Positions 1 through 46,643 are shown, numbered from the stretch's first letter. The stretch is DNA of 46,643 nt from Opitutales bacterium (GCA_007134215.1 SLLG01000151.1:1-46643), one strand, 5' to 3'. A program made the numbers and translations. Notes: generated by a model not told the origin, from the letters alone.

Positions 1-2
1 AC

Positions 3-971
3 AAAGAACGGCTGCTCGGCGACGGGGAGGCAAAGGACCGCTTTATTTCGGAGCTGCGGCGGGTGGCGGACTTCTGTGGGGTGGAGGTGCTGACCTTCTG
101 CGTGATGTCGAACCACTACCACATCCTCGTGCGCGTGGACCCGCGGGCGAAAGAGGCGGACGACAAGGAGCTGGTGCGGCGCTTCCGCGCGCTCTACGGG
201 GAGGACAAGTGCCCGTATATCAACATGGACGCGGGGCGGGTGGACTCGGTGCTGGACTCGAAGCTGCGGGATGCGGAGGAAGTGCGGGAGCACTTGCGGA
301 GCCGCATGGGCGACCTGGCGGGGTTCATGAAGACGCTGAAGCAGCGCTACAGCGTGTGGTACAACGGCGAGCGGGGGCGCGTGGGGACGCTTTGGGCGGA
401 GCGCTACAAGAGTTGCGTGGTGCAGGACAGTCCGCACGTGCTGCGTGTGGTGGGCGCGTATATCGAGCTGAACCCGGTGCGCGCGGGCTTGGCGGAGCGG
501 GCGGAGGCCTACCGCTGGAGCGGCTACGGGGCGGCGGTGGGCGGGGAAGTGTCACCCTCGCTGCGTGCGTGGGCGCAGTCGGGGATCGTGGGGATGCTGG
601 CGGCGGAGAACGCTGTGTGTGCAGTGGGGAAAGATGAAGAGGGAGAGGAAGAGGGATCCCGCGGGGCGGGACTTCGCTGTGCTCGGGAGGAGGCGGAGGC
701 CTTTCTGGAGTCGTACGGGTTGCTGTTGCGGGTGAAGGATGACACGGGAGGCGGTGCGGCGGAGGAAATGGAGGCGGGGCCGTCGGCGAGCCGTCTCCTT
801 GAGCCGCTGCCGGAGTTGTTGCGGGGCGCGGTGGTGGGGACGCGGTTGTTTGTGACGGCTTTTGCCGAGAAGCTAGGAAGGCGGCGCCGGGTTGAGCCGG
901 TGGAGTGCCGCGGCGTGGGCGGCGGAGAGGCTTTGTGCTCGGCGCGTCGGCCGCGGGCCGAATTGTCCTGA
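3..971 (+). CDS. REP-associated tyrosine transposase (Y1/HUH family), 5' end cut off by the window
   Basis: The reading frame is open to the left edge, so the start lies outside; a GTG at 63 is in frame, but the 20 codons before it are also coding-like. An HUH-type NHYHILV motif lies about 40 codons in. It is followed by the family's Tyr-containing segment (FMKTLKQRYSVWYNG) and the IELNPVRAGL signature. RAYTs are domesticated single-strand transposases that process REP palindromes; REP-like hairpins occur elsewhere in this window. The C-terminal third, after about codon 200, is low-complexity Glu/Gly/Arg-rich and holds a copy of a dispersed repeat (651-690), so the true end of the functional domain may be earlier. 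The gene sits 62 bases before nuoJ on the same strand and looks like an insertion beside or inside the respiratory operon. Confidence 0.8.
   Translation, partial: KERLLGDGEAKDRFISELRRVADFCGVEVLTFCVMSNHYHILVRVDPRAKEADDKELVRRFRALYGEDKCPYINMDAGRVDSVLDSKLRDAEEVREHLRSRMGDLAGFMKTLKQRYSVWYNGERGRVGTLWAERYKSCVVQDSPHVLRVVGAYIELNPVRAGLAERAEAYRWSGYGAAVGGEVSPSLRAWAQSGIVGMLAAENAVCAVGKDEEGEEEGSRGAGLRCAREEAEAFLESYGLLLRVKDDTGGGAAEEMEAGPSASRLLEPLPELLRGAVVGTRLFVTAFAEKLGRRRRVEPVECRGVGGGEALCSARRPRAELS
651..690 (-). repeat. Dispersed ~40-bp repeat, copy 1 (inside the RAYT frame)
   Basis: Read on the minus strand, this segment matches 17081-17120 at roughly 34 of 40 positions with a one-base gap. The shared core is CAGCGAAGTCCC, then a variable CC-rich spacer, then CGCGGGATCCCTC. 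It contains the palindrome GGGATCCC and a CCCGC/GCGGG inverted pair. Both copies lie in poorly conserved, low-complexity parts of reading frames. Confidence 0.6.
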
Positions 972-1033
972 GAAAATCCTTCCCTTCGCGAAGCACCGAC
1001 CTACACTGCCTCGGTTTTTACTGAAGACGACGC

Positions 1034-1555
1034 ATGACGGACTGGCTGTTTTATTTCTTCGCCGCCTTGGCGGTGGTGCCCGCGCTGTTTGTGGCGGTAA
1101 GCCGCAAGCCGGTGAATGCGGCGATGAACATGATTTTATCGCTCATTGGCATGGCGGCGCTGCTTGTGCTGCTGGAGGCGTTCTTTTTGGCGGTGCTGCT
1201 GGTCCTCGTCTACGCGGGGGCGATCGTGGTGTTGTTTCTCTTTATTATCATGCTTATCGACGCGGATTCCGCGCCGTCTTCCGGCGTTGTGACGTGGCTG
1301 GCGAGCGCGCTCGCATTCTTCCTGATGGTCTTCACGGCGCTGACATTGACCTTCGGAGAGTGGGCGGTCCCCTTTGCGGAGCGCGGTGACATGGCTCCGG
1401 CGGCGGTCGCCTACGCCTTCGGAGTGGAACTTTTCACCCGCCATATACTCGCCTTTCAGGTAACAGGCTTTCTCCTCCTCATCGCGATGATCGGGGTGAT
1501 CGTGATCAGCCGGAAAATGAAGGAACCGGCGGCGGAAGGGGGAAGCGCGCAATGA
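1034..1555 (+). CDS. nuoJ: NADH-quinone oxidoreductase subunit J
   Basis: This is a membrane-arm subunit of complex I in the cytoplasmic membrane, 173 residues with about five transmembrane helices, a normal length for the family. The N-terminal motif with [27 protein letters not shown] is the NuoJ TM1-TM2 region, and the [19 protein letters not shown] stretch is the conserved third helix that carries the pi-bulge in known structures. It opens a tight run nuoJ-K-L-M-N; its TGA overlaps the ATG of nuoK as ATGA, so translation is probably coupled. The peripheral-arm genes (nuoA-I) are not in view, because an unrelated transposase gene lies immediately upstream. Confidence 0.95.
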
Positions 1556-1884
1556 GTGTCATGCCTGAACCCGCGCTGGAGCATTACCTGCTCGTGGCCC
1601 TCTTGTTGTTTGCCATCGGCGTCTTCGGCGTGCTCCTGCGGCGCAACACGCTCATCCTGATGATGTGCCTCGAGCTGATCCTTGCCGCCTCGATTGTCGC
1701 GCTGGCGGCGTTTTCGCGGTTCAACGCGACGGCGGAGGCTCCGATGATGGGGGGCAACGTGTTCGTGCTCTTCATCATTGCCATCGCGGCGGCGGAGGTT
1801 GCGGTGGGGCTGGCAATAATCGTGACGTTGTGGCGGCGCAACCAGACGCTTGATGTCACTGAACTCACTTCCCTGAAGCACTGA
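1552..1884 (+). CDS. nuoK: NADH-quinone oxidoreductase subunit K
   Basis: This 110-residue protein has three transmembrane helices and forms part of the proton path of complex I. The two membrane glutamates that define the family are present: E41 in [10 protein letters not shown] and E82 in [10 protein letters not shown], equivalent to E36 and E72 of the E. coli protein. The start is taken at the ATG overlapping the nuoJ stop; a second ATG three codons on is possible. Its TGA shares one base with the ATG of nuoL (TGATG), another sign of coupled translation. Confidence 0.95.
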
Positions 1885-3800
1885 TGGACTTGTCGCACAT
1901 CCTGCTCGTGATCCTGCTTACGCCGCTTGCGGCGGCGGGGATGATCTGGCTCTTTGGACGTCGGCGCGGCGGTTTCGCGGCGACGTTGTCGGTGGCGGCG
2001 GCGGCGGTGGTCGCGGGTCTCACGCTCTACCTGCTCTACGCGGTGTGGGACGGCGCGGCGGCGGAGGATATGTCCGTGCGCTGGCTGACGCTCGGCGGGT
2101 TTTCGCTGTCGCTCGGATTTTCGCTCAACGCGGTGTCGGCCGTGATGCTGTTTGTCGTCGGCTTCGTGGGGTTCTGGATTCATGTATTCAGTCTCGGCTA
2201 TATGGCGGACGACGCGTCGAAGGGCCGGTTCTTCGGCGGGATGTCGGTCTTCATGTTCTCGATGCTGGGCATTGTGCTGGCCGACAACCTGCTCATGATC
2301 TTCGTCTTCTGGGAGTTGGTCGGCTTCAGCAGCTACATGCTGATCGGGCACTACCTGAAGAAGGACGAGGCGGCGGAGGCCTGCAAAAAGGCGTTTATTG
2401 TCAACCGCGTGGGCGACTTCGGCCTGCTTCTCGGGATCATTCTTATTTTCTGGACCTTCGGGACGACGCAGATCTCGGCGCTGGCAGAGGCGGCAAGGAT
2501 GAGCCCCGGGCTTGTCACGACCGGGGTGGGGCTGCTTCTCTTCTGCGGGGTGCTCGGCAAGTCGGCGCAGATGCCGCTGCACGTGTGGTTGCCCGATGCG
2601 ATGGCGGGGCCGACACCGATCTCGGCGCTCATCCACGCCGCGACGATGGTGGCGGCGGGTGTCTTCTTGCTCGCGCGGGTGCCGTTCCTGTTCACGGCGG
2701 AAGCGCTGGAGTTCATCGCGTGGATCGGGGTGGCGACGGCGCTGAGCGCGGCGGTCTGGGCGTTCGCCCAGAACGACATCAAGAAGGTCCTCGCCTATTC
2801 TACGCTCTCGCAGCTGGGTTTCATGGTGGCGGCTTTCGGATTCGGCAGCCTCTACGGCCGGACGGAGCCGGCGGTGGCGGAATACGGGACCTACGCGGCT
2901 TTCCTCGGCGCGGGCGCGGCGCTCTTCCATCTGACGACGCACGCGTTTTTCAAGGCGCTGCTCTTCCTCGGCTCCGGCAGCGTGATCCACGCCTGCCACC
3001 ACGAGCAGGACATCTACCGCATGGGCGGACTCCTCCGGCGTATGCCGGTGACGGGCGTGACCTTCCTCATCGGTGTGGTGGCCATCGCGGGCGTGCCATA
3101 CGCGGCATCCGGTTTTTTCAGCAAGGACGCCATCCTCTACATTGCGCACCTCACGAATCCGGCGGCTTTTGGAATCCTCGTTTTCACCGCGCTGCTGACG
3201 GCGACCTACATGGGCCGCCTGTTTGTCGTGACCTTCCTCGGTGAAGCGCGGAGCGAGGCGGCGGAGCACGCGCGTGAGACACCGTGGGTCATGTGGCTGC
3301 CGCTCGCGGTCCTCGCGGTCTACAGCGTGCTCGCCGGCTACGTGGCGCTGCCGCTCATTCCGCAGACGCTTCTGCCCATGCTCGAGAGCGCGGTGCCGCA
3401 TCCGACGGGCGAGACCCACACGCTGCTCGTGGCGATTTCCGCGGCGGCGGCGGGCCTCGGATTGATCGGAGCGTTTTTCGTCTACCGGCGCGCGGGGGAG
3501 ACGGACCCGCTGCGCGCCCGTGCGCGGCCTCTCTGGATGTTGTCGCGCAGCCGCTTCTACTTTGACGAAGCGTATGATTGGTACGTTGCGAAAGTGCAGC
3601 AGCGGGTGGCGGACATCCTCTCGTTTCTCGACACCTTCCTCATCTCGGGTGTGCTCGTGCGGGGCACGGCGGGCGTCGTCGGTCTGCTCGGCATCGTCGC
3701 GCGGCTCATGCACACGGGCAATGTTCACGCGTATGTCTGGTGGTTCTTCGCCGGCATACTGATTCTCGGGGCCTACGCCTTCGGACTTCTCGGAGGTTGA
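1884..3800 (+). CDS. nuoL: NADH-quinone oxidoreductase subunit L
   Basis: This is the distal antiporter-like proton-pumping subunit of complex I, 638 residues with many transmembrane helices. The Proton_antipo_M signature is clear at about residues 229-260 (MPLHVWLPDAMAGPTPISAL followed by IHAATMVAAGV), and the preceding LGKSAQ lysine is retained. The FVNRVGDFGLL segment (here IVNRVGDFGLL) and the N-terminal Proton_antipo_N block (FFGGMSVFMFSML) are also present. The C-terminal part, after about residue 510, fits the long lateral helix followed by an anchoring transmembrane helix. Six bases separate it from nuoM. Confidence 0.95.
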   Translation: MDLSHILLVILLTPLAAAGMIWLFGRRRGGFAATLSVAAAAVVAGLTLYLLYAVWDGAAAEDMSVRWLTLGGFSLSLGFSLNAVSAVMLFVVGFVGFWIHVFSLGYMADDASKGRFFGGMSVFMFSMLGIVLADNLLMIFVFWELVGFSSYMLIGHYLKKDEAAEACKKAFIVNRVGDFGLLLGIILIFWTFGTTQISALAEAARMSPGLVTTGVGLLLFCGVLGKSAQMPLHVWLPDAMAGPTPISALIHAATMVAAGVFLLARVPFLFTAEALEFIAWIGVATALSAAVWAFAQNDIKKVLAYSTLSQLGFMVAAFGFGSLYGRTEPAVAEYGTYAAFLGAGAALFHLTTHAFFKALLFLGSGSVIHACHHEQDIYRMGGLLRRMPVTGVTFLIGVVAIAGVPYAASGFFSKDAILYIAHLTNPAAFGILVFTALLTATYMGRLFVVTFLGEARSEAAEHARETPWVMWLPLAVLAVYSVLAGYVALPLIPQTLLPMLESAVPHPTGETHTLLVAISAAAAGLGLIGAFFVYRRAGETDPLRARARPLWMLSRSRFYFDEAYDWYVAKVQQRVADILSFLDTFLISGVLVRGTAGVVGLLGIVARLMHTGNVHAYVWWFFAGILILGAYAFGLLGG

Positions 3801-3806
3801 TCCAGC

Positions 3807-5390
3807 ATGATTGAAACTCTTCCAACATTGGCTTTTTTCGGTGGTCTCGCCGAGTTTCTGCGCGGTCTGGAAGCCGGATCGCCGCGCGTGCATACCTCGA
3901 TGCTGCTTTTCGGGATCTTCGGTCCGCTGGCCTTCGCCTTCGCTCTCGCCATTTCCGGCAAGCTGGAGGCGGGCGCGGTGCGCGTGGCGGCTCTGCTCGG
4001 GTTTCTATTGCCCGTCGTGAGCGCGTTCTGGCTCTGGGCGACCTACGCGAGCATGGGACTGAACGGCGGCTATGCCTTCTTTGTGAACACGCCGACCGGG
4101 CTCGACGCCATCGGCGTGAGCCTGTTCCTCGGACTGAACGGTATTTCCCTGCCGTTGTATGTGATGTCGGCGGTCATCGGCCTCGCGGCCGGGCTGTATG
4201 CCATCCACACGAACGTCGAGCGGATGCGCCTCTACCTCATCCTGCTCCTGACGATGCAGGGCGGGCTGATGGGGATGTTCGCGTCCATCGACCTGCTGTT
4301 CTTCTTTTTCTTCCACGAATTCGCCCTCATCCCGACCTTTATCATGATCGCGATGTGGGGTCGCGCGGCGCGGCGCACAGTGGCCATTGAGCTGACCATT
4401 TACCTGACCCTCGGCGCGATGCTCACGCTGGGCGGACTGGTCGCGCTGGCGTGGATGAGCGGGGCGGAAGGATTCAACCTCATCGCGCTGCAACTGGCGC
4501 TGGTCGACGCGGAGCACCAGAACCTGATCTTCGGGCTGCTCCTCATCGGATTCGGCATACTCGTTTCCCTCTTTCCCTTTCACAGCTGGGCTCCGCGCGG
4601 CTATGCGACGGCACCTGCGCCCGCCGCCATGCTGCACGCCGGCGTGCTGAAAAAATTCGGACTCTACGGGCTGATCCAGGTGGCGGTGCCGCTCCTGCCG
4701 GAAGGTATGTCCGCATGGGCGCCGCTGCTCATGTGGCTGGCTTTGGGCAACATCGTCATCATCGGCCTGGTCACGCTCGCGCAGCGCGATCTCAAGCTCA
4801 TGCTCGGCAACGCTTCGGTGATGCACATGGGGTATGCTTTTCTCGGGGTCTTTGCGTTTTCGGCGGCCGGGGTGGGCGGCGCGGTATTTATGATGATCGC
4901 GCACGGACTGTCCGTGGCTCTGCTCTTTCTCCTCGCCGACTCCATCGAGCGCCGCTGCGGCACGAGCGATTTGCGCGACCTCGGCGGTCTCGGCCAGAGC
5001 GCTCCGGTGCTCATGGCTTTCTTCGTCGCGGCGATCATGGCCAGCATCGGACTGCCGGGCTTTGCCAACTTCTGGGGCGAGCTGGCGATCTTCGCGGCGC
5101 TGTGGCAATCGGCCTCGCCGTGGGTCCTCGTTCCGGCGCTCAGCGGCATCGTGATTTCGGCAATCTACGGAATGCGGGCGGTCTCCAGCGTATTTTTCGG
5201 CGAAGCGCGCGAGGATTACCGCGGCGGCGACCTGCGCGGCCTCGAGAAAGCGGGTGCGGTCCTTCTCCTCGGCGCGCTGCTGGTGCTCGGGTTCTGGCCC
5301 CGGCTTTTTTCGGATGATGTCAACGCGGCGGTGGGTAATCTCTATCCCGCCGAACCTCCGGTCGCGGAACAATTTCTCGCGGAAGAATGA
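3807..5390 (+). CDS. nuoM: NADH-quinone oxidoreductase subunit M
   Basis: This is an antiporter-like proton-pumping subunit of complex I, 527 residues, about 14 transmembrane helices. The key glutamate lies near residue 170 in FFFFHEFALIP, and the conserved lysine of the central channel in HAGVLKKFGLYG. The usual PFHTWLPDAH loop reads PFHSWAPRGYATAPAPAA near residue 256, a diverged version in which the acidic D is replaced; this variation is seen directly, its effect is unknown. A 101-base spacer with a GC-rich CCGCCGCGGCGG palindrome separates it from nuoN. Confidence 0.93.
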   Translation: MIETLPTLAFFGGLAEFLRGLEAGSPRVHTSMLLFGIFGPLAFAFALAISGKLEAGAVRVAALLGFLLPVVSAFWLWATYASMGLNGGYAFFVNTPTGLDAIGVSLFLGLNGISLPLYVMSAVIGLAAGLYAIHTNVERMRLYLILLLTMQGGLMGMFASIDLLFFFFFHEFALIPTFIMIAMWGRAARRTVAIELTIYLTLGAMLTLGGLVALAWMSGAEGFNLIALQLALVDAEHQNLIFGLLLIGFGILVSLFPFHSWAPRGYATAPAPAAMLHAGVLKKFGLYGLIQVAVPLLPEGMSAWAPLLMWLALGNIVIIGLVTLAQRDLKLMLGNASVMHMGYAFLGVFAFSAAGVGGAVFMMIAHGLSVALLFLLADSIERRCGTSDLRDLGGLGQSAPVLMAFFVAAIMASIGLPGFANFWGELAIFAALWQSASPWVLVPALSGIVISAIYGMRAVSSVFFGEAREDYRGGDLRGLEKAGAVLLLGALLVLGFWPRLFSDDVNAAVGNLYPAEPPVAEQFLAEE

Positions 5391-5491
5391 TTTTGTTTTT
5401 TCAATATTTTGGTGCGCGGCGCCGGAAAACACCCGCCGCGGCGGCGGTTCCTCCCCGGACCGCCGCAACCCGACCCTTTTGATATTCAGCC

Positions 5492-7033
5492 ATGCCGACA
5501 ACGGAAGAACTACAGACGATTGTGGCCGCCAACAACTGGACGGCGGTCCTGCCGGAGCTGCTCCTCGGCGTGCTGGCGCTGGCTTTGCTCATGGCGGACG
5601 CCTTCTGGCCGCGCCATCGGCGGGTGATCCTCCGCGCCACGATGGCGGCCCAAGGGGCGGTTCTCGCCTATGCGGTGGTGCTCTTTCTCCGCGCCGATCC
5701 GGGGGTGGTGCATGTGTATTTCGCGGGTTCACTTGTGCAGACGCAGGCGACCGAGCTGATGCGCATCTTCTTTCTCGCCTCCTCGCTCCTCGTCAGTCAC
5801 CTCGGCTGGGTGTATCTGCAGAACCGGTCGTTGCCGCGCACCGAGTTTTTCCACATCGTCCTCGTCGTGACGGCGAGCCTGATGCTTCTGGTGCAGGCGG
5901 GCAACTTCGTGCTTTTCTTCGTCGCCCTTGAGACGCTGACGATCGGACTCTTCATCCTCGTGGCGTTCTGCCGATCGAGCCGGTTTTCGCTGGAGGCGGC
6001 GCTGAAAATGCTGATCACGGGAGCGTTCTCCTCGGGCCTCCTGCTCTTCGGCATCGTCCTGCTCTACGGGCTGGCGGGCAATCCGCTCCTGCCCGGAACG
6101 GCGGAGGATCCCCTGAACTTCGCCCAGCTCGGGGCCTTCCTCGGTGCGACGGGAGCGGCGGGCGAAGTGAACGCCGCGCAGCCGCTCGCCCTCATCGGCG
6201 CGGTGCTGATCCTCGTCGGGGTGGGCTTTAAGATCGGGGCGGTGCCCTTCCAGATCTGGATTCCCGATGTCTACCAAGGCGCGCCGACTCCGGTGACCGC
6301 GCTGCTCGCGGTGGCCTCCAAGGCGGGCGGCTTCTTTGTTCTTCATGTCCTTCTTGCCGGTCCACTCGCGCCGATGTGGGACACACTCTTCCCGGCGCTT
6401 GCGGTCATCACGGCGTTGACCCTCCTTTTCGGCAATATCGCCCCGCTCGGACAACACAACGTGAAGCGGCTCATGGGCTTGTCGGGCGTGGCGCACGCCG
6501 GGGTGCTCCTCCTCGGTCTTCTCGCCGCGCACACGGTCGACTGGGCCTTCGCGGCGGTGCTCTTCTACCTCTGCGTCTATGCCATCGCGTCGTTCGCCGT
6601 CTTTGAAGTCATGGCGCATCTCTCGCCCGAGGAAGACAGCGACCAGGACCTCACCCACTACACCGGGCTGATGCGGCGGCATCCGCTTCTCGGCGGCGTT
6701 TTGGTGATCGGCGTCGGTTCGCTTGCCGGAATTCCGCCGCTCGCCGGATTTATCGCGAAAGCCCTCATCTTCGTGGCAGCATTCCAAGCCGGGCTCTACG
6801 CGCTGCTCGTGGTCGCGCTGCTCGGCGTGGTGGTATCGATCTACTACTACTTCGGATGGATGCGCGCGGCGGTCCTGCGCGAGCCGCTGGAGGAAGATCC
6901 GGGCGACGGGCGTTGGTACCCGCAGCCGGTCATCGCCCCGGTGGCAAAGTTTGTCATGGTGCTGCTGGCGGTCGTGACAGTGGTCCTTGGGATCTACCAG
7001 GCAGGGCTGACCGAAGTCGTCGGGCTGCGCTGA
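5492..7033 (+). CDS. nuoN: NADH-quinone oxidoreductase subunit N
   Basis: This is the third antiporter-like subunit of the complex I membrane arm, 513 residues. The family signature PFQIWIPDVYQGAPTPVTAL begins near residue 252 and is followed by ASKAGGF with the channel lysine; LSGVAHAGVLLLGL near residue 330 is the second broken-helix region. It ends the visible nuo run. Downstream the next gene is convergent on the minus strand, 61 bases away, with no obvious terminator between. Confidence 0.95.
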   Translation: MPTTEELQTIVAANNWTAVLPELLLGVLALALLMADAFWPRHRRVILRATMAAQGAVLAYAVVLFLRADPGVVHVYFAGSLVQTQATELMRIFFLASSLLVSHLGWVYLQNRSLPRTEFFHIVLVVTASLMLLVQAGNFVLFFVALETLTIGLFILVAFCRSSRFSLEAALKMLITGAFSSGLLLFGIVLLYGLAGNPLLPGTAEDPLNFAQLGAFLGATGAAGEVNAAQPLALIGAVLILVGVGFKIGAVPFQIWIPDVYQGAPTPVTALLAVASKAGGFFVLHVLLAGPLAPMWDTLFPALAVITALTLLFGNIAPLGQHNVKRLMGLSGVAHAGVLLLGLLAAHTVDWAFAAVLFYLCVYAIASFAVFEVMAHLSPEEDSDQDLTHYTGLMRRHPLLGGVLVIGVGSLAGIPPLAGFIAKALIFVAAFQAGLYALLVVALLGVVVSIYYYFGWMRAAVLREPLEEDPGDGRWYPQPVIAPVAKFVMVLLAVVTVVLGIYQAGLTEVVGLR

Positions 7034-7094
7034 GCCGGCCGGAGTGAGGCAGCACACTTCCCGGGTGCGGACCCGCCGCTTCCGCAGGCCTGGC

Positions 7095-8555
7095 CTACTG
7101 GATCGGAGCGAGGAGCCGTGCGGTGCGCGCGGCGATCCGGAACCAGAGCGGACGGTTGTTGTAGTCTTCAGGGCCGACTTCGCGCGCGTTTTCGAAGTCG
7201 CGCTTCATGACGGACTCAACCTCGGCGGCGAATGCGGGATCGACGACGCCGACCATGAGTTCGAAGTTGATGCGGAAAGAGCGGTTGTCGAGGTTGGCTG
7301 TGCCGATGGTGGCGATGCTGTTGTCGACGAGGAGGATTTTGCTGTGGAGAAATCCGGGCAGGTAGCGGTAGATGCGCACCTGGCGCAGCTTTTCCTGGCC
7401 GGTGAAGTAGAAGGAGCTGAGCCAGACGAGGAGGTGGTCCGGCTTTTCGGGCAAAAGGATGCGGACATCGACGCCGCGCAGCGCGGCGAGCTGCAGGGCG
7501 GACACAATTTGATCGTCCGGCACAAAGTAGGGACTCTGGATCCACACGCGGTGCTGGGCGCTGTTGATGGCGTGGAGGAAGGCCAGCGTGATTGTCTCCA
7601 CATCGTCGGCGGGACCGCCGGGCAGGACCACCACTTGGCGGGATTTGTCTTCGTCGGCGACCGCTGTCGGTGTCCACCGGAACTCCGGAATCGTGGTCGT
7701 GGCCCAATACCAGTCGTCGAGAAAGGTGAACTGGATGCATTGCACGGACGGTCCGGTGACTTTGATGTGAGTATCCCGCCAGTGTCCGAAGCGCTTGCTG
7801 CGTCCGAGGTATTCGTCGCCCACGTTGTGCCCGCCGACCCATGCGGCCTGGCCGTCGGCGATGACGATCTTGCGGTGGTTGCGGAAATTCAGGCGCAGCG
7901 AGTGGCGCCAGCCGACGGAGGCGTTGAAAGGATGTATCTCCGCGCCGGCGCGGCGCAGCGACTGCAGGTAGGCGCGGGGCAGTTTGCGGCTGCCGATTTC
8001 GTCGTAGAGGAAGTAGACCCGCACGCCCTCGCCGAGTTTTTCGAGGAGGCGGTCGCGGAGTTCGCGGCCGAGCCGGTCGGCCTTCACGATGAAAAACTGT
8101 ATGACAATGTATTCGCGGGCGGCGGCGATGCCTTCGAAGATCGAACGGAATGTCGCCTCGCCGTCGACGAGGAGTTCGGTGGTGTTGCCGCGGGTGAGCG
8201 GGAGGTGGGCGAGGCGCTCGATGACGCGGATGCCCTGGGTGTTTTCCGCGAGGGGCACACGGAAGGCCTCGATCTTCCTGGCGTAGGTGTCGGCGGCCTC
8301 GCGCACCGCCTGGTCGTCGGCGCGGCGGGCGCGGATGTAGCCGCGGAAGCGGTGCCCGCCGAAGACCAGATACATGGGCACGGCGAGGGTGGGGAAGGTA
8401 AGGAGAAAGAGCACCCATGCGATCGTGCCCTGCGAGGTGCGGTTCGTCATGACGGCATGGCCCGCCGCGACAAAGCCCCCGATCTGCAGGGCGAAGAGCG
8501 CGACCCCGAGGAGGACGAGGGCCGGGTCGTAGATCCATTGAAGCCAGTCGGGCAT
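7095..8555 (-). CDS. cls: Cardiolipin synthase, PLD superfamily
   Basis: The enzyme condenses two phosphatidylglycerol molecules, or PG and another phospholipid, to cardiolipin at the cytoplasmic membrane. The 486-residue length is typical of bacterial Cls. Two N-terminal transmembrane helices (about 12-32 and 45-66) precede two HKD catalytic motifs: H227/K229/D234 in NHRKIVIADG and H404/K406/D411 in LHSKILLVDN, each followed by the usual GGxNxGDEY and GTANLD blocks. The start ATG was chosen at the beginning of the first hydrophobic segment; the frame runs open further upstream, but that extension crosses the divergent esterase gene. It is convergent with nuoN. Confidence 0.93.
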   Translation of the reverse strand: MPDWLQWIYDPALVLLGVALFALQIGGFVAAGHAVMTNRTSQGTIAWVLFLLTFPTLAVPMYLVFGGHRFRGYIRARRADDQAVREAADTYARKIEAFRVPLAENTQGIRVIERLAHLPLTRGNTTELLVDGEATFRSIFEGIAAAREYIVIQFFIVKADRLGRELRDRLLEKLGEGVRVYFLYDEIGSRKLPRAYLQSLRRAGAEIHPFNASVGWRHSLRLNFRNHRKIVIADGQAAWVGGHNVGDEYLGRSKRFGHWRDTHIKVTGPSVQCIQFTFLDDWYWATTTIPEFRWTPTAVADEDKSRQVVVLPGGPADDVETITLAFLHAINSAQHRVWIQSPYFVPDDQIVSALQLAALRGVDVRILLPEKPDHLLVWLSSFYFTGQEKLRQVRIYRYLPGFLHSKILLVDNSIATIGTANLDNRSFRINFELMVGVVDPAFAAEVESVMKRDFENAREVGPEDYNNRPLWFRIAARTARLLAPIQ

Positions 8556-8720
8556 GGTATGGGCGGGTGGACGTGGTTTGGTGTTGGGGAACCCGCGCAG
8601 ACTCCGGAATCGGTGCGGTCTGCGGATTCTGCTTACATCGAACCGCTTCCGAATCCAAATGACAAGGCAATGCGGGCGGGGCGGTCTTCCGTGTCGACTC
8701 CCGCCCCGGCCTTTGCCGCA

Positions 8721-9545
8721 ATGGCCGCAATGAAGACCCAACCGGTGAATCTCCGCGCCGAATGCTACGGCGACGCTGCGCTGCCGCCGCTCATCGTCCT
8801 GCACGGAATGCTGGGCTCGGGGCGCAACTGGGCGTCCATGGCGAAGCGGCTCGGCGACCGTTTCGCCGTTTGGGCGGTCGACCTGCGCAACCACGGCGCG
8901 AGCCCGCACGCGGCGGATATGAGCTACCCAGCGATGGCGGCGGATCTCGGAGCCTTTCTGGAGCGCGAAGGCATCGCCAAGCCCGTCCTCGCCGGGCACA
9001 GCATGGGCGGCAAGGCGGCCATGCGTTTTGCCGTCGACGCGCCGGAGCGGGTGCGGGGGCTGGCCGTTGTCGATATCGCCCCCAAACCCTACGCGCCGCG
9101 CTGGGAGAAGGAGTTTGCCGCCCTGCGTGCGCTCGACCTCGCGACGTTGCGTTCGCGGAGCGAGGCGGAGGCGCGGCTGGAGCCGGCAATCCCGGACTGG
9201 GCTTTCCGCAAGTTCCTCACGACCAACCTCGTCCGCGACCCGGAGACGAAGGCGTTCCGCTGGGCGGTGAACCTCGAGGGCCTCCATGCGGCGTTGCCGC
9301 AGCTTTTCCAGAAGGGCCTCGGCGAAGGCGAACGCTACGATGGGCCGGTGCTCTTCCTGCGCGGTGGGCGCTCCCGCTTTGTGGACCCGGGGGATATTGC
9401 GGTCATCCAGCGGCACTTTCCGCGTGCGCGGCTTGAGACCGTGGAGGGCGCCGGCCACAACGTGCATTTCGATGCGCCGGATGCGTTCGCGGAGCGGTTG
9501 CTGGGGTGGATCGACGGGGAGGTCGCCGGTGGCCGGGCGGGTTGA
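8721..9545 (+). CDS. Alpha/beta-hydrolase, YbfF-type esterase
   Basis: This is a 274-residue cytoplasmic alpha/beta-hydrolase. The oxyanion motif LHGMLGSGRNW (27-37), the VDLRNHGASP block, nucleophile S94 in GHSMGGKAAM and the catalytic His at 246 in GAGHNVHF give a complete fold. The GHSMGGKA and VDLRNHG pair is characteristic of the YbfF esterase subgroup, which also resembles mitochondrial ABHD11. Two in-frame ATGs (8721 and 8730) are plausible starts. The gene is divergent from cls across about 165 bases that must hold both promoters. The natural substrate cannot be told from sequence. Confidence 0.85.
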   Translation: MAAMKTQPVNLRAECYGDAALPPLIVLHGMLGSGRNWASMAKRLGDRFAVWAVDLRNHGASPHAADMSYPAMAADLGAFLEREGIAKPVLAGHSMGGKAAMRFAVDAPERVRGLAVVDIAPKPYAPRWEKEFAALRALDLATLRSRSEAEARLEPAIPDWAFRKFLTTNLVRDPETKAFRWAVNLEGLHAALPQLFQKGLGEGERYDGPVLFLRGGRSRFVDPGDIAVIQRHFPRARLETVEGAGHNVHFDAPDAFAERLLGWIDGEVAGGRAG

Positions 9546-9767
9546 TCCGGACCGAAAACCGGCCTTCCCTGCGCGGGCAGTGTCGCAAATGACCGTGGTT
9601 TTGGCGTTTTTTCGTATTTCCAAAATAGCCGGACTGAGCTAATATGCGATTTTCCAAGTTCCCCTGTGTAGAATCGACCGTTCCCAGACCCCCGAAAGCG
9701 TAATGAGCGGTGCCGTTTTATCCGGTCAGTCCCTCGGTGGTGTCCCAACGCCGCTTCTGCACGCGGT

Positions 9768-9794
9768 CTGACTTATCGTTATATTCCGTAAAAT
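9768..9794 (+). promoter_or_regulatory. Weak candidate sigma-70 promoter for the tandem beta-helix gene
   Basis: A TAAAAT hexamer (9789-9794) ends 11 bases before the ATG, with CTGACT (9768-9773) upstream at a short 15-base spacing. The fit is poor, and the start of transcription so close to the ATG would leave almost no leader. The 260 bases between the esterase and this gene show nothing better; they are AT-richer than the surroundings. Confidence 0.2.
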
Positions 9795-9805
9795 ACACCT
9801 CAGTT

Positions 9806-12800
9806 ATGAACATACCTATCCCCACCCCCCGAAATCGTGGGCTCAAGCGTTTGCTTGGTTCCATCGGCGCGGCCTGCGCCCTTGTCGCCGCTCCTCTCGC
9901 CGCCCAGCCAACCGACAACCCGGCCGCGACGCACTATGGCCTCGACACCGGATATCCGGCATGGACCGACAGTATCCAGTGGAACAACGTCATCGACATG
10001 TCGGCCTACACCAACGGTGCCAACCATTTCGAACGCTTCGAAAACGCGCGCGACGAACTCCACGCCCAAGGCGGCGGGGTTCTCTATTACCCGGCGGGCG
10101 TTTATGAGTTCGACCTTCCGGACATGGGCTTCGGCCCCGGCATCGGTCCGATGAGCCGCGGCCTCATGCTCAAGAGCGGCGTCGTCATCCGCGGGGAAAC
10201 GCCGGCGGCCAACCAAGCCGTGGTGCGCACGCAGGCCTTCCCGGATTTCGCGCGCGGGGTGGAAACCAACCTTGAGCCGGAGACGGTTTTTGTGTTCCCG
10301 ACGCACATGCGCGGGACCGATCCCGTGACAGCGGAACCCAACACCGCGGGTGAGGTGCCCTCCCATTGGAGTTTCATCGGCATGACCGTTGGCGACGGCG
10401 AGGACACCTTGGCCGACGTGAACAACATCGGTGTGGTCAATGTCACCCTCGACGGCGGCACCGTCTACTGGGGCTACCACACCAACCGGCCCGAGCGGAT
10501 GGACGAAGGCAACTGGTTCGGTCCTCCGTGGAAAAACACACCGGTGTTCGCTCCCGAAGGCGAGACTTGGGCTAGCCACAAGCCGGACGGCACGCACTAC
10601 ATGCATGCCCTTCACGGCGCGGCGGGCTGGCACCAGCCAGTTCTGGCGGGCAGCGGTCGCCTTGTCATGGGGGTCCGCATCAACAACGGCGCGCCTTGGA
10701 ACGATATGTACCACGCCGACCGGAAAAGCCCGTCGAACACGGTCCTTCCGGACGATCACTTTGCCGACTACCGATTCACGGGCCGTATTTCGATCCACGG
10801 CAGTGATATTTTCGTGGCGAACAATTCCCTCCCGCAGCCGACCAAAAACTTCGTGCACCGCGCCATGACGAGCAATGAGGGCGAACAGGTTGTCCTCTTT
10901 GACTATTCGGCCCACATCGGCATCGACATCAACAAAAGCAATTACGGTGGCAAACAGGATGCGGTGACCGTGCAGACTCCGGGCTCGGGCTATTACTTCC
11001 GTAATATCGTCGTGCGCGACAACTACATCTTCAACCGTGGCAACAAGAACTTCGAGGTCTCGGGCAAGTGGGTCTCCCTTGTCAACAACCATGCCGAAAA
11101 GTGGTATTGGGGTAACTATTTCCCGACCGCTTACATCGCAAACCCCGAAGCATATCCGGGAGCGGACCCTGATGGATTTATCAGCGCCGGGGGCCGTATT
11201 TTTGACGGGCATCGCTGGCAGGTCGGAATAACCGCCTCGGACTACATGAACCGCGGTTACGATTTGGGCGGACGCAATGTCTGGGTGCATGAATGCACTG
11301 TGATCAACACGGGTTCGGCCGGCAACGACGGCGAAGGCATCATGGGCCAGCGCCACAACAACATTGAGACCTTCTCGTGGTCCTACACCTACAGCACCCA
11401 CGACACCGACAATTCCCTGGATGAAGCGCTCGGTGCGTATCCCGGCGGACCCATTGTGACACGGGCCGAAGGGTCAAAGTGGAGCGGGATTTACGACATG
11501 CACGCCTCCGGTTTTCTCGCCTTCAAAACGGGAGTTCGCACGCAAAACAACGGAACCATCGGCATCCTCAAGACGGAAAGTAACTGGATCCTTGATGTGA
11601 CGATCACGCCGAATCTCTTGCGGGGTCCCGGCGAGGGTGTGAGCTCTTCAGAGACTGCTCATGCCGCAGGCACCGACTACCTTCTCGGCGACCACACCGA
11701 TCCGGTGAGCGCGCCGGCGAATGTCCATGCCAGCGTCCTACCGAATGGCTACGGCATCGACATCACCTGGGAAGACACGGCCGACAATGAGATGGGCTTC
11801 CGCGTCGACCGCCGCGTCGACGGCGGCTCATGGAATGCCGTTGCCTACCGACCACGTCAGGGGCTCGGCAAGGAGTCCGGCGTGAGTCTCGGTTCGCCCT
11901 ATGTGGACGCGACCTACCCGTATGTGAACCCCGAGCGCTGGGTTGATTATACGGCACCGCTCGGTTCCGCCGACCTGATCGAATACCGTGTGGTTGCCTT
12001 CAACTACAACGACGACGACTCCACGGGCGTGAGCGACACCTTCGCCATCGGCGAGGCCGCGATCCCGGATGTTCCCGCCGACAATCCGGTGCATTCGGTC
12101 TACAGCCTCGACGACGGCTACCCGGCGTGGACCGGCGACGTCCGCTGGGACAACATTATCGACATGTCCGCGTACGCCAACGGCGACAACCACTTCGAGC
12201 GTTTCGAAAACGCGCGCGACGAACTGTACGCCGAAGGCGGCGGGGTTCTCTATTACCCGGCGGGCGAGTATTACTTCGACCTCCCGGATGTGGGCTACGG
12301 CCCGGGCATGGGCCCTACGAGCCGCGGCCTTATGCTCAAGAGCGGCGTGGTCATCCGCGGCGAAACGCCTGCGGACAACCAGGCGGTGGCGCGTGCGACG
12401 GAAGACACGACGCACCCTGACTTCGCCAACGACGTGGGGCACAACCTCAATCCGGGCACGGTCTTCGTCTTCCCGACGCACATGCGCGGGATCGATCCGG
12501 ATTCAGGCGAACCGAACTCCGCGGGCGAACTGCCCTCGCACTGGAGCTTCATCGGCATGATGGTGGGCGAAAACGAGGAAACCCTCGCTGACGTGCACAA
12601 CATCGGTGTGATCAATGTGACGCTCGAAGGCGGCACGATCTACTGGGGCTACCACACCAACCGTCCGGCGACGTTGCAGGAAGGCCGCTGGTTCAGCAAT
12701 GTGTGGAAGGATAACTGGCCGGCGTTCGCACCCCCGGAAGAGACATGGGCGGGACACACGCCCGACGGCACGCACTACATGCACTCGATCCACGGCGCGC

Positions 12801-14518
12801 AGAACTGGCACGACCCGGTCTACGCGGGCTCGGGGCGGCTTGTGATGGGCGTGCGTATCAACAACGGCGCAACATGGAACGACATGTTCTACCCGGACCG
12901 CAAGAGCCCGTCCGAGACTGTGCTTGAGGCGGATGCATTCTCGCACTACCGCTTCACGGGGCGCATCAGCATCCACGGTTCGGACGTCTTCGTGGCGAAC
13001 AACGTCATCGCGAAGCCGACGAAGAACTTCATCCACCGCATGCTGCAGAACCCGCGCGCGGTGGACGGCACCGCGGAGCGCCTGGTGCTCTTCGACTACG
13101 CCAACCACATTGGCGTGGACATCAACAAGAGCAATTTCGGCGGCAAGCATGAGAATCCCACAGTCATTACGCCGGGCTCCGGTTACTACTTCGACAACAT
13201 CGTAGTACGCGACAACTGGGTCTTCAACCGCGGCAATAAGAACTTCGAGATCTCCGGGCAGTGGGTGACGATTAAGAACAACCATGCGGAAAAATTCCAA
13301 ATCGGCCGGACATTCCCCTACGACTACGTGACGAATCCGGATGTGGTGGGGGGAGCCTCGCCCGAAACGGGCGTGACTATGGAGGGTGTCTCGTTCGACG
13401 GTTGGGACTACCAGCATACGACGACTGCCTCGGACTACATGAACCGCGGCTTCGACATCGGCGGGCGCAACCTGTGGGCGCACCGCAACTCGCTCGTGAA
13501 CTCCGGGTCGATCGGCAACGACGGCGAGGGCGTCATGGCGCAGGAGCACAACCGCGTCGGCGTTTACTCATGGGCCTTTTCGCACAACATGCACGGGCAA
13601 ACCGACAAGGGTCCGGGCACGTTCGGCGAGAACGGCTGGCACGGCTCGTGGAACATGCAGCAGTTCGGTTTCCTGCTGCTGCGCAACTGGTCGCACGGCG
13701 GCGTCGGCTTCTTCGGCGTGCACCGTGACTCCAGTCCGGACACCGGTTTCAATTGGTTGCTCGACGCTTCGATCGTCGGCGGCAACACTGGTCCCGGCGG
13801 AATCGTCTTGCAGGTGGAGAGTGACGACTGGAACGGCCCGAACCAGCCTGTCGACTACAACATCTCCGACCACACCGACCCGGTCAGCGCACCGACGGAT
13901 GTGACGGCGGTCCTCCAAACGGACGGTGGCGTACGCATCGACTGGGTGGATACAGCCGACAATGAACTCGGCTTCCGCGTGGAGCGCCGTATCGACGGCG
14001 GCGAATGGAGGACCATCGCTTACCGTCCGCTCTCGAACCTGCTCAAGACGGAGATGTTCGAGACCATCCAGGATCCGCTTGAACTCAAGGGCGGCTCGTC
14101 GCTTGTTGCCGAACCGACGATGATCTCGCAACTCAATCCGCAGGCGTGGGTCGACTACCTTGCGCCGCTCGCAGGCGTGGATTCCCTTGAATACCGCGTC
14201 GTCGCAATCAACGCCCTCGACGACGACTCCACGGGTGTGAGCGCAGTGGCGGCTCTCGGGGACGCCCCGCCGGTTCCGGTGAGTCCGGTGCCCTTCGTCC
14301 AGGCACCCTTCTTCGACGGACCGGACGCCGCCGTGTCGTTCGCGACACAGCCCGGATACAGCTACACACTCCAATACTCCACCGACCTGGACGAGTGGAA
14401 CCCGGTGCCGGGGGCCACGGTCTCCGGAGACGGCAACACGCATACACTCTCGCATCCGGACGGAATGCCCGCGGCGGGCGAGGGTGTCTTCTACCGCCTT
14501 GCGGTTGACGAAGAATAA
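9806..14518 (+). CDS. Secreted giant protein with two tandem beta-helix plus FN3-like units
   Basis: This 1570-residue protein starts with a signal peptide (basic residues, then GSIGAACALVAAPLAAQ; cleavage near residue 34). The rest is an internal duplication. Unit 1 (about 38-755) and unit 2 (about 759-1485) each begin with a GYPAW motif, carry a right-handed beta-helix-like region with repeated N/V/I rungs, and end in an FN3-like module (starts near 631 and 1358, TADNExGFRVxRRxDGG). A final domain (about 1490-1570, YTLQYSTDLDEWNPVPG) resembles short C-terminal domains common in verrucomicrobial secreted proteins. The fold suggests a polysaccharide lyase or hydrolase, or a binding protein, but no catalytic motif was identified, so no function is assigned. 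The start was set at the ATG directly before the signal peptide; the frame is open for another 32 codons upstream. Confidence 0.85.
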   Translation: MNIPIPTPRNRGLKRLLGSIGAACALVAAPLAAQPTDNPAATHYGLDTGYPAWTDSIQWNNVIDMSAYTNGANHFERFENARDELHAQGGGVLYYPAGVYEFDLPDMGFGPGIGPMSRGLMLKSGVVIRGETPAANQAVVRTQAFPDFARGVETNLEPETVFVFPTHMRGTDPVTAEPNTAGEVPSHWSFIGMTVGDGEDTLADVNNIGVVNVTLDGGTVYWGYHTNRPERMDEGNWFGPPWKNTPVFAPEGETWASHKPDGTHYMHALHGAAGWHQPVLAGSGRLVMGVRINNGAPWNDMYHADRKSPSNTVLPDDHFADYRFTGRISIHGSDIFVANNSLPQPTKNFVHRAMTSNEGEQVVLFDYSAHIGIDINKSNYGGKQDAVTVQTPGSGYYFRNIVVRDNYIFNRGNKNFEVSGKWVSLVNNHAEKWYWGNYFPTAYIANPEAYPGADPDGFISAGGRIFDGHRWQVGITASDYMNRGYDLGGRNVWVHECTVINTGSAGNDGEGIMGQRHNNIETFSWSYTYSTHDTDNSLDEALGAYPGGPIVTRAEGSKWSGIYDMHASGFLAFKTGVRTQNNGTIGILKTESNWILDVTITPNLLRGPGEGVSSSETAHAAGTDYLLGDHTDPVSAPANVHASVLPNGYGIDITWEDTADNEMGFRVDRRVDGGSWNAVAYRPRQGLGKESGVSLGSPYVDATYPYVNPERWVDYTAPLGSADLIEYRVVAFNYNDDDSTGVSDTFAIGEAAIPDVPADNPVHSVYSLDDGYPAWTGDVRWDNIIDMSAYANGDNHFERFENARDELYAEGGGVLYYPAGEYYFDLPDVGYGPGMGPTSRGLMLKSGVVIRGETPADNQAVARATEDTTHPDFANDVGHNLNPGTVFVFPTHMRGIDPDSGEPNSAGELPSHWSFIGMMVGENEETLADVHNIGVINVTLEGGTIYWGYHTNRPATLQEGRWFSNVWKDNWPAFAPPEETWAGHTPDGTHYMHSIHGAQNWHDPVYAGSGRLVMGVRINNGATWNDMFYPDRKSPSETVLEADAFSHYRFTGRISIHGSDVFVANNVIAKPTKNFIHRMLQNPRAVDGTAERLVLFDYANHIGVDINKSNFGGKHENPTVITPGSGYYFDNIVVRDNWVFNRGNKNFEISGQWVTIKNNHAEKFQIGRTFPYDYVTNPDVVGGASPETGVTMEGVSFDGWDYQHTTTASDYMNRGFDIGGRNLWAHRNSLVNSGSIGNDGEGVMAQEHNRVGVYSWAFSHNMHGQTDKGPGTFGENGWHGSWNMQQFGFLLLRNWSHGGVGFFGVHRDSSPDTGFNWLLDASIVGGNTGPGGIVLQVESDDWNGPNQPVDYNISDHTDPVSAPTDVTAVLQTDGGVRIDWVDTADNELGFRVERRIDGGEWRTIAYRPLSNLLKTEMFETIQDPLELKGGSSLVAEPTMISQLNPQAWVDYLAPLAGVDSLEYRVVAINALDDDSTGVSAVAALGDAPPVPVSPVPFVQAPFFDGPDAAVSFATQPGYSYTLQYSTDLDEWNPVPGATVSGDGNTHTLSHPDGMPAAGEGVFYRLAVDEE

Positions 14519-14554
14519 AGGCCTACGGTCGATTGGATTGAGCCGGATTTCAGC

Positions 14555-14586
14555 CCCCTTTCCCGCGTGGAAAGGGGTTTTTTTTT
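14555..14586 (+). terminator. Intrinsic terminator of the tandem beta-helix gene
   Basis: A perfect 9-bp stem (CCCCTTTCC with GGAAAGGGG) closes a five-base loop and is followed by nine T residues. It lies 36 bases after the stop codon. Confidence 0.92.
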
Positions 14587-14611
14587 GGCTGGACCATGCA
14601 TGCTCCTGTAG

Positions 14612-14631
14612 CCGAACGCGTAAGCGTTTGG
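14612..14631. repeat. REP-like hairpin
   Basis: CCGAACGC and GCGTTTGG pair around a GTAA loop (eight pairs, one G-T). The style, short and GC-rich in an intergenic position after a gene end, is that of REP elements. It belongs to the roughly 100-base noncoding stretch between the terminator and the mutarotase remnant. Confidence 0.4.
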
Positions 14632-14706
14632 ACTCTGCGCGGGAATCCGTCCCCGCCAATAGCGCCCGCCGGGCTGCTGACCCAAGGTCTGGCAGCTACG
14701 CCTTCC

Positions 14707-14772
14707 ATCCCGCGCCCCGGCGAGGTCTACACCCAGGTCACGGAATACCGGTTCATGACCGACGGCAACTGA
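14707..14772 (+). pseudogene. 3'-terminal fragment of a lipoprotein aldose 1-epimerase gene
   Basis: The frame reads IPRPGEVYTQVTEYRFMTDGN then TGA. It differs at only two residues from the C-terminus of the intact mutarotase encoded at 19525-20673 (ILRPGEVYAQVTEYRFMTDGN). There is no more of the gene upstream. It is a by-product of duplication or rearrangement, not a functional gene. Confidence 0.85.
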
Positions 14773-14823
14773 GACCGGCGGACGAGGCGAAAAAACAAGT
14801 AGCCCGGAACCCGCCCCACCGTA

Positions 14824-14846
14824 GTCGGGCTGCTTCAGCGCCCGAC
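14824..14846. repeat. REP-like hairpin within the left inverted-repeat copy
   Basis: GTCGGGC and GCCCGAC form a seven-base stem around TGCTTCAGC. A mirror copy lies at 19451-19473, and a related hairpin with the same GCTTCAGC centre at 19343-19361. A second small palindrome (CGGGCGCCCG) follows. Confidence 0.5.
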
Positions 14847-14934
14847 CCGAAACGGCCGGGCGCCCGCGACCACACGACGTCCCGCACCGACGCCGCACGC
14901 CCCCCGGCATTCCCGCAACACCCGCGCCGCCGCC

Positions 14935-15518
14935 GTGCGCGCCCTCTGGGAAAACGCCCCCGGGACCACCGTCATCCTCACCCTCAGTCGCTGCTCCGCC
15001 AAGCCGCCGCTCACCGGCTTCCTTCGCCGCGCCTTCTGGCCCCACCACTGCCTCGAAGCCGGCCTCGGGATCACGCCCGCCGCCCTCTGCTGGACCGGGA
15101 GAGGGCAGGGCGAATGGCTCGACTTCCGCGCCTCGCTCGCACCGCCGACCACGGCCCGCGCGACCGACACCTTCCCCCGGACCTGCGCTGGTCCGAAGTT
15201 ACCCTCCGCTTCCTCGACGGCCACACCGTCTCCGTCACCGCCCGCGACTTCCGCACCCGCTATGCCTACGCCGAAATGGGCATGGAGGACAAACGCGCCA
15301 AGGCCCCAAACAGCCAGTGGCAGCTCCTCGATACATTTGCCGCCCACCAGGGCCAACTCACATGGGACACCCCCGGTGCGCACCTCCGGCTCAAAAAAGG
15401 CGTCCAACGCCTCGCCAGAGACCTCAAAGCCTTCTTCCGCATCGACGACCAGCCCTTCCTCTACCGCAAAGACCTTCAGGGCTGGGAGGCGGTGTTCAAC
15501 GCCGTGTTCCGTTCATAG
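14935..15518 (+). pseudogene. Unrecognised gene, apparently frameshifted
   Basis: Two coding-like frames join here. The first, from the GTG at 14935, reads VRALWENAPGTTVILTLSRC and onward to about 15170. The second, in a different frame, begins about LPPDLRWSEVTLRFLDGHTV and runs to the stop at 15518, ending RLARDLKAFFRIDDQPFLYR and a short tail. Codon use in both matches the local GC-rich pattern, and a single-base change near 15165-15185 would fuse them to about 195 residues. I do not recognise the family. Alternatively only the second part is real. It directly follows the left copy of the inverted repeat. Confidence 0.4.
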
Positions 15519-15569
15519 ACTGCGCAAAATGCGCTGCGGCAGGAGGGGAGCGTGGTGGACGGGAAGCCC

Positions 15570-16340
15570 TCACACCCCGGATCCTTCAAACATCCGCGGG
15601 AACAATCGTTCGATATTTGTTGATAGGGATGTATTGTGTGCCTCCAGCTTTTGCAGGTAGTGCGCGCCCCCCGCATAAAATACCGTTCGACCGAAGGGCC
15701 TCCTCCTGCCGTTGTGGTTTTCGGTAAATCCCAGTCTTCTCCGTATCCTGTTCTCGATAAACCGCGCGACCCCTTCCTTCCATTCCTGCCAGACCAGGTA
15801 TTCGTAATCCCGGTGGGGAAGCACACCCTTCAGTTCCCTGTGAATGCGTTCAATCCCGCGAAGCGTTCCTTCGCTCAGCATCGCTTCGTATAGCCGTTCG
15901 AAATCCGGACTTTTGTAGCGAAAGGGGTGGTTGATCTCCCACATTGAGTCGCCGTTTGCTTCCGCCTCCCGGGCAACTGTTAGCTTAGCCTTAATTGCGT
16001 ATTCGCAGACTTCCGCCTGTCGGCAATGGATGAACTCGTGGAAAATTGTGACGACGCCGTCCGGTTCATTGAAAATCTCATCAGTCACGACACATGCCAT
16101 GCGATTGTTGTAGCATTCCAATGGAAATGCCGCCCGCACTCCCTGGGGAATAGGCATTGGCACCGCGGAATCTGTGACGAATGCATACCGATTCGCCTCG
16201 TCTCCAACATCGTAGATCAGCAATCGCCCTCCCTTCGCGACGGCTACAGGAAACAATTCCTCCAAAAATGGGTGAATGTCTCCGATCACCTTCTGGATTT
16301 CCGATACCCTTTGAAGACCGTCTGTGTGCTTCGAGTCCAT
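15570..16340 (-). CDS. Unknown protein with an HExxH zinc-protease motif
   Basis: This 256-residue protein has no signal peptide. HEFIH at 101-105 followed by an acidic AREAEANGD segment about 19 residues later fits the zinc site of gluzincin-like metallopeptidases; the rest is not recognised. Visible base composition is clearly lower in GC than the flanking genes, and codon use differs, which together with the IS-rich setting suggests acquisition by transfer. It ends 51 bases from the convergent broken gene. It could be a phage or stress-related peptidase, or an inactive relative; I do not assign a role. Confidence 0.6.
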   Translation of the reverse strand: MDSKHTDGLQRVSEIQKVIGDIHPFLEELFPVAVAKGGRLLIYDVGDEANRYAFVTDSAVPMPIPQGVRAAFPLECYNNRMACVVTDEIFNEPDGVVTIFHEFIHCRQAEVCEYAIKAKLTVAREAEANGDSMWEINHPFRYKSPDFERLYEAMLSEGTLRGIERIHRELKGVLPHRDYEYLVWQEWKEGVARFIENRIRRRLGFTENHNGRRRPFGRTVFYAGGAHYLQKLEAHNTSLSTNIERLFPRMFEGSGV

Positions 16341-16499
16341 AGATCGATCAGTATCCTACACCAAATTTAACGGGACATTCCGACTGGCAGGGCCAGGGAA
16401 AGGGAGGATACGCAGCCATCACGCCCTTTGGGTGTCCTTAAAGTCAAGAGATTTACCTCCGGCACATACCATCTTGCATCATTTCACCGCTCCCGCTTC

Positions 16500-16541
16500 G
16501 GGGACAACTACCCCCGTTTGGGGGACAACGGTCACCCCCTC
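16500..16541 (+). promoter_or_regulatory. Two 21-base direct repeats upstream of the HTH gene
   Basis: Two adjacent 21-base units begin with GGGGACAAC and end in a C-run (ACCCCC or ACCCCC-like). The first unit's CCCCC can pair with the second's GGGGG around GTTT. Degenerate versions (GAGACAAA, GGGACAAA) follow at about 16554 and 16622. The two-turn spacing fits an operator or iteron. The rest of the 296-base gap between the HExxH gene and the HTH gene shows no other structure. Confidence 0.35.
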
Positions 16542-16636
16542 CGAAAAAAAACCGAGACAAATTTTCCGCCCCGCAGCCCGCTGAATAAGCGGCTCAGGGC
16601 GTTTTTGTCGATTTGTAAAAAGAGGGACAAAACGAC

Positions 16637-16948
16637 ATGTCGCCATATGGGGGCATGAACTCGCACACAGACACCGCCACACTCCCCGCCGCGCCGTCCA
16701 CCGTCTCCAAACTCGTCGCCGCGCGCGGCCTCCTCGCCGCCCTCTTTGCGAAGGGCGCCCGCCCGTCCCTCCGCTGGCTGCGGGACATGCAGGCCCAGCG
16801 CCGCATCCCCTACATCATGATCGGGCGCTTCGTCCGCTTCGATGTCGACGAGGTACGCGCCGCCCTCGCTGAGGACTCCACCGTCCACGCCCGCGTCCCC
16901 CCAGCTTCCGTAGGCCGGTCATATGCAAGCCGAATCGGCCCACGCTGA
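16637..16948 (+). CDS. Small excisionase-like helix-turn-helix protein
   Basis: The 103-residue product carries a winged-HTH segment at about residues 43-82 (PSLRWLRDMQAQRRIPYIMI then GRFVRFDVDEVRAAL). This is the pattern of MerR-like HTH_17/excisionase proteins: helix, turn, recognition helix, then a beta wing ending in DxxEV. Such proteins accompany integrases, transposases and plasmid-type replication genes. No integrase is visible nearby. A second ATG six codons on (16655) could be the start. Confidence 0.6.
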   Translation: MSPYGGMNSHTDTATLPAAPSTVSKLVAARGLLAALFAKGARPSLRWLRDMQAQRRIPYIMIGRFVRFDVDEVRAALAEDSTVHARVPPASVGRSYASRIGPR

Positions 16949-16980
16949 GCCGCTGACCCTCTCTCTTAGAGACCGATCCA

Positions 16981-17349
16981 ATGACGCCGGACACCATCCG
17001 CAGCATCATCCGTGAGGAATTCACCCGCGCCACGGCCCCCGCCATCAATCTGCAAAACGCGTTCCTCACCGTTCCCTCGTCTCCTGAGCGCAGCGAAGTC
17101 CCACCAACGCGGGATCCCTCTCTCCATAGACGGCGCACCGCCGCGTGCTCCTCCAAGATCTCCAAACCCGCCAAGCCACACCTTTGCGCTCTTGATGGTA
17201 TGCGTTCGACCTATGATATGAGCAATCTTGTTAAGCAGGTCGGCGTCCGTGAGCATAGTGACAACTCGTGGGTGAAGTGCATAACCCGCGGGTGGCTACT
17301 GGAGACGCTCGATAAGGACGGTGGATTGACTATCCGACTTTGTGACTGA
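16981..17349 (+). CDS. Hypothetical protein of doubtful status
   Basis: This is a 122-residue frame beginning 32 bases after the HTH gene. The N-terminus (TPDTIRSIIREEFTRA) looks helical and protein-like. The middle is a copy of the dispersed repeat at 17081-17120, and the C-terminus (GVREHSDNSWVKCITRGWLL) is unrecognised. It may be two unrelated fragments joined by a repeat insertion. The 98 bases after it lead into the IS110 transposase. Confidence 0.3.
   Translation: MTPDTIRSIIREEFTRATAPAINLQNAFLTVPSSPERSEVPPTRDPSLHRRRTAACSSKISKPAKPHLCALDGMRSTYDMSNLVKQVGVREHSDNSWVKCITRGWLLETLDKDGGLTIRLCD
17081..17120 (+). repeat. Dispersed ~40-bp repeat, copy 2
   Basis: This matches the reverse complement of 651-690, inside the RAYT frame, with the core CAGCGAAGTCCC and CGCGGGATCCCTC. 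It interrupts the hypothetical frame at 16981-17349. Confidence 0.6.
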
Positions 17350-17447
17350 GCGCCGGCGGAGACGCACCCACATGGTGAGAAACCGAATACCTGTTTGTCA
17401 CGTGGCCGCCTGTTCTCCGGACGCCGCCTGCTTAACATCCAACAACA

Positions 17448-18690
17448 ATGCGAAAACCTGAAGAAAAATCCAATAGAATCATCGGACTGGACATGCATCC
17501 GGATGTGTTCGCCGCTGCCGCCCTTCAAAACGCCCCGACAGCCACGGCCAAAACCCTCTGGGTGCAGGACCGTCTGCACACCGCACGCCTTGAGGACTGG
17601 GCGCGCAAACACCTCCGAAGCGGCGACGTGCTCGTTCTCGAAGCCTCCGGCAACAGCTTCGAGGTGGCCTCGCGCTTCCACGCCATGGGCCATACCTGCC
17701 TGGTTCTGGAGAGCGCGCAGGCCGCCAAAATCAAAGAGAACTTCTGCAACGACGACCGCCACAGCGCGGTCAAGCTGGCGCGGGTTTATCTCAGCGGCCT
17801 GGGCAAAATCGTCTGGCAGCCCGACGAGCAAACCCGCCGGATGCGCGAGGTCTTTTTCGCCCACCGCGCCGCCGTCAAAGACTGCACGCGTCTGCGCAAC
17901 CGCATCCGCACCTACCTCAACGAACACTGCGTGCACCTGCCCAAAGGCACCCGGCTGACGCAGAAGCAGGGCCTGCAACGCGCCCTCGCGGCCCATCCCT
18001 GGTCGACCCTGCAAATCGACCTCATCACCGACACCTTCGAGCAGCTCTGGAGCACCGAGGCACGGCGCAAACGCCTCGAAAGGCTCATGGTCTCCCAGTT
18101 GCTTGAGCGACCCGAACGGGCGCGGCTGTGGAGGCTCATGGGCGTGCGCCACATCGTCGCCTTCGGCCTGATGGCCGTCATCGGGGATATCCACCGCTTC
18201 CCCACGGCGAAGAAACCCGTGGGCTACATCGGGCTGTCTCCGCGCAAAGACCAGTCCGGCACAACGCCAAGGGCAAAGAGAAAGGCATTGGCAAAACCGG
18301 CCGCGGCGACGTGCGCGCCTTGATCATCCAGGCGGCTCAGAACGCCATGGACCAGAAAGCCTCCCCCCTGCACCGCTGGGGTTGGAAGATTGCCATGAAA
18401 GGAGGCAGCCGCAACATCGCCGCGGCCGCGGTGGGCCGCAAACTCGTCACCGCTGTCTGGCACTTGCTCAGCGGCCACTTCACGCCCCTGCTCGAACTCG
18501 ACGCGCACCTTGGACCAAACTCAACAAAATCGCGACCCTGCTGGGCAAGGATCGCCTGCGCGCCGACGGATACAAGGACCGCAAGAGCTTTGTGCAATCC
18601 GCCTTCGAATCACTGCGCCGAGCCGATCCCGGTCCCGCCGCAGCCGGGGGCGCTCCGCCCCCCGCTCCCCCAGGGGATTTATCGCTTTAG
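17448..18690 (+). pseudogene. IS110-family transposase with two frameshifts
   Basis: The N-terminal RuvC-like DEDD domain is intact (D15 in IIGLDMHPDV, E65 in VLVLEASGNS, NDDRHSAVKLARVY near 101). The C-terminal Transposase_20 domain with the serine motif GYIGLSPRKDQSG is broken immediately after SG. Adding one base there restores NNAKGKEKGIGKTGRGDVRA. A second missing base near 18512 separates LLELDAH from WTKLNKIATLLGKDRL. Restored, the protein would be about 410 residues, normal for IS110. Family members insert by a bridge-RNA-guided DEDD/serine mechanism and lack terminal inverted repeats, so element ends cannot be placed by eye. Sequencing error is the alternative to decay. Confidence 0.85.
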
Positions 18691-18697
18691 GCCATAC

Positions 18698-18745
18698 CGG
18701 CAGGCTTAGAGCCGGGCCCGGCGCAAACCGGGCCCAAGCCTGCCG
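18698..18745. terminator. Two-tier perfect hairpin after the IS110 transposase
   Basis: The outer arms CGGCAGGCTT and AAGCCTGCCG pair perfectly over 10 bp. Inside, GGGCCCGG and CCGGGCCC pair over 8 bp around a CGCAAA loop, with a six-base bulge (AGAGCC) on the left arm only. There is no T-run, so factor-independent termination is uncertain. It may instead be a structured end of the insertion sequence. Confidence 0.5.
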
Positions 18746-18839
18746 TGTAAGCACCCCTTTGCGCTCGGGTTGCGTCCCCGCAGTGCCCTATCCTCCAAGC
18801 GGGAAAACCCAACAAGACACATGGAGAAAAAAATCAACC

Positions 18840-19272
18840 TCACAGCACTTTCCTCTTGATCGAACCGCATACCTGACGGAGCCACGGCCACGCCAGTTCG
18901 ATAACAAGTGCGCGCACGCGTTTGTTACCCGCCTTGCTGATGCCCTTCTTGCGCAGACACTCTCCCCGCTGTCATAGGCCGTGCCCGTGAGCCCCGCGCA
19001 CGCGCCTTGCGCCCGCCGCCGCGCATCAGCTGCCGCACCAGCGCGTTGACGCCGCTGCGGGCGGTTTTGACCCGCCGCTTGCGCCGGCTCACCCCGATGC
19101 TCGCCGCATCGACCACGATGTTGTCGATGCCGGGGCTCTCCAGCCAGCGGTGAATCCGGAACCCGTCGCGCCCTGCCTCGTATACGCTGCGCATCTTGAT
19201 GTCCCGCGGCAGCTTCCACAATTTGCGCACCCGTTCCGCCCGCCTTTTCTGCTTTATGCCCGCCCGGTCCAA
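18840..19272 (-). pseudogene. Relic of a second IS110/IS1111-type transposase
   Basis: The upstream part reads YEAGRDGFRIHRWLESPGID then NIVVDAASIGVSRRKRRVKT, the N-terminal DEDD region of IS1111-like transposases. After a junction near ARARGSRA the sequence jumps to the C-terminal serine region (GLTGTAYDSGES). A one-base slip follows, then KKGISKAGNKRVRALVIELA in another frame. The middle of the transposase, normally around 150 residues or more, is missing. It is unrelated in detail to the transposase upstream and lies on the opposite strand. Confidence 0.8.
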
Positions 19273-19342
19273 ACCCGCAAATCAGCGCGGGCTTTTCTCA
19301 GAACCGTGCATAGCATCTACGTTGCGCGGATTCCGGGTGTAG

Positions 19343-19361
19343 CGGGGAGCTTCAGCCCCCG
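19343..19361. repeat. REP-like hairpin
   Basis: CGGGG and CCCCG pair around AGCTTCAGC. It shares the GCTTCAGC centre with the hairpins at 14824-14846 and 19451-19473. Confidence 0.45.
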
Positions 19362-19381
19362 GTCGGCGGTGGTCGGGGCGT

Positions 19382-19591
19382 TGCGGAACGGCGTGCGTGT
19401 GCGGCGTCGGTGCGGGCCGGCGGGTGGTCGCGGGCGCCCGGCCGTTTCGGGTCGGGCGCTGAAGCAGCCCGACTACTTTGGGGGCGGGTTCCGGCTACGT
19501 TTTTGTTCGCTTCGTCCGCCGGTCTCAGTTGCCGTCGGTCATGAACCGGTATTCCGTGACCTGGGCGTAGACCTCGCCGGGGCGGAGGATG
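19382..19591 (-). repeat. Long inverted repeat, right copy
   Basis: This is the counterpart, in inverse orientation, of 14705-14926. It overlaps the last 22 codons of the intact aldose 1-epimerase gene and continues through its downstream region. This copy is in the original context because the gene is whole here. Confidence 0.85.
19451..19473. repeat. REP-like hairpin after the catabolic operon
   Basis: GTCGGGC and GCCCGAC pair around GCTGAAGCA. It lies about 50 bases after the mutarotase stop codon and may protect the 3' end of, or help end, the long minus-strand transcript; no intrinsic terminator with a T-run was seen. Confidence 0.5.
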
Positions 19592-20673
19592 GTGTTCGGA
19601 AAATCGGGCTGGTTGGGTGAATCCGGGTAGTGCTGGGCCTCAAGGCAGAATCCGCTGCGGTGTTCGTAGGCGACGCCGCGTTTGCCGACGAGGGTGCCGT
19701 CGAGGAAATTGCCGCCGTAGAACTGGAGTCCGGGCTCGGTGGTCCACACCTCCATGATGCGTCCGGTGGTGGGCTCGTAGACAAAGGCGGCCTTGGCAAG
19801 TTCGCCGGTTTGGTCGTCGAGTACCCAGTTGTGGTCGAAGCCCTGCCCGAAGCGCAGTTGCTCGTCGTCGCGGTTGACGCGGTGGGCGATGGCGACCGGC
19901 GTGGTTAGGTTGAAGGGCGTGTCGAAGACGGGCTTGAGTTCGCCGGTGGGGATGAGCCCCTCGTTCACGGGCGTGAAGCGGCGGGCGTGGATCATGATCT
20001 CGTGGCCGTTGATGTCGCCGTTGCCCTCGCCGCGCAGGTTGTAGTAGTTGTGCTGGGTGAGGTTGACGGGCGTGGCCTTGTCCGTCGTGGCTTCGTATTC
20101 GATGCGCAGGGCGTCGTCGTCGGTGAGCCAGTAGTGGACGGTGACGTCGAGGGTACCGGGGTAGCCTTCCTCGCCGTCGGGGCTGCGGTAGGTGAGGCGG
20201 AGGCCGCGGGCGTCATCGCGGTAGACGGGCGTGGCGTCCCACATGACTTTGTCGAAGCCGCGCTCTCCGCCGTGGAGGTGGGCGGGGATGCCGCCGGGTT
20301 CGTCGTTGGTGGCGAGCTGGTAGGTCTCGCCGTCGAGTTCGAAGCGCCCGTGCGCGATGCGGTTGCCGTAGCGGCCGATGAGGCAGCCGAAGTAGGGCGA
20401 CTTTTCCTCAAAGTCGGCGAAATTGTCGAAACCGAGAAGGATGTCGTCGAGTTCCCCGCCGCGGTCGGGCACGAGAAGGCGCACCATGGTGCCGCCGTAG
20501 TTCATGATCTCGGCGTGGAGGCCGTTGGCGTTGACCAGCGTGTAAAGGCGGACTTCTTCGCCGTCCTTGGTCGTGCCGAAGGGTTCGGAGGTGATCTCGC
20601 GTTCCATGGCGGGTTGACAGGCGGTGAGTGCAAGGGCTCCGGCGAGGAGCGGGAGGCGTTGTATTCTTTTCAT
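19525..20673 (-). CDS. Aldose 1-epimerase (mutarotase), lipoprotein
   Basis: The enzyme interconverts alpha and beta anomers of free aldoses. The 382-residue precursor has a lipoprotein signal with lipobox LTAC (C19), so it acts outside the cytoplasm, anchored to a membrane. Catalytic residues line up with GalM: H134 in AHLHGGERGF, H208 in NLTQHNYYNL and E345 in CLEAQHYPDSPN. It is the last gene of the minus-strand catabolic cluster, 41 bases after the BASS transporter gene. An outer location fits mutarotation of sugars freed by secreted hydrolases before uptake. The C-terminal codons are duplicated at 14707-14772. Confidence 0.93.
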   Translation of the reverse strand: MKRIQRLPLLAGALALTACQPAMEREITSEPFGTTKDGEEVRLYTLVNANGLHAEIMNYGGTMVRLLVPDRGGELDDILLGFDNFADFEEKSPYFGCLIGRYGNRIAHGRFELDGETYQLATNDEPGGIPAHLHGGERGFDKVMWDATPVYRDDARGLRLTYRSPDGEEGYPGTLDVTVHYWLTDDDALRIEYEATTDKATPVNLTQHNYYNLRGEGNGDINGHEIMIHARRFTPVNEGLIPTGELKPVFDTPFNLTTPVAIAHRVNRDDEQLRFGQGFDHNWVLDDQTGELAKAAFVYEPTTGRIMEVWTTEPGLQFYGGNFLDGTLVGKRGVAYEHRSGFCLEAQHYPDSPNQPDFPNTILRPGEVYAQVTEYRFMTDGN

Positions 20674-20714
20674 GATGATCGTTTGTTTCGGGATTGTAGG
20701 AAAGGAAAGAGACA

Positions 20715-21986
20715 TCACTTGGGCGGGCGTTTGCTCCAGTAATTGGCGAGAATGGAGCCGGAGATATTCATCCACGGGCTGAAGACGGCGGCGGCGAGGC
20801 CCACTGTGCCGAGCTTGCCCATGGCACCGGCGAGACCGGAGGCCATGCCGCCGTTCTGGAGGCCGACTTCCAGCGCCATTGTGCGGGCGGAGCTGCGGTC
20901 GAGGCCGAAGGCGCGGCTCAGCCAGTAGCCGAAGAAATATCCCGACGTATTGTGGAGGACGGCGGCGAGAAAGAGGAGAAAACCGACCTCGAGGAGGTGG
21001 TCGCGCCCGGCGGCCGTCGTGACGAGCGTGAAGTAGACGATTCCGGCCATGGAAAAGTAGGGCATGACGGAGTCCAGCTTGGGGAGGCGGACGGTGAGGA
21101 AGTGGTAGCCGAGCCCGGCGAGAACCGCGCCCGCGAAAAACCCGAGGAGTTCGAGCGAGGTGTAGAGAGATTCCGGTACCGCGCCTTGCAGCCACGCCGC
21201 GCCGCCGAGGACGAGAAAGAGCAACCACGCGGCGGAGACCCCCGCTACGATGAAGACGCGCCGCCATCCCGCGTCGGAGGCGCGCTTGAGGTAGTCGTGC
21301 AACATGGCCGCGCCGATGGGGACGAGAACGATCTTCGCAATCTGCACCATCATGCCGATAAAGGCGATCTCAATGAGCGTGCCCGCGAAGACTTTCATGA
21401 GAAAGGGCGTCATGACCGGTGCGGCGAGGGTGGCAACTGCCGTCACCGTTACGGAGAGAACGAGGTTTGCCCGCGCGAGGTAGGCCATGACGTTGGAGGC
21501 GAGGCCGCTCGAACACGATCCGATGAGGATGATGCCGGCGGCAATCTCCATGGGAAAATAAAAGATCTTTGTGAGCGTGAACCCGACGACGGGCATGATG
21601 GAGAACTGGCAGAGCAGTCCGATGAGGACTCCGCGCGGGTGCGTGGCGACCCCACGCAGGTCGGCGAGGCGCATTTGCGTGCCCATGCCGAACATGACCA
21701 GCTGTACGACGAGGAGAATAAGCCACGGGCTGCGCATGTCGAAATTGCCCACCGTTAGGAAGGCGGCGGGGTAGACCATGGCTGCGATGACGGCGGCAAT
21801 GATCCAGCCGGTGTACTGGTAGGCGCGGAGGCCGGGGAGCGCGCCTAGGCCGATCGCCGTCCCGACGGCGGCGGCGACGCCCGCGGGCTGCGCGAGGCCA
21901 TCGGCACCTGCGAGGACAGCGCCGATGGCAATGACAAATGCGATACCCCCGAGGGCGAGAGACAACTGGCGGATACGGAAGAGCAC
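20715..21986 (-). CDS. Bile acid:sodium symporter (BASS) family transporter
   Basis: This 423-residue integral membrane protein is longer than the usual 300-330. About three extra N-terminal hydrophobic segments (before residue 95) precede the BASS core. The core holds the conserved MFGMGTQMRLADL and GSCSSGLASNVMAYLARAN regions and the EVGLQNGGMASGLA crossing-helix motif that carries the sodium-site Glu and Gln. BASS proteins import organic anions with sodium; in this setting a sugar acid or oxidised sugar is a reasonable guess. The start codon is GTG. It begins six bases after the racemase-family gene. Confidence 0.88.
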   Translation of the reverse strand: MLFRIRQLSLALGGIAFVIAIGAVLAGADGLAQPAGVAAAVGTAIGLGALPGLRAYQYTGWIIAAVIAAMVYPAAFLTVGNFDMRSPWLILLVVQLVMFGMGTQMRLADLRGVATHPRGVLIGLLCQFSIMPVVGFTLTKIFYFPMEIAAGIILIGSCSSGLASNVMAYLARANLVLSVTVTAVATLAAPVMTPFLMKVFAGTLIEIAFIGMMVQIAKIVLVPIGAAMLHDYLKRASDAGWRRVFIVAGVSAAWLLFLVLGGAAWLQGAVPESLYTSLELLGFFAGAVLAGLGYHFLTVRLPKLDSVMPYFSMAGIVYFTLVTTAAGRDHLLEVGFLLFLAAVLHNTSGYFFGYWLSRAFGLDRSSARTMALEVGLQNGGMASGLAGAMGKLGTVGLAAAVFSPWMNISGSILANYWSKRPPK

Positions 21987-21992
21987 GGATCG

Positions 21993-22682
21993 CTATTTCT
22001 TGTTTCCGCGTTCGCCGGGGGCAAAGATTCCGGCGAGGTAGCGCATGGCAAGGGGAGGGCTGGCGAGAATGGGAATGCGTTTTTCTTCTTCCGCGAGCGT
22101 GTCGACGACCCTTGCCATGGAGGCTTGGGCGAGGACGATGACGTCGACTTCGCGCGAGAGCGCCCGCAGGGCCTTCGAGACCATGGAGTCATGCGTTGCG
22201 GCGTCTCCGCTCATGAGGGCGTCGAAAGCACCCTCGCAGAGACGCGCTTCAATGCGGACCTCGCGTCCGGCGGTGTCGGCCCGGCGTTCGACAAGGTCGG
22301 CGGTGGGATCGAGGGTGGTGGGCAGTGTCGCAATGACGCCGATGCGCTTGCCCGTGCGGACTGCCTCGTCGGCCATGGGCTGGTCGACACGCAGGACGGG
22401 GACGGCCGTGAAGGGAGCGGAAGCTTCCACGGCGGGGCCGATGGAGGAGCAGGTGACCATGATGTAGTCGGCGCCCGCGCTCTCCGCCGAGGCAATGTGC
22501 CCGGCGACGCGACGCGCGTTTTGCGGCGTGAGCGTGTTCCGTGCGATCACATCGCGGATGAGGCTGTCGTCCGCGATGTTGAAGACGTTCACGCCGGGGA
22601 GGTGTTCCGCGCAGAGTTTTTGGAACACCGGTACCAGGGTAGCCGACGTATGGACAAGGGCGAGTGTGCTTGGATGGTTCAT
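21993..22682 (-). CDS. Asp/Glu/hydantoin racemase-family protein with a single catalytic Cys
   Basis: The 229-residue protein has the two-lobed racemase fold pattern. The first active-site cysteine is C78 in MVTCSSIGPA. The equivalent of the second cysteine, expected near residue 187 in a GCT- or LAC-like motif, reads VLAQASMARV and has no Cys. Family members with one cysteine, such as arylmalonate decarboxylase, do not racemise but decarboxylate; this protein keeps the other cysteine of the pair. The role is therefore open: an isomerase, decarboxylase or hydrolase step on a sugar acid. Its ATG overlaps the stop of the DUF1537 kinase (ATGA), implying a shared pathway. The frame is open well upstream, but that stretch overlaps the kinase and is not coding. 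Confidence 0.82.
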   Translation of the reverse strand: MNHPSTLALVHTSATLVPVFQKLCAEHLPGVNVFNIADDSLIRDVIARNTLTPQNARRVAGHIASAESAGADYIMVTCSSIGPAVEASAPFTAVPVLRVDQPMADEAVRTGKRIGVIATLPTTLDPTADLVERRADTAGREVRIEARLCEGAFDALMSGDAATHDSMVSKALRALSREVDVIVLAQASMARVVDTLAEEEKRIPILASPPLAMRYLAGIFAPGERGNKK

Positions 22683-24013
22683 TTTACGAAAATTACGGGG
22701 CGGGAATCGATTCCCGCGGCGGTGGAGAAGAAGCGGTCGTCCCCCACTTGTCCTCCCTTGAAGATGACTTCGGTGCCATGGATATGCGGATTCTTTGAAC
22801 GCGCCAGGCACAGCGGTGCGCCCGCCCGGAAACGCGCGGCGACATCGACGGCGTCGATCCCGAGGGCACGGGCGGCGTGTCCGGAGGTGTCGCCGCCGGC
22901 AATCACAACACGCCCGGTCGCTGTGTTCCGGAGGACGGCGTCGGCACACTGCCCGAGTGCGGCACCGAGGACACGGGCGGAATCCTGCGCGCCGGGCACC
23001 GCCTCGCCGAGTGCATCGGTATGGAGGATGACGTTCTTCCCCTTGGCAATGGAATCGATGGCGGCGCGGACGGACCCGCGGATGGCGTTGTCCCGCTCCG
23101 CCGGGTCGAGAAGGCGGGGAACATCCAGGGCGTGCAGCGCGAATCCCGTGTCGCGCGCATGGCGTATCTGCGCGGCGGTGACCGGAGAGCGGCTGCCGCA
23201 GAGGACGAGAAGCGGGGCGGCCGGTTTCTCCGCTTCGAGGGCATCGAAGTTGCGCTTAGGAGCCGCCGAGACAAGTGCCCTTTCCACGGAAGAAGATCCG
23301 ACGGAAAAGAGTGGCTGGTTTTCGGCCGCGGCAGTGGCAAGAACTTCGCCGACTTTCCGGACGTGGTCGTCGTGGAGAGCGTCAAAGAGGATAGTGCCGA
23401 AGCCGTTCTGCGTTAGCGAATCAATTTTGCGGATGATTTCCGCGACCGGTCTCTCCAGATCAAGGACATCAATGAGGCCGGTCCGGTGGCTGATTTGATG
23501 GGCAAGGTGCAGGCGCAGGTCGCTCTCTGTCGCGGGGGTGACGGGGTGAGACCTCATCGAGGGATGGCGGTCGAGCCGGTGGATCTCGCCCGTGCCTCCC
23601 GTTCCCATGCGGGCAAAGAGGTTTCCGAAGACGCAATAGCGCCCGAGAGCGGGTGCGCCGACGAGGACCGGGATCCATGCGTTCGGGAAGGTATTCCGCC
23701 CGATTTGTATGGCTTTGCCGATACTGCCGGTTTCGGGGGATGAATCGAAGGTCGAACAGACTTTGTAGTGGATGAATCCGGGTGAGAGTCCGCGGAGGAT
23801 GGCAAAGGCGGGGCGCAGTTCGTCCTCCATCGCTTCGGTGGGGAGGGAGCGGCTGATTCCCGCGATGCCGACGGCGTCGAACCCGCGGCATTCATCCAGC
23901 GCGGCTGGATCGGGCAGGCGCATGAAGAGACGCGCTTTCCAGCCCGCGAGGGCGACTTGTTCGAGCGCGTCCGTCGAACCCGTGAAGTCGTCGCCGTAGA
24001 AGCCGAGGATCAT
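22679..24013 (-). CDS. oiaK: DUF1537 four-carbon acid sugar kinase, candidate 3-oxo-isoapionate kinase
   Basis: This 444-residue protein is a member of the four-carbon acid sugar kinase family. The N-terminal substrate domain starts with YGDDFTGSTD (6-15). The C-terminal nucleotide-binding domain has GGDTSGHAARALG (from 373), a GAPLC segment and the terminal FKGGQVG motif. DUF1537 kinases phosphorylate tetronate-type acids (DtnK, LtnK, OtnK) or 3-oxo-isoapionate (OiaK). The partner enzyme decides between these: here it is a RuBisCO-like protein, with which it overlaps by four bases (ATGA), and no aldolase or PdxA-type dehydrogenase is present. That pairing is known from oxidative D-apiose catabolism. 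The symbol is a context-based proposal. Confidence 0.85.
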   Translation of the reverse strand: MILGFYGDDFTGSTDALEQVALAGWKARLFMRLPDPAALDECRGFDAVGIAGISRSLPTEAMEDELRPAFAILRGLSPGFIHYKVCSTFDSSPETGSIGKAIQIGRNTFPNAWIPVLVGAPALGRYCVFGNLFARMGTGGTGEIHRLDRHPSMRSHPVTPATESDLRLHLAHQISHRTGLIDVLDLERPVAEIIRKIDSLTQNGFGTILFDALHDDHVRKVGEVLATAAAENQPLFSVGSSSVERALVSAAPKRNFDALEAEKPAAPLLVLCGSRSPVTAAQIRHARDTGFALHALDVPRLLDPAERDNAIRGSVRAAIDSIAKGKNVILHTDALGEAVPGAQDSARVLGAALGQCADAVLRNTATGRVVIAGGDTSGHAARALGIDAVDVAARFRAGAPLCLARSKNPHIHGTEVIFKGGQVGDDRFFSTAAGIDSRPVIFVK

Positions 24014-25257
24014 CCTTTCCCTCCGAATTTAGCGATGGATCTAGCGAGTTCAGGATGACGGCGGCCCGCCTCTTCAAGGGAGAGGCCCGCGACGGCGGCT
24101 TCCCATGCTTGCCGAAGCGCCCGCACGCCCCCGGCGGGTCCGTCGGGATGGGCCATGATACCGCCTCCCGCCATGTAGAGGAGATCGAGCGTGCGCGTGC
24201 GCCGCCATGTCTCCGGGGCCTGCCCGCCCCATTGTCCGGATGAGACCACGGGCATGACGGAGTGCCCGCCGAGGAAGGGTTCGAGGCAGGACTCAATGGA
24301 ATGCACCACGGAGTCGTCGGGCTCCCAAAACTTGTTGGCGATGCCGTTGACGTGGATTTGGTCGACGCCCGCGAGCCGCCAAAGCTTCTGGTAGGCGCGG
24401 AAGTCGATGCCCAGGAGCGGGTGGCGGTTGAGCATGCCCCAGCCGTTGCGGTGCGCGTGGACGGCGAGTTCACCGCGGTCGCAGACCGCCTTGGCGGCGG
24501 CGAGCCCGACACTGTTGATGCTGACCATCGCGCAGGTGCCTTCCGCGTTGACGATGGCGTCGTAGTGGCGGTGCATCGTATCCAGCTCGCCGCTGATATT
24601 GAAGGCATACATCACCCGCTTGCCGGCGCGGTCGGCGTGCCGCCGCAGGACGTCCATGACGGCGGAGACACGCTTGTTGAAAGGCGAGTGCGGAGGGTCG
24701 GCCATCAGCTCATCGTCCTTGATAAAGTCGACCCCGGCACCGGCGAGTTCGCTCACGATTGACGCCGTCTGTTCCGGACTGAGTCCCACGCTTGGCTTGA
24801 TGATTGTCCCGATGAGGGGCCGCCCTTCGACGCCGGTGAGACGGCGCGTGCCCGCGATGCCGAACGCGGGTCCGCGGAAGCGGTCTGCGAAAGAGGGAGG
24901 CACCTCGAAGTCCATGAGCTTGAGGCCGGAAAACTGTGCCAGTTCGTAGAGGTTGCCCTGCAGCGTGGAAACCAAGGTGGGCAGGTTGTACCCGAAATTC
25001 TCGACCGACCATGAAACGGTGACGTCGGCGCGCCGGTAGCGGCTGCCGGGAGGGCGACTGCCGGGAAGCGAGGGAACTTCCGCGGCGTTGCGCTCGGTCA
25101 CACTCTCGACGCGGGCCCGAAAGCGGTTGCGCAGCGTTTCGTCCTCACCGGGGACTTCGACAAACGTGCCGGAGGATTGTTCGCCCGCGAGCGATTCGGC
25201 GGCCTTGTGGACGTCTCCGGGGGTTTCGATACGGTATGTGGCGCGGACCCGTTCCAT
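24010..25257 (-). CDS. oiaX: RuBisCO-like protein (form IV), candidate 3-oxo-isoapionate-4-phosphate decarboxylase
   Basis: This 415-residue protein has the RuBisCO large-subunit fold. The loop-1 lysine is K154 in GTIIKPSVGL (K175 of spinach). The metal site K180-D182-E183 in FIKDDELM is complete, including the lysine that is carbamylated in RuBisCO. H269 in HAHRNGWGM matches H294, K309 in IANKFWE matches loop-6 K334, and a phosphate-site GGGIMAHPDG is present near 364. The second lysine of the KPK motif is Ser, so it is not a carboxylase. Form IV members include MtnW enolases, methylthioribulose isomerases and OiaX, which decarboxylates 3-oxo-isoapionate 4-phosphate to L-erythrulose 1-phosphate. 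The overlapping DUF1537 kinase favours OiaX. Start: ATG two bases after the rhamnosidase stop; the longer open frame lies on that gene. Confidence 0.88.
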   Translation of the reverse strand: MERVRATYRIETPGDVHKAAESLAGEQSSGTFVEVPGEDETLRNRFRARVESVTERNAAEVPSLPGSRPPGSRYRRADVTVSWSVENFGYNLPTLVSTLQGNLYELAQFSGLKLMDFEVPPSFADRFRGPAFGIAGTRRLTGVEGRPLIGTIIKPSVGLSPEQTASIVSELAGAGVDFIKDDELMADPPHSPFNKRVSAVMDVLRRHADRAGKRVMYAFNISGELDTMHRHYDAIVNAEGTCAMVSINSVGLAAAKAVCDRGELAVHAHRNGWGMLNRHPLLGIDFRAYQKLWRLAGVDQIHVNGIANKFWEPDDSVVHSIESCLEPFLGGHSVMPVVSSGQWGGQAPETWRRTRTLDLLYMAGGGIMAHPDGPAGGVRALRQAWEAAVAGLSLEEAGRRHPELARSIAKFGGKG

Positions 25258-25259
25258 CG

Positions 25260-27986
25260 TCAGACACCGCTCCATGTGCTTTCGAATGTGTGGGTACCTG
25301 CCTCTGCATCGACAATGACATGCCGTCCTTCGCGCGGAAGGTCGTCCGGCAAAGGTTTGCCGTCGGCGGCGGGGCGCGTACCGGGATCGGCGGGGATGAA
25401 GGCGCGCGCGGAGGTGTTGGCGGGCACATGGACAGTCCAGTGCAGGCGGTCGCCCTCGATGCGCCACTCGCTGCGGATTTCGCCGTGGGTACTGCGGTAG
25501 CGCGTCTTGGCGAACCCGATGCGGGCGTCCGGCCACGGTTTGAGGATGAACCGCTGGAAGCCGGGGTGTTCCGGGTCGGTCTCGATCCCGGCGACATGCC
25601 GGAAGAACCACTCGCCGATGGAGCCGAGCGAGTAGTGATTGAAGGAATTCATATGCGGGTTGAAGAACCCCTCTTCCTCGGTCCAGCCGTTCCAGCGCTC
25701 CCAGATGGTGGTCGCCCCGTGCTTCACCGGATACAGCCACGAGGGGTAGTCATCCTGAAGGAGGAGCTTGTAGGCGACGTCGGCGTAGCCGTATTCCGTG
25801 AGGACAGGATTGAGGTAGCGGATGCCGATGAAGCCGGTGCTAAGGTGCCAGTCGAGCTTGCGGATGTTGTCGACAAGGTGTTCGGCGGCGCGCGCCCGGA
25901 CATCCTCCGGGAGGAGGTTCATGGCGAGCGCGAGGAGGTAGGCCGTTTGTGTTTCGACATTGAGGCGTCCGTCGCCGAGGTGGAATTCCTTTTGAAAGGC
26001 GTCGCGCACCGTTGCGAACATTGCCTCGAAGCGCCCGGCGTCGGCGTCTTTGCCGACCGCACGCGCCATCTCCGCCATCTTGGCGGCGTCATCGGCCCAG
26101 AACGCCGTCGCAAGGAGGTTCTTCATCGGCGAGTGCGTGCGGAAACTCGTATCGGACGGAATGCAGAGCCAGTCGCCGTAATTGTTGCCGAGTTCGTTCT
26201 CGCGGATGCCGCGCGGATTCGTCCGTTCGAGGTAGTCGAGCCATGCCGTCATCGCCTTCCAGTGGCGCTCGGCCATGCGGGTGTCACCGTAAACCCGCCA
26301 CATTGTGTGGGGAATGATGACGCCGGCGTCGGCCCAGCCCGCGCCGCCGCCGAGGCCGTCGAGCCCGACGAAATTACCTTCGTCTTCGGGCAACCGCGGA
26401 GCGGTGTCGGGAAAGATTCCCTCCGGCGTCTGGGCGTCTTCGATGTCGATCATCCACTTCGTGAAGAAGGCCGCGATATCCATGTTGTAGGAAGCGGTGC
26501 GCATGAAGACTTCGGCGTCGCCCGTCCAGCCGAGGCGCTCGTCGCGCTGCGGGCAGTCGGTGGGGACGCTGAGGAAGTTGTCGCGCTGTGACCAGAGTCC
26601 GTTCAGCCAGAGCCGGTTGACCCCGGGATGCGCGCATTCGAAGTGCCCGGCAGGCGGGAGAGCGGAGTGCACAACGCATCCGATGGCGGTCTCATCCGTC
26701 GGCTCGGACGGCAGACCGTCGATTTCGAAGTATTGAAAGCCGTGGAAGGTGAACCGGGGTTCCCAGATTTCCTCGTTTTTGCCGTTGCAGATGTAGACAT
26801 CGGTCGCCTTGGCGCGGCGGAGGTTCTCTGTATACAGGTTGCCGTCGCCGTCGAGGCGTTCGCCGTGGCGGATCGTGAGCTTTGTGCCGGAGGGCGCGCG
26901 CACACGGAGGCGTACCCATCCGCTGATGTTCTGGCCGAGGTCGAAGAGGTATTTGTTTTTGGCGACGGGTTTGACGGACACGGGATGGATCGTCTGCGTG
27001 ATGCGGACGGGTTCGCTGCGCTGGGCGACGAGGGGGGCGTCGGGAGGATCGACGACCACGGCAGGGAGCCATGCGCTGTCATCGTAACCCGGTTGGTCGG
27101 CGCCTTTGTGCTCGCGGCGGGCGTCGTAGGTTTCGCCCATCATGAAGTCGGAGGCGAGGAGCGGGCCGGTATCGCAGCGCCACGAACTGTCGGAGGTGAC
27201 AGTGATGCGGTCACCGGACTCGAGTTCGAGTTCGATCCGGGCGGCCATGCTGTTACGGAACCCGTAGCGGCCGCGTGTTTCCTGCCAGCCCACGTAACCG
27301 CTCCACCACCCGTCGCCAAGCGTGGCGGCGAGGACATTCGGGCCCTCGCGCAGGAACGGGGTGATATCATAGGTCCGGTAATGGATGCGCTTGCGGTAGT
27401 CCGTCCACTCCGGGACGAATAGATCCTCGCTCACCGGGACCCCGCCGAGCGTCAAGTCGACAATCCCGCGTGCGCTTGCGTAAAGCGTCGCCCGGCGCAC
27501 GCCGGGGGGCACGTCGATGACTTTGCGGAAGCATGCGGGCGTGCCGGGCTTCGTCGCGGTGCCGGGCGATGCCCGGCGGTCGCGGGTGAAGACCGCGGGA
27601 TCGGCGGCGATCCATTCGGCCTGCCACTCGGAGGGGTCGAGGAGCCCCATGCTCCAAAACGCCGCGTCGGAGACGCGGGAATCCCCCTCGGCATCCCATA
27701 CCTCCACATTCCAGTAGCAATACTGCCGCGACACGAGTGGAATGCCCGCATAGACAATCTGCTGGGTTTGGCTGCTCTCCACGCATCCGCTGTCCCAGAG
27801 GTCGGCGGTGCCGGCGGCAAGCAATTCGGGCGTGGAGGCGACGCGGATGCGGTAAGCCGTCTGGCGGGCGCCGGCGCGGTCGGCTTCTATGTTCCAACCG
27901 AGGCGGGGTTCGCGTTCGTCGATGCCCCGCGGGCGCGTGAGGTATTCACAGCGCAGGGCAGTGGCTTGGAGAGGCGATTGATTCAT
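25260..27986 (-). CDS. Alpha-L-rhamnosidase, GH78, cytoplasmic
   Basis: This 908-residue protein hydrolyses terminal alpha-L-rhamnosyl residues. In order it has an N-terminal beta-sandwich (about 5-115), the Bac_rhamnosid_N carbohydrate-binding module (about 165-330), a beta-sandwich, an (alpha/alpha)6 catalytic barrel (about 445-800) and a C-terminal beta domain. The catalytic motif DCPQRDERLGWTGDAEVF is complete; E483 matches the general acid of studied GH78 enzymes. There is no signal peptide, so it acts on imported oligosaccharides or glycosides. It is the sixth gene of the minus-strand cluster. A strong hairpin (28008-28033) precedes it, so it may be expressed at a different level from the genes upstream. 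Confidence 0.93.
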   Translation of the reverse strand: MNQSPLQATALRCEYLTRPRGIDEREPRLGWNIEADRAGARQTAYRIRVASTPELLAAGTADLWDSGCVESSQTQQIVYAGIPLVSRQYCYWNVEVWDAEGDSRVSDAAFWSMGLLDPSEWQAEWIAADPAVFTRDRRASPGTATKPGTPACFRKVIDVPPGVRRATLYASARGIVDLTLGGVPVSEDLFVPEWTDYRKRIHYRTYDITPFLREGPNVLAATLGDGWWSGYVGWQETRGRYGFRNSMAARIELELESGDRITVTSDSSWRCDTGPLLASDFMMGETYDARREHKGADQPGYDDSAWLPAVVVDPPDAPLVAQRSEPVRITQTIHPVSVKPVAKNKYLFDLGQNISGWVRLRVRAPSGTKLTIRHGERLDGDGNLYTENLRRAKATDVYICNGKNEEIWEPRFTFHGFQYFEIDGLPSEPTDETAIGCVVHSALPPAGHFECAHPGVNRLWLNGLWSQRDNFLSVPTDCPQRDERLGWTGDAEVFMRTASYNMDIAAFFTKWMIDIEDAQTPEGIFPDTAPRLPEDEGNFVGLDGLGGGAGWADAGVIIPHTMWRVYGDTRMAERHWKAMTAWLDYLERTNPRGIRENELGNNYGDWLCIPSDTSFRTHSPMKNLLATAFWADDAAKMAEMARAVGKDADAGRFEAMFATVRDAFQKEFHLGDGRLNVETQTAYLLALAMNLLPEDVRARAAEHLVDNIRKLDWHLSTGFIGIRYLNPVLTEYGYADVAYKLLLQDDYPSWLYPVKHGATTIWERWNGWTEEEGFFNPHMNSFNHYSLGSIGEWFFRHVAGIETDPEHPGFQRFILKPWPDARIGFAKTRYRSTHGEIRSEWRIEGDRLHWTVHVPANTSARAFIPADPGTRPAADGKPLPDDLPREGRHVIVDAEAGTHTFESTWSGV

Positions 27987-28007
27987 GATATACCTACGGT
28001 AAAAGGA

Positions 28008-28033
28008 CGCTGCCGGGGTTGGACCCGGCAGCG
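28008..28033 (-). promoter_or_regulatory. Perfect intercistronic hairpin between GH127 and GH78
   Basis: CGCTGCCGGG and CCCGGCAGCG form an uninterrupted 10-bp stem with a six-base loop. On the transcribed strand it is followed by GTCC and four Ts. It lies 21 bases before the GH78 start on the transcript. It could be a leaky terminator, an RNA-processing or 3'-stabilising element that sets different mRNA levels within the operon. Confidence 0.6.
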
Positions 28034-28053
28034 TGGCCAAATGCTGCGCGGGA

Positions 28054-30153
28054 TCAGCGGGCCGGAATCCAGATCGTCATGTCGGTGTCGCCACGGTTGC
28101 CCCAGGCGTAGTAGGGGATCAACTTCACATCGATCTCACGCGGGGCCGTTGCCTGGACCGGGCGGTAGAGTTCCTCGGGGCGCCAGTCGGGGCGCCGGAT
28201 CTGGAGGCCGGGAACCGTGAGGGTGACGAGGTCCGCGTTTTCAATGGTTTCGCGCTCTGCCTTGAAGTTTCCGGGCGAGTCCATGATGGAGAGAGCGACG
28301 TCTTCGATACGCACGTCGCCGGGAAGGTCGTTGCTCTCGATGCAGTAAACGAGCGGTCCGTTGCGTACGACAACTTGGTTGAAGGATTCTTCGACGAGCG
28401 GATTCGATTCCCACAGCGTGGGCTCGAAGGGAATCGTGAAGGAGACGACGTCGCCTGCCTTCCATTCGCGCGTGACTTCGGCATAGGTGCCGGGCCGGAG
28501 GGCGGGACCCTGCGGCACACCGTTGACCATGACGCGCCCGCTGCCCGCCGTGGCCCACGAGGGGATGCGCAGCTTGATGGTGATGGGGCGCTCGGGCGCT
28601 TCGTCGATCTTCAGTTTCACGGCGCCGTCCCAAGGGTAGTCGGTTTCCTGGCGGAGGCTGATGCGTCCGCCTTCCTGCCACTTTGTTTCCAACGTGCTCG
28701 CGCCGTAGAGTTGTACCCAAAGTGTGTCGGGCGAGAGCGTGTAGGCGTAGTTCTGCACCTGCGAGATGACACGGACGACATTCGGCGGGCAGCAGAAGCT
28801 GTAGGGGATGTTGGGCTCGCGCGTGCGCGACCAGCGCATGGGCCAGTCAAACTCGTGGTGCTTGCGCATGGGGTTGACGTAGAAGTAGTGCGTGCCGTCG
28901 AGGCTGATGCCGGGGAGCACGCCGTTGTACATGGCCTGCTCGAAAAGGTCGGCGTATTCAGGATCACCCGTGAGAGTGAGCATGCGCCACATCCACATGG
29001 CGTAGCCGATCGTCGCGCAGGTTTCGTTGTAAGCGGTGAGGAGCGGAAGCTGCCAGTCGCGCCCGTAGGCTTGGTGGACGAGCTGGATGCCGCGGTGGTC
29101 GGTTGAGCCGTCGGGGGAGGCTCCGTCGTAGAGCGCGCCGGTCATACCGGTGATGTAGAGTTTGCGTTGGGCGACGTTCTCGTGGATCTGGCGCAGTGTT
29201 TTGAAGAGAGTGCCGTCACCGGCCTCGGCAAAGACGTCGGCGACGCCCGCGTAGAGGTAGTTGGCGCGCACGGCGTGGCCCACGGCCTCGTCCATTTCGC
29301 GGAAGGGCACGCGGTCCTGGTTGTGGTCGCGCTTTTCCCGCACGTCGGCGCGCAGTTCGATCATCTGTTCGGCGGCCTCGAGGTAGCGCGGGTCGCGGAC
29401 GATACGGTAGATCTCCACGATGCCCATGTAGTGGGACGGGCAGATGGCATTGTTCGCGAGCGTGATGGGATCGTTCTTGTAGAGGTCGTAGATGTAGTCC
29501 GCCGCTTTGATACCCAGTTTGAGCATATTGTCCTTGCCCGTGACGCGGTGGTGCAGGGAGGCGGCGGTCATGAGGTGGCCCATGTTGTAGGTCTCGAAAT
29601 CCTCGCGCCGCTGGAACTCGACCCGTTCGTCGCTGCCGCGGCGCTGAGGGATGATCGTCATGGTGTGCAGGTAGCCGTCCTCGCGCTGGGCCTTACCCAC
29701 GACGTGGATGATGCGGTCCATGAGTTCGTCGAGTTCAGGATCGTCTGTGAGGGCGTAGACTTGGATGACCCCTTCGAACCACTTGAGAAAATCGCCGTCA
29801 TTGAAAACCGGCCCCTTGTGACTGTCGCCGGAGACCTTGTCGTGGTAGCCGGCGGCGAGGAGAAAGTTCGCCCATGCGTGGCTTTCTTCCTCGCTTTGGA
29901 AGATTTCCCACATGTAGGGAACCATGGAGTGCCGGCAGACGTCGAAGCGCTCGGCCCAGAAACCGTCCGTCCAGCGGGTGTCGCGCAGGCCCGGCATGTA
30001 CATGAGGGCGTAAGGCGACTTTCCGGTATCGACGAGGGAGTGGGCGTGTCCGCAACCGTGGTGGTCGCAGACATGCGCCGCGAGAGTGCCCGGAAGGGCG
30101 GCGGTGATCGCGGCCAGCGCCGCGCGGAACAGGTGAGGATGTAGTGCTTTCAT
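28054..30153 (-). CDS. GH127-family beta-L-arabinofuranosidase-like enzyme, secreted
   Basis: This 699-residue precursor has a signal peptide (cleavage near LAA-H27). The mature start has a Cys/His cluster (C29, HH, C34, HAH) that could bind metal. The (alpha/alpha)6 barrel carries the zinc and nucleophile residues of studied GH127 enzymes: E377 and C379 in NETCATIGY, and C454-C455 in FCCPPN. Such enzymes retain configuration and use a cysteine nucleophile; substrates are beta-L-arabinofuranosides and, in RG-II breakdown by Bacteroides, related L-configured furanoses such as aceric acid. It lies 32 bases after the FGGY kinase gene. The start was chosen at the ATG of the signal peptide, not the longer open frame. 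Confidence 0.88.
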   Translation of the reverse strand: MKALHPHLFRAALAAITAALPGTLAAHVCDHHGCGHAHSLVDTGKSPYALMYMPGLRDTRWTDGFWAERFDVCRHSMVPYMWEIFQSEEESHAWANFLLAAGYHDKVSGDSHKGPVFNDGDFLKWFEGVIQVYALTDDPELDELMDRIIHVVGKAQREDGYLHTMTIIPQRRGSDERVEFQRREDFETYNMGHLMTAASLHHRVTGKDNMLKLGIKAADYIYDLYKNDPITLANNAICPSHYMGIVEIYRIVRDPRYLEAAEQMIELRADVREKRDHNQDRVPFREMDEAVGHAVRANYLYAGVADVFAEAGDGTLFKTLRQIHENVAQRKLYITGMTGALYDGASPDGSTDHRGIQLVHQAYGRDWQLPLLTAYNETCATIGYAMWMWRMLTLTGDPEYADLFEQAMYNGVLPGISLDGTHYFYVNPMRKHHEFDWPMRWSRTREPNIPYSFCCPPNVVRVISQVQNYAYTLSPDTLWVQLYGASTLETKWQEGGRISLRQETDYPWDGAVKLKIDEAPERPITIKLRIPSWATAGSGRVMVNGVPQGPALRPGTYAEVTREWKAGDVVSFTIPFEPTLWESNPLVEESFNQVVVRNGPLVYCIESNDLPGDVRIEDVALSIMDSPGNFKAERETIENADLVTLTVPGLQIRRPDWRPEELYRPVQATAPREIDVKLIPYYAWGNRGDTDMTIWIPAR

Positions 30154-30185
30154 CGGTATTACGTGTTGGTTGGTGTTTACGAGAA

Positions 30186-31667
30186 TTAGGCGAGTGTCTG
30201 GCGCAGGGCGTGGAGCCATCCGTTGTAGAGGCGTGCGGCTTCAGCTTCGGGGAGCTGGGGTGTGTAGACGCGTTCGTCGCGGGGCAGGGCGGCGATGGCG
30301 GCGGGGCCGTCGAGGCGGCCCGCGCCCCACATGCCCGCGAGGACGGCGCCGAGGGCGGAGCCGCCGGGCGCGCCGGCGGCGCGCAGTTCCACGCCGGTGA
30401 TGTCGGCGGTGAACTGCATGAGGAAGCTGTTGGCGGTGGGGCCGCCGTCGCCGTGCACGGCACGCACGGGTGCTCCGGCGTCTTCGGCCGTGGCGTCGAG
30501 GGCGTCGCGCAGCTGGTAGGCGATGGATTCGAGAGCGGCGCGCACGACGTGGCGTCGGTCGCTCTGCGTGCTCAGGCCGGTGAGGGCGGCGCGCGCGTCG
30601 GGCTTCCAGTGGGGCAGGCCGAGGCCGGTGAAGGCGGGCACGAGGTAGACTCCGCCGTTGTCGGGCAGGGAGCGGGCGATGCTCTCGGCTTCGGCGACGC
30701 CGGGGAGGATGCCGAGCTGGTCGCGCAGCCACACGAGGGTGGAGGCGGAGCTGATGATGATGCCCTCGAAGGCGTAGGTGGGTTTGCCGTCGTGGACCCA
30801 CGCGAGGGTGGTGAGCACGCCGCGGGCGGAGTCGCGGCGCTGCGGGCCGAGGGTCATGAGGATGGAGGAGCCGGTGCCGAAGGTGACTTTGGCTGCTCCG
30901 GGCTCGAAGCAGCGCTGCGCGAGGAGGGAGGCGTGGGAGTCGCCCATGACGCCCTGAATCGGGATGGCGCGTGGCAACAGCCCGCCGAGGTCGGTCTCGC
31001 CGAAGGCCGCGGTGCTGCCGCGGATTTCCGGGAGGGCGCGCCGGGGGACTTTCCACATCCCGCAGAGGTCTTCGTCCCAGCCGAGGGTGTCGATGTTGTA
31101 GAGGAGGGTGCGGCAGGCGTTGGTGTGGTCGGTGGCGAGGACTTTGCCGCCGGTGAGGGCGTGAATGAGGAAGGTGTCGACGGTGCCGGCCGCGGCGCTG
31201 CCGTCGGCGAGGCGCGCGGCGACGGTGGCGTCGTTTTCGACGAGCCACTGGAGCTTGGAGGCGGAGAAGTAGGGGTCGAGGCGCAGGCCGGTGCGCTGCG
31301 CGACGAGGTCTCCGTGCCCGGCTTCGATGTGCGCGTCGCAGAGGGGCGAGCCGCGGCGGCACTGCCAGACGACGGCGGGGGCGAGGGGCTCGCCGGTGTC
31401 GCGGTCGAAGACGACGACGGTCTCGCGCTGGTTGGTGAGACTCAGGGACCGGATGTCGTCGAGGCTGCCGCGGTGGCGGACGAGGAGGGCTTTGAGCGCG
31501 GCGAAGGTGTTGGCGCGGATTTCGGAGGGGTCGTGCTCGACCCAGCCGGGCTGCGGGTAGTGCTGGCGGTGTTCGCGCGATTCGCGGTCGAGCACGCGCC
31601 CCGCCGCGTCGAAGAGGAGGGCTTTGGTCGCGGAGGTGCTCTGGTCGATGGCGAGGAAGCGGGGCAT
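30186..31667 (-). CDS. apsK: FGGY-family carbohydrate kinase, glycerol-kinase-like; candidate D-apulose kinase
   Basis: This 493-residue protein has both FGGY domains: AIDQSTSATKAL at the N-terminus, the glycerol-kinase-like LTNQRET (77-83), catalytic base D243 in GVMGDSHASLLAQ, and FGTGSSILM in the ATPase core. It resembles GlpK more than XylB or RhaB, but there is no glycerol context. It sits one base after a split transketolase and near an L-fucose-isomerase-like gene. That set matches the non-oxidative D-apiose route, where apulose kinase makes D-apulose 4-phosphate. The symbol is a context-based proposal; another ketose or triose kinase remains possible. Confidence 0.85.
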   Translation of the reverse strand: MPRFLAIDQSTSATKALLFDAAGRVLDRESREHRQHYPQPGWVEHDPSEIRANTFAALKALLVRHRGSLDDIRSLSLTNQRETVVVFDRDTGEPLAPAVVWQCRRGSPLCDAHIEAGHGDLVAQRTGLRLDPYFSASKLQWLVENDATVAARLADGSAAAGTVDTFLIHALTGGKVLATDHTNACRTLLYNIDTLGWDEDLCGMWKVPRRALPEIRGSTAAFGETDLGGLLPRAIPIQGVMGDSHASLLAQRCFEPGAAKVTFGTGSSILMTLGPQRRDSARGVLTTLAWVHDGKPTYAFEGIIISSASTLVWLRDQLGILPGVAEAESIARSLPDNGGVYLVPAFTGLGLPHWKPDARAALTGLSTQSDRRHVVRAALESIAYQLRDALDATAEDAGAPVRAVHGDGGPTANSFLMQFTADITGVELRAAGAPGGSALGAVLAGMWGAGRLDGPAAIAALPRDERVYTPQLPEAEAARLYNGWLHALRQTLA

Positions 31668-31668
31668 C

Positions 31669-32691
31669 TCAGGCGGTTTGCGCGGCGGAGGACTGCGCGA
31701 GGGTGAGGGCGGTCTGCGCGAGGCCTTCCATGGTGAGGCCGTAGTGGCGGAAGATGTCGGCTTGGCTGCCGGTGACGGTGTACTCGTCGGGGATGGCGGC
31801 GGCGCGGAAGCGGCAGGGCATGCCCGCGGCGAGGATGAGCGCGGCGCAGGCTTCGCCGAGGCCGCCGTGGACCATGTGTTCTTCGGCGGTGACGACGGCG
31901 CGGCATTCGCGCGCGGCGGCGAGGACGGCGTCTTCGTCGAGGGGTTTGATGAAGGGCACGCTGAGGACGCGGCACTGCAGCCCTTCGGTGCGCGCGAGGT
32001 GTTCGGCGGCGAGGACGGCGTGGATGACGGTTTCGCCCGTGGCGATGAAGGCGAGGTCGCCGCCGTCGCGCAGCAGGCGCGCTTTGCCGCGCGCGAAGGG
32101 CTGCTCCGGGCACGGCAGGCTGAAAAGGGCGGCTTTGCCGAAGCGCAGGTAGAGGGGTGTCTGCGAGCGCGCGGCGAAGCGCACGGCTTCGGCGGCCTCG
32201 CGGTTGTCGGCGGGCGCGGCGATGTCGAGGTTGTTGAGCGCGCGCAGGGCGGCGAAGTCGTGGATGGAGTGGTGCGTGGAGCCGAGCGCGCCGTAGCTCA
32301 CGCCCGCGCTGATGCCGACGAGGCAGACGGGCCGGTCGGAGTAGGCGATGTCGTTTTTGACTTGCTCGAAGGAGCGCGCGGTGAGGAAGCAGGCGGGGGA
32401 GACGGCGAAGACGTTCTTCCCGGCGGAGGCAAGGCCCGCGGCGATGCCGACGAGGTTTTGCTCGGCGATGCCGACTTCGACGATCTGGCGCGGCAGGGCT
32501 TTGCCGAAGGGGCCGAGTTTGCCCGAGCCGCGCGAGTCGCTCGTCACGGCGAGGAGGTTGCCGTCGGCGCGGGCGAGTTCGAGGAGGGTCTCCGCGAAGA
32601 TTTCGAGGTTGGCGCGGCCAAGCTCGAGCCCGAGGGCGGCGGCGGTTTCGCGCGCGGCGGCGCTGTGCATGGGCGGGGCGGGGGCGCTCAC
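31669..32691 (-). CDS. aptB: Transketolase C-terminal half (Pyr plus C domains); candidate AptB
   Basis: This 340-residue protein covers the pyrimidine-binding and C-terminal domains of transketolase. The activating glutamate is E77 in VEVGIAEQNLVGIAAGLASA. With the N-terminal half encoded just upstream it should form a two-subunit thiamine-diphosphate enzyme that transfers two-carbon units from a ketose phosphate to an aldose phosphate. The start is a GTG that overlaps the stop of the N-terminal-half gene as GTGA, so the two halves are translationally coupled. Beside an FGGY kinase it fits apulose-4-phosphate transketolase; a split housekeeping or sulfo-sugar transketolase are alternatives. 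Confidence 0.87.
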   Translation of the reverse strand: MSAPAPPMHSAAARETAAALGLELGRANLEIFAETLLELARADGNLLAVTSDSRGSGKLGPFGKALPRQIVEVGIAEQNLVGIAAGLASAGKNVFAVSPACFLTARSFEQVKNDIAYSDRPVCLVGISAGVSYGALGSTHHSIHDFAALRALNNLDIAAPADNREAAEAVRFAARSQTPLYLRFGKAALFSLPCPEQPFARGKARLLRDGGDLAFIATGETVIHAVLAAEHLARTEGLQCRVLSVPFIKPLDEDAVLAAARECRAVVTAEEHMVHGGLGEACAALILAAGMPCRFRAAAIPDEYTVTGSQADIFRHYGLTMEGLAQTALTLAQSSAAQTA

Positions 32692-33539
32692 GCGGGCACC
32701 TCCTCCGCGAGGGCGGCGAGCTGCGCGTCGATTTCCGCGATCGCTGCGGCGTATTCTTCGTCATCGGGCACGCCGTGGTGCCATTTGCCGACGTCTTCCA
32801 TAAAGCTGATGCCGCGGCCCTTGCGCGTCATGGCGATGACGGCGGAGGGCTTGCCCGCCTCGAGGGGCTTTTCGAGCGCTTCGGTGAGGGCGGCGAAGTC
32901 GTGGCCGTCGACGCGGCGCACGGCCCAGCCGAAGGCGGCGAACTTTTCGTCGAGGGGCTCGTTGTTCATGACGTCGCGCGTGCGCCCCGTGATCTGCAGG
33001 GTGTTGCAGTCGACGATGGCGGTCAGGTTGTCGAGGCGGTAGTGCGCGCCCGACATGGCCGCCTCCCAGTTGGAGCCCTCCGCCAGTTCGCCGTCGCCGA
33101 GGAGCGTGAAGACGCGGTAGGGCGCGTCGTCGAGCTTGCCCGCCAGCGCCATGCCCGCGGCGACGGAGAGCCCGTGGCCGAGCGCGCCGGTGTTCTGCTC
33201 GACGCCCGGGACTTTGCGCGTGGGGTGTCCGACGAAGTGCGACTGGTAACGGCATAGCGTCTCCAGTTCGGACTCCGGGTAGAACCCGGCGTCGGCGAGG
33301 ACGACGAAGAGCGCCTCGACGGAGTGCCCCTTGCTCTGCACGTAGCGGTCGCGCAGGGGGTCGCCGAAGTTCTCCGGTGAGACATTGAGGACGCGGTTGT
33401 AGAGCACGTTGAGGATGTCCACGCAGGAGAGGCTGCCGCCGGTGTGGCCGGCCCCGGCGTCTTTGATCCACTTGAGCACGCTGCGGCGGTAGCGCAGCGA
33501 CTTCTCCGCGAGTCCGCGGTCGTTCGGTCGGTTTCGCAT
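32688..33539 (-). CDS. aptA: Transketolase N-terminal half (PP domain); candidate AptA
   Basis: This 283-residue protein is the diphosphate-binding domain of transketolase. AGHTGGSLSCVDILNVLY (30-47), SKGHSVEALF (69-78), GALGHGLSVAAGMAL (118-132) and the thiamine motif LLGDGELAEGSNWE to VDCN (147-179) are all present. It lies three bases after the isomerase-like gene and overlaps the C-terminal-half gene by four. Two-gene transketolases are common in carbohydrate islands and are distinct from the single-chain pentose-phosphate enzyme. Confidence 0.9.
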   Translation of the reverse strand: MRNRPNDRGLAEKSLRYRRSVLKWIKDAGAGHTGGSLSCVDILNVLYNRVLNVSPENFGDPLRDRYVQSKGHSVEALFVVLADAGFYPESELETLCRYQSHFVGHPTRKVPGVEQNTGALGHGLSVAAGMALAGKLDDAPYRVFTLLGDGELAEGSNWEAAMSGAHYRLDNLTAIVDCNTLQITGRTRDVMNNEPLDEKFAAFGWAVRRVDGHDFAALTEALEKPLEAGKPSAVIAMTRKGRGISFMEDVGKWHHGVPDDEEYAAAIAEIDAQLAALAEEVPA

Positions 33540-33542
33540 CGG

Positions 33543-34967
<1,425 letters not shown>

Positions 34968-35000
34968 GAAATAAAAATTGAAATAGAATCGTATGATGGC

Positions 35001-35049
35001 GCTTTCCGGTTGCGGAAGGCAAACTTTTTCCGCTCCCCGGACGGGAGCG
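35001..35049 (-). promoter_or_regulatory. Structured leader/operator region upstream of the catabolic cluster
   Basis: Within the 340-base divergent spacer, two inverted repeats lie close to the isomerase start. GCTTTCCG/CGGAAGGC (35001-35020) has 7 of 8 pairs and a GTTG spacer, and CGCTCCC/GGGAGCG (35031-35049) is perfect. They may be operators or hairpins in the leader RNA. I saw no convincing promoter hexamers. Confidence 0.35.
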
Positions 35050-35239
35050 CCCGGGGGAGGGCGGTGGTGGACCGGGGGCGGTGTCTTCAACGGTTTTGTA
35101 AGTTGTTGCTGCGGGCTTTTATACCGCATGCATTCGAGGGGAAATGCTCCCGTGCAAATGAGAGACGCCACGTCCCGGATGACGGGAAACGCCCTGCGAG
35201 ACGGTCCGTGATTACGGCCTCGCGGCGTCGATTTTTGTT

Positions 35240-35257
35240 GATGAAATTCAAATGAAC
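35240..35257 (-). promoter_or_regulatory. Operator-like 18-mer, copy 1
   Basis: Read on the minus strand, GTTCATTTGAATTTCATC matches 37257-37274 at 17 of 18 positions. It contains TTCA-TT-TGAA and TGAA-T-TTCA dyads. It lies 50 bases before the beta-helix gene and about 270 before the divergent catabolic cluster. Confidence 0.45.
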
Positions 35258-35307
35258 TTAGAGATTCGCATTCTATCCGTTCAATCCGTTTTGTTCTATT
35301 CACGCCC

Positions 35308-37203
35308 ATGAAGACCCGTACGCACCGCCTTTTCGCCTGTCTTGCCGCCGCGCTCTGTCTCGGCGGATCCGCCGCCGCCGCGCCCGCGCCCGCCGAAATC
35401 TGGGTGTCGCCCGACGGCTCCGACCTTAACGAAGGCACGCGCGCCGCGCCGATGGCCTCCATCGACCTTGCCCAGCGCAAGGCGCGCGAGATGCGCCGCC
35501 TCAAGGACCCCGCCGCGGAGGGCGGCGTGGATGTGATTCTGCGCGGCGGCGTTTATCGCCTCATCCAGCCGCTGCTCGTCCGCCCGGAGGATTCGGGGAC
35601 GGCGGATTCGCCGACGGTCTTCAAGGCGGCGCCGGGGGAGCGGCCGGTCATCAGCGGGGGAGTGCCGGTGACGGGTTGGGCGCCCTTGCGCGAGACTGTC
35701 GCAGGGCTTCCGGAGGCGGCGCGGGGCAACGTGTGGGTGGCGGAGGCCCCGCGGGCCGGCCCGCGGCGGGTGGAGTTCCGCGACCTCTGGGTGGACGGTC
35801 GTCGGGCCGACCGCGCGCGCGATGCCTACGGCGAGGAAATGAATGAACTGCTCGTGTGGGACCGCGAAAACCGGGAGGCGTGGATTCCCGCGCCGGCGGG
35901 CGATTGGTCGGGCAATCCCGAGCCCATGGAGATGGTCGTGCACCAGATGTGGGCGGTGGCCGTGATGCGCGTAAAGACCTTCGAGGTGCGCGGCGACCGG
36001 GCGCGCGTGACCTTTCATGAGCCGGAGAGCCGTCTCCAGTTCGAGAAGCCCTGGCCCTTTGTCTGGATGCGCGGCGAGGGCAACGACTCTCCCTACTACC
36101 TGACGAATTCCATCCGCCTCCTCAACCGCCCCGGCGAGTGGTACCAATGCCCGGAGAGCGGCCGCGTCTACTACTGGCCGCGCGACGGCGAGGCCATGGC
36201 CTCCGCCGAGGTGACTGCGCCTTATCTGGAGACGGTTGTGCGCGTCGCGGGCACGACGGACCGCCCGGTCTCGCATGTCCATTTTCGCGGGCTGGAGTTT
36301 TCCCACACGACATGGATGCGCCCGACCCACTATGGCCATGTGCCGCTGCAGGCCGGCTTTTTCATGTATGACGCCTACAACCTTTCGCCGCGGGGCACGC
36401 CCGAAAGCGACACGCTCTGCAATCAGGCGTGGGTCGGACGCAAGCCCGCCGCCGTGACGGTGGAAGGGCTCCACGACTCCAGCTTCGAGCGCTGCTTTTT
36501 CACGCACCACGCTTCGGCCGGGCTGGACCTTGTGCGCGCCACCCGCGGCAACCGCGTCGAGGGAAACGTTTTTCGCGACATCGGCGGCAACGGTCTGGTC
36601 ATCGGCGCTTTCCAGGAGGAGGGTGTGGAGACGCACCTGCCCTACGATCCGGCGGATCCACGGGAGTTGTGTCAGAATGAGCGGATTGCCAACAATCTGT
36701 TTGTCGACGTGGCCAATGTCGACTGGGGGTGCGTCGCCGTCATCGCCGGCTTCGTGCGCGGGGTGACCATCGAGCACAATGAAATCCGCGACGTCTCCTA
36801 CACGGGCATCAGTCTCGGGTGGGGATGGGTCATCGCGGAGAGCGCGATGCGCGACAACCACGTGCGCAACAACCATATCCACCGCTACGGCATGCACATG
36901 TACGACACCGCCGGCATCTACACGCTGTCTTCGCAGCCGGACTCGTCGATCACGGGCAACAGCGTGCATTCGATTCTCCGGCCGTCCTACGTGCACGATC
37001 CGCACCACTGGTCTTACATCTATCTGGACGAGGGCTCGGACCACTTCCTTGTGGAGGACAACTGGACCGAGGGTGTGAAATTCTCCACCAACCGAACCGG
37101 TGAGAACAACGTCTGGCGGCGCACCGGTCCCCATGCGCCGCGCGAGGTCCGCGAGAACGCCGGGTTGCAGCGCAGGTTCCGCGACTTGCTTGAATCGCTC
37201 TGA
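35308..37203 (+). CDS. Secreted right-handed beta-helix protein, GH141-like
   Basis: This 631-residue precursor has a signal peptide (cleavage near residue 25, GSAAAA). After an IWVSPDGSDLNEGTRAAPMA entry strand typical of beta-helix enzymes comes a region with ISGGVPVTGWAPL and a substrate-pocket insert. The long run of rungs (about 300-590) has N-rich turns such as IEHNEIRDVSYTGISLGWGW and RNNHIHRYGMHMYDTAGIYT. The entry strand, overall length and ending resemble proteins of family GH141, which includes the RG-II 2-O-methyl-L-fucosidase of Bacteroides. The match is from memory of the family, not from an alignment. It is divergent from the apiose-type cluster and shares an operator-like site with the gene downstream. 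Confidence 0.7.
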   Translation: MKTRTHRLFACLAAALCLGGSAAAAPAPAEIWVSPDGSDLNEGTRAAPMASIDLAQRKAREMRRLKDPAAEGGVDVILRGGVYRLIQPLLVRPEDSGTADSPTVFKAAPGERPVISGGVPVTGWAPLRETVAGLPEAARGNVWVAEAPRAGPRRVEFRDLWVDGRRADRARDAYGEEMNELLVWDRENREAWIPAPAGDWSGNPEPMEMVVHQMWAVAVMRVKTFEVRGDRARVTFHEPESRLQFEKPWPFVWMRGEGNDSPYYLTNSIRLLNRPGEWYQCPESGRVYYWPRDGEAMASAEVTAPYLETVVRVAGTTDRPVSHVHFRGLEFSHTTWMRPTHYGHVPLQAGFFMYDAYNLSPRGTPESDTLCNQAWVGRKPAAVTVEGLHDSSFERCFFTHHASAGLDLVRATRGNRVEGNVFRDIGGNGLVIGAFQEEGVETHLPYDPADPRELCQNERIANNLFVDVANVDWGCVAVIAGFVRGVTIEHNEIRDVSYTGISLGWGWVIAESAMRDNHVRNNHIHRYGMHMYDTAGIYTLSSQPDSSITGNSVHSILRPSYVHDPHHWSYIYLDEGSDHFLVEDNWTEGVKFSTNRTGENNVWRRTGPHAPREVRENAGLQRRFRDLLESL

Positions 37204-37256
37204 GGCGCGGGTGTCCGGGGCGCCGGGTTCTGGTGAAATAATTTCCAGATTCATCA

Positions 37257-37274
37257 GTTCATTTGAAATTCATC
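37257..37274 (+). promoter_or_regulatory. Operator-like 18-mer, copy 2
   Basis: GTTCATTTGAAATTCATC matches the inverse of 35240-35257 with one difference. It lies 63 bases before the CotH-type gene. A further dyad, TGAAATAATTTCC, is 20 bases upstream of it. Confidence 0.45.
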
Positions 37275-37337
37275 TTGCGTTGCCCGGAGGTTTGGTCGAA
37301 CCTTCAAGGCTTAACCTTGGATTTCGTATTTTATTTC

Positions 37338-40300
37338 ATGAAAATTACCCCGAAAATTAGCTCTGCCAAATCGATTGTTTTCCTGTGGGCCGCCGGATGC
37401 ATGTTCGCTTCGCCGCTCTTCGGGGGCGATGTTGTGATCAATGAAATCATGGCATCCAACGGTTCCACCATTGCCGACGAAGACGGCGACTACCCGGACT
37501 GGGTGGAGTTGTACAACCGCGGGGCAACCCCGGTGGACCTCGCGGGGTGGGGCTTTTCCGACCGCGTGGACAACCCGTTCAAATGGATGATCGGCGAGGC
37601 CGTGATCCAACCGCAGGGCCGGCTTCTCGTCTGGGCGTCGGGAAAAGACCGGCCGGGCCCCGACCACCTGCACGCGGGCTTTTCCATCAGCGCCGACGGT
37701 GAACCCGTGGTTCTCACGCGGCCCGACGGATCGACAGCCGACATGGTGCCGGCCGTACCCATTCCCCGCGACATTTCTTACGGGCGCATCACCGACGGCG
37801 GACTGGAGTTCGGGTACTTCGCGGAACCAACGCCGATGGCCCCGAACGCGGACACCGCCGCCGCCTCTCTTCTCGCTTCGCCGGAATTCTCGCACCGCCG
37901 CGGCTTTTACGACGAGGCCTTCGACCTCGAGCTGCGGCACGACGATCCGCAGGCGGCAATTGTCTACACCCTCGACGGGACGAAGCCGACGCCTGCTTCC
38001 GGAATTCCCTATACCGTTCCGGTCCGGATCGAGTCCACCTCTGTCGTGCGGGTCGCCGCCTTCCGCGAAGGCGCGCTCTCCGTCGGCAACGACGTCACGG
38101 CCAGCTACTTCTTTCTCGACGACATCATTCACCGCACCCGCGAAGCGCCGGAGGGCTATCCAAACACGTGGACATGGGGCAACTTCGATCACATCAGCTA
38201 CGGTATGAGCGAGGCGGTTATCAACCGCGACGGCTACGCCGGCCGCATGAAAGAGGCGCTCCTCCACATTCCCACCGTATCGCTCGTCATCCCGGTCGAG
38301 GATATGTTCGGCGGCAACGGCATCTACGCCAATCCTACACAGCGGGTGGAGGGCGAAGACTACCGGTGGGAGCGGGAGTCCTCGGTGGAGTGGATCGACC
38401 CGAACGGCGGACCGGAGTTCAACCTCAACGCCGGACTGCGCATCCAGGGCGCGGGCAGCCGGGGCACGGACAGCACCCCGAAGAAGTCCTTCCGCCTTCT
38501 CTTCAAGAGCGACTACGGCCCGAACGAACTGGATTTTCCGGCCATGGCACCGCAGGGCTCGCCGGTGGAGAGCTACAACACGATCATCCTCAAAGCCAAA
38601 TACAACAATTCGTGGACGCATTGGTGGCAGCGCTACAACGGTCTCTATCTTCTCGACCAGTGGATGAAGGACAGGCAGGCCGCGATGAGCGGCATCGGCT
38701 CCCACGGGCGTCACGTCCATCTCTACATCAACGGTTTGTATTGGGGACTTTATATGCTCTCGGAGCGTCCGGACGCCGCGTGGGCCGCCGGTTATCTTGG
38801 CGGTGAGCGCGAGGAATACGACGCGCGGAGTTGGCGTGAGGGAATGCGCGACGGCGATGAGGAGCGGTGGAACGCGGACATACAGGGAGTCGTGCAACGC
38901 GACCTGACAGACAACGACAACTACCTCGCCTTGCAGGAATTTCTCGATATCGATCACTTCATTGACTACAACCTCACGCAGATGTTCGCCGGCAATACGG
39001 ACTGGCCGCGCAACAACTGGACGGCCGTGCGCCATCGCGAGGACGGGCGCGTCTACCACATTGTCTGGGACACCGAGAGCGCTTTTGAGGATGTGAACGA
39101 GAATGTCGTCCACACGGCGTGGGATTCGCCGCGCCGCATCGGCGATCCGCCGACCTTCTTCGGCCCACTGCGGCACAACGCGGAGTTCCGGCTGCGCTTT
39201 GCCGACCGGGTGCGCCTCCACATGTTCAACGGCGGTGCGCTTTCGCCGGAGGTCACCGTTCCGGATCTCGCCCGTGTCGCGGCGGAGGCCCGTCCCGCCG
39301 TCTTTGGCGAGGAAGCGCGCTGGGGCTCCTACCGCATCGAGATCCGCGAGCGCCGCACTCCCGTCCACCGCTACGGTGTTGAAACCCATTGGGATCCAAC
39401 GCTCGACCGTATGCTCAATGATTTCCTGCCGCAGCGCACGGAGATCGTTGTCGAACAACTCCGCGACGCCGGTTTTTATCCTTCCGTGGATGCGCCCGAT
39501 TTTGCGCAGCACGGCGGCGGCTTCGCACCCGGCTTCAATCTTGTCATCGAAAACCCGAACGGATCGGGAACCATCCACTACACGACGGACGGCTCCGACC
39601 CCCGCGAGTTCGGGACGGGCGCTGTCGCGGCTGGTGCGCAGGCCTACAGCGGTGGTGTCGCCCTCAACGAAGCGGTTGTCGTGAAAGCGCGTGTCCTCGA
39701 CGGCGGCACATGGAGCGCGGTGACGGAGGCGTCGTTCTTTCCCGACCTTGACGGATTCACCTTTCTGCCGGGCGGGACCGCCGACTGGACCGTCGGCGCC
39801 AACTGGGACGGCGGTCACTTCCCGAATGGAGCGGGGACGGATGCCGTCATCGCCGCGCCGGCTCCGGACGCCGACCGCAATATCAACATCCGTGAACCGG
39901 TAACGGTCGGCAGCATTTCGTTTCAGCAGGGTGCCTCGGTGTCGCGCAACCGCGTGCGCGACCGCGACACCGGCAACACGCTGACCTTCGCCGATCCCGG
40001 CGGGAGCGCGCGGATCGAGGTGACGGGCGGGGGCGGCGGATTTGTCGAATTCGATGTGGAGGCGGGCACGTTTCTCGCCAACGATCTTATCCTCGACGTG
40101 CGCAACCCGGACGGCGATCCCGATTACGGCGCGCTGCGCCTGCGGCGCGGATGGTCCGGGCCCGGCGGTCTCGTGAAGACAGGTGCGGGCTTCGCCTCCC
40201 TCACTGGCGGCGGAAAATCATTCTCCGGATCCATTACTATCACCGAGGGTGCCCTGATGATCACCGAGCCGGCGACGCCGCGCTTTGCGAAGAGCGTCAC

Positions 40301-41615
40301 GGTGGAATCCGGGGGGCAGTTGCGCCTCATCTCGGGCAGCGGCGGCGGAGATACGCGCGTCTACTCTTTCGGCGGGCGGATTTCGATTGACGGTCCGGGG
40401 CTCGGTTCCGGTCTTCCGGAAGGCGAAGGAATGGGATTGCTCGGGGCGCTGCGCTACGATCCCGGCGTGAACGACAACCATGCCGTTCTCACCAACGCAG
40501 TCGACTTCGCGGGGCCGGCCTCGCTGCACGTCGACGGCACGCGCAACACCCTTGAACTCACCGGAAGCCTCGGCGGTGCCCACGGCTTCAGCAAGAGCGG
40601 GGGCGGCACGGTCCTGCTGAGGGGAGAAAACGCCGCCTACACCGCGCCCGTATCCATTTCGCACGGACCGTTGTTGATCCGCGGCTCGATCGGCTCCGCC
40701 GTGACTGTCGCCGGCACAGGTGTGTTCGGAGGAACGGGCCGGACGGGAGCGCTGAGCGGCACCGGGCAGGTCGTGGTCGAAGAGGGCGTGCTGCATGCTC
40801 CCTCGGCGGACGGGCTCTCGCATACCTTCGTTCTTTCGGAGGCCGTCGGCACCGCGCCGACGGGCGCGCCCCCCTCCGGCAACGGTGTGCTCCGCCTCGA
40901 TTCCGCGCCGACGAACGTCGGGTTGATCTCGATTTACGTCACGGAGCCTGCCGACGAAGACCATGCGCTGGAATACACGGGCGGTCTCTTCGTACCTGCT
41001 TCGGTTGACCTCGCGGCGCTTCTCGGCACGACCCACTCGCGGGTTTACCTGCCGGACGACGGCGGGGACCACGAATTCAACGGCCAGTTGTGGACACGCG
41101 CGAACGAAGCGGTCGTTTCCGTGGAGGAAGTCGAATGGTACTTCAGCAGTGGATACGCCTCCGGAAAGACCCTGCGCGTCGAAGTGCCGACCATGGAAAC
41201 GGACTACACCGCGTGGCGGGACAGCCAGTTTCCCGATCTGGTTGACCGCGCCAACCCGGCGGTCTCCGGACCGTTCGCGTCGCCGCGCGGCGACGGCGTC
41301 ACCAACCTTGAGCGGTACGCGTACGACATCGGTCTCGACGCCGATCCGTTGCCGCGGATGCCCCGCGTTCTCACGGCAGGCGGTTCGGTCGGGGTGGGCT
41401 TCTACCATCCCGCGAGCCGGGTTGATCTGCGCTACCGCGTCCGTGCTTCAGCCGATCTCGTCGACTGGAGCGAGATTCTTTTCGACTCGGCGACCGATCC
41501 GTTCCCCCCTGCGGAGGATGGCCGGGTGTCCGTGACCGATCCCGTTTTCACGGCAAATGGACCGGCCCGCTTCTATTACGTGGAGATCCGGTTCCGCGAC
41601 GGCTTTGCGCCGTGA
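37338..41615 (+). CDS. Giant secreted protein: lamin-tail, CotH kinase-like and autotransporter-type repeats
   Basis: This 1425-residue precursor has a signal peptide (cleavage near residue 29). Domains in order: lamin-tail domain (about 30-160, VINEIMASNGS and DWVELYNRG), a chitobiase-C-like Ig module (about 195-265, IVYTLDGTKPTPASG), a CotH-like domain (about 290-690, with HLYINGLYWGLYMLSERPD and VWDTESAFED), a second chitobiase-C-like module (about 710-770, IHYTTDGSDPREFG), beta-strand repeats of the autotransporter-associated type (about 860-1160, GGLVKTGAGFASLTGGG and GFSKSGGGTVLLRGENA), and a C-terminal domain. CotH proteins can be secretory kinases; whether this one is active is unknown. 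The start ATG is just before the signal peptide; the frame opens 25 codons earlier. It probably adheres to or displays enzymes on polysaccharide. Confidence 0.85.
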   Translation: MKITPKISSAKSIVFLWAAGCMFASPLFGGDVVINEIMASNGSTIADEDGDYPDWVELYNRGATPVDLAGWGFSDRVDNPFKWMIGEAVIQPQGRLLVWASGKDRPGPDHLHAGFSISADGEPVVLTRPDGSTADMVPAVPIPRDISYGRITDGGLEFGYFAEPTPMAPNADTAAASLLASPEFSHRRGFYDEAFDLELRHDDPQAAIVYTLDGTKPTPASGIPYTVPVRIESTSVVRVAAFREGALSVGNDVTASYFFLDDIIHRTREAPEGYPNTWTWGNFDHISYGMSEAVINRDGYAGRMKEALLHIPTVSLVIPVEDMFGGNGIYANPTQRVEGEDYRWERESSVEWIDPNGGPEFNLNAGLRIQGAGSRGTDSTPKKSFRLLFKSDYGPNELDFPAMAPQGSPVESYNTIILKAKYNNSWTHWWQRYNGLYLLDQWMKDRQAAMSGIGSHGRHVHLYINGLYWGLYMLSERPDAAWAAGYLGGEREEYDARSWREGMRDGDEERWNADIQGVVQRDLTDNDNYLALQEFLDIDHFIDYNLTQMFAGNTDWPRNNWTAVRHREDGRVYHIVWDTESAFEDVNENVVHTAWDSPRRIGDPPTFFGPLRHNAEFRLRFADRVRLHMFNGGALSPEVTVPDLARVAAEARPAVFGEEARWGSYRIEIRERRTPVHRYGVETHWDPTLDRMLNDFLPQRTEIVVEQLRDAGFYPSVDAPDFAQHGGGFAPGFNLVIENPNGSGTIHYTTDGSDPREFGTGAVAAGAQAYSGGVALNEAVVVKARVLDGGTWSAVTEASFFPDLDGFTFLPGGTADWTVGANWDGGHFPNGAGTDAVIAAPAPDADRNINIREPVTVGSISFQQGASVSRNRVRDRDTGNTLTFADPGGSARIEVTGGGGGFVEFDVEAGTFLANDLILDVRNPDGDPDYGALRLRRGWSGPGGLVKTGAGFASLTGGGKSFSGSITITEGALMITEPATPRFAKSVTVESGGQLRLISGSGGGDTRVYSFGGRISIDGPGLGSGLPEGEGMGLLGALRYDPGVNDNHAVLTNAVDFAGPASLHVDGTRNTLELTGSLGGAHGFSKSGGGTVLLRGENAAYTAPVSISHGPLLIRGSIGSAVTVAGTGVFGGTGRTGALSGTGQVVVEEGVLHAPSADGLSHTFVLSEAVGTAPTGAPPSGNGVLRLDSAPTNVGLISIYVTEPADEDHALEYTGGLFVPASVDLAALLGTTHSRVYLPDDGGDHEFNGQLWTRANEAVVSVEEVEWYFSSGYASGKTLRVEVPTMETDYTAWRDSQFPDLVDRANPAVSGPFASPRGDGVTNLERYAYDIGLDADPLPRMPRVLTAGGSVGVGFYHPASRVDLRYRVRASADLVDWSEILFDSATDPFPPAEDGRVSVTDPVFTANGPARFYYVEIRFRDGFAP

Positions 41616-41660
41616 GGGCGGACCGGCGGTTGCGAATGAAAGTATCCACCTGATTTGATT

Positions 41661-43115
41661 ATGAAAACACATACGCTCCAACCCCTTCGACGCGCTCTCT
41701 TTGCGGGAGCACTTGTTCTATCCGGATGGACCCTTCCCGCGGCCGCCGCCGCGGAAGAGAAGGCGCCCATCCGCCCGCACGCGGCCAATACGTGGTATTG
41801 GGAATACCACGGCGAGCCGGTCATCCTCGTGGGCGGAAGCCACCGCGACAATCTCTTCCAATGGGAGGGGCAGCCCATGATCGACCACCTCGACCTCCTC
41901 GTCTCGGTGGGCGGCAACTACGTGCGCTGCACCTTCTCCGACCGCAATCCGGGCGACATCTATGCCTTCAAGGAGATTGAGGACGGGATCTACGATCTCG
42001 ACCAGTGGAACGACGCCTACTGGGAGCGGCTCCGCGTTTTCCTGCGCGAGACGCACAATCGCGGCATCATCGTCCAGATCACGCTCTGGGACCCCTTTGA
42101 CCTCGCGGCGGGCAACTGGTTCCGCAATCCGTGGGGTCCCGACCAGAATATTAACTACGACGATGACGTCATCGCGAGCCGCGACGACTTCTACGACTCC
42201 GTGCGTTCGGAGAACACGGTGATGCTCGACTACCAGAAGCGTTTCGTCGACCACATCCTCGAACACACGCTCGCCTACGACCATGTGCTCTACAACATCA
42301 ACAACGAGAGCCGCAAGGGACCGGTGTGGGAGAATTTCTGGGCGAAGCACATTCTCGCGGCGGGAGAGGCCGCCGGGCGCGAGGTGTATGTCACGAGCAT
42401 GCACTTCGATCCGTCCAACGCCGTGCGCCATGCCATGACCTACCGCGATATCTACAGCTTTATCGAAATTTCGCAGAACAACCAGGACTCCCGCGGCGGT
42501 CGAGGGCAGGCGCACTGGGACAACATCATGTTCTGGCGCAAGAAGGTGGCGAACATGCCCGGCGGTCCCGTGCCCATGAACAACGAGAAGGTTTACGGCG
42601 GCGGCATGGGCTACCGTAATTATTCCTCCGGTACGTCGCGCGAGGCGGAGAATCGCTTTTGGCGTAACATCATCGCGGGATGCGCGTCGAGCCGCTTTCA
42701 CCGCGATGTCGTCGACTGGGGCATCGGCCTGACGGAGCGCGCGCAGATCAACCTCCGGGCGATGAGCCGCTTTCTTGAGAAGGTGGACATGCTGTCGAGC
42801 CACCCGCACAACGACCTCATCACCGTGCGCGCGCCGACGCGCGGGCTCATGGAGGCCTACGTCACGGCAAACATCGGAAAGCACTACGCGGTCTACTTTC
42901 CCGCCGGCCGCTACGTGGTGGATCTCGATCCGTGGGTGTATGTCGACCAGTTGAAGCTCCGCTGGCTCAGCATTGAAGACGGCGAGTGGTCTGAGCCGGA
43001 AATCGTCGACGTCGAGTGGGAGGGCAGCCAGGACGACTGGGGCTTCCGTGGGCGCGTGCGCCTCGAGACCCCGACAAACCGCGCCTTTGTCGCCCTCCTT
43101 GAGGTCGTCGAGTAG
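41661..43115 (+). CDS. Secreted TIM-barrel glycoside-hydrolase-like protein, family not assigned
   Basis: This 484-residue precursor has a signal peptide (cleavage near residue 30, LPAAAAA). The body reads like a clan GH-A barrel: an entry GEPVILVGGSHRDNLFQW, YVRCTFSD, GIIVQITLWDPFD, then E216 in YNINNESRKGP at the usual end of strand 4 and E309 in PMNNEKVYGG at the expected strand-7 position. A beta-sandwich tail follows (about 400-484). These are the positions of acid/base and nucleophile in retaining clan A enzymes. It is reminiscent of DUF4038/GH140-type proteins, a group that includes an RG-II apiosidase, but the match is loose and I do not assign a family. It lies between the CotH protein and the sugar symporter. 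Confidence 0.72.
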   Translation: MKTHTLQPLRRALFAGALVLSGWTLPAAAAAEEKAPIRPHAANTWYWEYHGEPVILVGGSHRDNLFQWEGQPMIDHLDLLVSVGGNYVRCTFSDRNPGDIYAFKEIEDGIYDLDQWNDAYWERLRVFLRETHNRGIIVQITLWDPFDLAAGNWFRNPWGPDQNINYDDDVIASRDDFYDSVRSENTVMLDYQKRFVDHILEHTLAYDHVLYNINNESRKGPVWENFWAKHILAAGEAAGREVYVTSMHFDPSNAVRHAMTYRDIYSFIEISQNNQDSRGGRGQAHWDNIMFWRKKVANMPGGPVPMNNEKVYGGGMGYRNYSSGTSREAENRFWRNIIAGCASSRFHRDVVDWGIGLTERAQINLRAMSRFLEKVDMLSSHPHNDLITVRAPTRGLMEAYVTANIGKHYAVYFPAGRYVVDLDPWVYVDQLKLRWLSIEDGEWSEPEIVDVEWEGSQDDWGFRGRVRLETPTNRAFVALLEVVE

Positions 43116-43153
43116 CTCGTACCCATACCGTAATCCCGAGACTCTTCACGCCC

Positions 43154-44614
43154 ATGGACCAGCCCACTGCGAAACCCTCCGTTCCCACGTTCAAGATCTT
43201 CGGCTACGCCACCGGCGACGCCGCGCTCTCCATCTTCCAGAACGGCATCAGCAACTTCGCGATGCTCTACTTCACCCTCGTACTGGGGTTGAGCCCGGTA
43301 TACGCGGGGATCGCGTTGAGTGTCACACTGGTCTGGGACGCCGTGACCGACCCGGTCATGGGCTACATCACCGACCAGACGCGCTCGCGCTTCGGACGGC
43401 GGCACGTCTACATCCTCTCCGGCGGCCTTGTCCTCGGGCTCTGCTTCTTCTGCCTCTGGTACGTGCCGACACTCTTTGTTTCAACCACCGCGATGTTCTG
43501 GGTCGTCCTCGGCCTGAGCCTTATGGTGCGCACGGCATCGACCGTATTCGTCGTTCCCTATGTCGCCCTCGGTTTTGAGATTTGCCCGGAGTATGCGGAG
43601 CGCTCCAAGCTCCAGGGGATACGCTTCTTCGTCATCATGACGACAAACTTCATTTTCGGGGCGATGGCGTGGACGCTCTTTTTCCGCGACGGCGTCCATC
43701 CGGAGACCGGTCGGCGGGTCGACGGGACGACGATTGCAGACAATTATATCACGATGGCCACGGTCCTCTCCATCGCCACCGTCATCGCCATTCTTTTCAG
43801 CGTCTACGTCACCCGCGCCTACGCCAAGGACAACCGCAGCACGGAGCTGCCCGGCCGTGGCTTGGGTTACTTCTTCCGGAGCATCACGGCGATCTTCAAA
43901 GACCGGCTCGCATGGTTTGTCTTCGCCTTCTTCGGCGTTGTCCAGCTCGGTATGATGCTGACCTCGCAGGTGCAAATGTTCACCTATGTCTTTTTCATGG
44001 AACTGACGCACCTTGAGAAGACGTTTGTGCACGGTGCCGGGATGGTCGCCTTCGGGTTCTGTTCGCTCAGCCTCGCCGGGACCGTGAAGCGCTTTGACAA
44101 GAAACCGGTGGGGTATTTCGGCATCGGCATGGCGATGCTCGGCGGTGCCCTTCTCTTTGTCATGTTCACGGGGGGCATCATCGATCCGCGCACGGCCTTC
44201 TCCCTCGGTCCGGTAAGTGTGCCCGTCGGGGTGATCATCTTCGGATTCGGGCAAGCTCTGTGGTGGGGCGGGTGCGGGATGCTCACCCCGCTCGCGACAT
44301 CGATGATCGCTGACACTTCCGAACTGAGCCACCGACGCAGCGGTGTGCTCAAGGACGGCAGTTACGCCGCTGCCTTCAGCTTCTTCACCAAGGCGGCCCA
44401 GTCCATCGGCCTCGTCATCACCGGCTTCATGATCCGGCTCTCAGGCATCGATCCCGACGCGGAGGAGCAAACGGCGTCCGCTGTGCGCAATATCGCCACG
44501 ATGACGTTCCTGTGCGGACCGTTTCTGCTCCTTATCGTCATCTACATTCTCCACAAGTATCCCATTGACCGCGAATTCATGGATCGCGTGCGTTCGGGGA
44601 AACAAGCACCGTGA
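43154..44614 (+). CDS. GPH-family (glycoside-pentoside-hexuronide) cation symporter, MFS
   Basis: This 486-residue protein has 12 transmembrane helices. Family landmarks are FGYATGDAALSIFQNGISNF at the N-terminus, DAVTDPVMGYITDQTRSRFGRR in the first loop with the cation-site aspartates of the MelB type, and YVALGFEICPEYAERSKLQG. Members import glycosides, pentosides or uronides with sodium or protons. Its place next to secreted hydrolases, and the cytoplasmic GH78 in the opposite operon, suggest uptake of a rhamnosyl or apiosyl oligosaccharide. It starts 38 bases after the TIM-barrel gene, so both are probably co-transcribed. Confidence 0.92.
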   Translation: MDQPTAKPSVPTFKIFGYATGDAALSIFQNGISNFAMLYFTLVLGLSPVYAGIALSVTLVWDAVTDPVMGYITDQTRSRFGRRHVYILSGGLVLGLCFFCLWYVPTLFVSTTAMFWVVLGLSLMVRTASTVFVVPYVALGFEICPEYAERSKLQGIRFFVIMTTNFIFGAMAWTLFFRDGVHPETGRRVDGTTIADNYITMATVLSIATVIAILFSVYVTRAYAKDNRSTELPGRGLGYFFRSITAIFKDRLAWFVFAFFGVVQLGMMLTSQVQMFTYVFFMELTHLEKTFVHGAGMVAFGFCSLSLAGTVKRFDKKPVGYFGIGMAMLGGALLFVMFTGGIIDPRTAFSLGPVSVPVGVIIFGFGQALWWGGCGMLTPLATSMIADTSELSHRRSGVLKDGSYAAAFSFFTKAAQSIGLVITGFMIRLSGIDPDAEEQTASAVRNIATMTFLCGPFLLLIVIYILHKYPIDREFMDRVRSGKQAP

Positions 44615-44706
44615 CAAGTGCCTCCCGACAGCAGGACGACACTACCGTGCGGAATACCGCCGTACGGAAACGTCGGCACGCACGCGTCCGGTAACGCTTC
44701 CTTTGC

Positions 44707-45018
44707 ATGAACCCAACAGTGCCTGATCTCCGTCCAATCCATTCGCCATGGCGCTTCCGCTGGCGCGAGTTCCGTGTGCGGTTCATTCCATTGAGCGTGT
44801 TTTGCCTTTCGCTGGGGGCGGCGGTTGTGCTCTGGAATCTTGAGTTCTCACAGCGTCAGCACGACGGCGATGGAGCGCCCATGGAGGCTTTTGTTGGGGG
44901 CTCGCCACAACCGGTGGGCGATGGCGGGAAGCTGTGTACAACGAAGAATGTTCTACCAGAAACTGTTCTAACAATAACATCGAAAGTGGGAGAAAATCAT
45001 GAAGACATCCATCTATAA
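44707..45018 (+). pseudogene. Short membrane-protein frame, possible remnant of an adaptor protein
   Basis: The 103-residue frame starts MNPTVPDLRPIHSPWRFRWR and has one transmembrane helix (about 28-46, PLSVFCLSLGAAVVLW). This resembles the first 50 residues of membrane-fusion (HlyD-type) proteins, but the lipoyl and hairpin domains are absent and the last 20 codons run over the ribosome-binding site of the next gene. It may be a decayed gene or a small membrane protein. The rest of the 384 bases between the symporter and the next gene shows only a weak CCGTGCGG...CCGTACGG repeat. Confidence 0.3.
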
Positions 45019-46033
45019 TATCCGCCGGGCCGCATGGTGCCTTGCTTTGTTTCCGTTCCTCTCGGCTTTACCCGCGGAGACGCTTGTTTACGAGGGCTTT
45101 GACATTCCGCCGGGAACCGGAGCCTTGCATGAGGCGTCCGGTGCGACCAGTTTCGGCTGGGACGGCCCGTGGCATTCCGATCCCGGCTCGTCGGGTGGGA
45201 ATGTTTCCTTCAATGTAGCCGCGCAGGGGCTTGCCTATGACGGGGCGACCGGCGGATTCGGCGGTGCCATGCAGGTGGCGAACGGGCTGGAGGGTTCAAG
45301 CGGCAACTATTACATCGGCAACGTGAACTCGCACTTCCGCAATTTGGACCGTTCGTATTCGGAGGGCGAGTTGTGGTTCGGGTTTCTCGCCAAGCCCTCG
45401 GTGAGGATCGAGGGAGGCCCGGGTGGCTTCTTCCAGGTCATGCTCACCTCGCGGTCATTCTTTTACGGCGGGGACGGACGCCACCTTGGCGTTGGTGCCA
45501 ATGGCTGGGGCGACATCATGTGGATGGTCGGCGGACACCTTGTGCACGGGGAGATTTCCAGCCCCTACAGCATGCTCGCCGGAAATCTGGTTTTCATGGT
45601 TGTACGTGTGGATTTCGACAATCAGCAGGTGTCGATGTGGGCGAATCCCGACGCGGCGGTGTCGGATCCGGGTTCTCCAATCTGGACGCTGCCTCTCTTG
45701 ACGAACGATTTCGGAGAGGGCCTTCTTGAGGTCAGCCGGATCGCGATTTTTGACGCCAGCCACCGTACCAGCGGAAACGTGCGCGATTACTCAGGGACCT
45801 TGATCGACCAGATCCGCCTGGGCACGACATATGCGTCGGTCGTTCCCCGTGACGGAGAGGAGGCGATGTGGTACGACTACCCGGTGACGGACAGCTGGGT
45901 CGATACGGGCGACTGGATGGACAGGATCAACGTCGCGAACGATCCATGGCTTTACAGTCCGGCTTTGGGGTGGATGGCGCTCGGCGAGATGCACTCCACC
46001 GGTGCCTGGGTCTACAAGCCGAGGCAGCAGTAG
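44999..46033 (+). CDS. Secreted protein of unknown function with laminin-G-like fold pattern
   Basis: The 344-residue precursor has a signal peptide (cleavage near LPA-E27). The opening VYEGFDIPPGTG and spaced beta-strands (GELWFGFLAK, VFMVVRVDFDNQQVSMWANP) are typical of concanavalin/LamG-type verrucomicrobial proteins. A C-terminal tail (WVDTGDWMDRINVANDPWLY then GWMALGEM) recurs in Opitutae secreted proteins and may be an anchoring or sorting domain. A good ribosome-binding site (GTGGGAG) precedes the ATG. No catalytic residues are recognised; it is likely a glycan-binding or surface protein. Confidence 0.75.
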   Translation: MKTSIYNIRRAAWCLALFPFLSALPAETLVYEGFDIPPGTGALHEASGATSFGWDGPWHSDPGSSGGNVSFNVAAQGLAYDGATGGFGGAMQVANGLEGSSGNYYIGNVNSHFRNLDRSYSEGELWFGFLAKPSVRIEGGPGGFFQVMLTSRSFFYGGDGRHLGVGANGWGDIMWMVGGHLVHGEISSPYSMLAGNLVFMVVRVDFDNQQVSMWANPDAAVSDPGSPIWTLPLLTNDFGEGLLEVSRIAIFDASHRTSGNVRDYSGTLIDQIRLGTTYASVVPRDGEEAMWYDYPVTDSWVDTGDWMDRINVANDPWLYSPALGWMALGEMHSTGAWVYKPRQQ

Positions 46034-46176
46034 ACAGCGCAAGGAGGCGTGCCTTCCGTCGGACCCTCGCTGCTTCGACTTGTCGCAGGTGCTCTGTCGA
46101 TCATTGACGTTTTCCTGGCCGAAGACTATCGGTCCATCGCCGTGCCTCCGGCTCTGGGAACGGATGATTCACATTT

Positions 46177-46643
46177 ATGAATAGACCAATGAAGGAAGCC
46201 CGATATCATAAAGGCGGAAAAACGGAATTTATGCCTGCGTGTGTCCTCCGGGCTGCCGCCTTGCTTTTGATCTCCGTCTCCGTTGCCACGGCGGCGTCCC
46301 CGGAACCGGAGGTTGCCGAAGGTTTCGTGAATACGCTGGGCATGGAAATGCTGCGCATTGAGCCGGGAACCTATGAACGCGGGAGTCCGGACGGTGACGA
46401 GGAAGCGTCTTTCAGTGAGATTCCGGTGCACACGGTGCGGATCACGCGACCCTTTCATGTCGCTTCCACGCCGGTGACGAACGCTCAATACGAGAGGTTT
46501 GATCCGGATCACCGGGAAAAGCGCGGTGCGTGGGGGATTTCCGAAGACGATGAGGAGGCGGTTGTCTTTGTCAGTTGGGAAGAAGCGGTTGCCTTCACGG
46601 AGTGGCTCAGCGCGAAAGAGGGTGAGCCGTATCGCCTCCCGAC
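46177..46643 (+). CDS. SUMF1/FGE-sulfatase-domain protein, 3' end beyond the window
   Basis: The frame is open to the right edge. After a basic N-terminus and a hydrophobic signal segment (AAALLLISVSVATAA) it has the start of a formylglycine-generating-enzyme-like domain: FVNTLGMEMLRIEPGTYERG, SEIPVHTVRITRPFHVASTP, VTNAQYERF and VFVSWEEAVAFTEWLSAKEG. True formylglycine-generating enzymes activate sulfatases; many secreted SUMF1-domain proteins in this phylum have other or unknown roles, and the active-site cysteines would lie past the edge. ATGs at 46177, 46189 and 46231 are all in frame; the first is used here, but 46231 gives a shorter, cleaner signal peptide. Confidence 0.8.
   Translation, partial: MNRPMKEARYHKGGKTEFMPACVLRAAALLLISVSVATAASPEPEVAEGFVNTLGMEMLRIEPGTYERGSPDGDEEASFSEIPVHTVRITRPFHVASTPVTNAQYERFDPDHREKRGAWGISEDDEEAVVFVSWEEAVAFTEWLSAKEGEPYRLP

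Follow-up and report, generated by a model that had tools for sequence, protein, structure and literature searches.

What does a RuBisCO-like protein (RLP) do inside a sugar operon, and on which substrate does it act? The RLP considered here lies in the window, that is, the whole stretch of DNA analysed (46,643 nucleotides from an Opitutales bacterium), and no other gene of the RuBisCO family is present in the genome, which is 97% complete. We consider it reasonably likely that this protein serves as decarboxylase in a cassette for the catabolism of L-aceric acid (3-C-carboxy-5-deoxy-L-xylose), a branched acidic sugar found in rhamnogalacturonan-II (RG-II), the substrate being suggested by strong genomic linkage.

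Organization of the operon

The RLP gene is part of a run of about ten minus-strand genes, extending from 34970 down to 20715, that overlap or are separated by short gaps and are followed by a gene for a secreted aldose epimerase. Overlaps of 4 bp are found at two junctions, between the RLP and the kinase genes and between the kinase and the racemase-like genes. The first-pass annotation had described a sugar operon beside glycoside hydrolases in which the RLP gene overlaps that of a DUF1537 kinase, and both features are real, the hydrolases including GH127 and GH78. It had overlooked the racemase-like gene, the BASS gene and the aceric acid hydrolase. The genes are listed in reading order.

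33543..34970, minus strand: L-fucose-isomerase-like sugar isomerase, possibly an apiose isomerase (profile matches)
32688..33539, minus strand: split transketolase, ThDP-binding N-terminal subunit (profile matches)
31669..32691, minus strand: split transketolase, pyrimidine-binding and C-terminal subunit (profile matches)
30186..31667, minus strand: FGGY sugar kinase, possibly the apulose kinase of a parallel apiose branch (profile matches)
28054..30150, minus strand: GH127 of the BT_1003 (aceric acid hydrolase) clade, two genes upstream of the RLP (tree, NCBIfam, PDB match)
25260..27986, minus strand: GH78-type alpha-L-rhamnosidase (NCBIfam)
24010..25257, minus strand: RLP, OiaX-like; proposed 3-C-carboxy-5-deoxypentulose 1-phosphate decarboxylase (domains, NCBIfam scores, tree, residue alignment)
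22679..24013, minus strand: DUF1537 (SBD_N/NBD_C) acid-sugar kinase, OiaK-like (373 bits to OiaK, cut-off 700; 4-bp overlap with the RLP)
21993..22682, minus strand: Asp/Glu-racemase-fold protein, proposed aceric acid aldose-ketose isomerase (PF01177, conserved Cys78/Gln186; 4-bp overlap with the kinase)
20715..21986, minus strand: BASS-family (SBF) sodium-coupled organic anion transporter, proposed aceric acid importer (profile matches)
19525..20625, minus strand: aldose 1-epimerase-like protein with a lipoprotein signal, last gene of the run (adjoins the cassette elsewhere only in a close relative)

The isomerase, split transketolase and FGGY kinase genes (30186-34970) form a second conserved module in the operon, possibly for D-apiose, which is found beside the cassette in part of the Verrucomicrobiota and in a few Bacteroidota. 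The module presumably resembles the non-oxidative D-apiose route, which Carter and colleagues are said to have described in 2018 with an isomerase, a kinase and a transketolase. No PDB relative was found by sequence for the fucose-isomerase-like isomerase (33543-34970). As RG-II also contains apiose, likewise an unusual sugar, the operon may serve the use of both aceric acid and apiose. Elsewhere in the window, 41655-43115 encodes a secreted 486-aa putative glycoside hydrolase that adjoins an MFS_2 sugar transporter and shows weak similarity to DUF6298 and none to NCBIfam models or PDB entries, and 9710-14518 encodes a secreted 1602-aa protein with two long internal repeats.

Active-site residues of the RLP

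The RLP ORF comprises 415 aa, reading from 25257 to 24010 on the minus strand, and matches PF00016 (3.9e-67) and PF02788 (1.1e-08). Alignment with form I RuBisCO and with its own clade (82 rows) revealed that the protein retains K154 (RuBisCO K175), K180 (K201, the carbamylated lysine), D182 and E183 (D203 and E204), H269-R270 (H294-R295), H302 (H327) and K309 (K334), together with E26, T31, N102, S340 and the GGG phosphate loop. The departures from the RuBisCO active site are S156 in place of K177, F32 in place of W66 and Q342 in place of G381, with the other catalytic positions checked being kept, and these three changes are common to nearly all DUF1537-linked RLP relatives. The protein thus has both Pfam domains of the RuBisCO superfamily and, through the K177 to S and G381 to Q changes, the departing active site of form IV. 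The alignment agrees with the first-pass reading of a conserved core (K154, K180-D182-E183, H269 and K309) in which the KPK motif has become KPS. The serine of KPS is found in most RLPs that adjoin a DUF1537 kinase, and is therefore a family trait rather than a peculiarity of the window RLP. Only Q100, Q108, Y232 and L23 separate the window RLP clade from other DUF1537-linked RLPs, so that a different substrate is not proven by sequence alone. Most likely, the reaction of this enzyme gives off CO2 instead of fixing it.

Placement among OiaX-like proteins

The best NCBIfam model for the RLP was that of OiaX, the 3-oxo-isoapionate-4-phosphate decarboxylase (NF042437; Carter et al. 2018, cited in PMC6302742), with a score of 527.8 bits, below the curated cut-off of 700, while the MtnW model (TIGR03332) yielded 142.4 bits against a cut-off of 513.6. 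A profile search of 388 Verrucomicrobiota genomes found no OiaX equivalog at 700 bits or more. In a tree of 101 rows, all DUF1537-linked RLPs group together (support 96), and the window RLP lies inside a clade of 82 (98), the sister group of three rows annotated as OiaX and linked to apionate oxidoisomerase (ApnO, PF16896) (96); 80 loci were chosen as nearest matches, and their clustering in the tree is partly by construction, which does not hold for their shared gene context. ApnO-linked rows are also located at other places among the DUF1537-linked RLPs, so that the window clade, whose members come from Bacteroidota, Verrucomicrobiota, Planctomycetota and Balneolota, seems to have branched off from an OiaX-like stock. 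By score and tree position, the RLP belongs with the OiaX-like, DUF1537-kinase-linked RLPs but is not OiaX by the NCBIfam definition. This is the outcome of the phylogeny including OiaX that the first-pass annotation had called for, and it places the protein outside MtnW and the deep RLP clades. A methionine-salvage (MtnW) identity was rejected by score (142 versus 528 bits for OiaX) and by tree position.

The residues E60, N123 and H327 had been considered as a marker of a new substrate and were dropped, since two ApnO-linked rows (L029 and L049) share the window residues. OiaX-like RLPs were also observed on haloarchaeal megaplasmids of Halalkalicoccus (L029) and Halomarina (L050). In Halalkalicoccus the gene lies ahead of those for a DUF1537 kinase, ApnO and a GntP permease, whereas the Halomarina locus carries no annotation. 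On a Mariluticola halotolerans plasmid (L155:498-5918), the genes for MtnK and MtnA share an operon with a split DXS/transketolase-like pair and a divergent RLP, an arrangement suggestive of a methylthioribose to isoprenoid-type shunt.

A conserved cassette that lacks ApnO

We surveyed the neighbours within 10 kb of the 80 nearest RLP loci in named genomes of Bacteroidota, Verrucomicrobiota, Planctomycetota and Balneolota. A DUF1537 kinase was found at 76 of the 80 loci, a single-cysteine Asp/Glu-racemase-like gene likewise at 76/80 and a BASS transporter gene at 73/80, with several absences coinciding with contig ends. De novo clustering of the neighbouring ORFs gave, GH127 aside, no family nearly as constant, and hence no rival isomerase candidate stands out. 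At >350 bits, the racemase-like gene was confined to 12 of 388 Verrucomicrobiota genomes, and these are precisely the 12 that carry the RLP clade. The first-pass annotation had presented a single verrucomicrobial example; the cassette is in fact widespread, across four phyla and with cultured carriers such as Dyadobacter fermentans and Flavobacterium pectinovorum, and its RLPs are currently annotated under non-specific labels such as 'ribulose-bisphosphate carboxylase large subunit family protein'.

Distant racemase-like homologues (144-220 bits) occur in Verrucomicrobiota genomes without the RLP (G169:C10, G276:C297, G098:C29 and G114:C137). At nine loci, a gene for an enolase-superfamily sugar-acid dehydratase lies upstream of the RLP gene, directly so in L032:3924-5036, L034:8158-9360 and L036:10527-11690, and in L034 it is accompanied by altronate/galactarate-dehydratase-like and SDR genes. 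These dehydratase genes are not accounted for by an aceric acid pathway.

The racemase-like protein (21993-22682) matches the PF01177 fold, and its predicted model (pLDDT 94.6) retrieved the Asp/Glu/hydantoin racemase fold in a fold search. Cys78, at the first catalytic position, is invariant, and the second of the two catalytic cysteines of true racemases is absent, its position being occupied by an invariant glutamine (Gln186; 76/76). With one base rather than two, a 1,2-proton shift on a single face is a better fit than racemisation. Because it is the only constant candidate, we propose the protein as the aldose-ketose isomerase that the pathway would need; should the cassette act on aceric acid with the RLP as its decarboxylase, there is a good chance that this assignment is right. 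To our knowledge, no aldose isomerase has the Asp/Glu-racemase fold.

ApnO was found within 10 kb of the RLP at none of the 80 loci, and is absent from the window genome and from 11 of the 12 RLP-carrying Verrucomicrobiota genomes, while three control plasmids gave matches in the genome search. This observation bears on an alternative in which the RLP is an ordinary OiaX that decarboxylates 3-oxo-isoapionate 4-phosphate in the use of D-apionate or D-apiose, the 3-oxo-isoapionate being made by an enzyme other than ApnO. OiaX and OiaK are indeed the best NCBIfam matches of the RLP and the kinase, the window clade is sister to annotated OiaX rows, apiose is also an RG-II sugar and the upstream isomerase, kinase and split transketolase genes could serve it. 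However, both proteins fall short of the curated cut-offs of 700 (528 and 373 bits), the constant racemase-like partner could not perform an NAD-dependent oxidation, and the upstream module, itself absent near most cassette loci, would already consume apiose without OiaX. We regard this alternative as unlikely. A plain OiaX/apionate role was accordingly downgraded on the missing ApnO and the failed cut-offs, and of the first-pass leaning towards OiaX the OiaX-like placement stands, whereas the apionate or apiose role is less likely, as it requires ApnO and the partner genes point to aceric acid.

Association with aceric acid hydrolase genes

The best PDB match of the window GH127 is 5mqo, entitled 'Glycoside hydrolase BT_1003' in the fold search, with 678 bits, the next match having 339. 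BT1003 is an aceric acid hydrolase that acts on RG-II (PMC5698469, PMC10850190). In the tree built for GH127, BT_1003 lies within the group of cassette-linked GH127s (98/96), away from the beta-L-arabinofuranosidases. The only NCBIfam match of the window GH127 is 'aceric acid hydrolase' (NF049879), at 894 bits against a cut-off of 950; six of seven GH127s sampled beside cassettes in other phyla exceed this cut-off, those of Bacteroidota scoring 1044-1209.

A GH127 of the aceric-acid-hydrolase type lies within 10 kb of the RLP at 40 of the 80 loci, and 39 of the remaining 40 cassette genomes encode one elsewhere (30 above the cut-off), giving 79/80 genomes in total. Among the 388 Verrucomicrobiota genomes, the hydrolase is present at 870 bits or more in 14, among them every one of the 12 RLP carriers. 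When 186 genomes were sampled from Sphingobacteriales, the order of Pedobacter puniceum, it exceeded the cut-off in 22/22 RLP carriers versus 46/164 genomes without the RLP (Fisher 2e-11, with kinship ignored). Nearly every genome with the RLP thus also encodes the hydrolase. The converse does not hold, as the hydrolase also occurs without the RLP in those 46 Sphingobacteriales and in two Verrucomicrobiota (G143:C27 and G352:C88) that have no racemase-like gene either and may use another route or leave aceric acid unused. Other neighbours of the cassette (GH106, GH78 and GH2 beta-galactosidase) suit RG-II side chains. A Croceibacterium plasmid locus (L028) in which a GH127 adjoins the RLP was dropped as support, its GH127 being a distant relative that scores only 87 bits to the aceric acid hydrolase model.

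Co-occurrence with the hydrolase could mark RG-II use in general, since RG-II degraders release several odd sugars together, and the cassette might then serve a different acidic constituent of RG-II or pectin (such as Dha, Kdo or an aldonate), with the racemase-like protein performing a 2-oxo to 3-oxo tautomerisation and the RLP decarboxylating a linear 3-oxo acid phosphate. Such a substrate would fit the sialidase-family, GH28 and lyase genes near some loci and the dehydratase genes before the RLP in nine, and also the ability of DUF1537 kinases to phosphorylate linear acids such as 3-oxo-tetronate. However, each of these genes occurs in a minority of loci, compared with GH127 in 79/80 genomes; linear 3-oxo acid phosphates are as a rule the substrates of class II aldolase-type decarboxylases (OtnC type), and the known substrates of this OiaX-like group are branched acids. 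We judge this explanation improbable, more so than an ordinary OiaX, and conclude that the cassette probably acts on aceric acid.

Proposed pathway for aceric acid

In the pathway that we propose, GH127 would free aceric acid from RG-II and the BASS protein would take up the anion. The racemase-like protein would convert the aldose into the 2-ketose through an enediol; C3 of aceric acid is quaternary, so that C2-H is the only C-H adjoining the carbonyl. From the structure formulas, the resulting ketose, HOCH2-CO-C(OH)(COO-)-CHOH-CH3, would be 3-oxo-isoapionate plus one methyl group. As OiaK phosphorylates and OiaX decarboxylates 3-oxo-isoapionate, the same two steps applied to the methylated compound would lead to 5-deoxypentulose 1-phosphate. 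The DUF1537 kinase would thus phosphorylate the C1-OH of the ketose, and the RLP, with a carbamylated K180 and Mg2+ on D182/E183, would decarboxylate the 2-hydroxy-3-oxo acid by enediolate chemistry as in RuBisCO and OiaX, giving CH2OP-CO-CHOH-CHOH-CH3. Decarboxylation of a phosphorylated branched oxo-acid, as the first-pass annotation had suggested, remains the best reading of the sequence evidence, and if aceric acid is indeed the substrate, the RLP is very probably the enzyme responsible. A class II aldolase might finally cut the product into DHAP and acetaldehyde. Such an aldol cleavage of 5-deoxyribulose 1-phosphate has been proposed in other organisms (PMC6302742). A complete, phylum-crossing pathway in which the single-cysteine isomerase, the DUF1537 kinase and the RLP convert aceric acid into CO2 and 5-deoxypentulose 1-phosphate is a tentative proposal, with somewhat less than an even chance of being correct in every part.

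In the window genome, a class II aldolase gene adjoins a CoA-acylating aldehyde dehydrogenase gene. At this locus (L174:1128-5234, on G000:C347), the aldolase has extended ends and lactate/malate dehydrogenase-like genes are also present, a layout that we take to resemble the planctomycete-verrucomicrobial bacterial microcompartment loci for fucose and rhamnose.

That the RLP instead acts on a sugar phosphate as an oxygenase or as an isomerase/enolase, in the manner of methionine salvage or of the D-hamamelose pathway reported elsewhere (cited in PMC8914248 and PMC10176493), is very improbable, for although RLPs are known to catalyse enolisation, isomerisation and oxygenation (PMC10176493), this one is distant from MtnW and, in the tree, from the MtnK/MtnA-linked RLP, its nearest characterised relative is a decarboxylase, and it retains the carbamate and carboxylate-handling residues of RuBisCO (K154, K309 and H269).

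Implications

Full-text searches, covering few of the subscription journals, yielded no account of how aceric acid is catabolised or of an RLP taking part. NCBIfam (June 2026) includes a model for the hydrolase, and none of the RLP, the kinase and the racemase-like protein reached the cut-off of any model. Standards of aceric acid, a rare sugar of RG-II, are difficult to come by (PMC12168206). The superfamily is already known; what we propose as new is the substrate and pathway of an OiaX-like RLP decarboxylase. The cassette would fill a gap between the known hydrolase that frees aceric acid and its use, for which we found no described bacterial route, and would complete part of the breakdown of RG-II, the most complex plant polysaccharide. 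If true, the proposal would add a substrate and reaction to the RuBisCO superfamily and a reaction to the Asp/Glu racemase fold, and would assign the RLP, DUF1537 kinase and racemase-like families a function open to testing in numerous Pedobacter, Flavobacterium, Dyadobacter, Opitutaceae and planctomycete genomes.

Comparison with known systems

The system closest to the window RLP is OiaX, with which it shares the full RuBisCO core, a KPS-type motif, an adjoining DUF1537 kinase, ~46-52% identity and a sister position in the tree. It differs in scoring under the curated cut-off, in the absence of ApnO, in its constant racemase-like and BASS partners and in its link to aceric acid hydrolase, and it retains E60, N123 and H327, which are altered in the three annotated OiaX rows used. 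The closest solved structure, the RubisCO-like protein 3nwr, matches over its full length (427 bits) and has an equal active-site set, but shows ~50% identity, carries a KPN motif and lies on a separate branch of the DUF1537-linked group. MtnW, the 2,3-diketo-5-methylthiopentyl-1-phosphate enolase (2oek, 2zvi), shares membership of the RuBisCO superfamily, but its model scores 142 bits against a cut-off of 514 and its gene context is different. The RLP of the D-hamamelose pathway, compared by description only, likewise acts in branched-sugar catabolism but is reported as an oxygenase (Kim et al. 2018, cited in PMC8914248 and PMC10176493). On the hydrolase side, the window and cassette-linked GH127s fall in the clade of Bacteroides thetaiotaomicron BT_1003 (5mqo); that organism is known for the release of aceric acid, whereas use of the freed sugar through an RLP, as proposed here, is not described in the literature searched.
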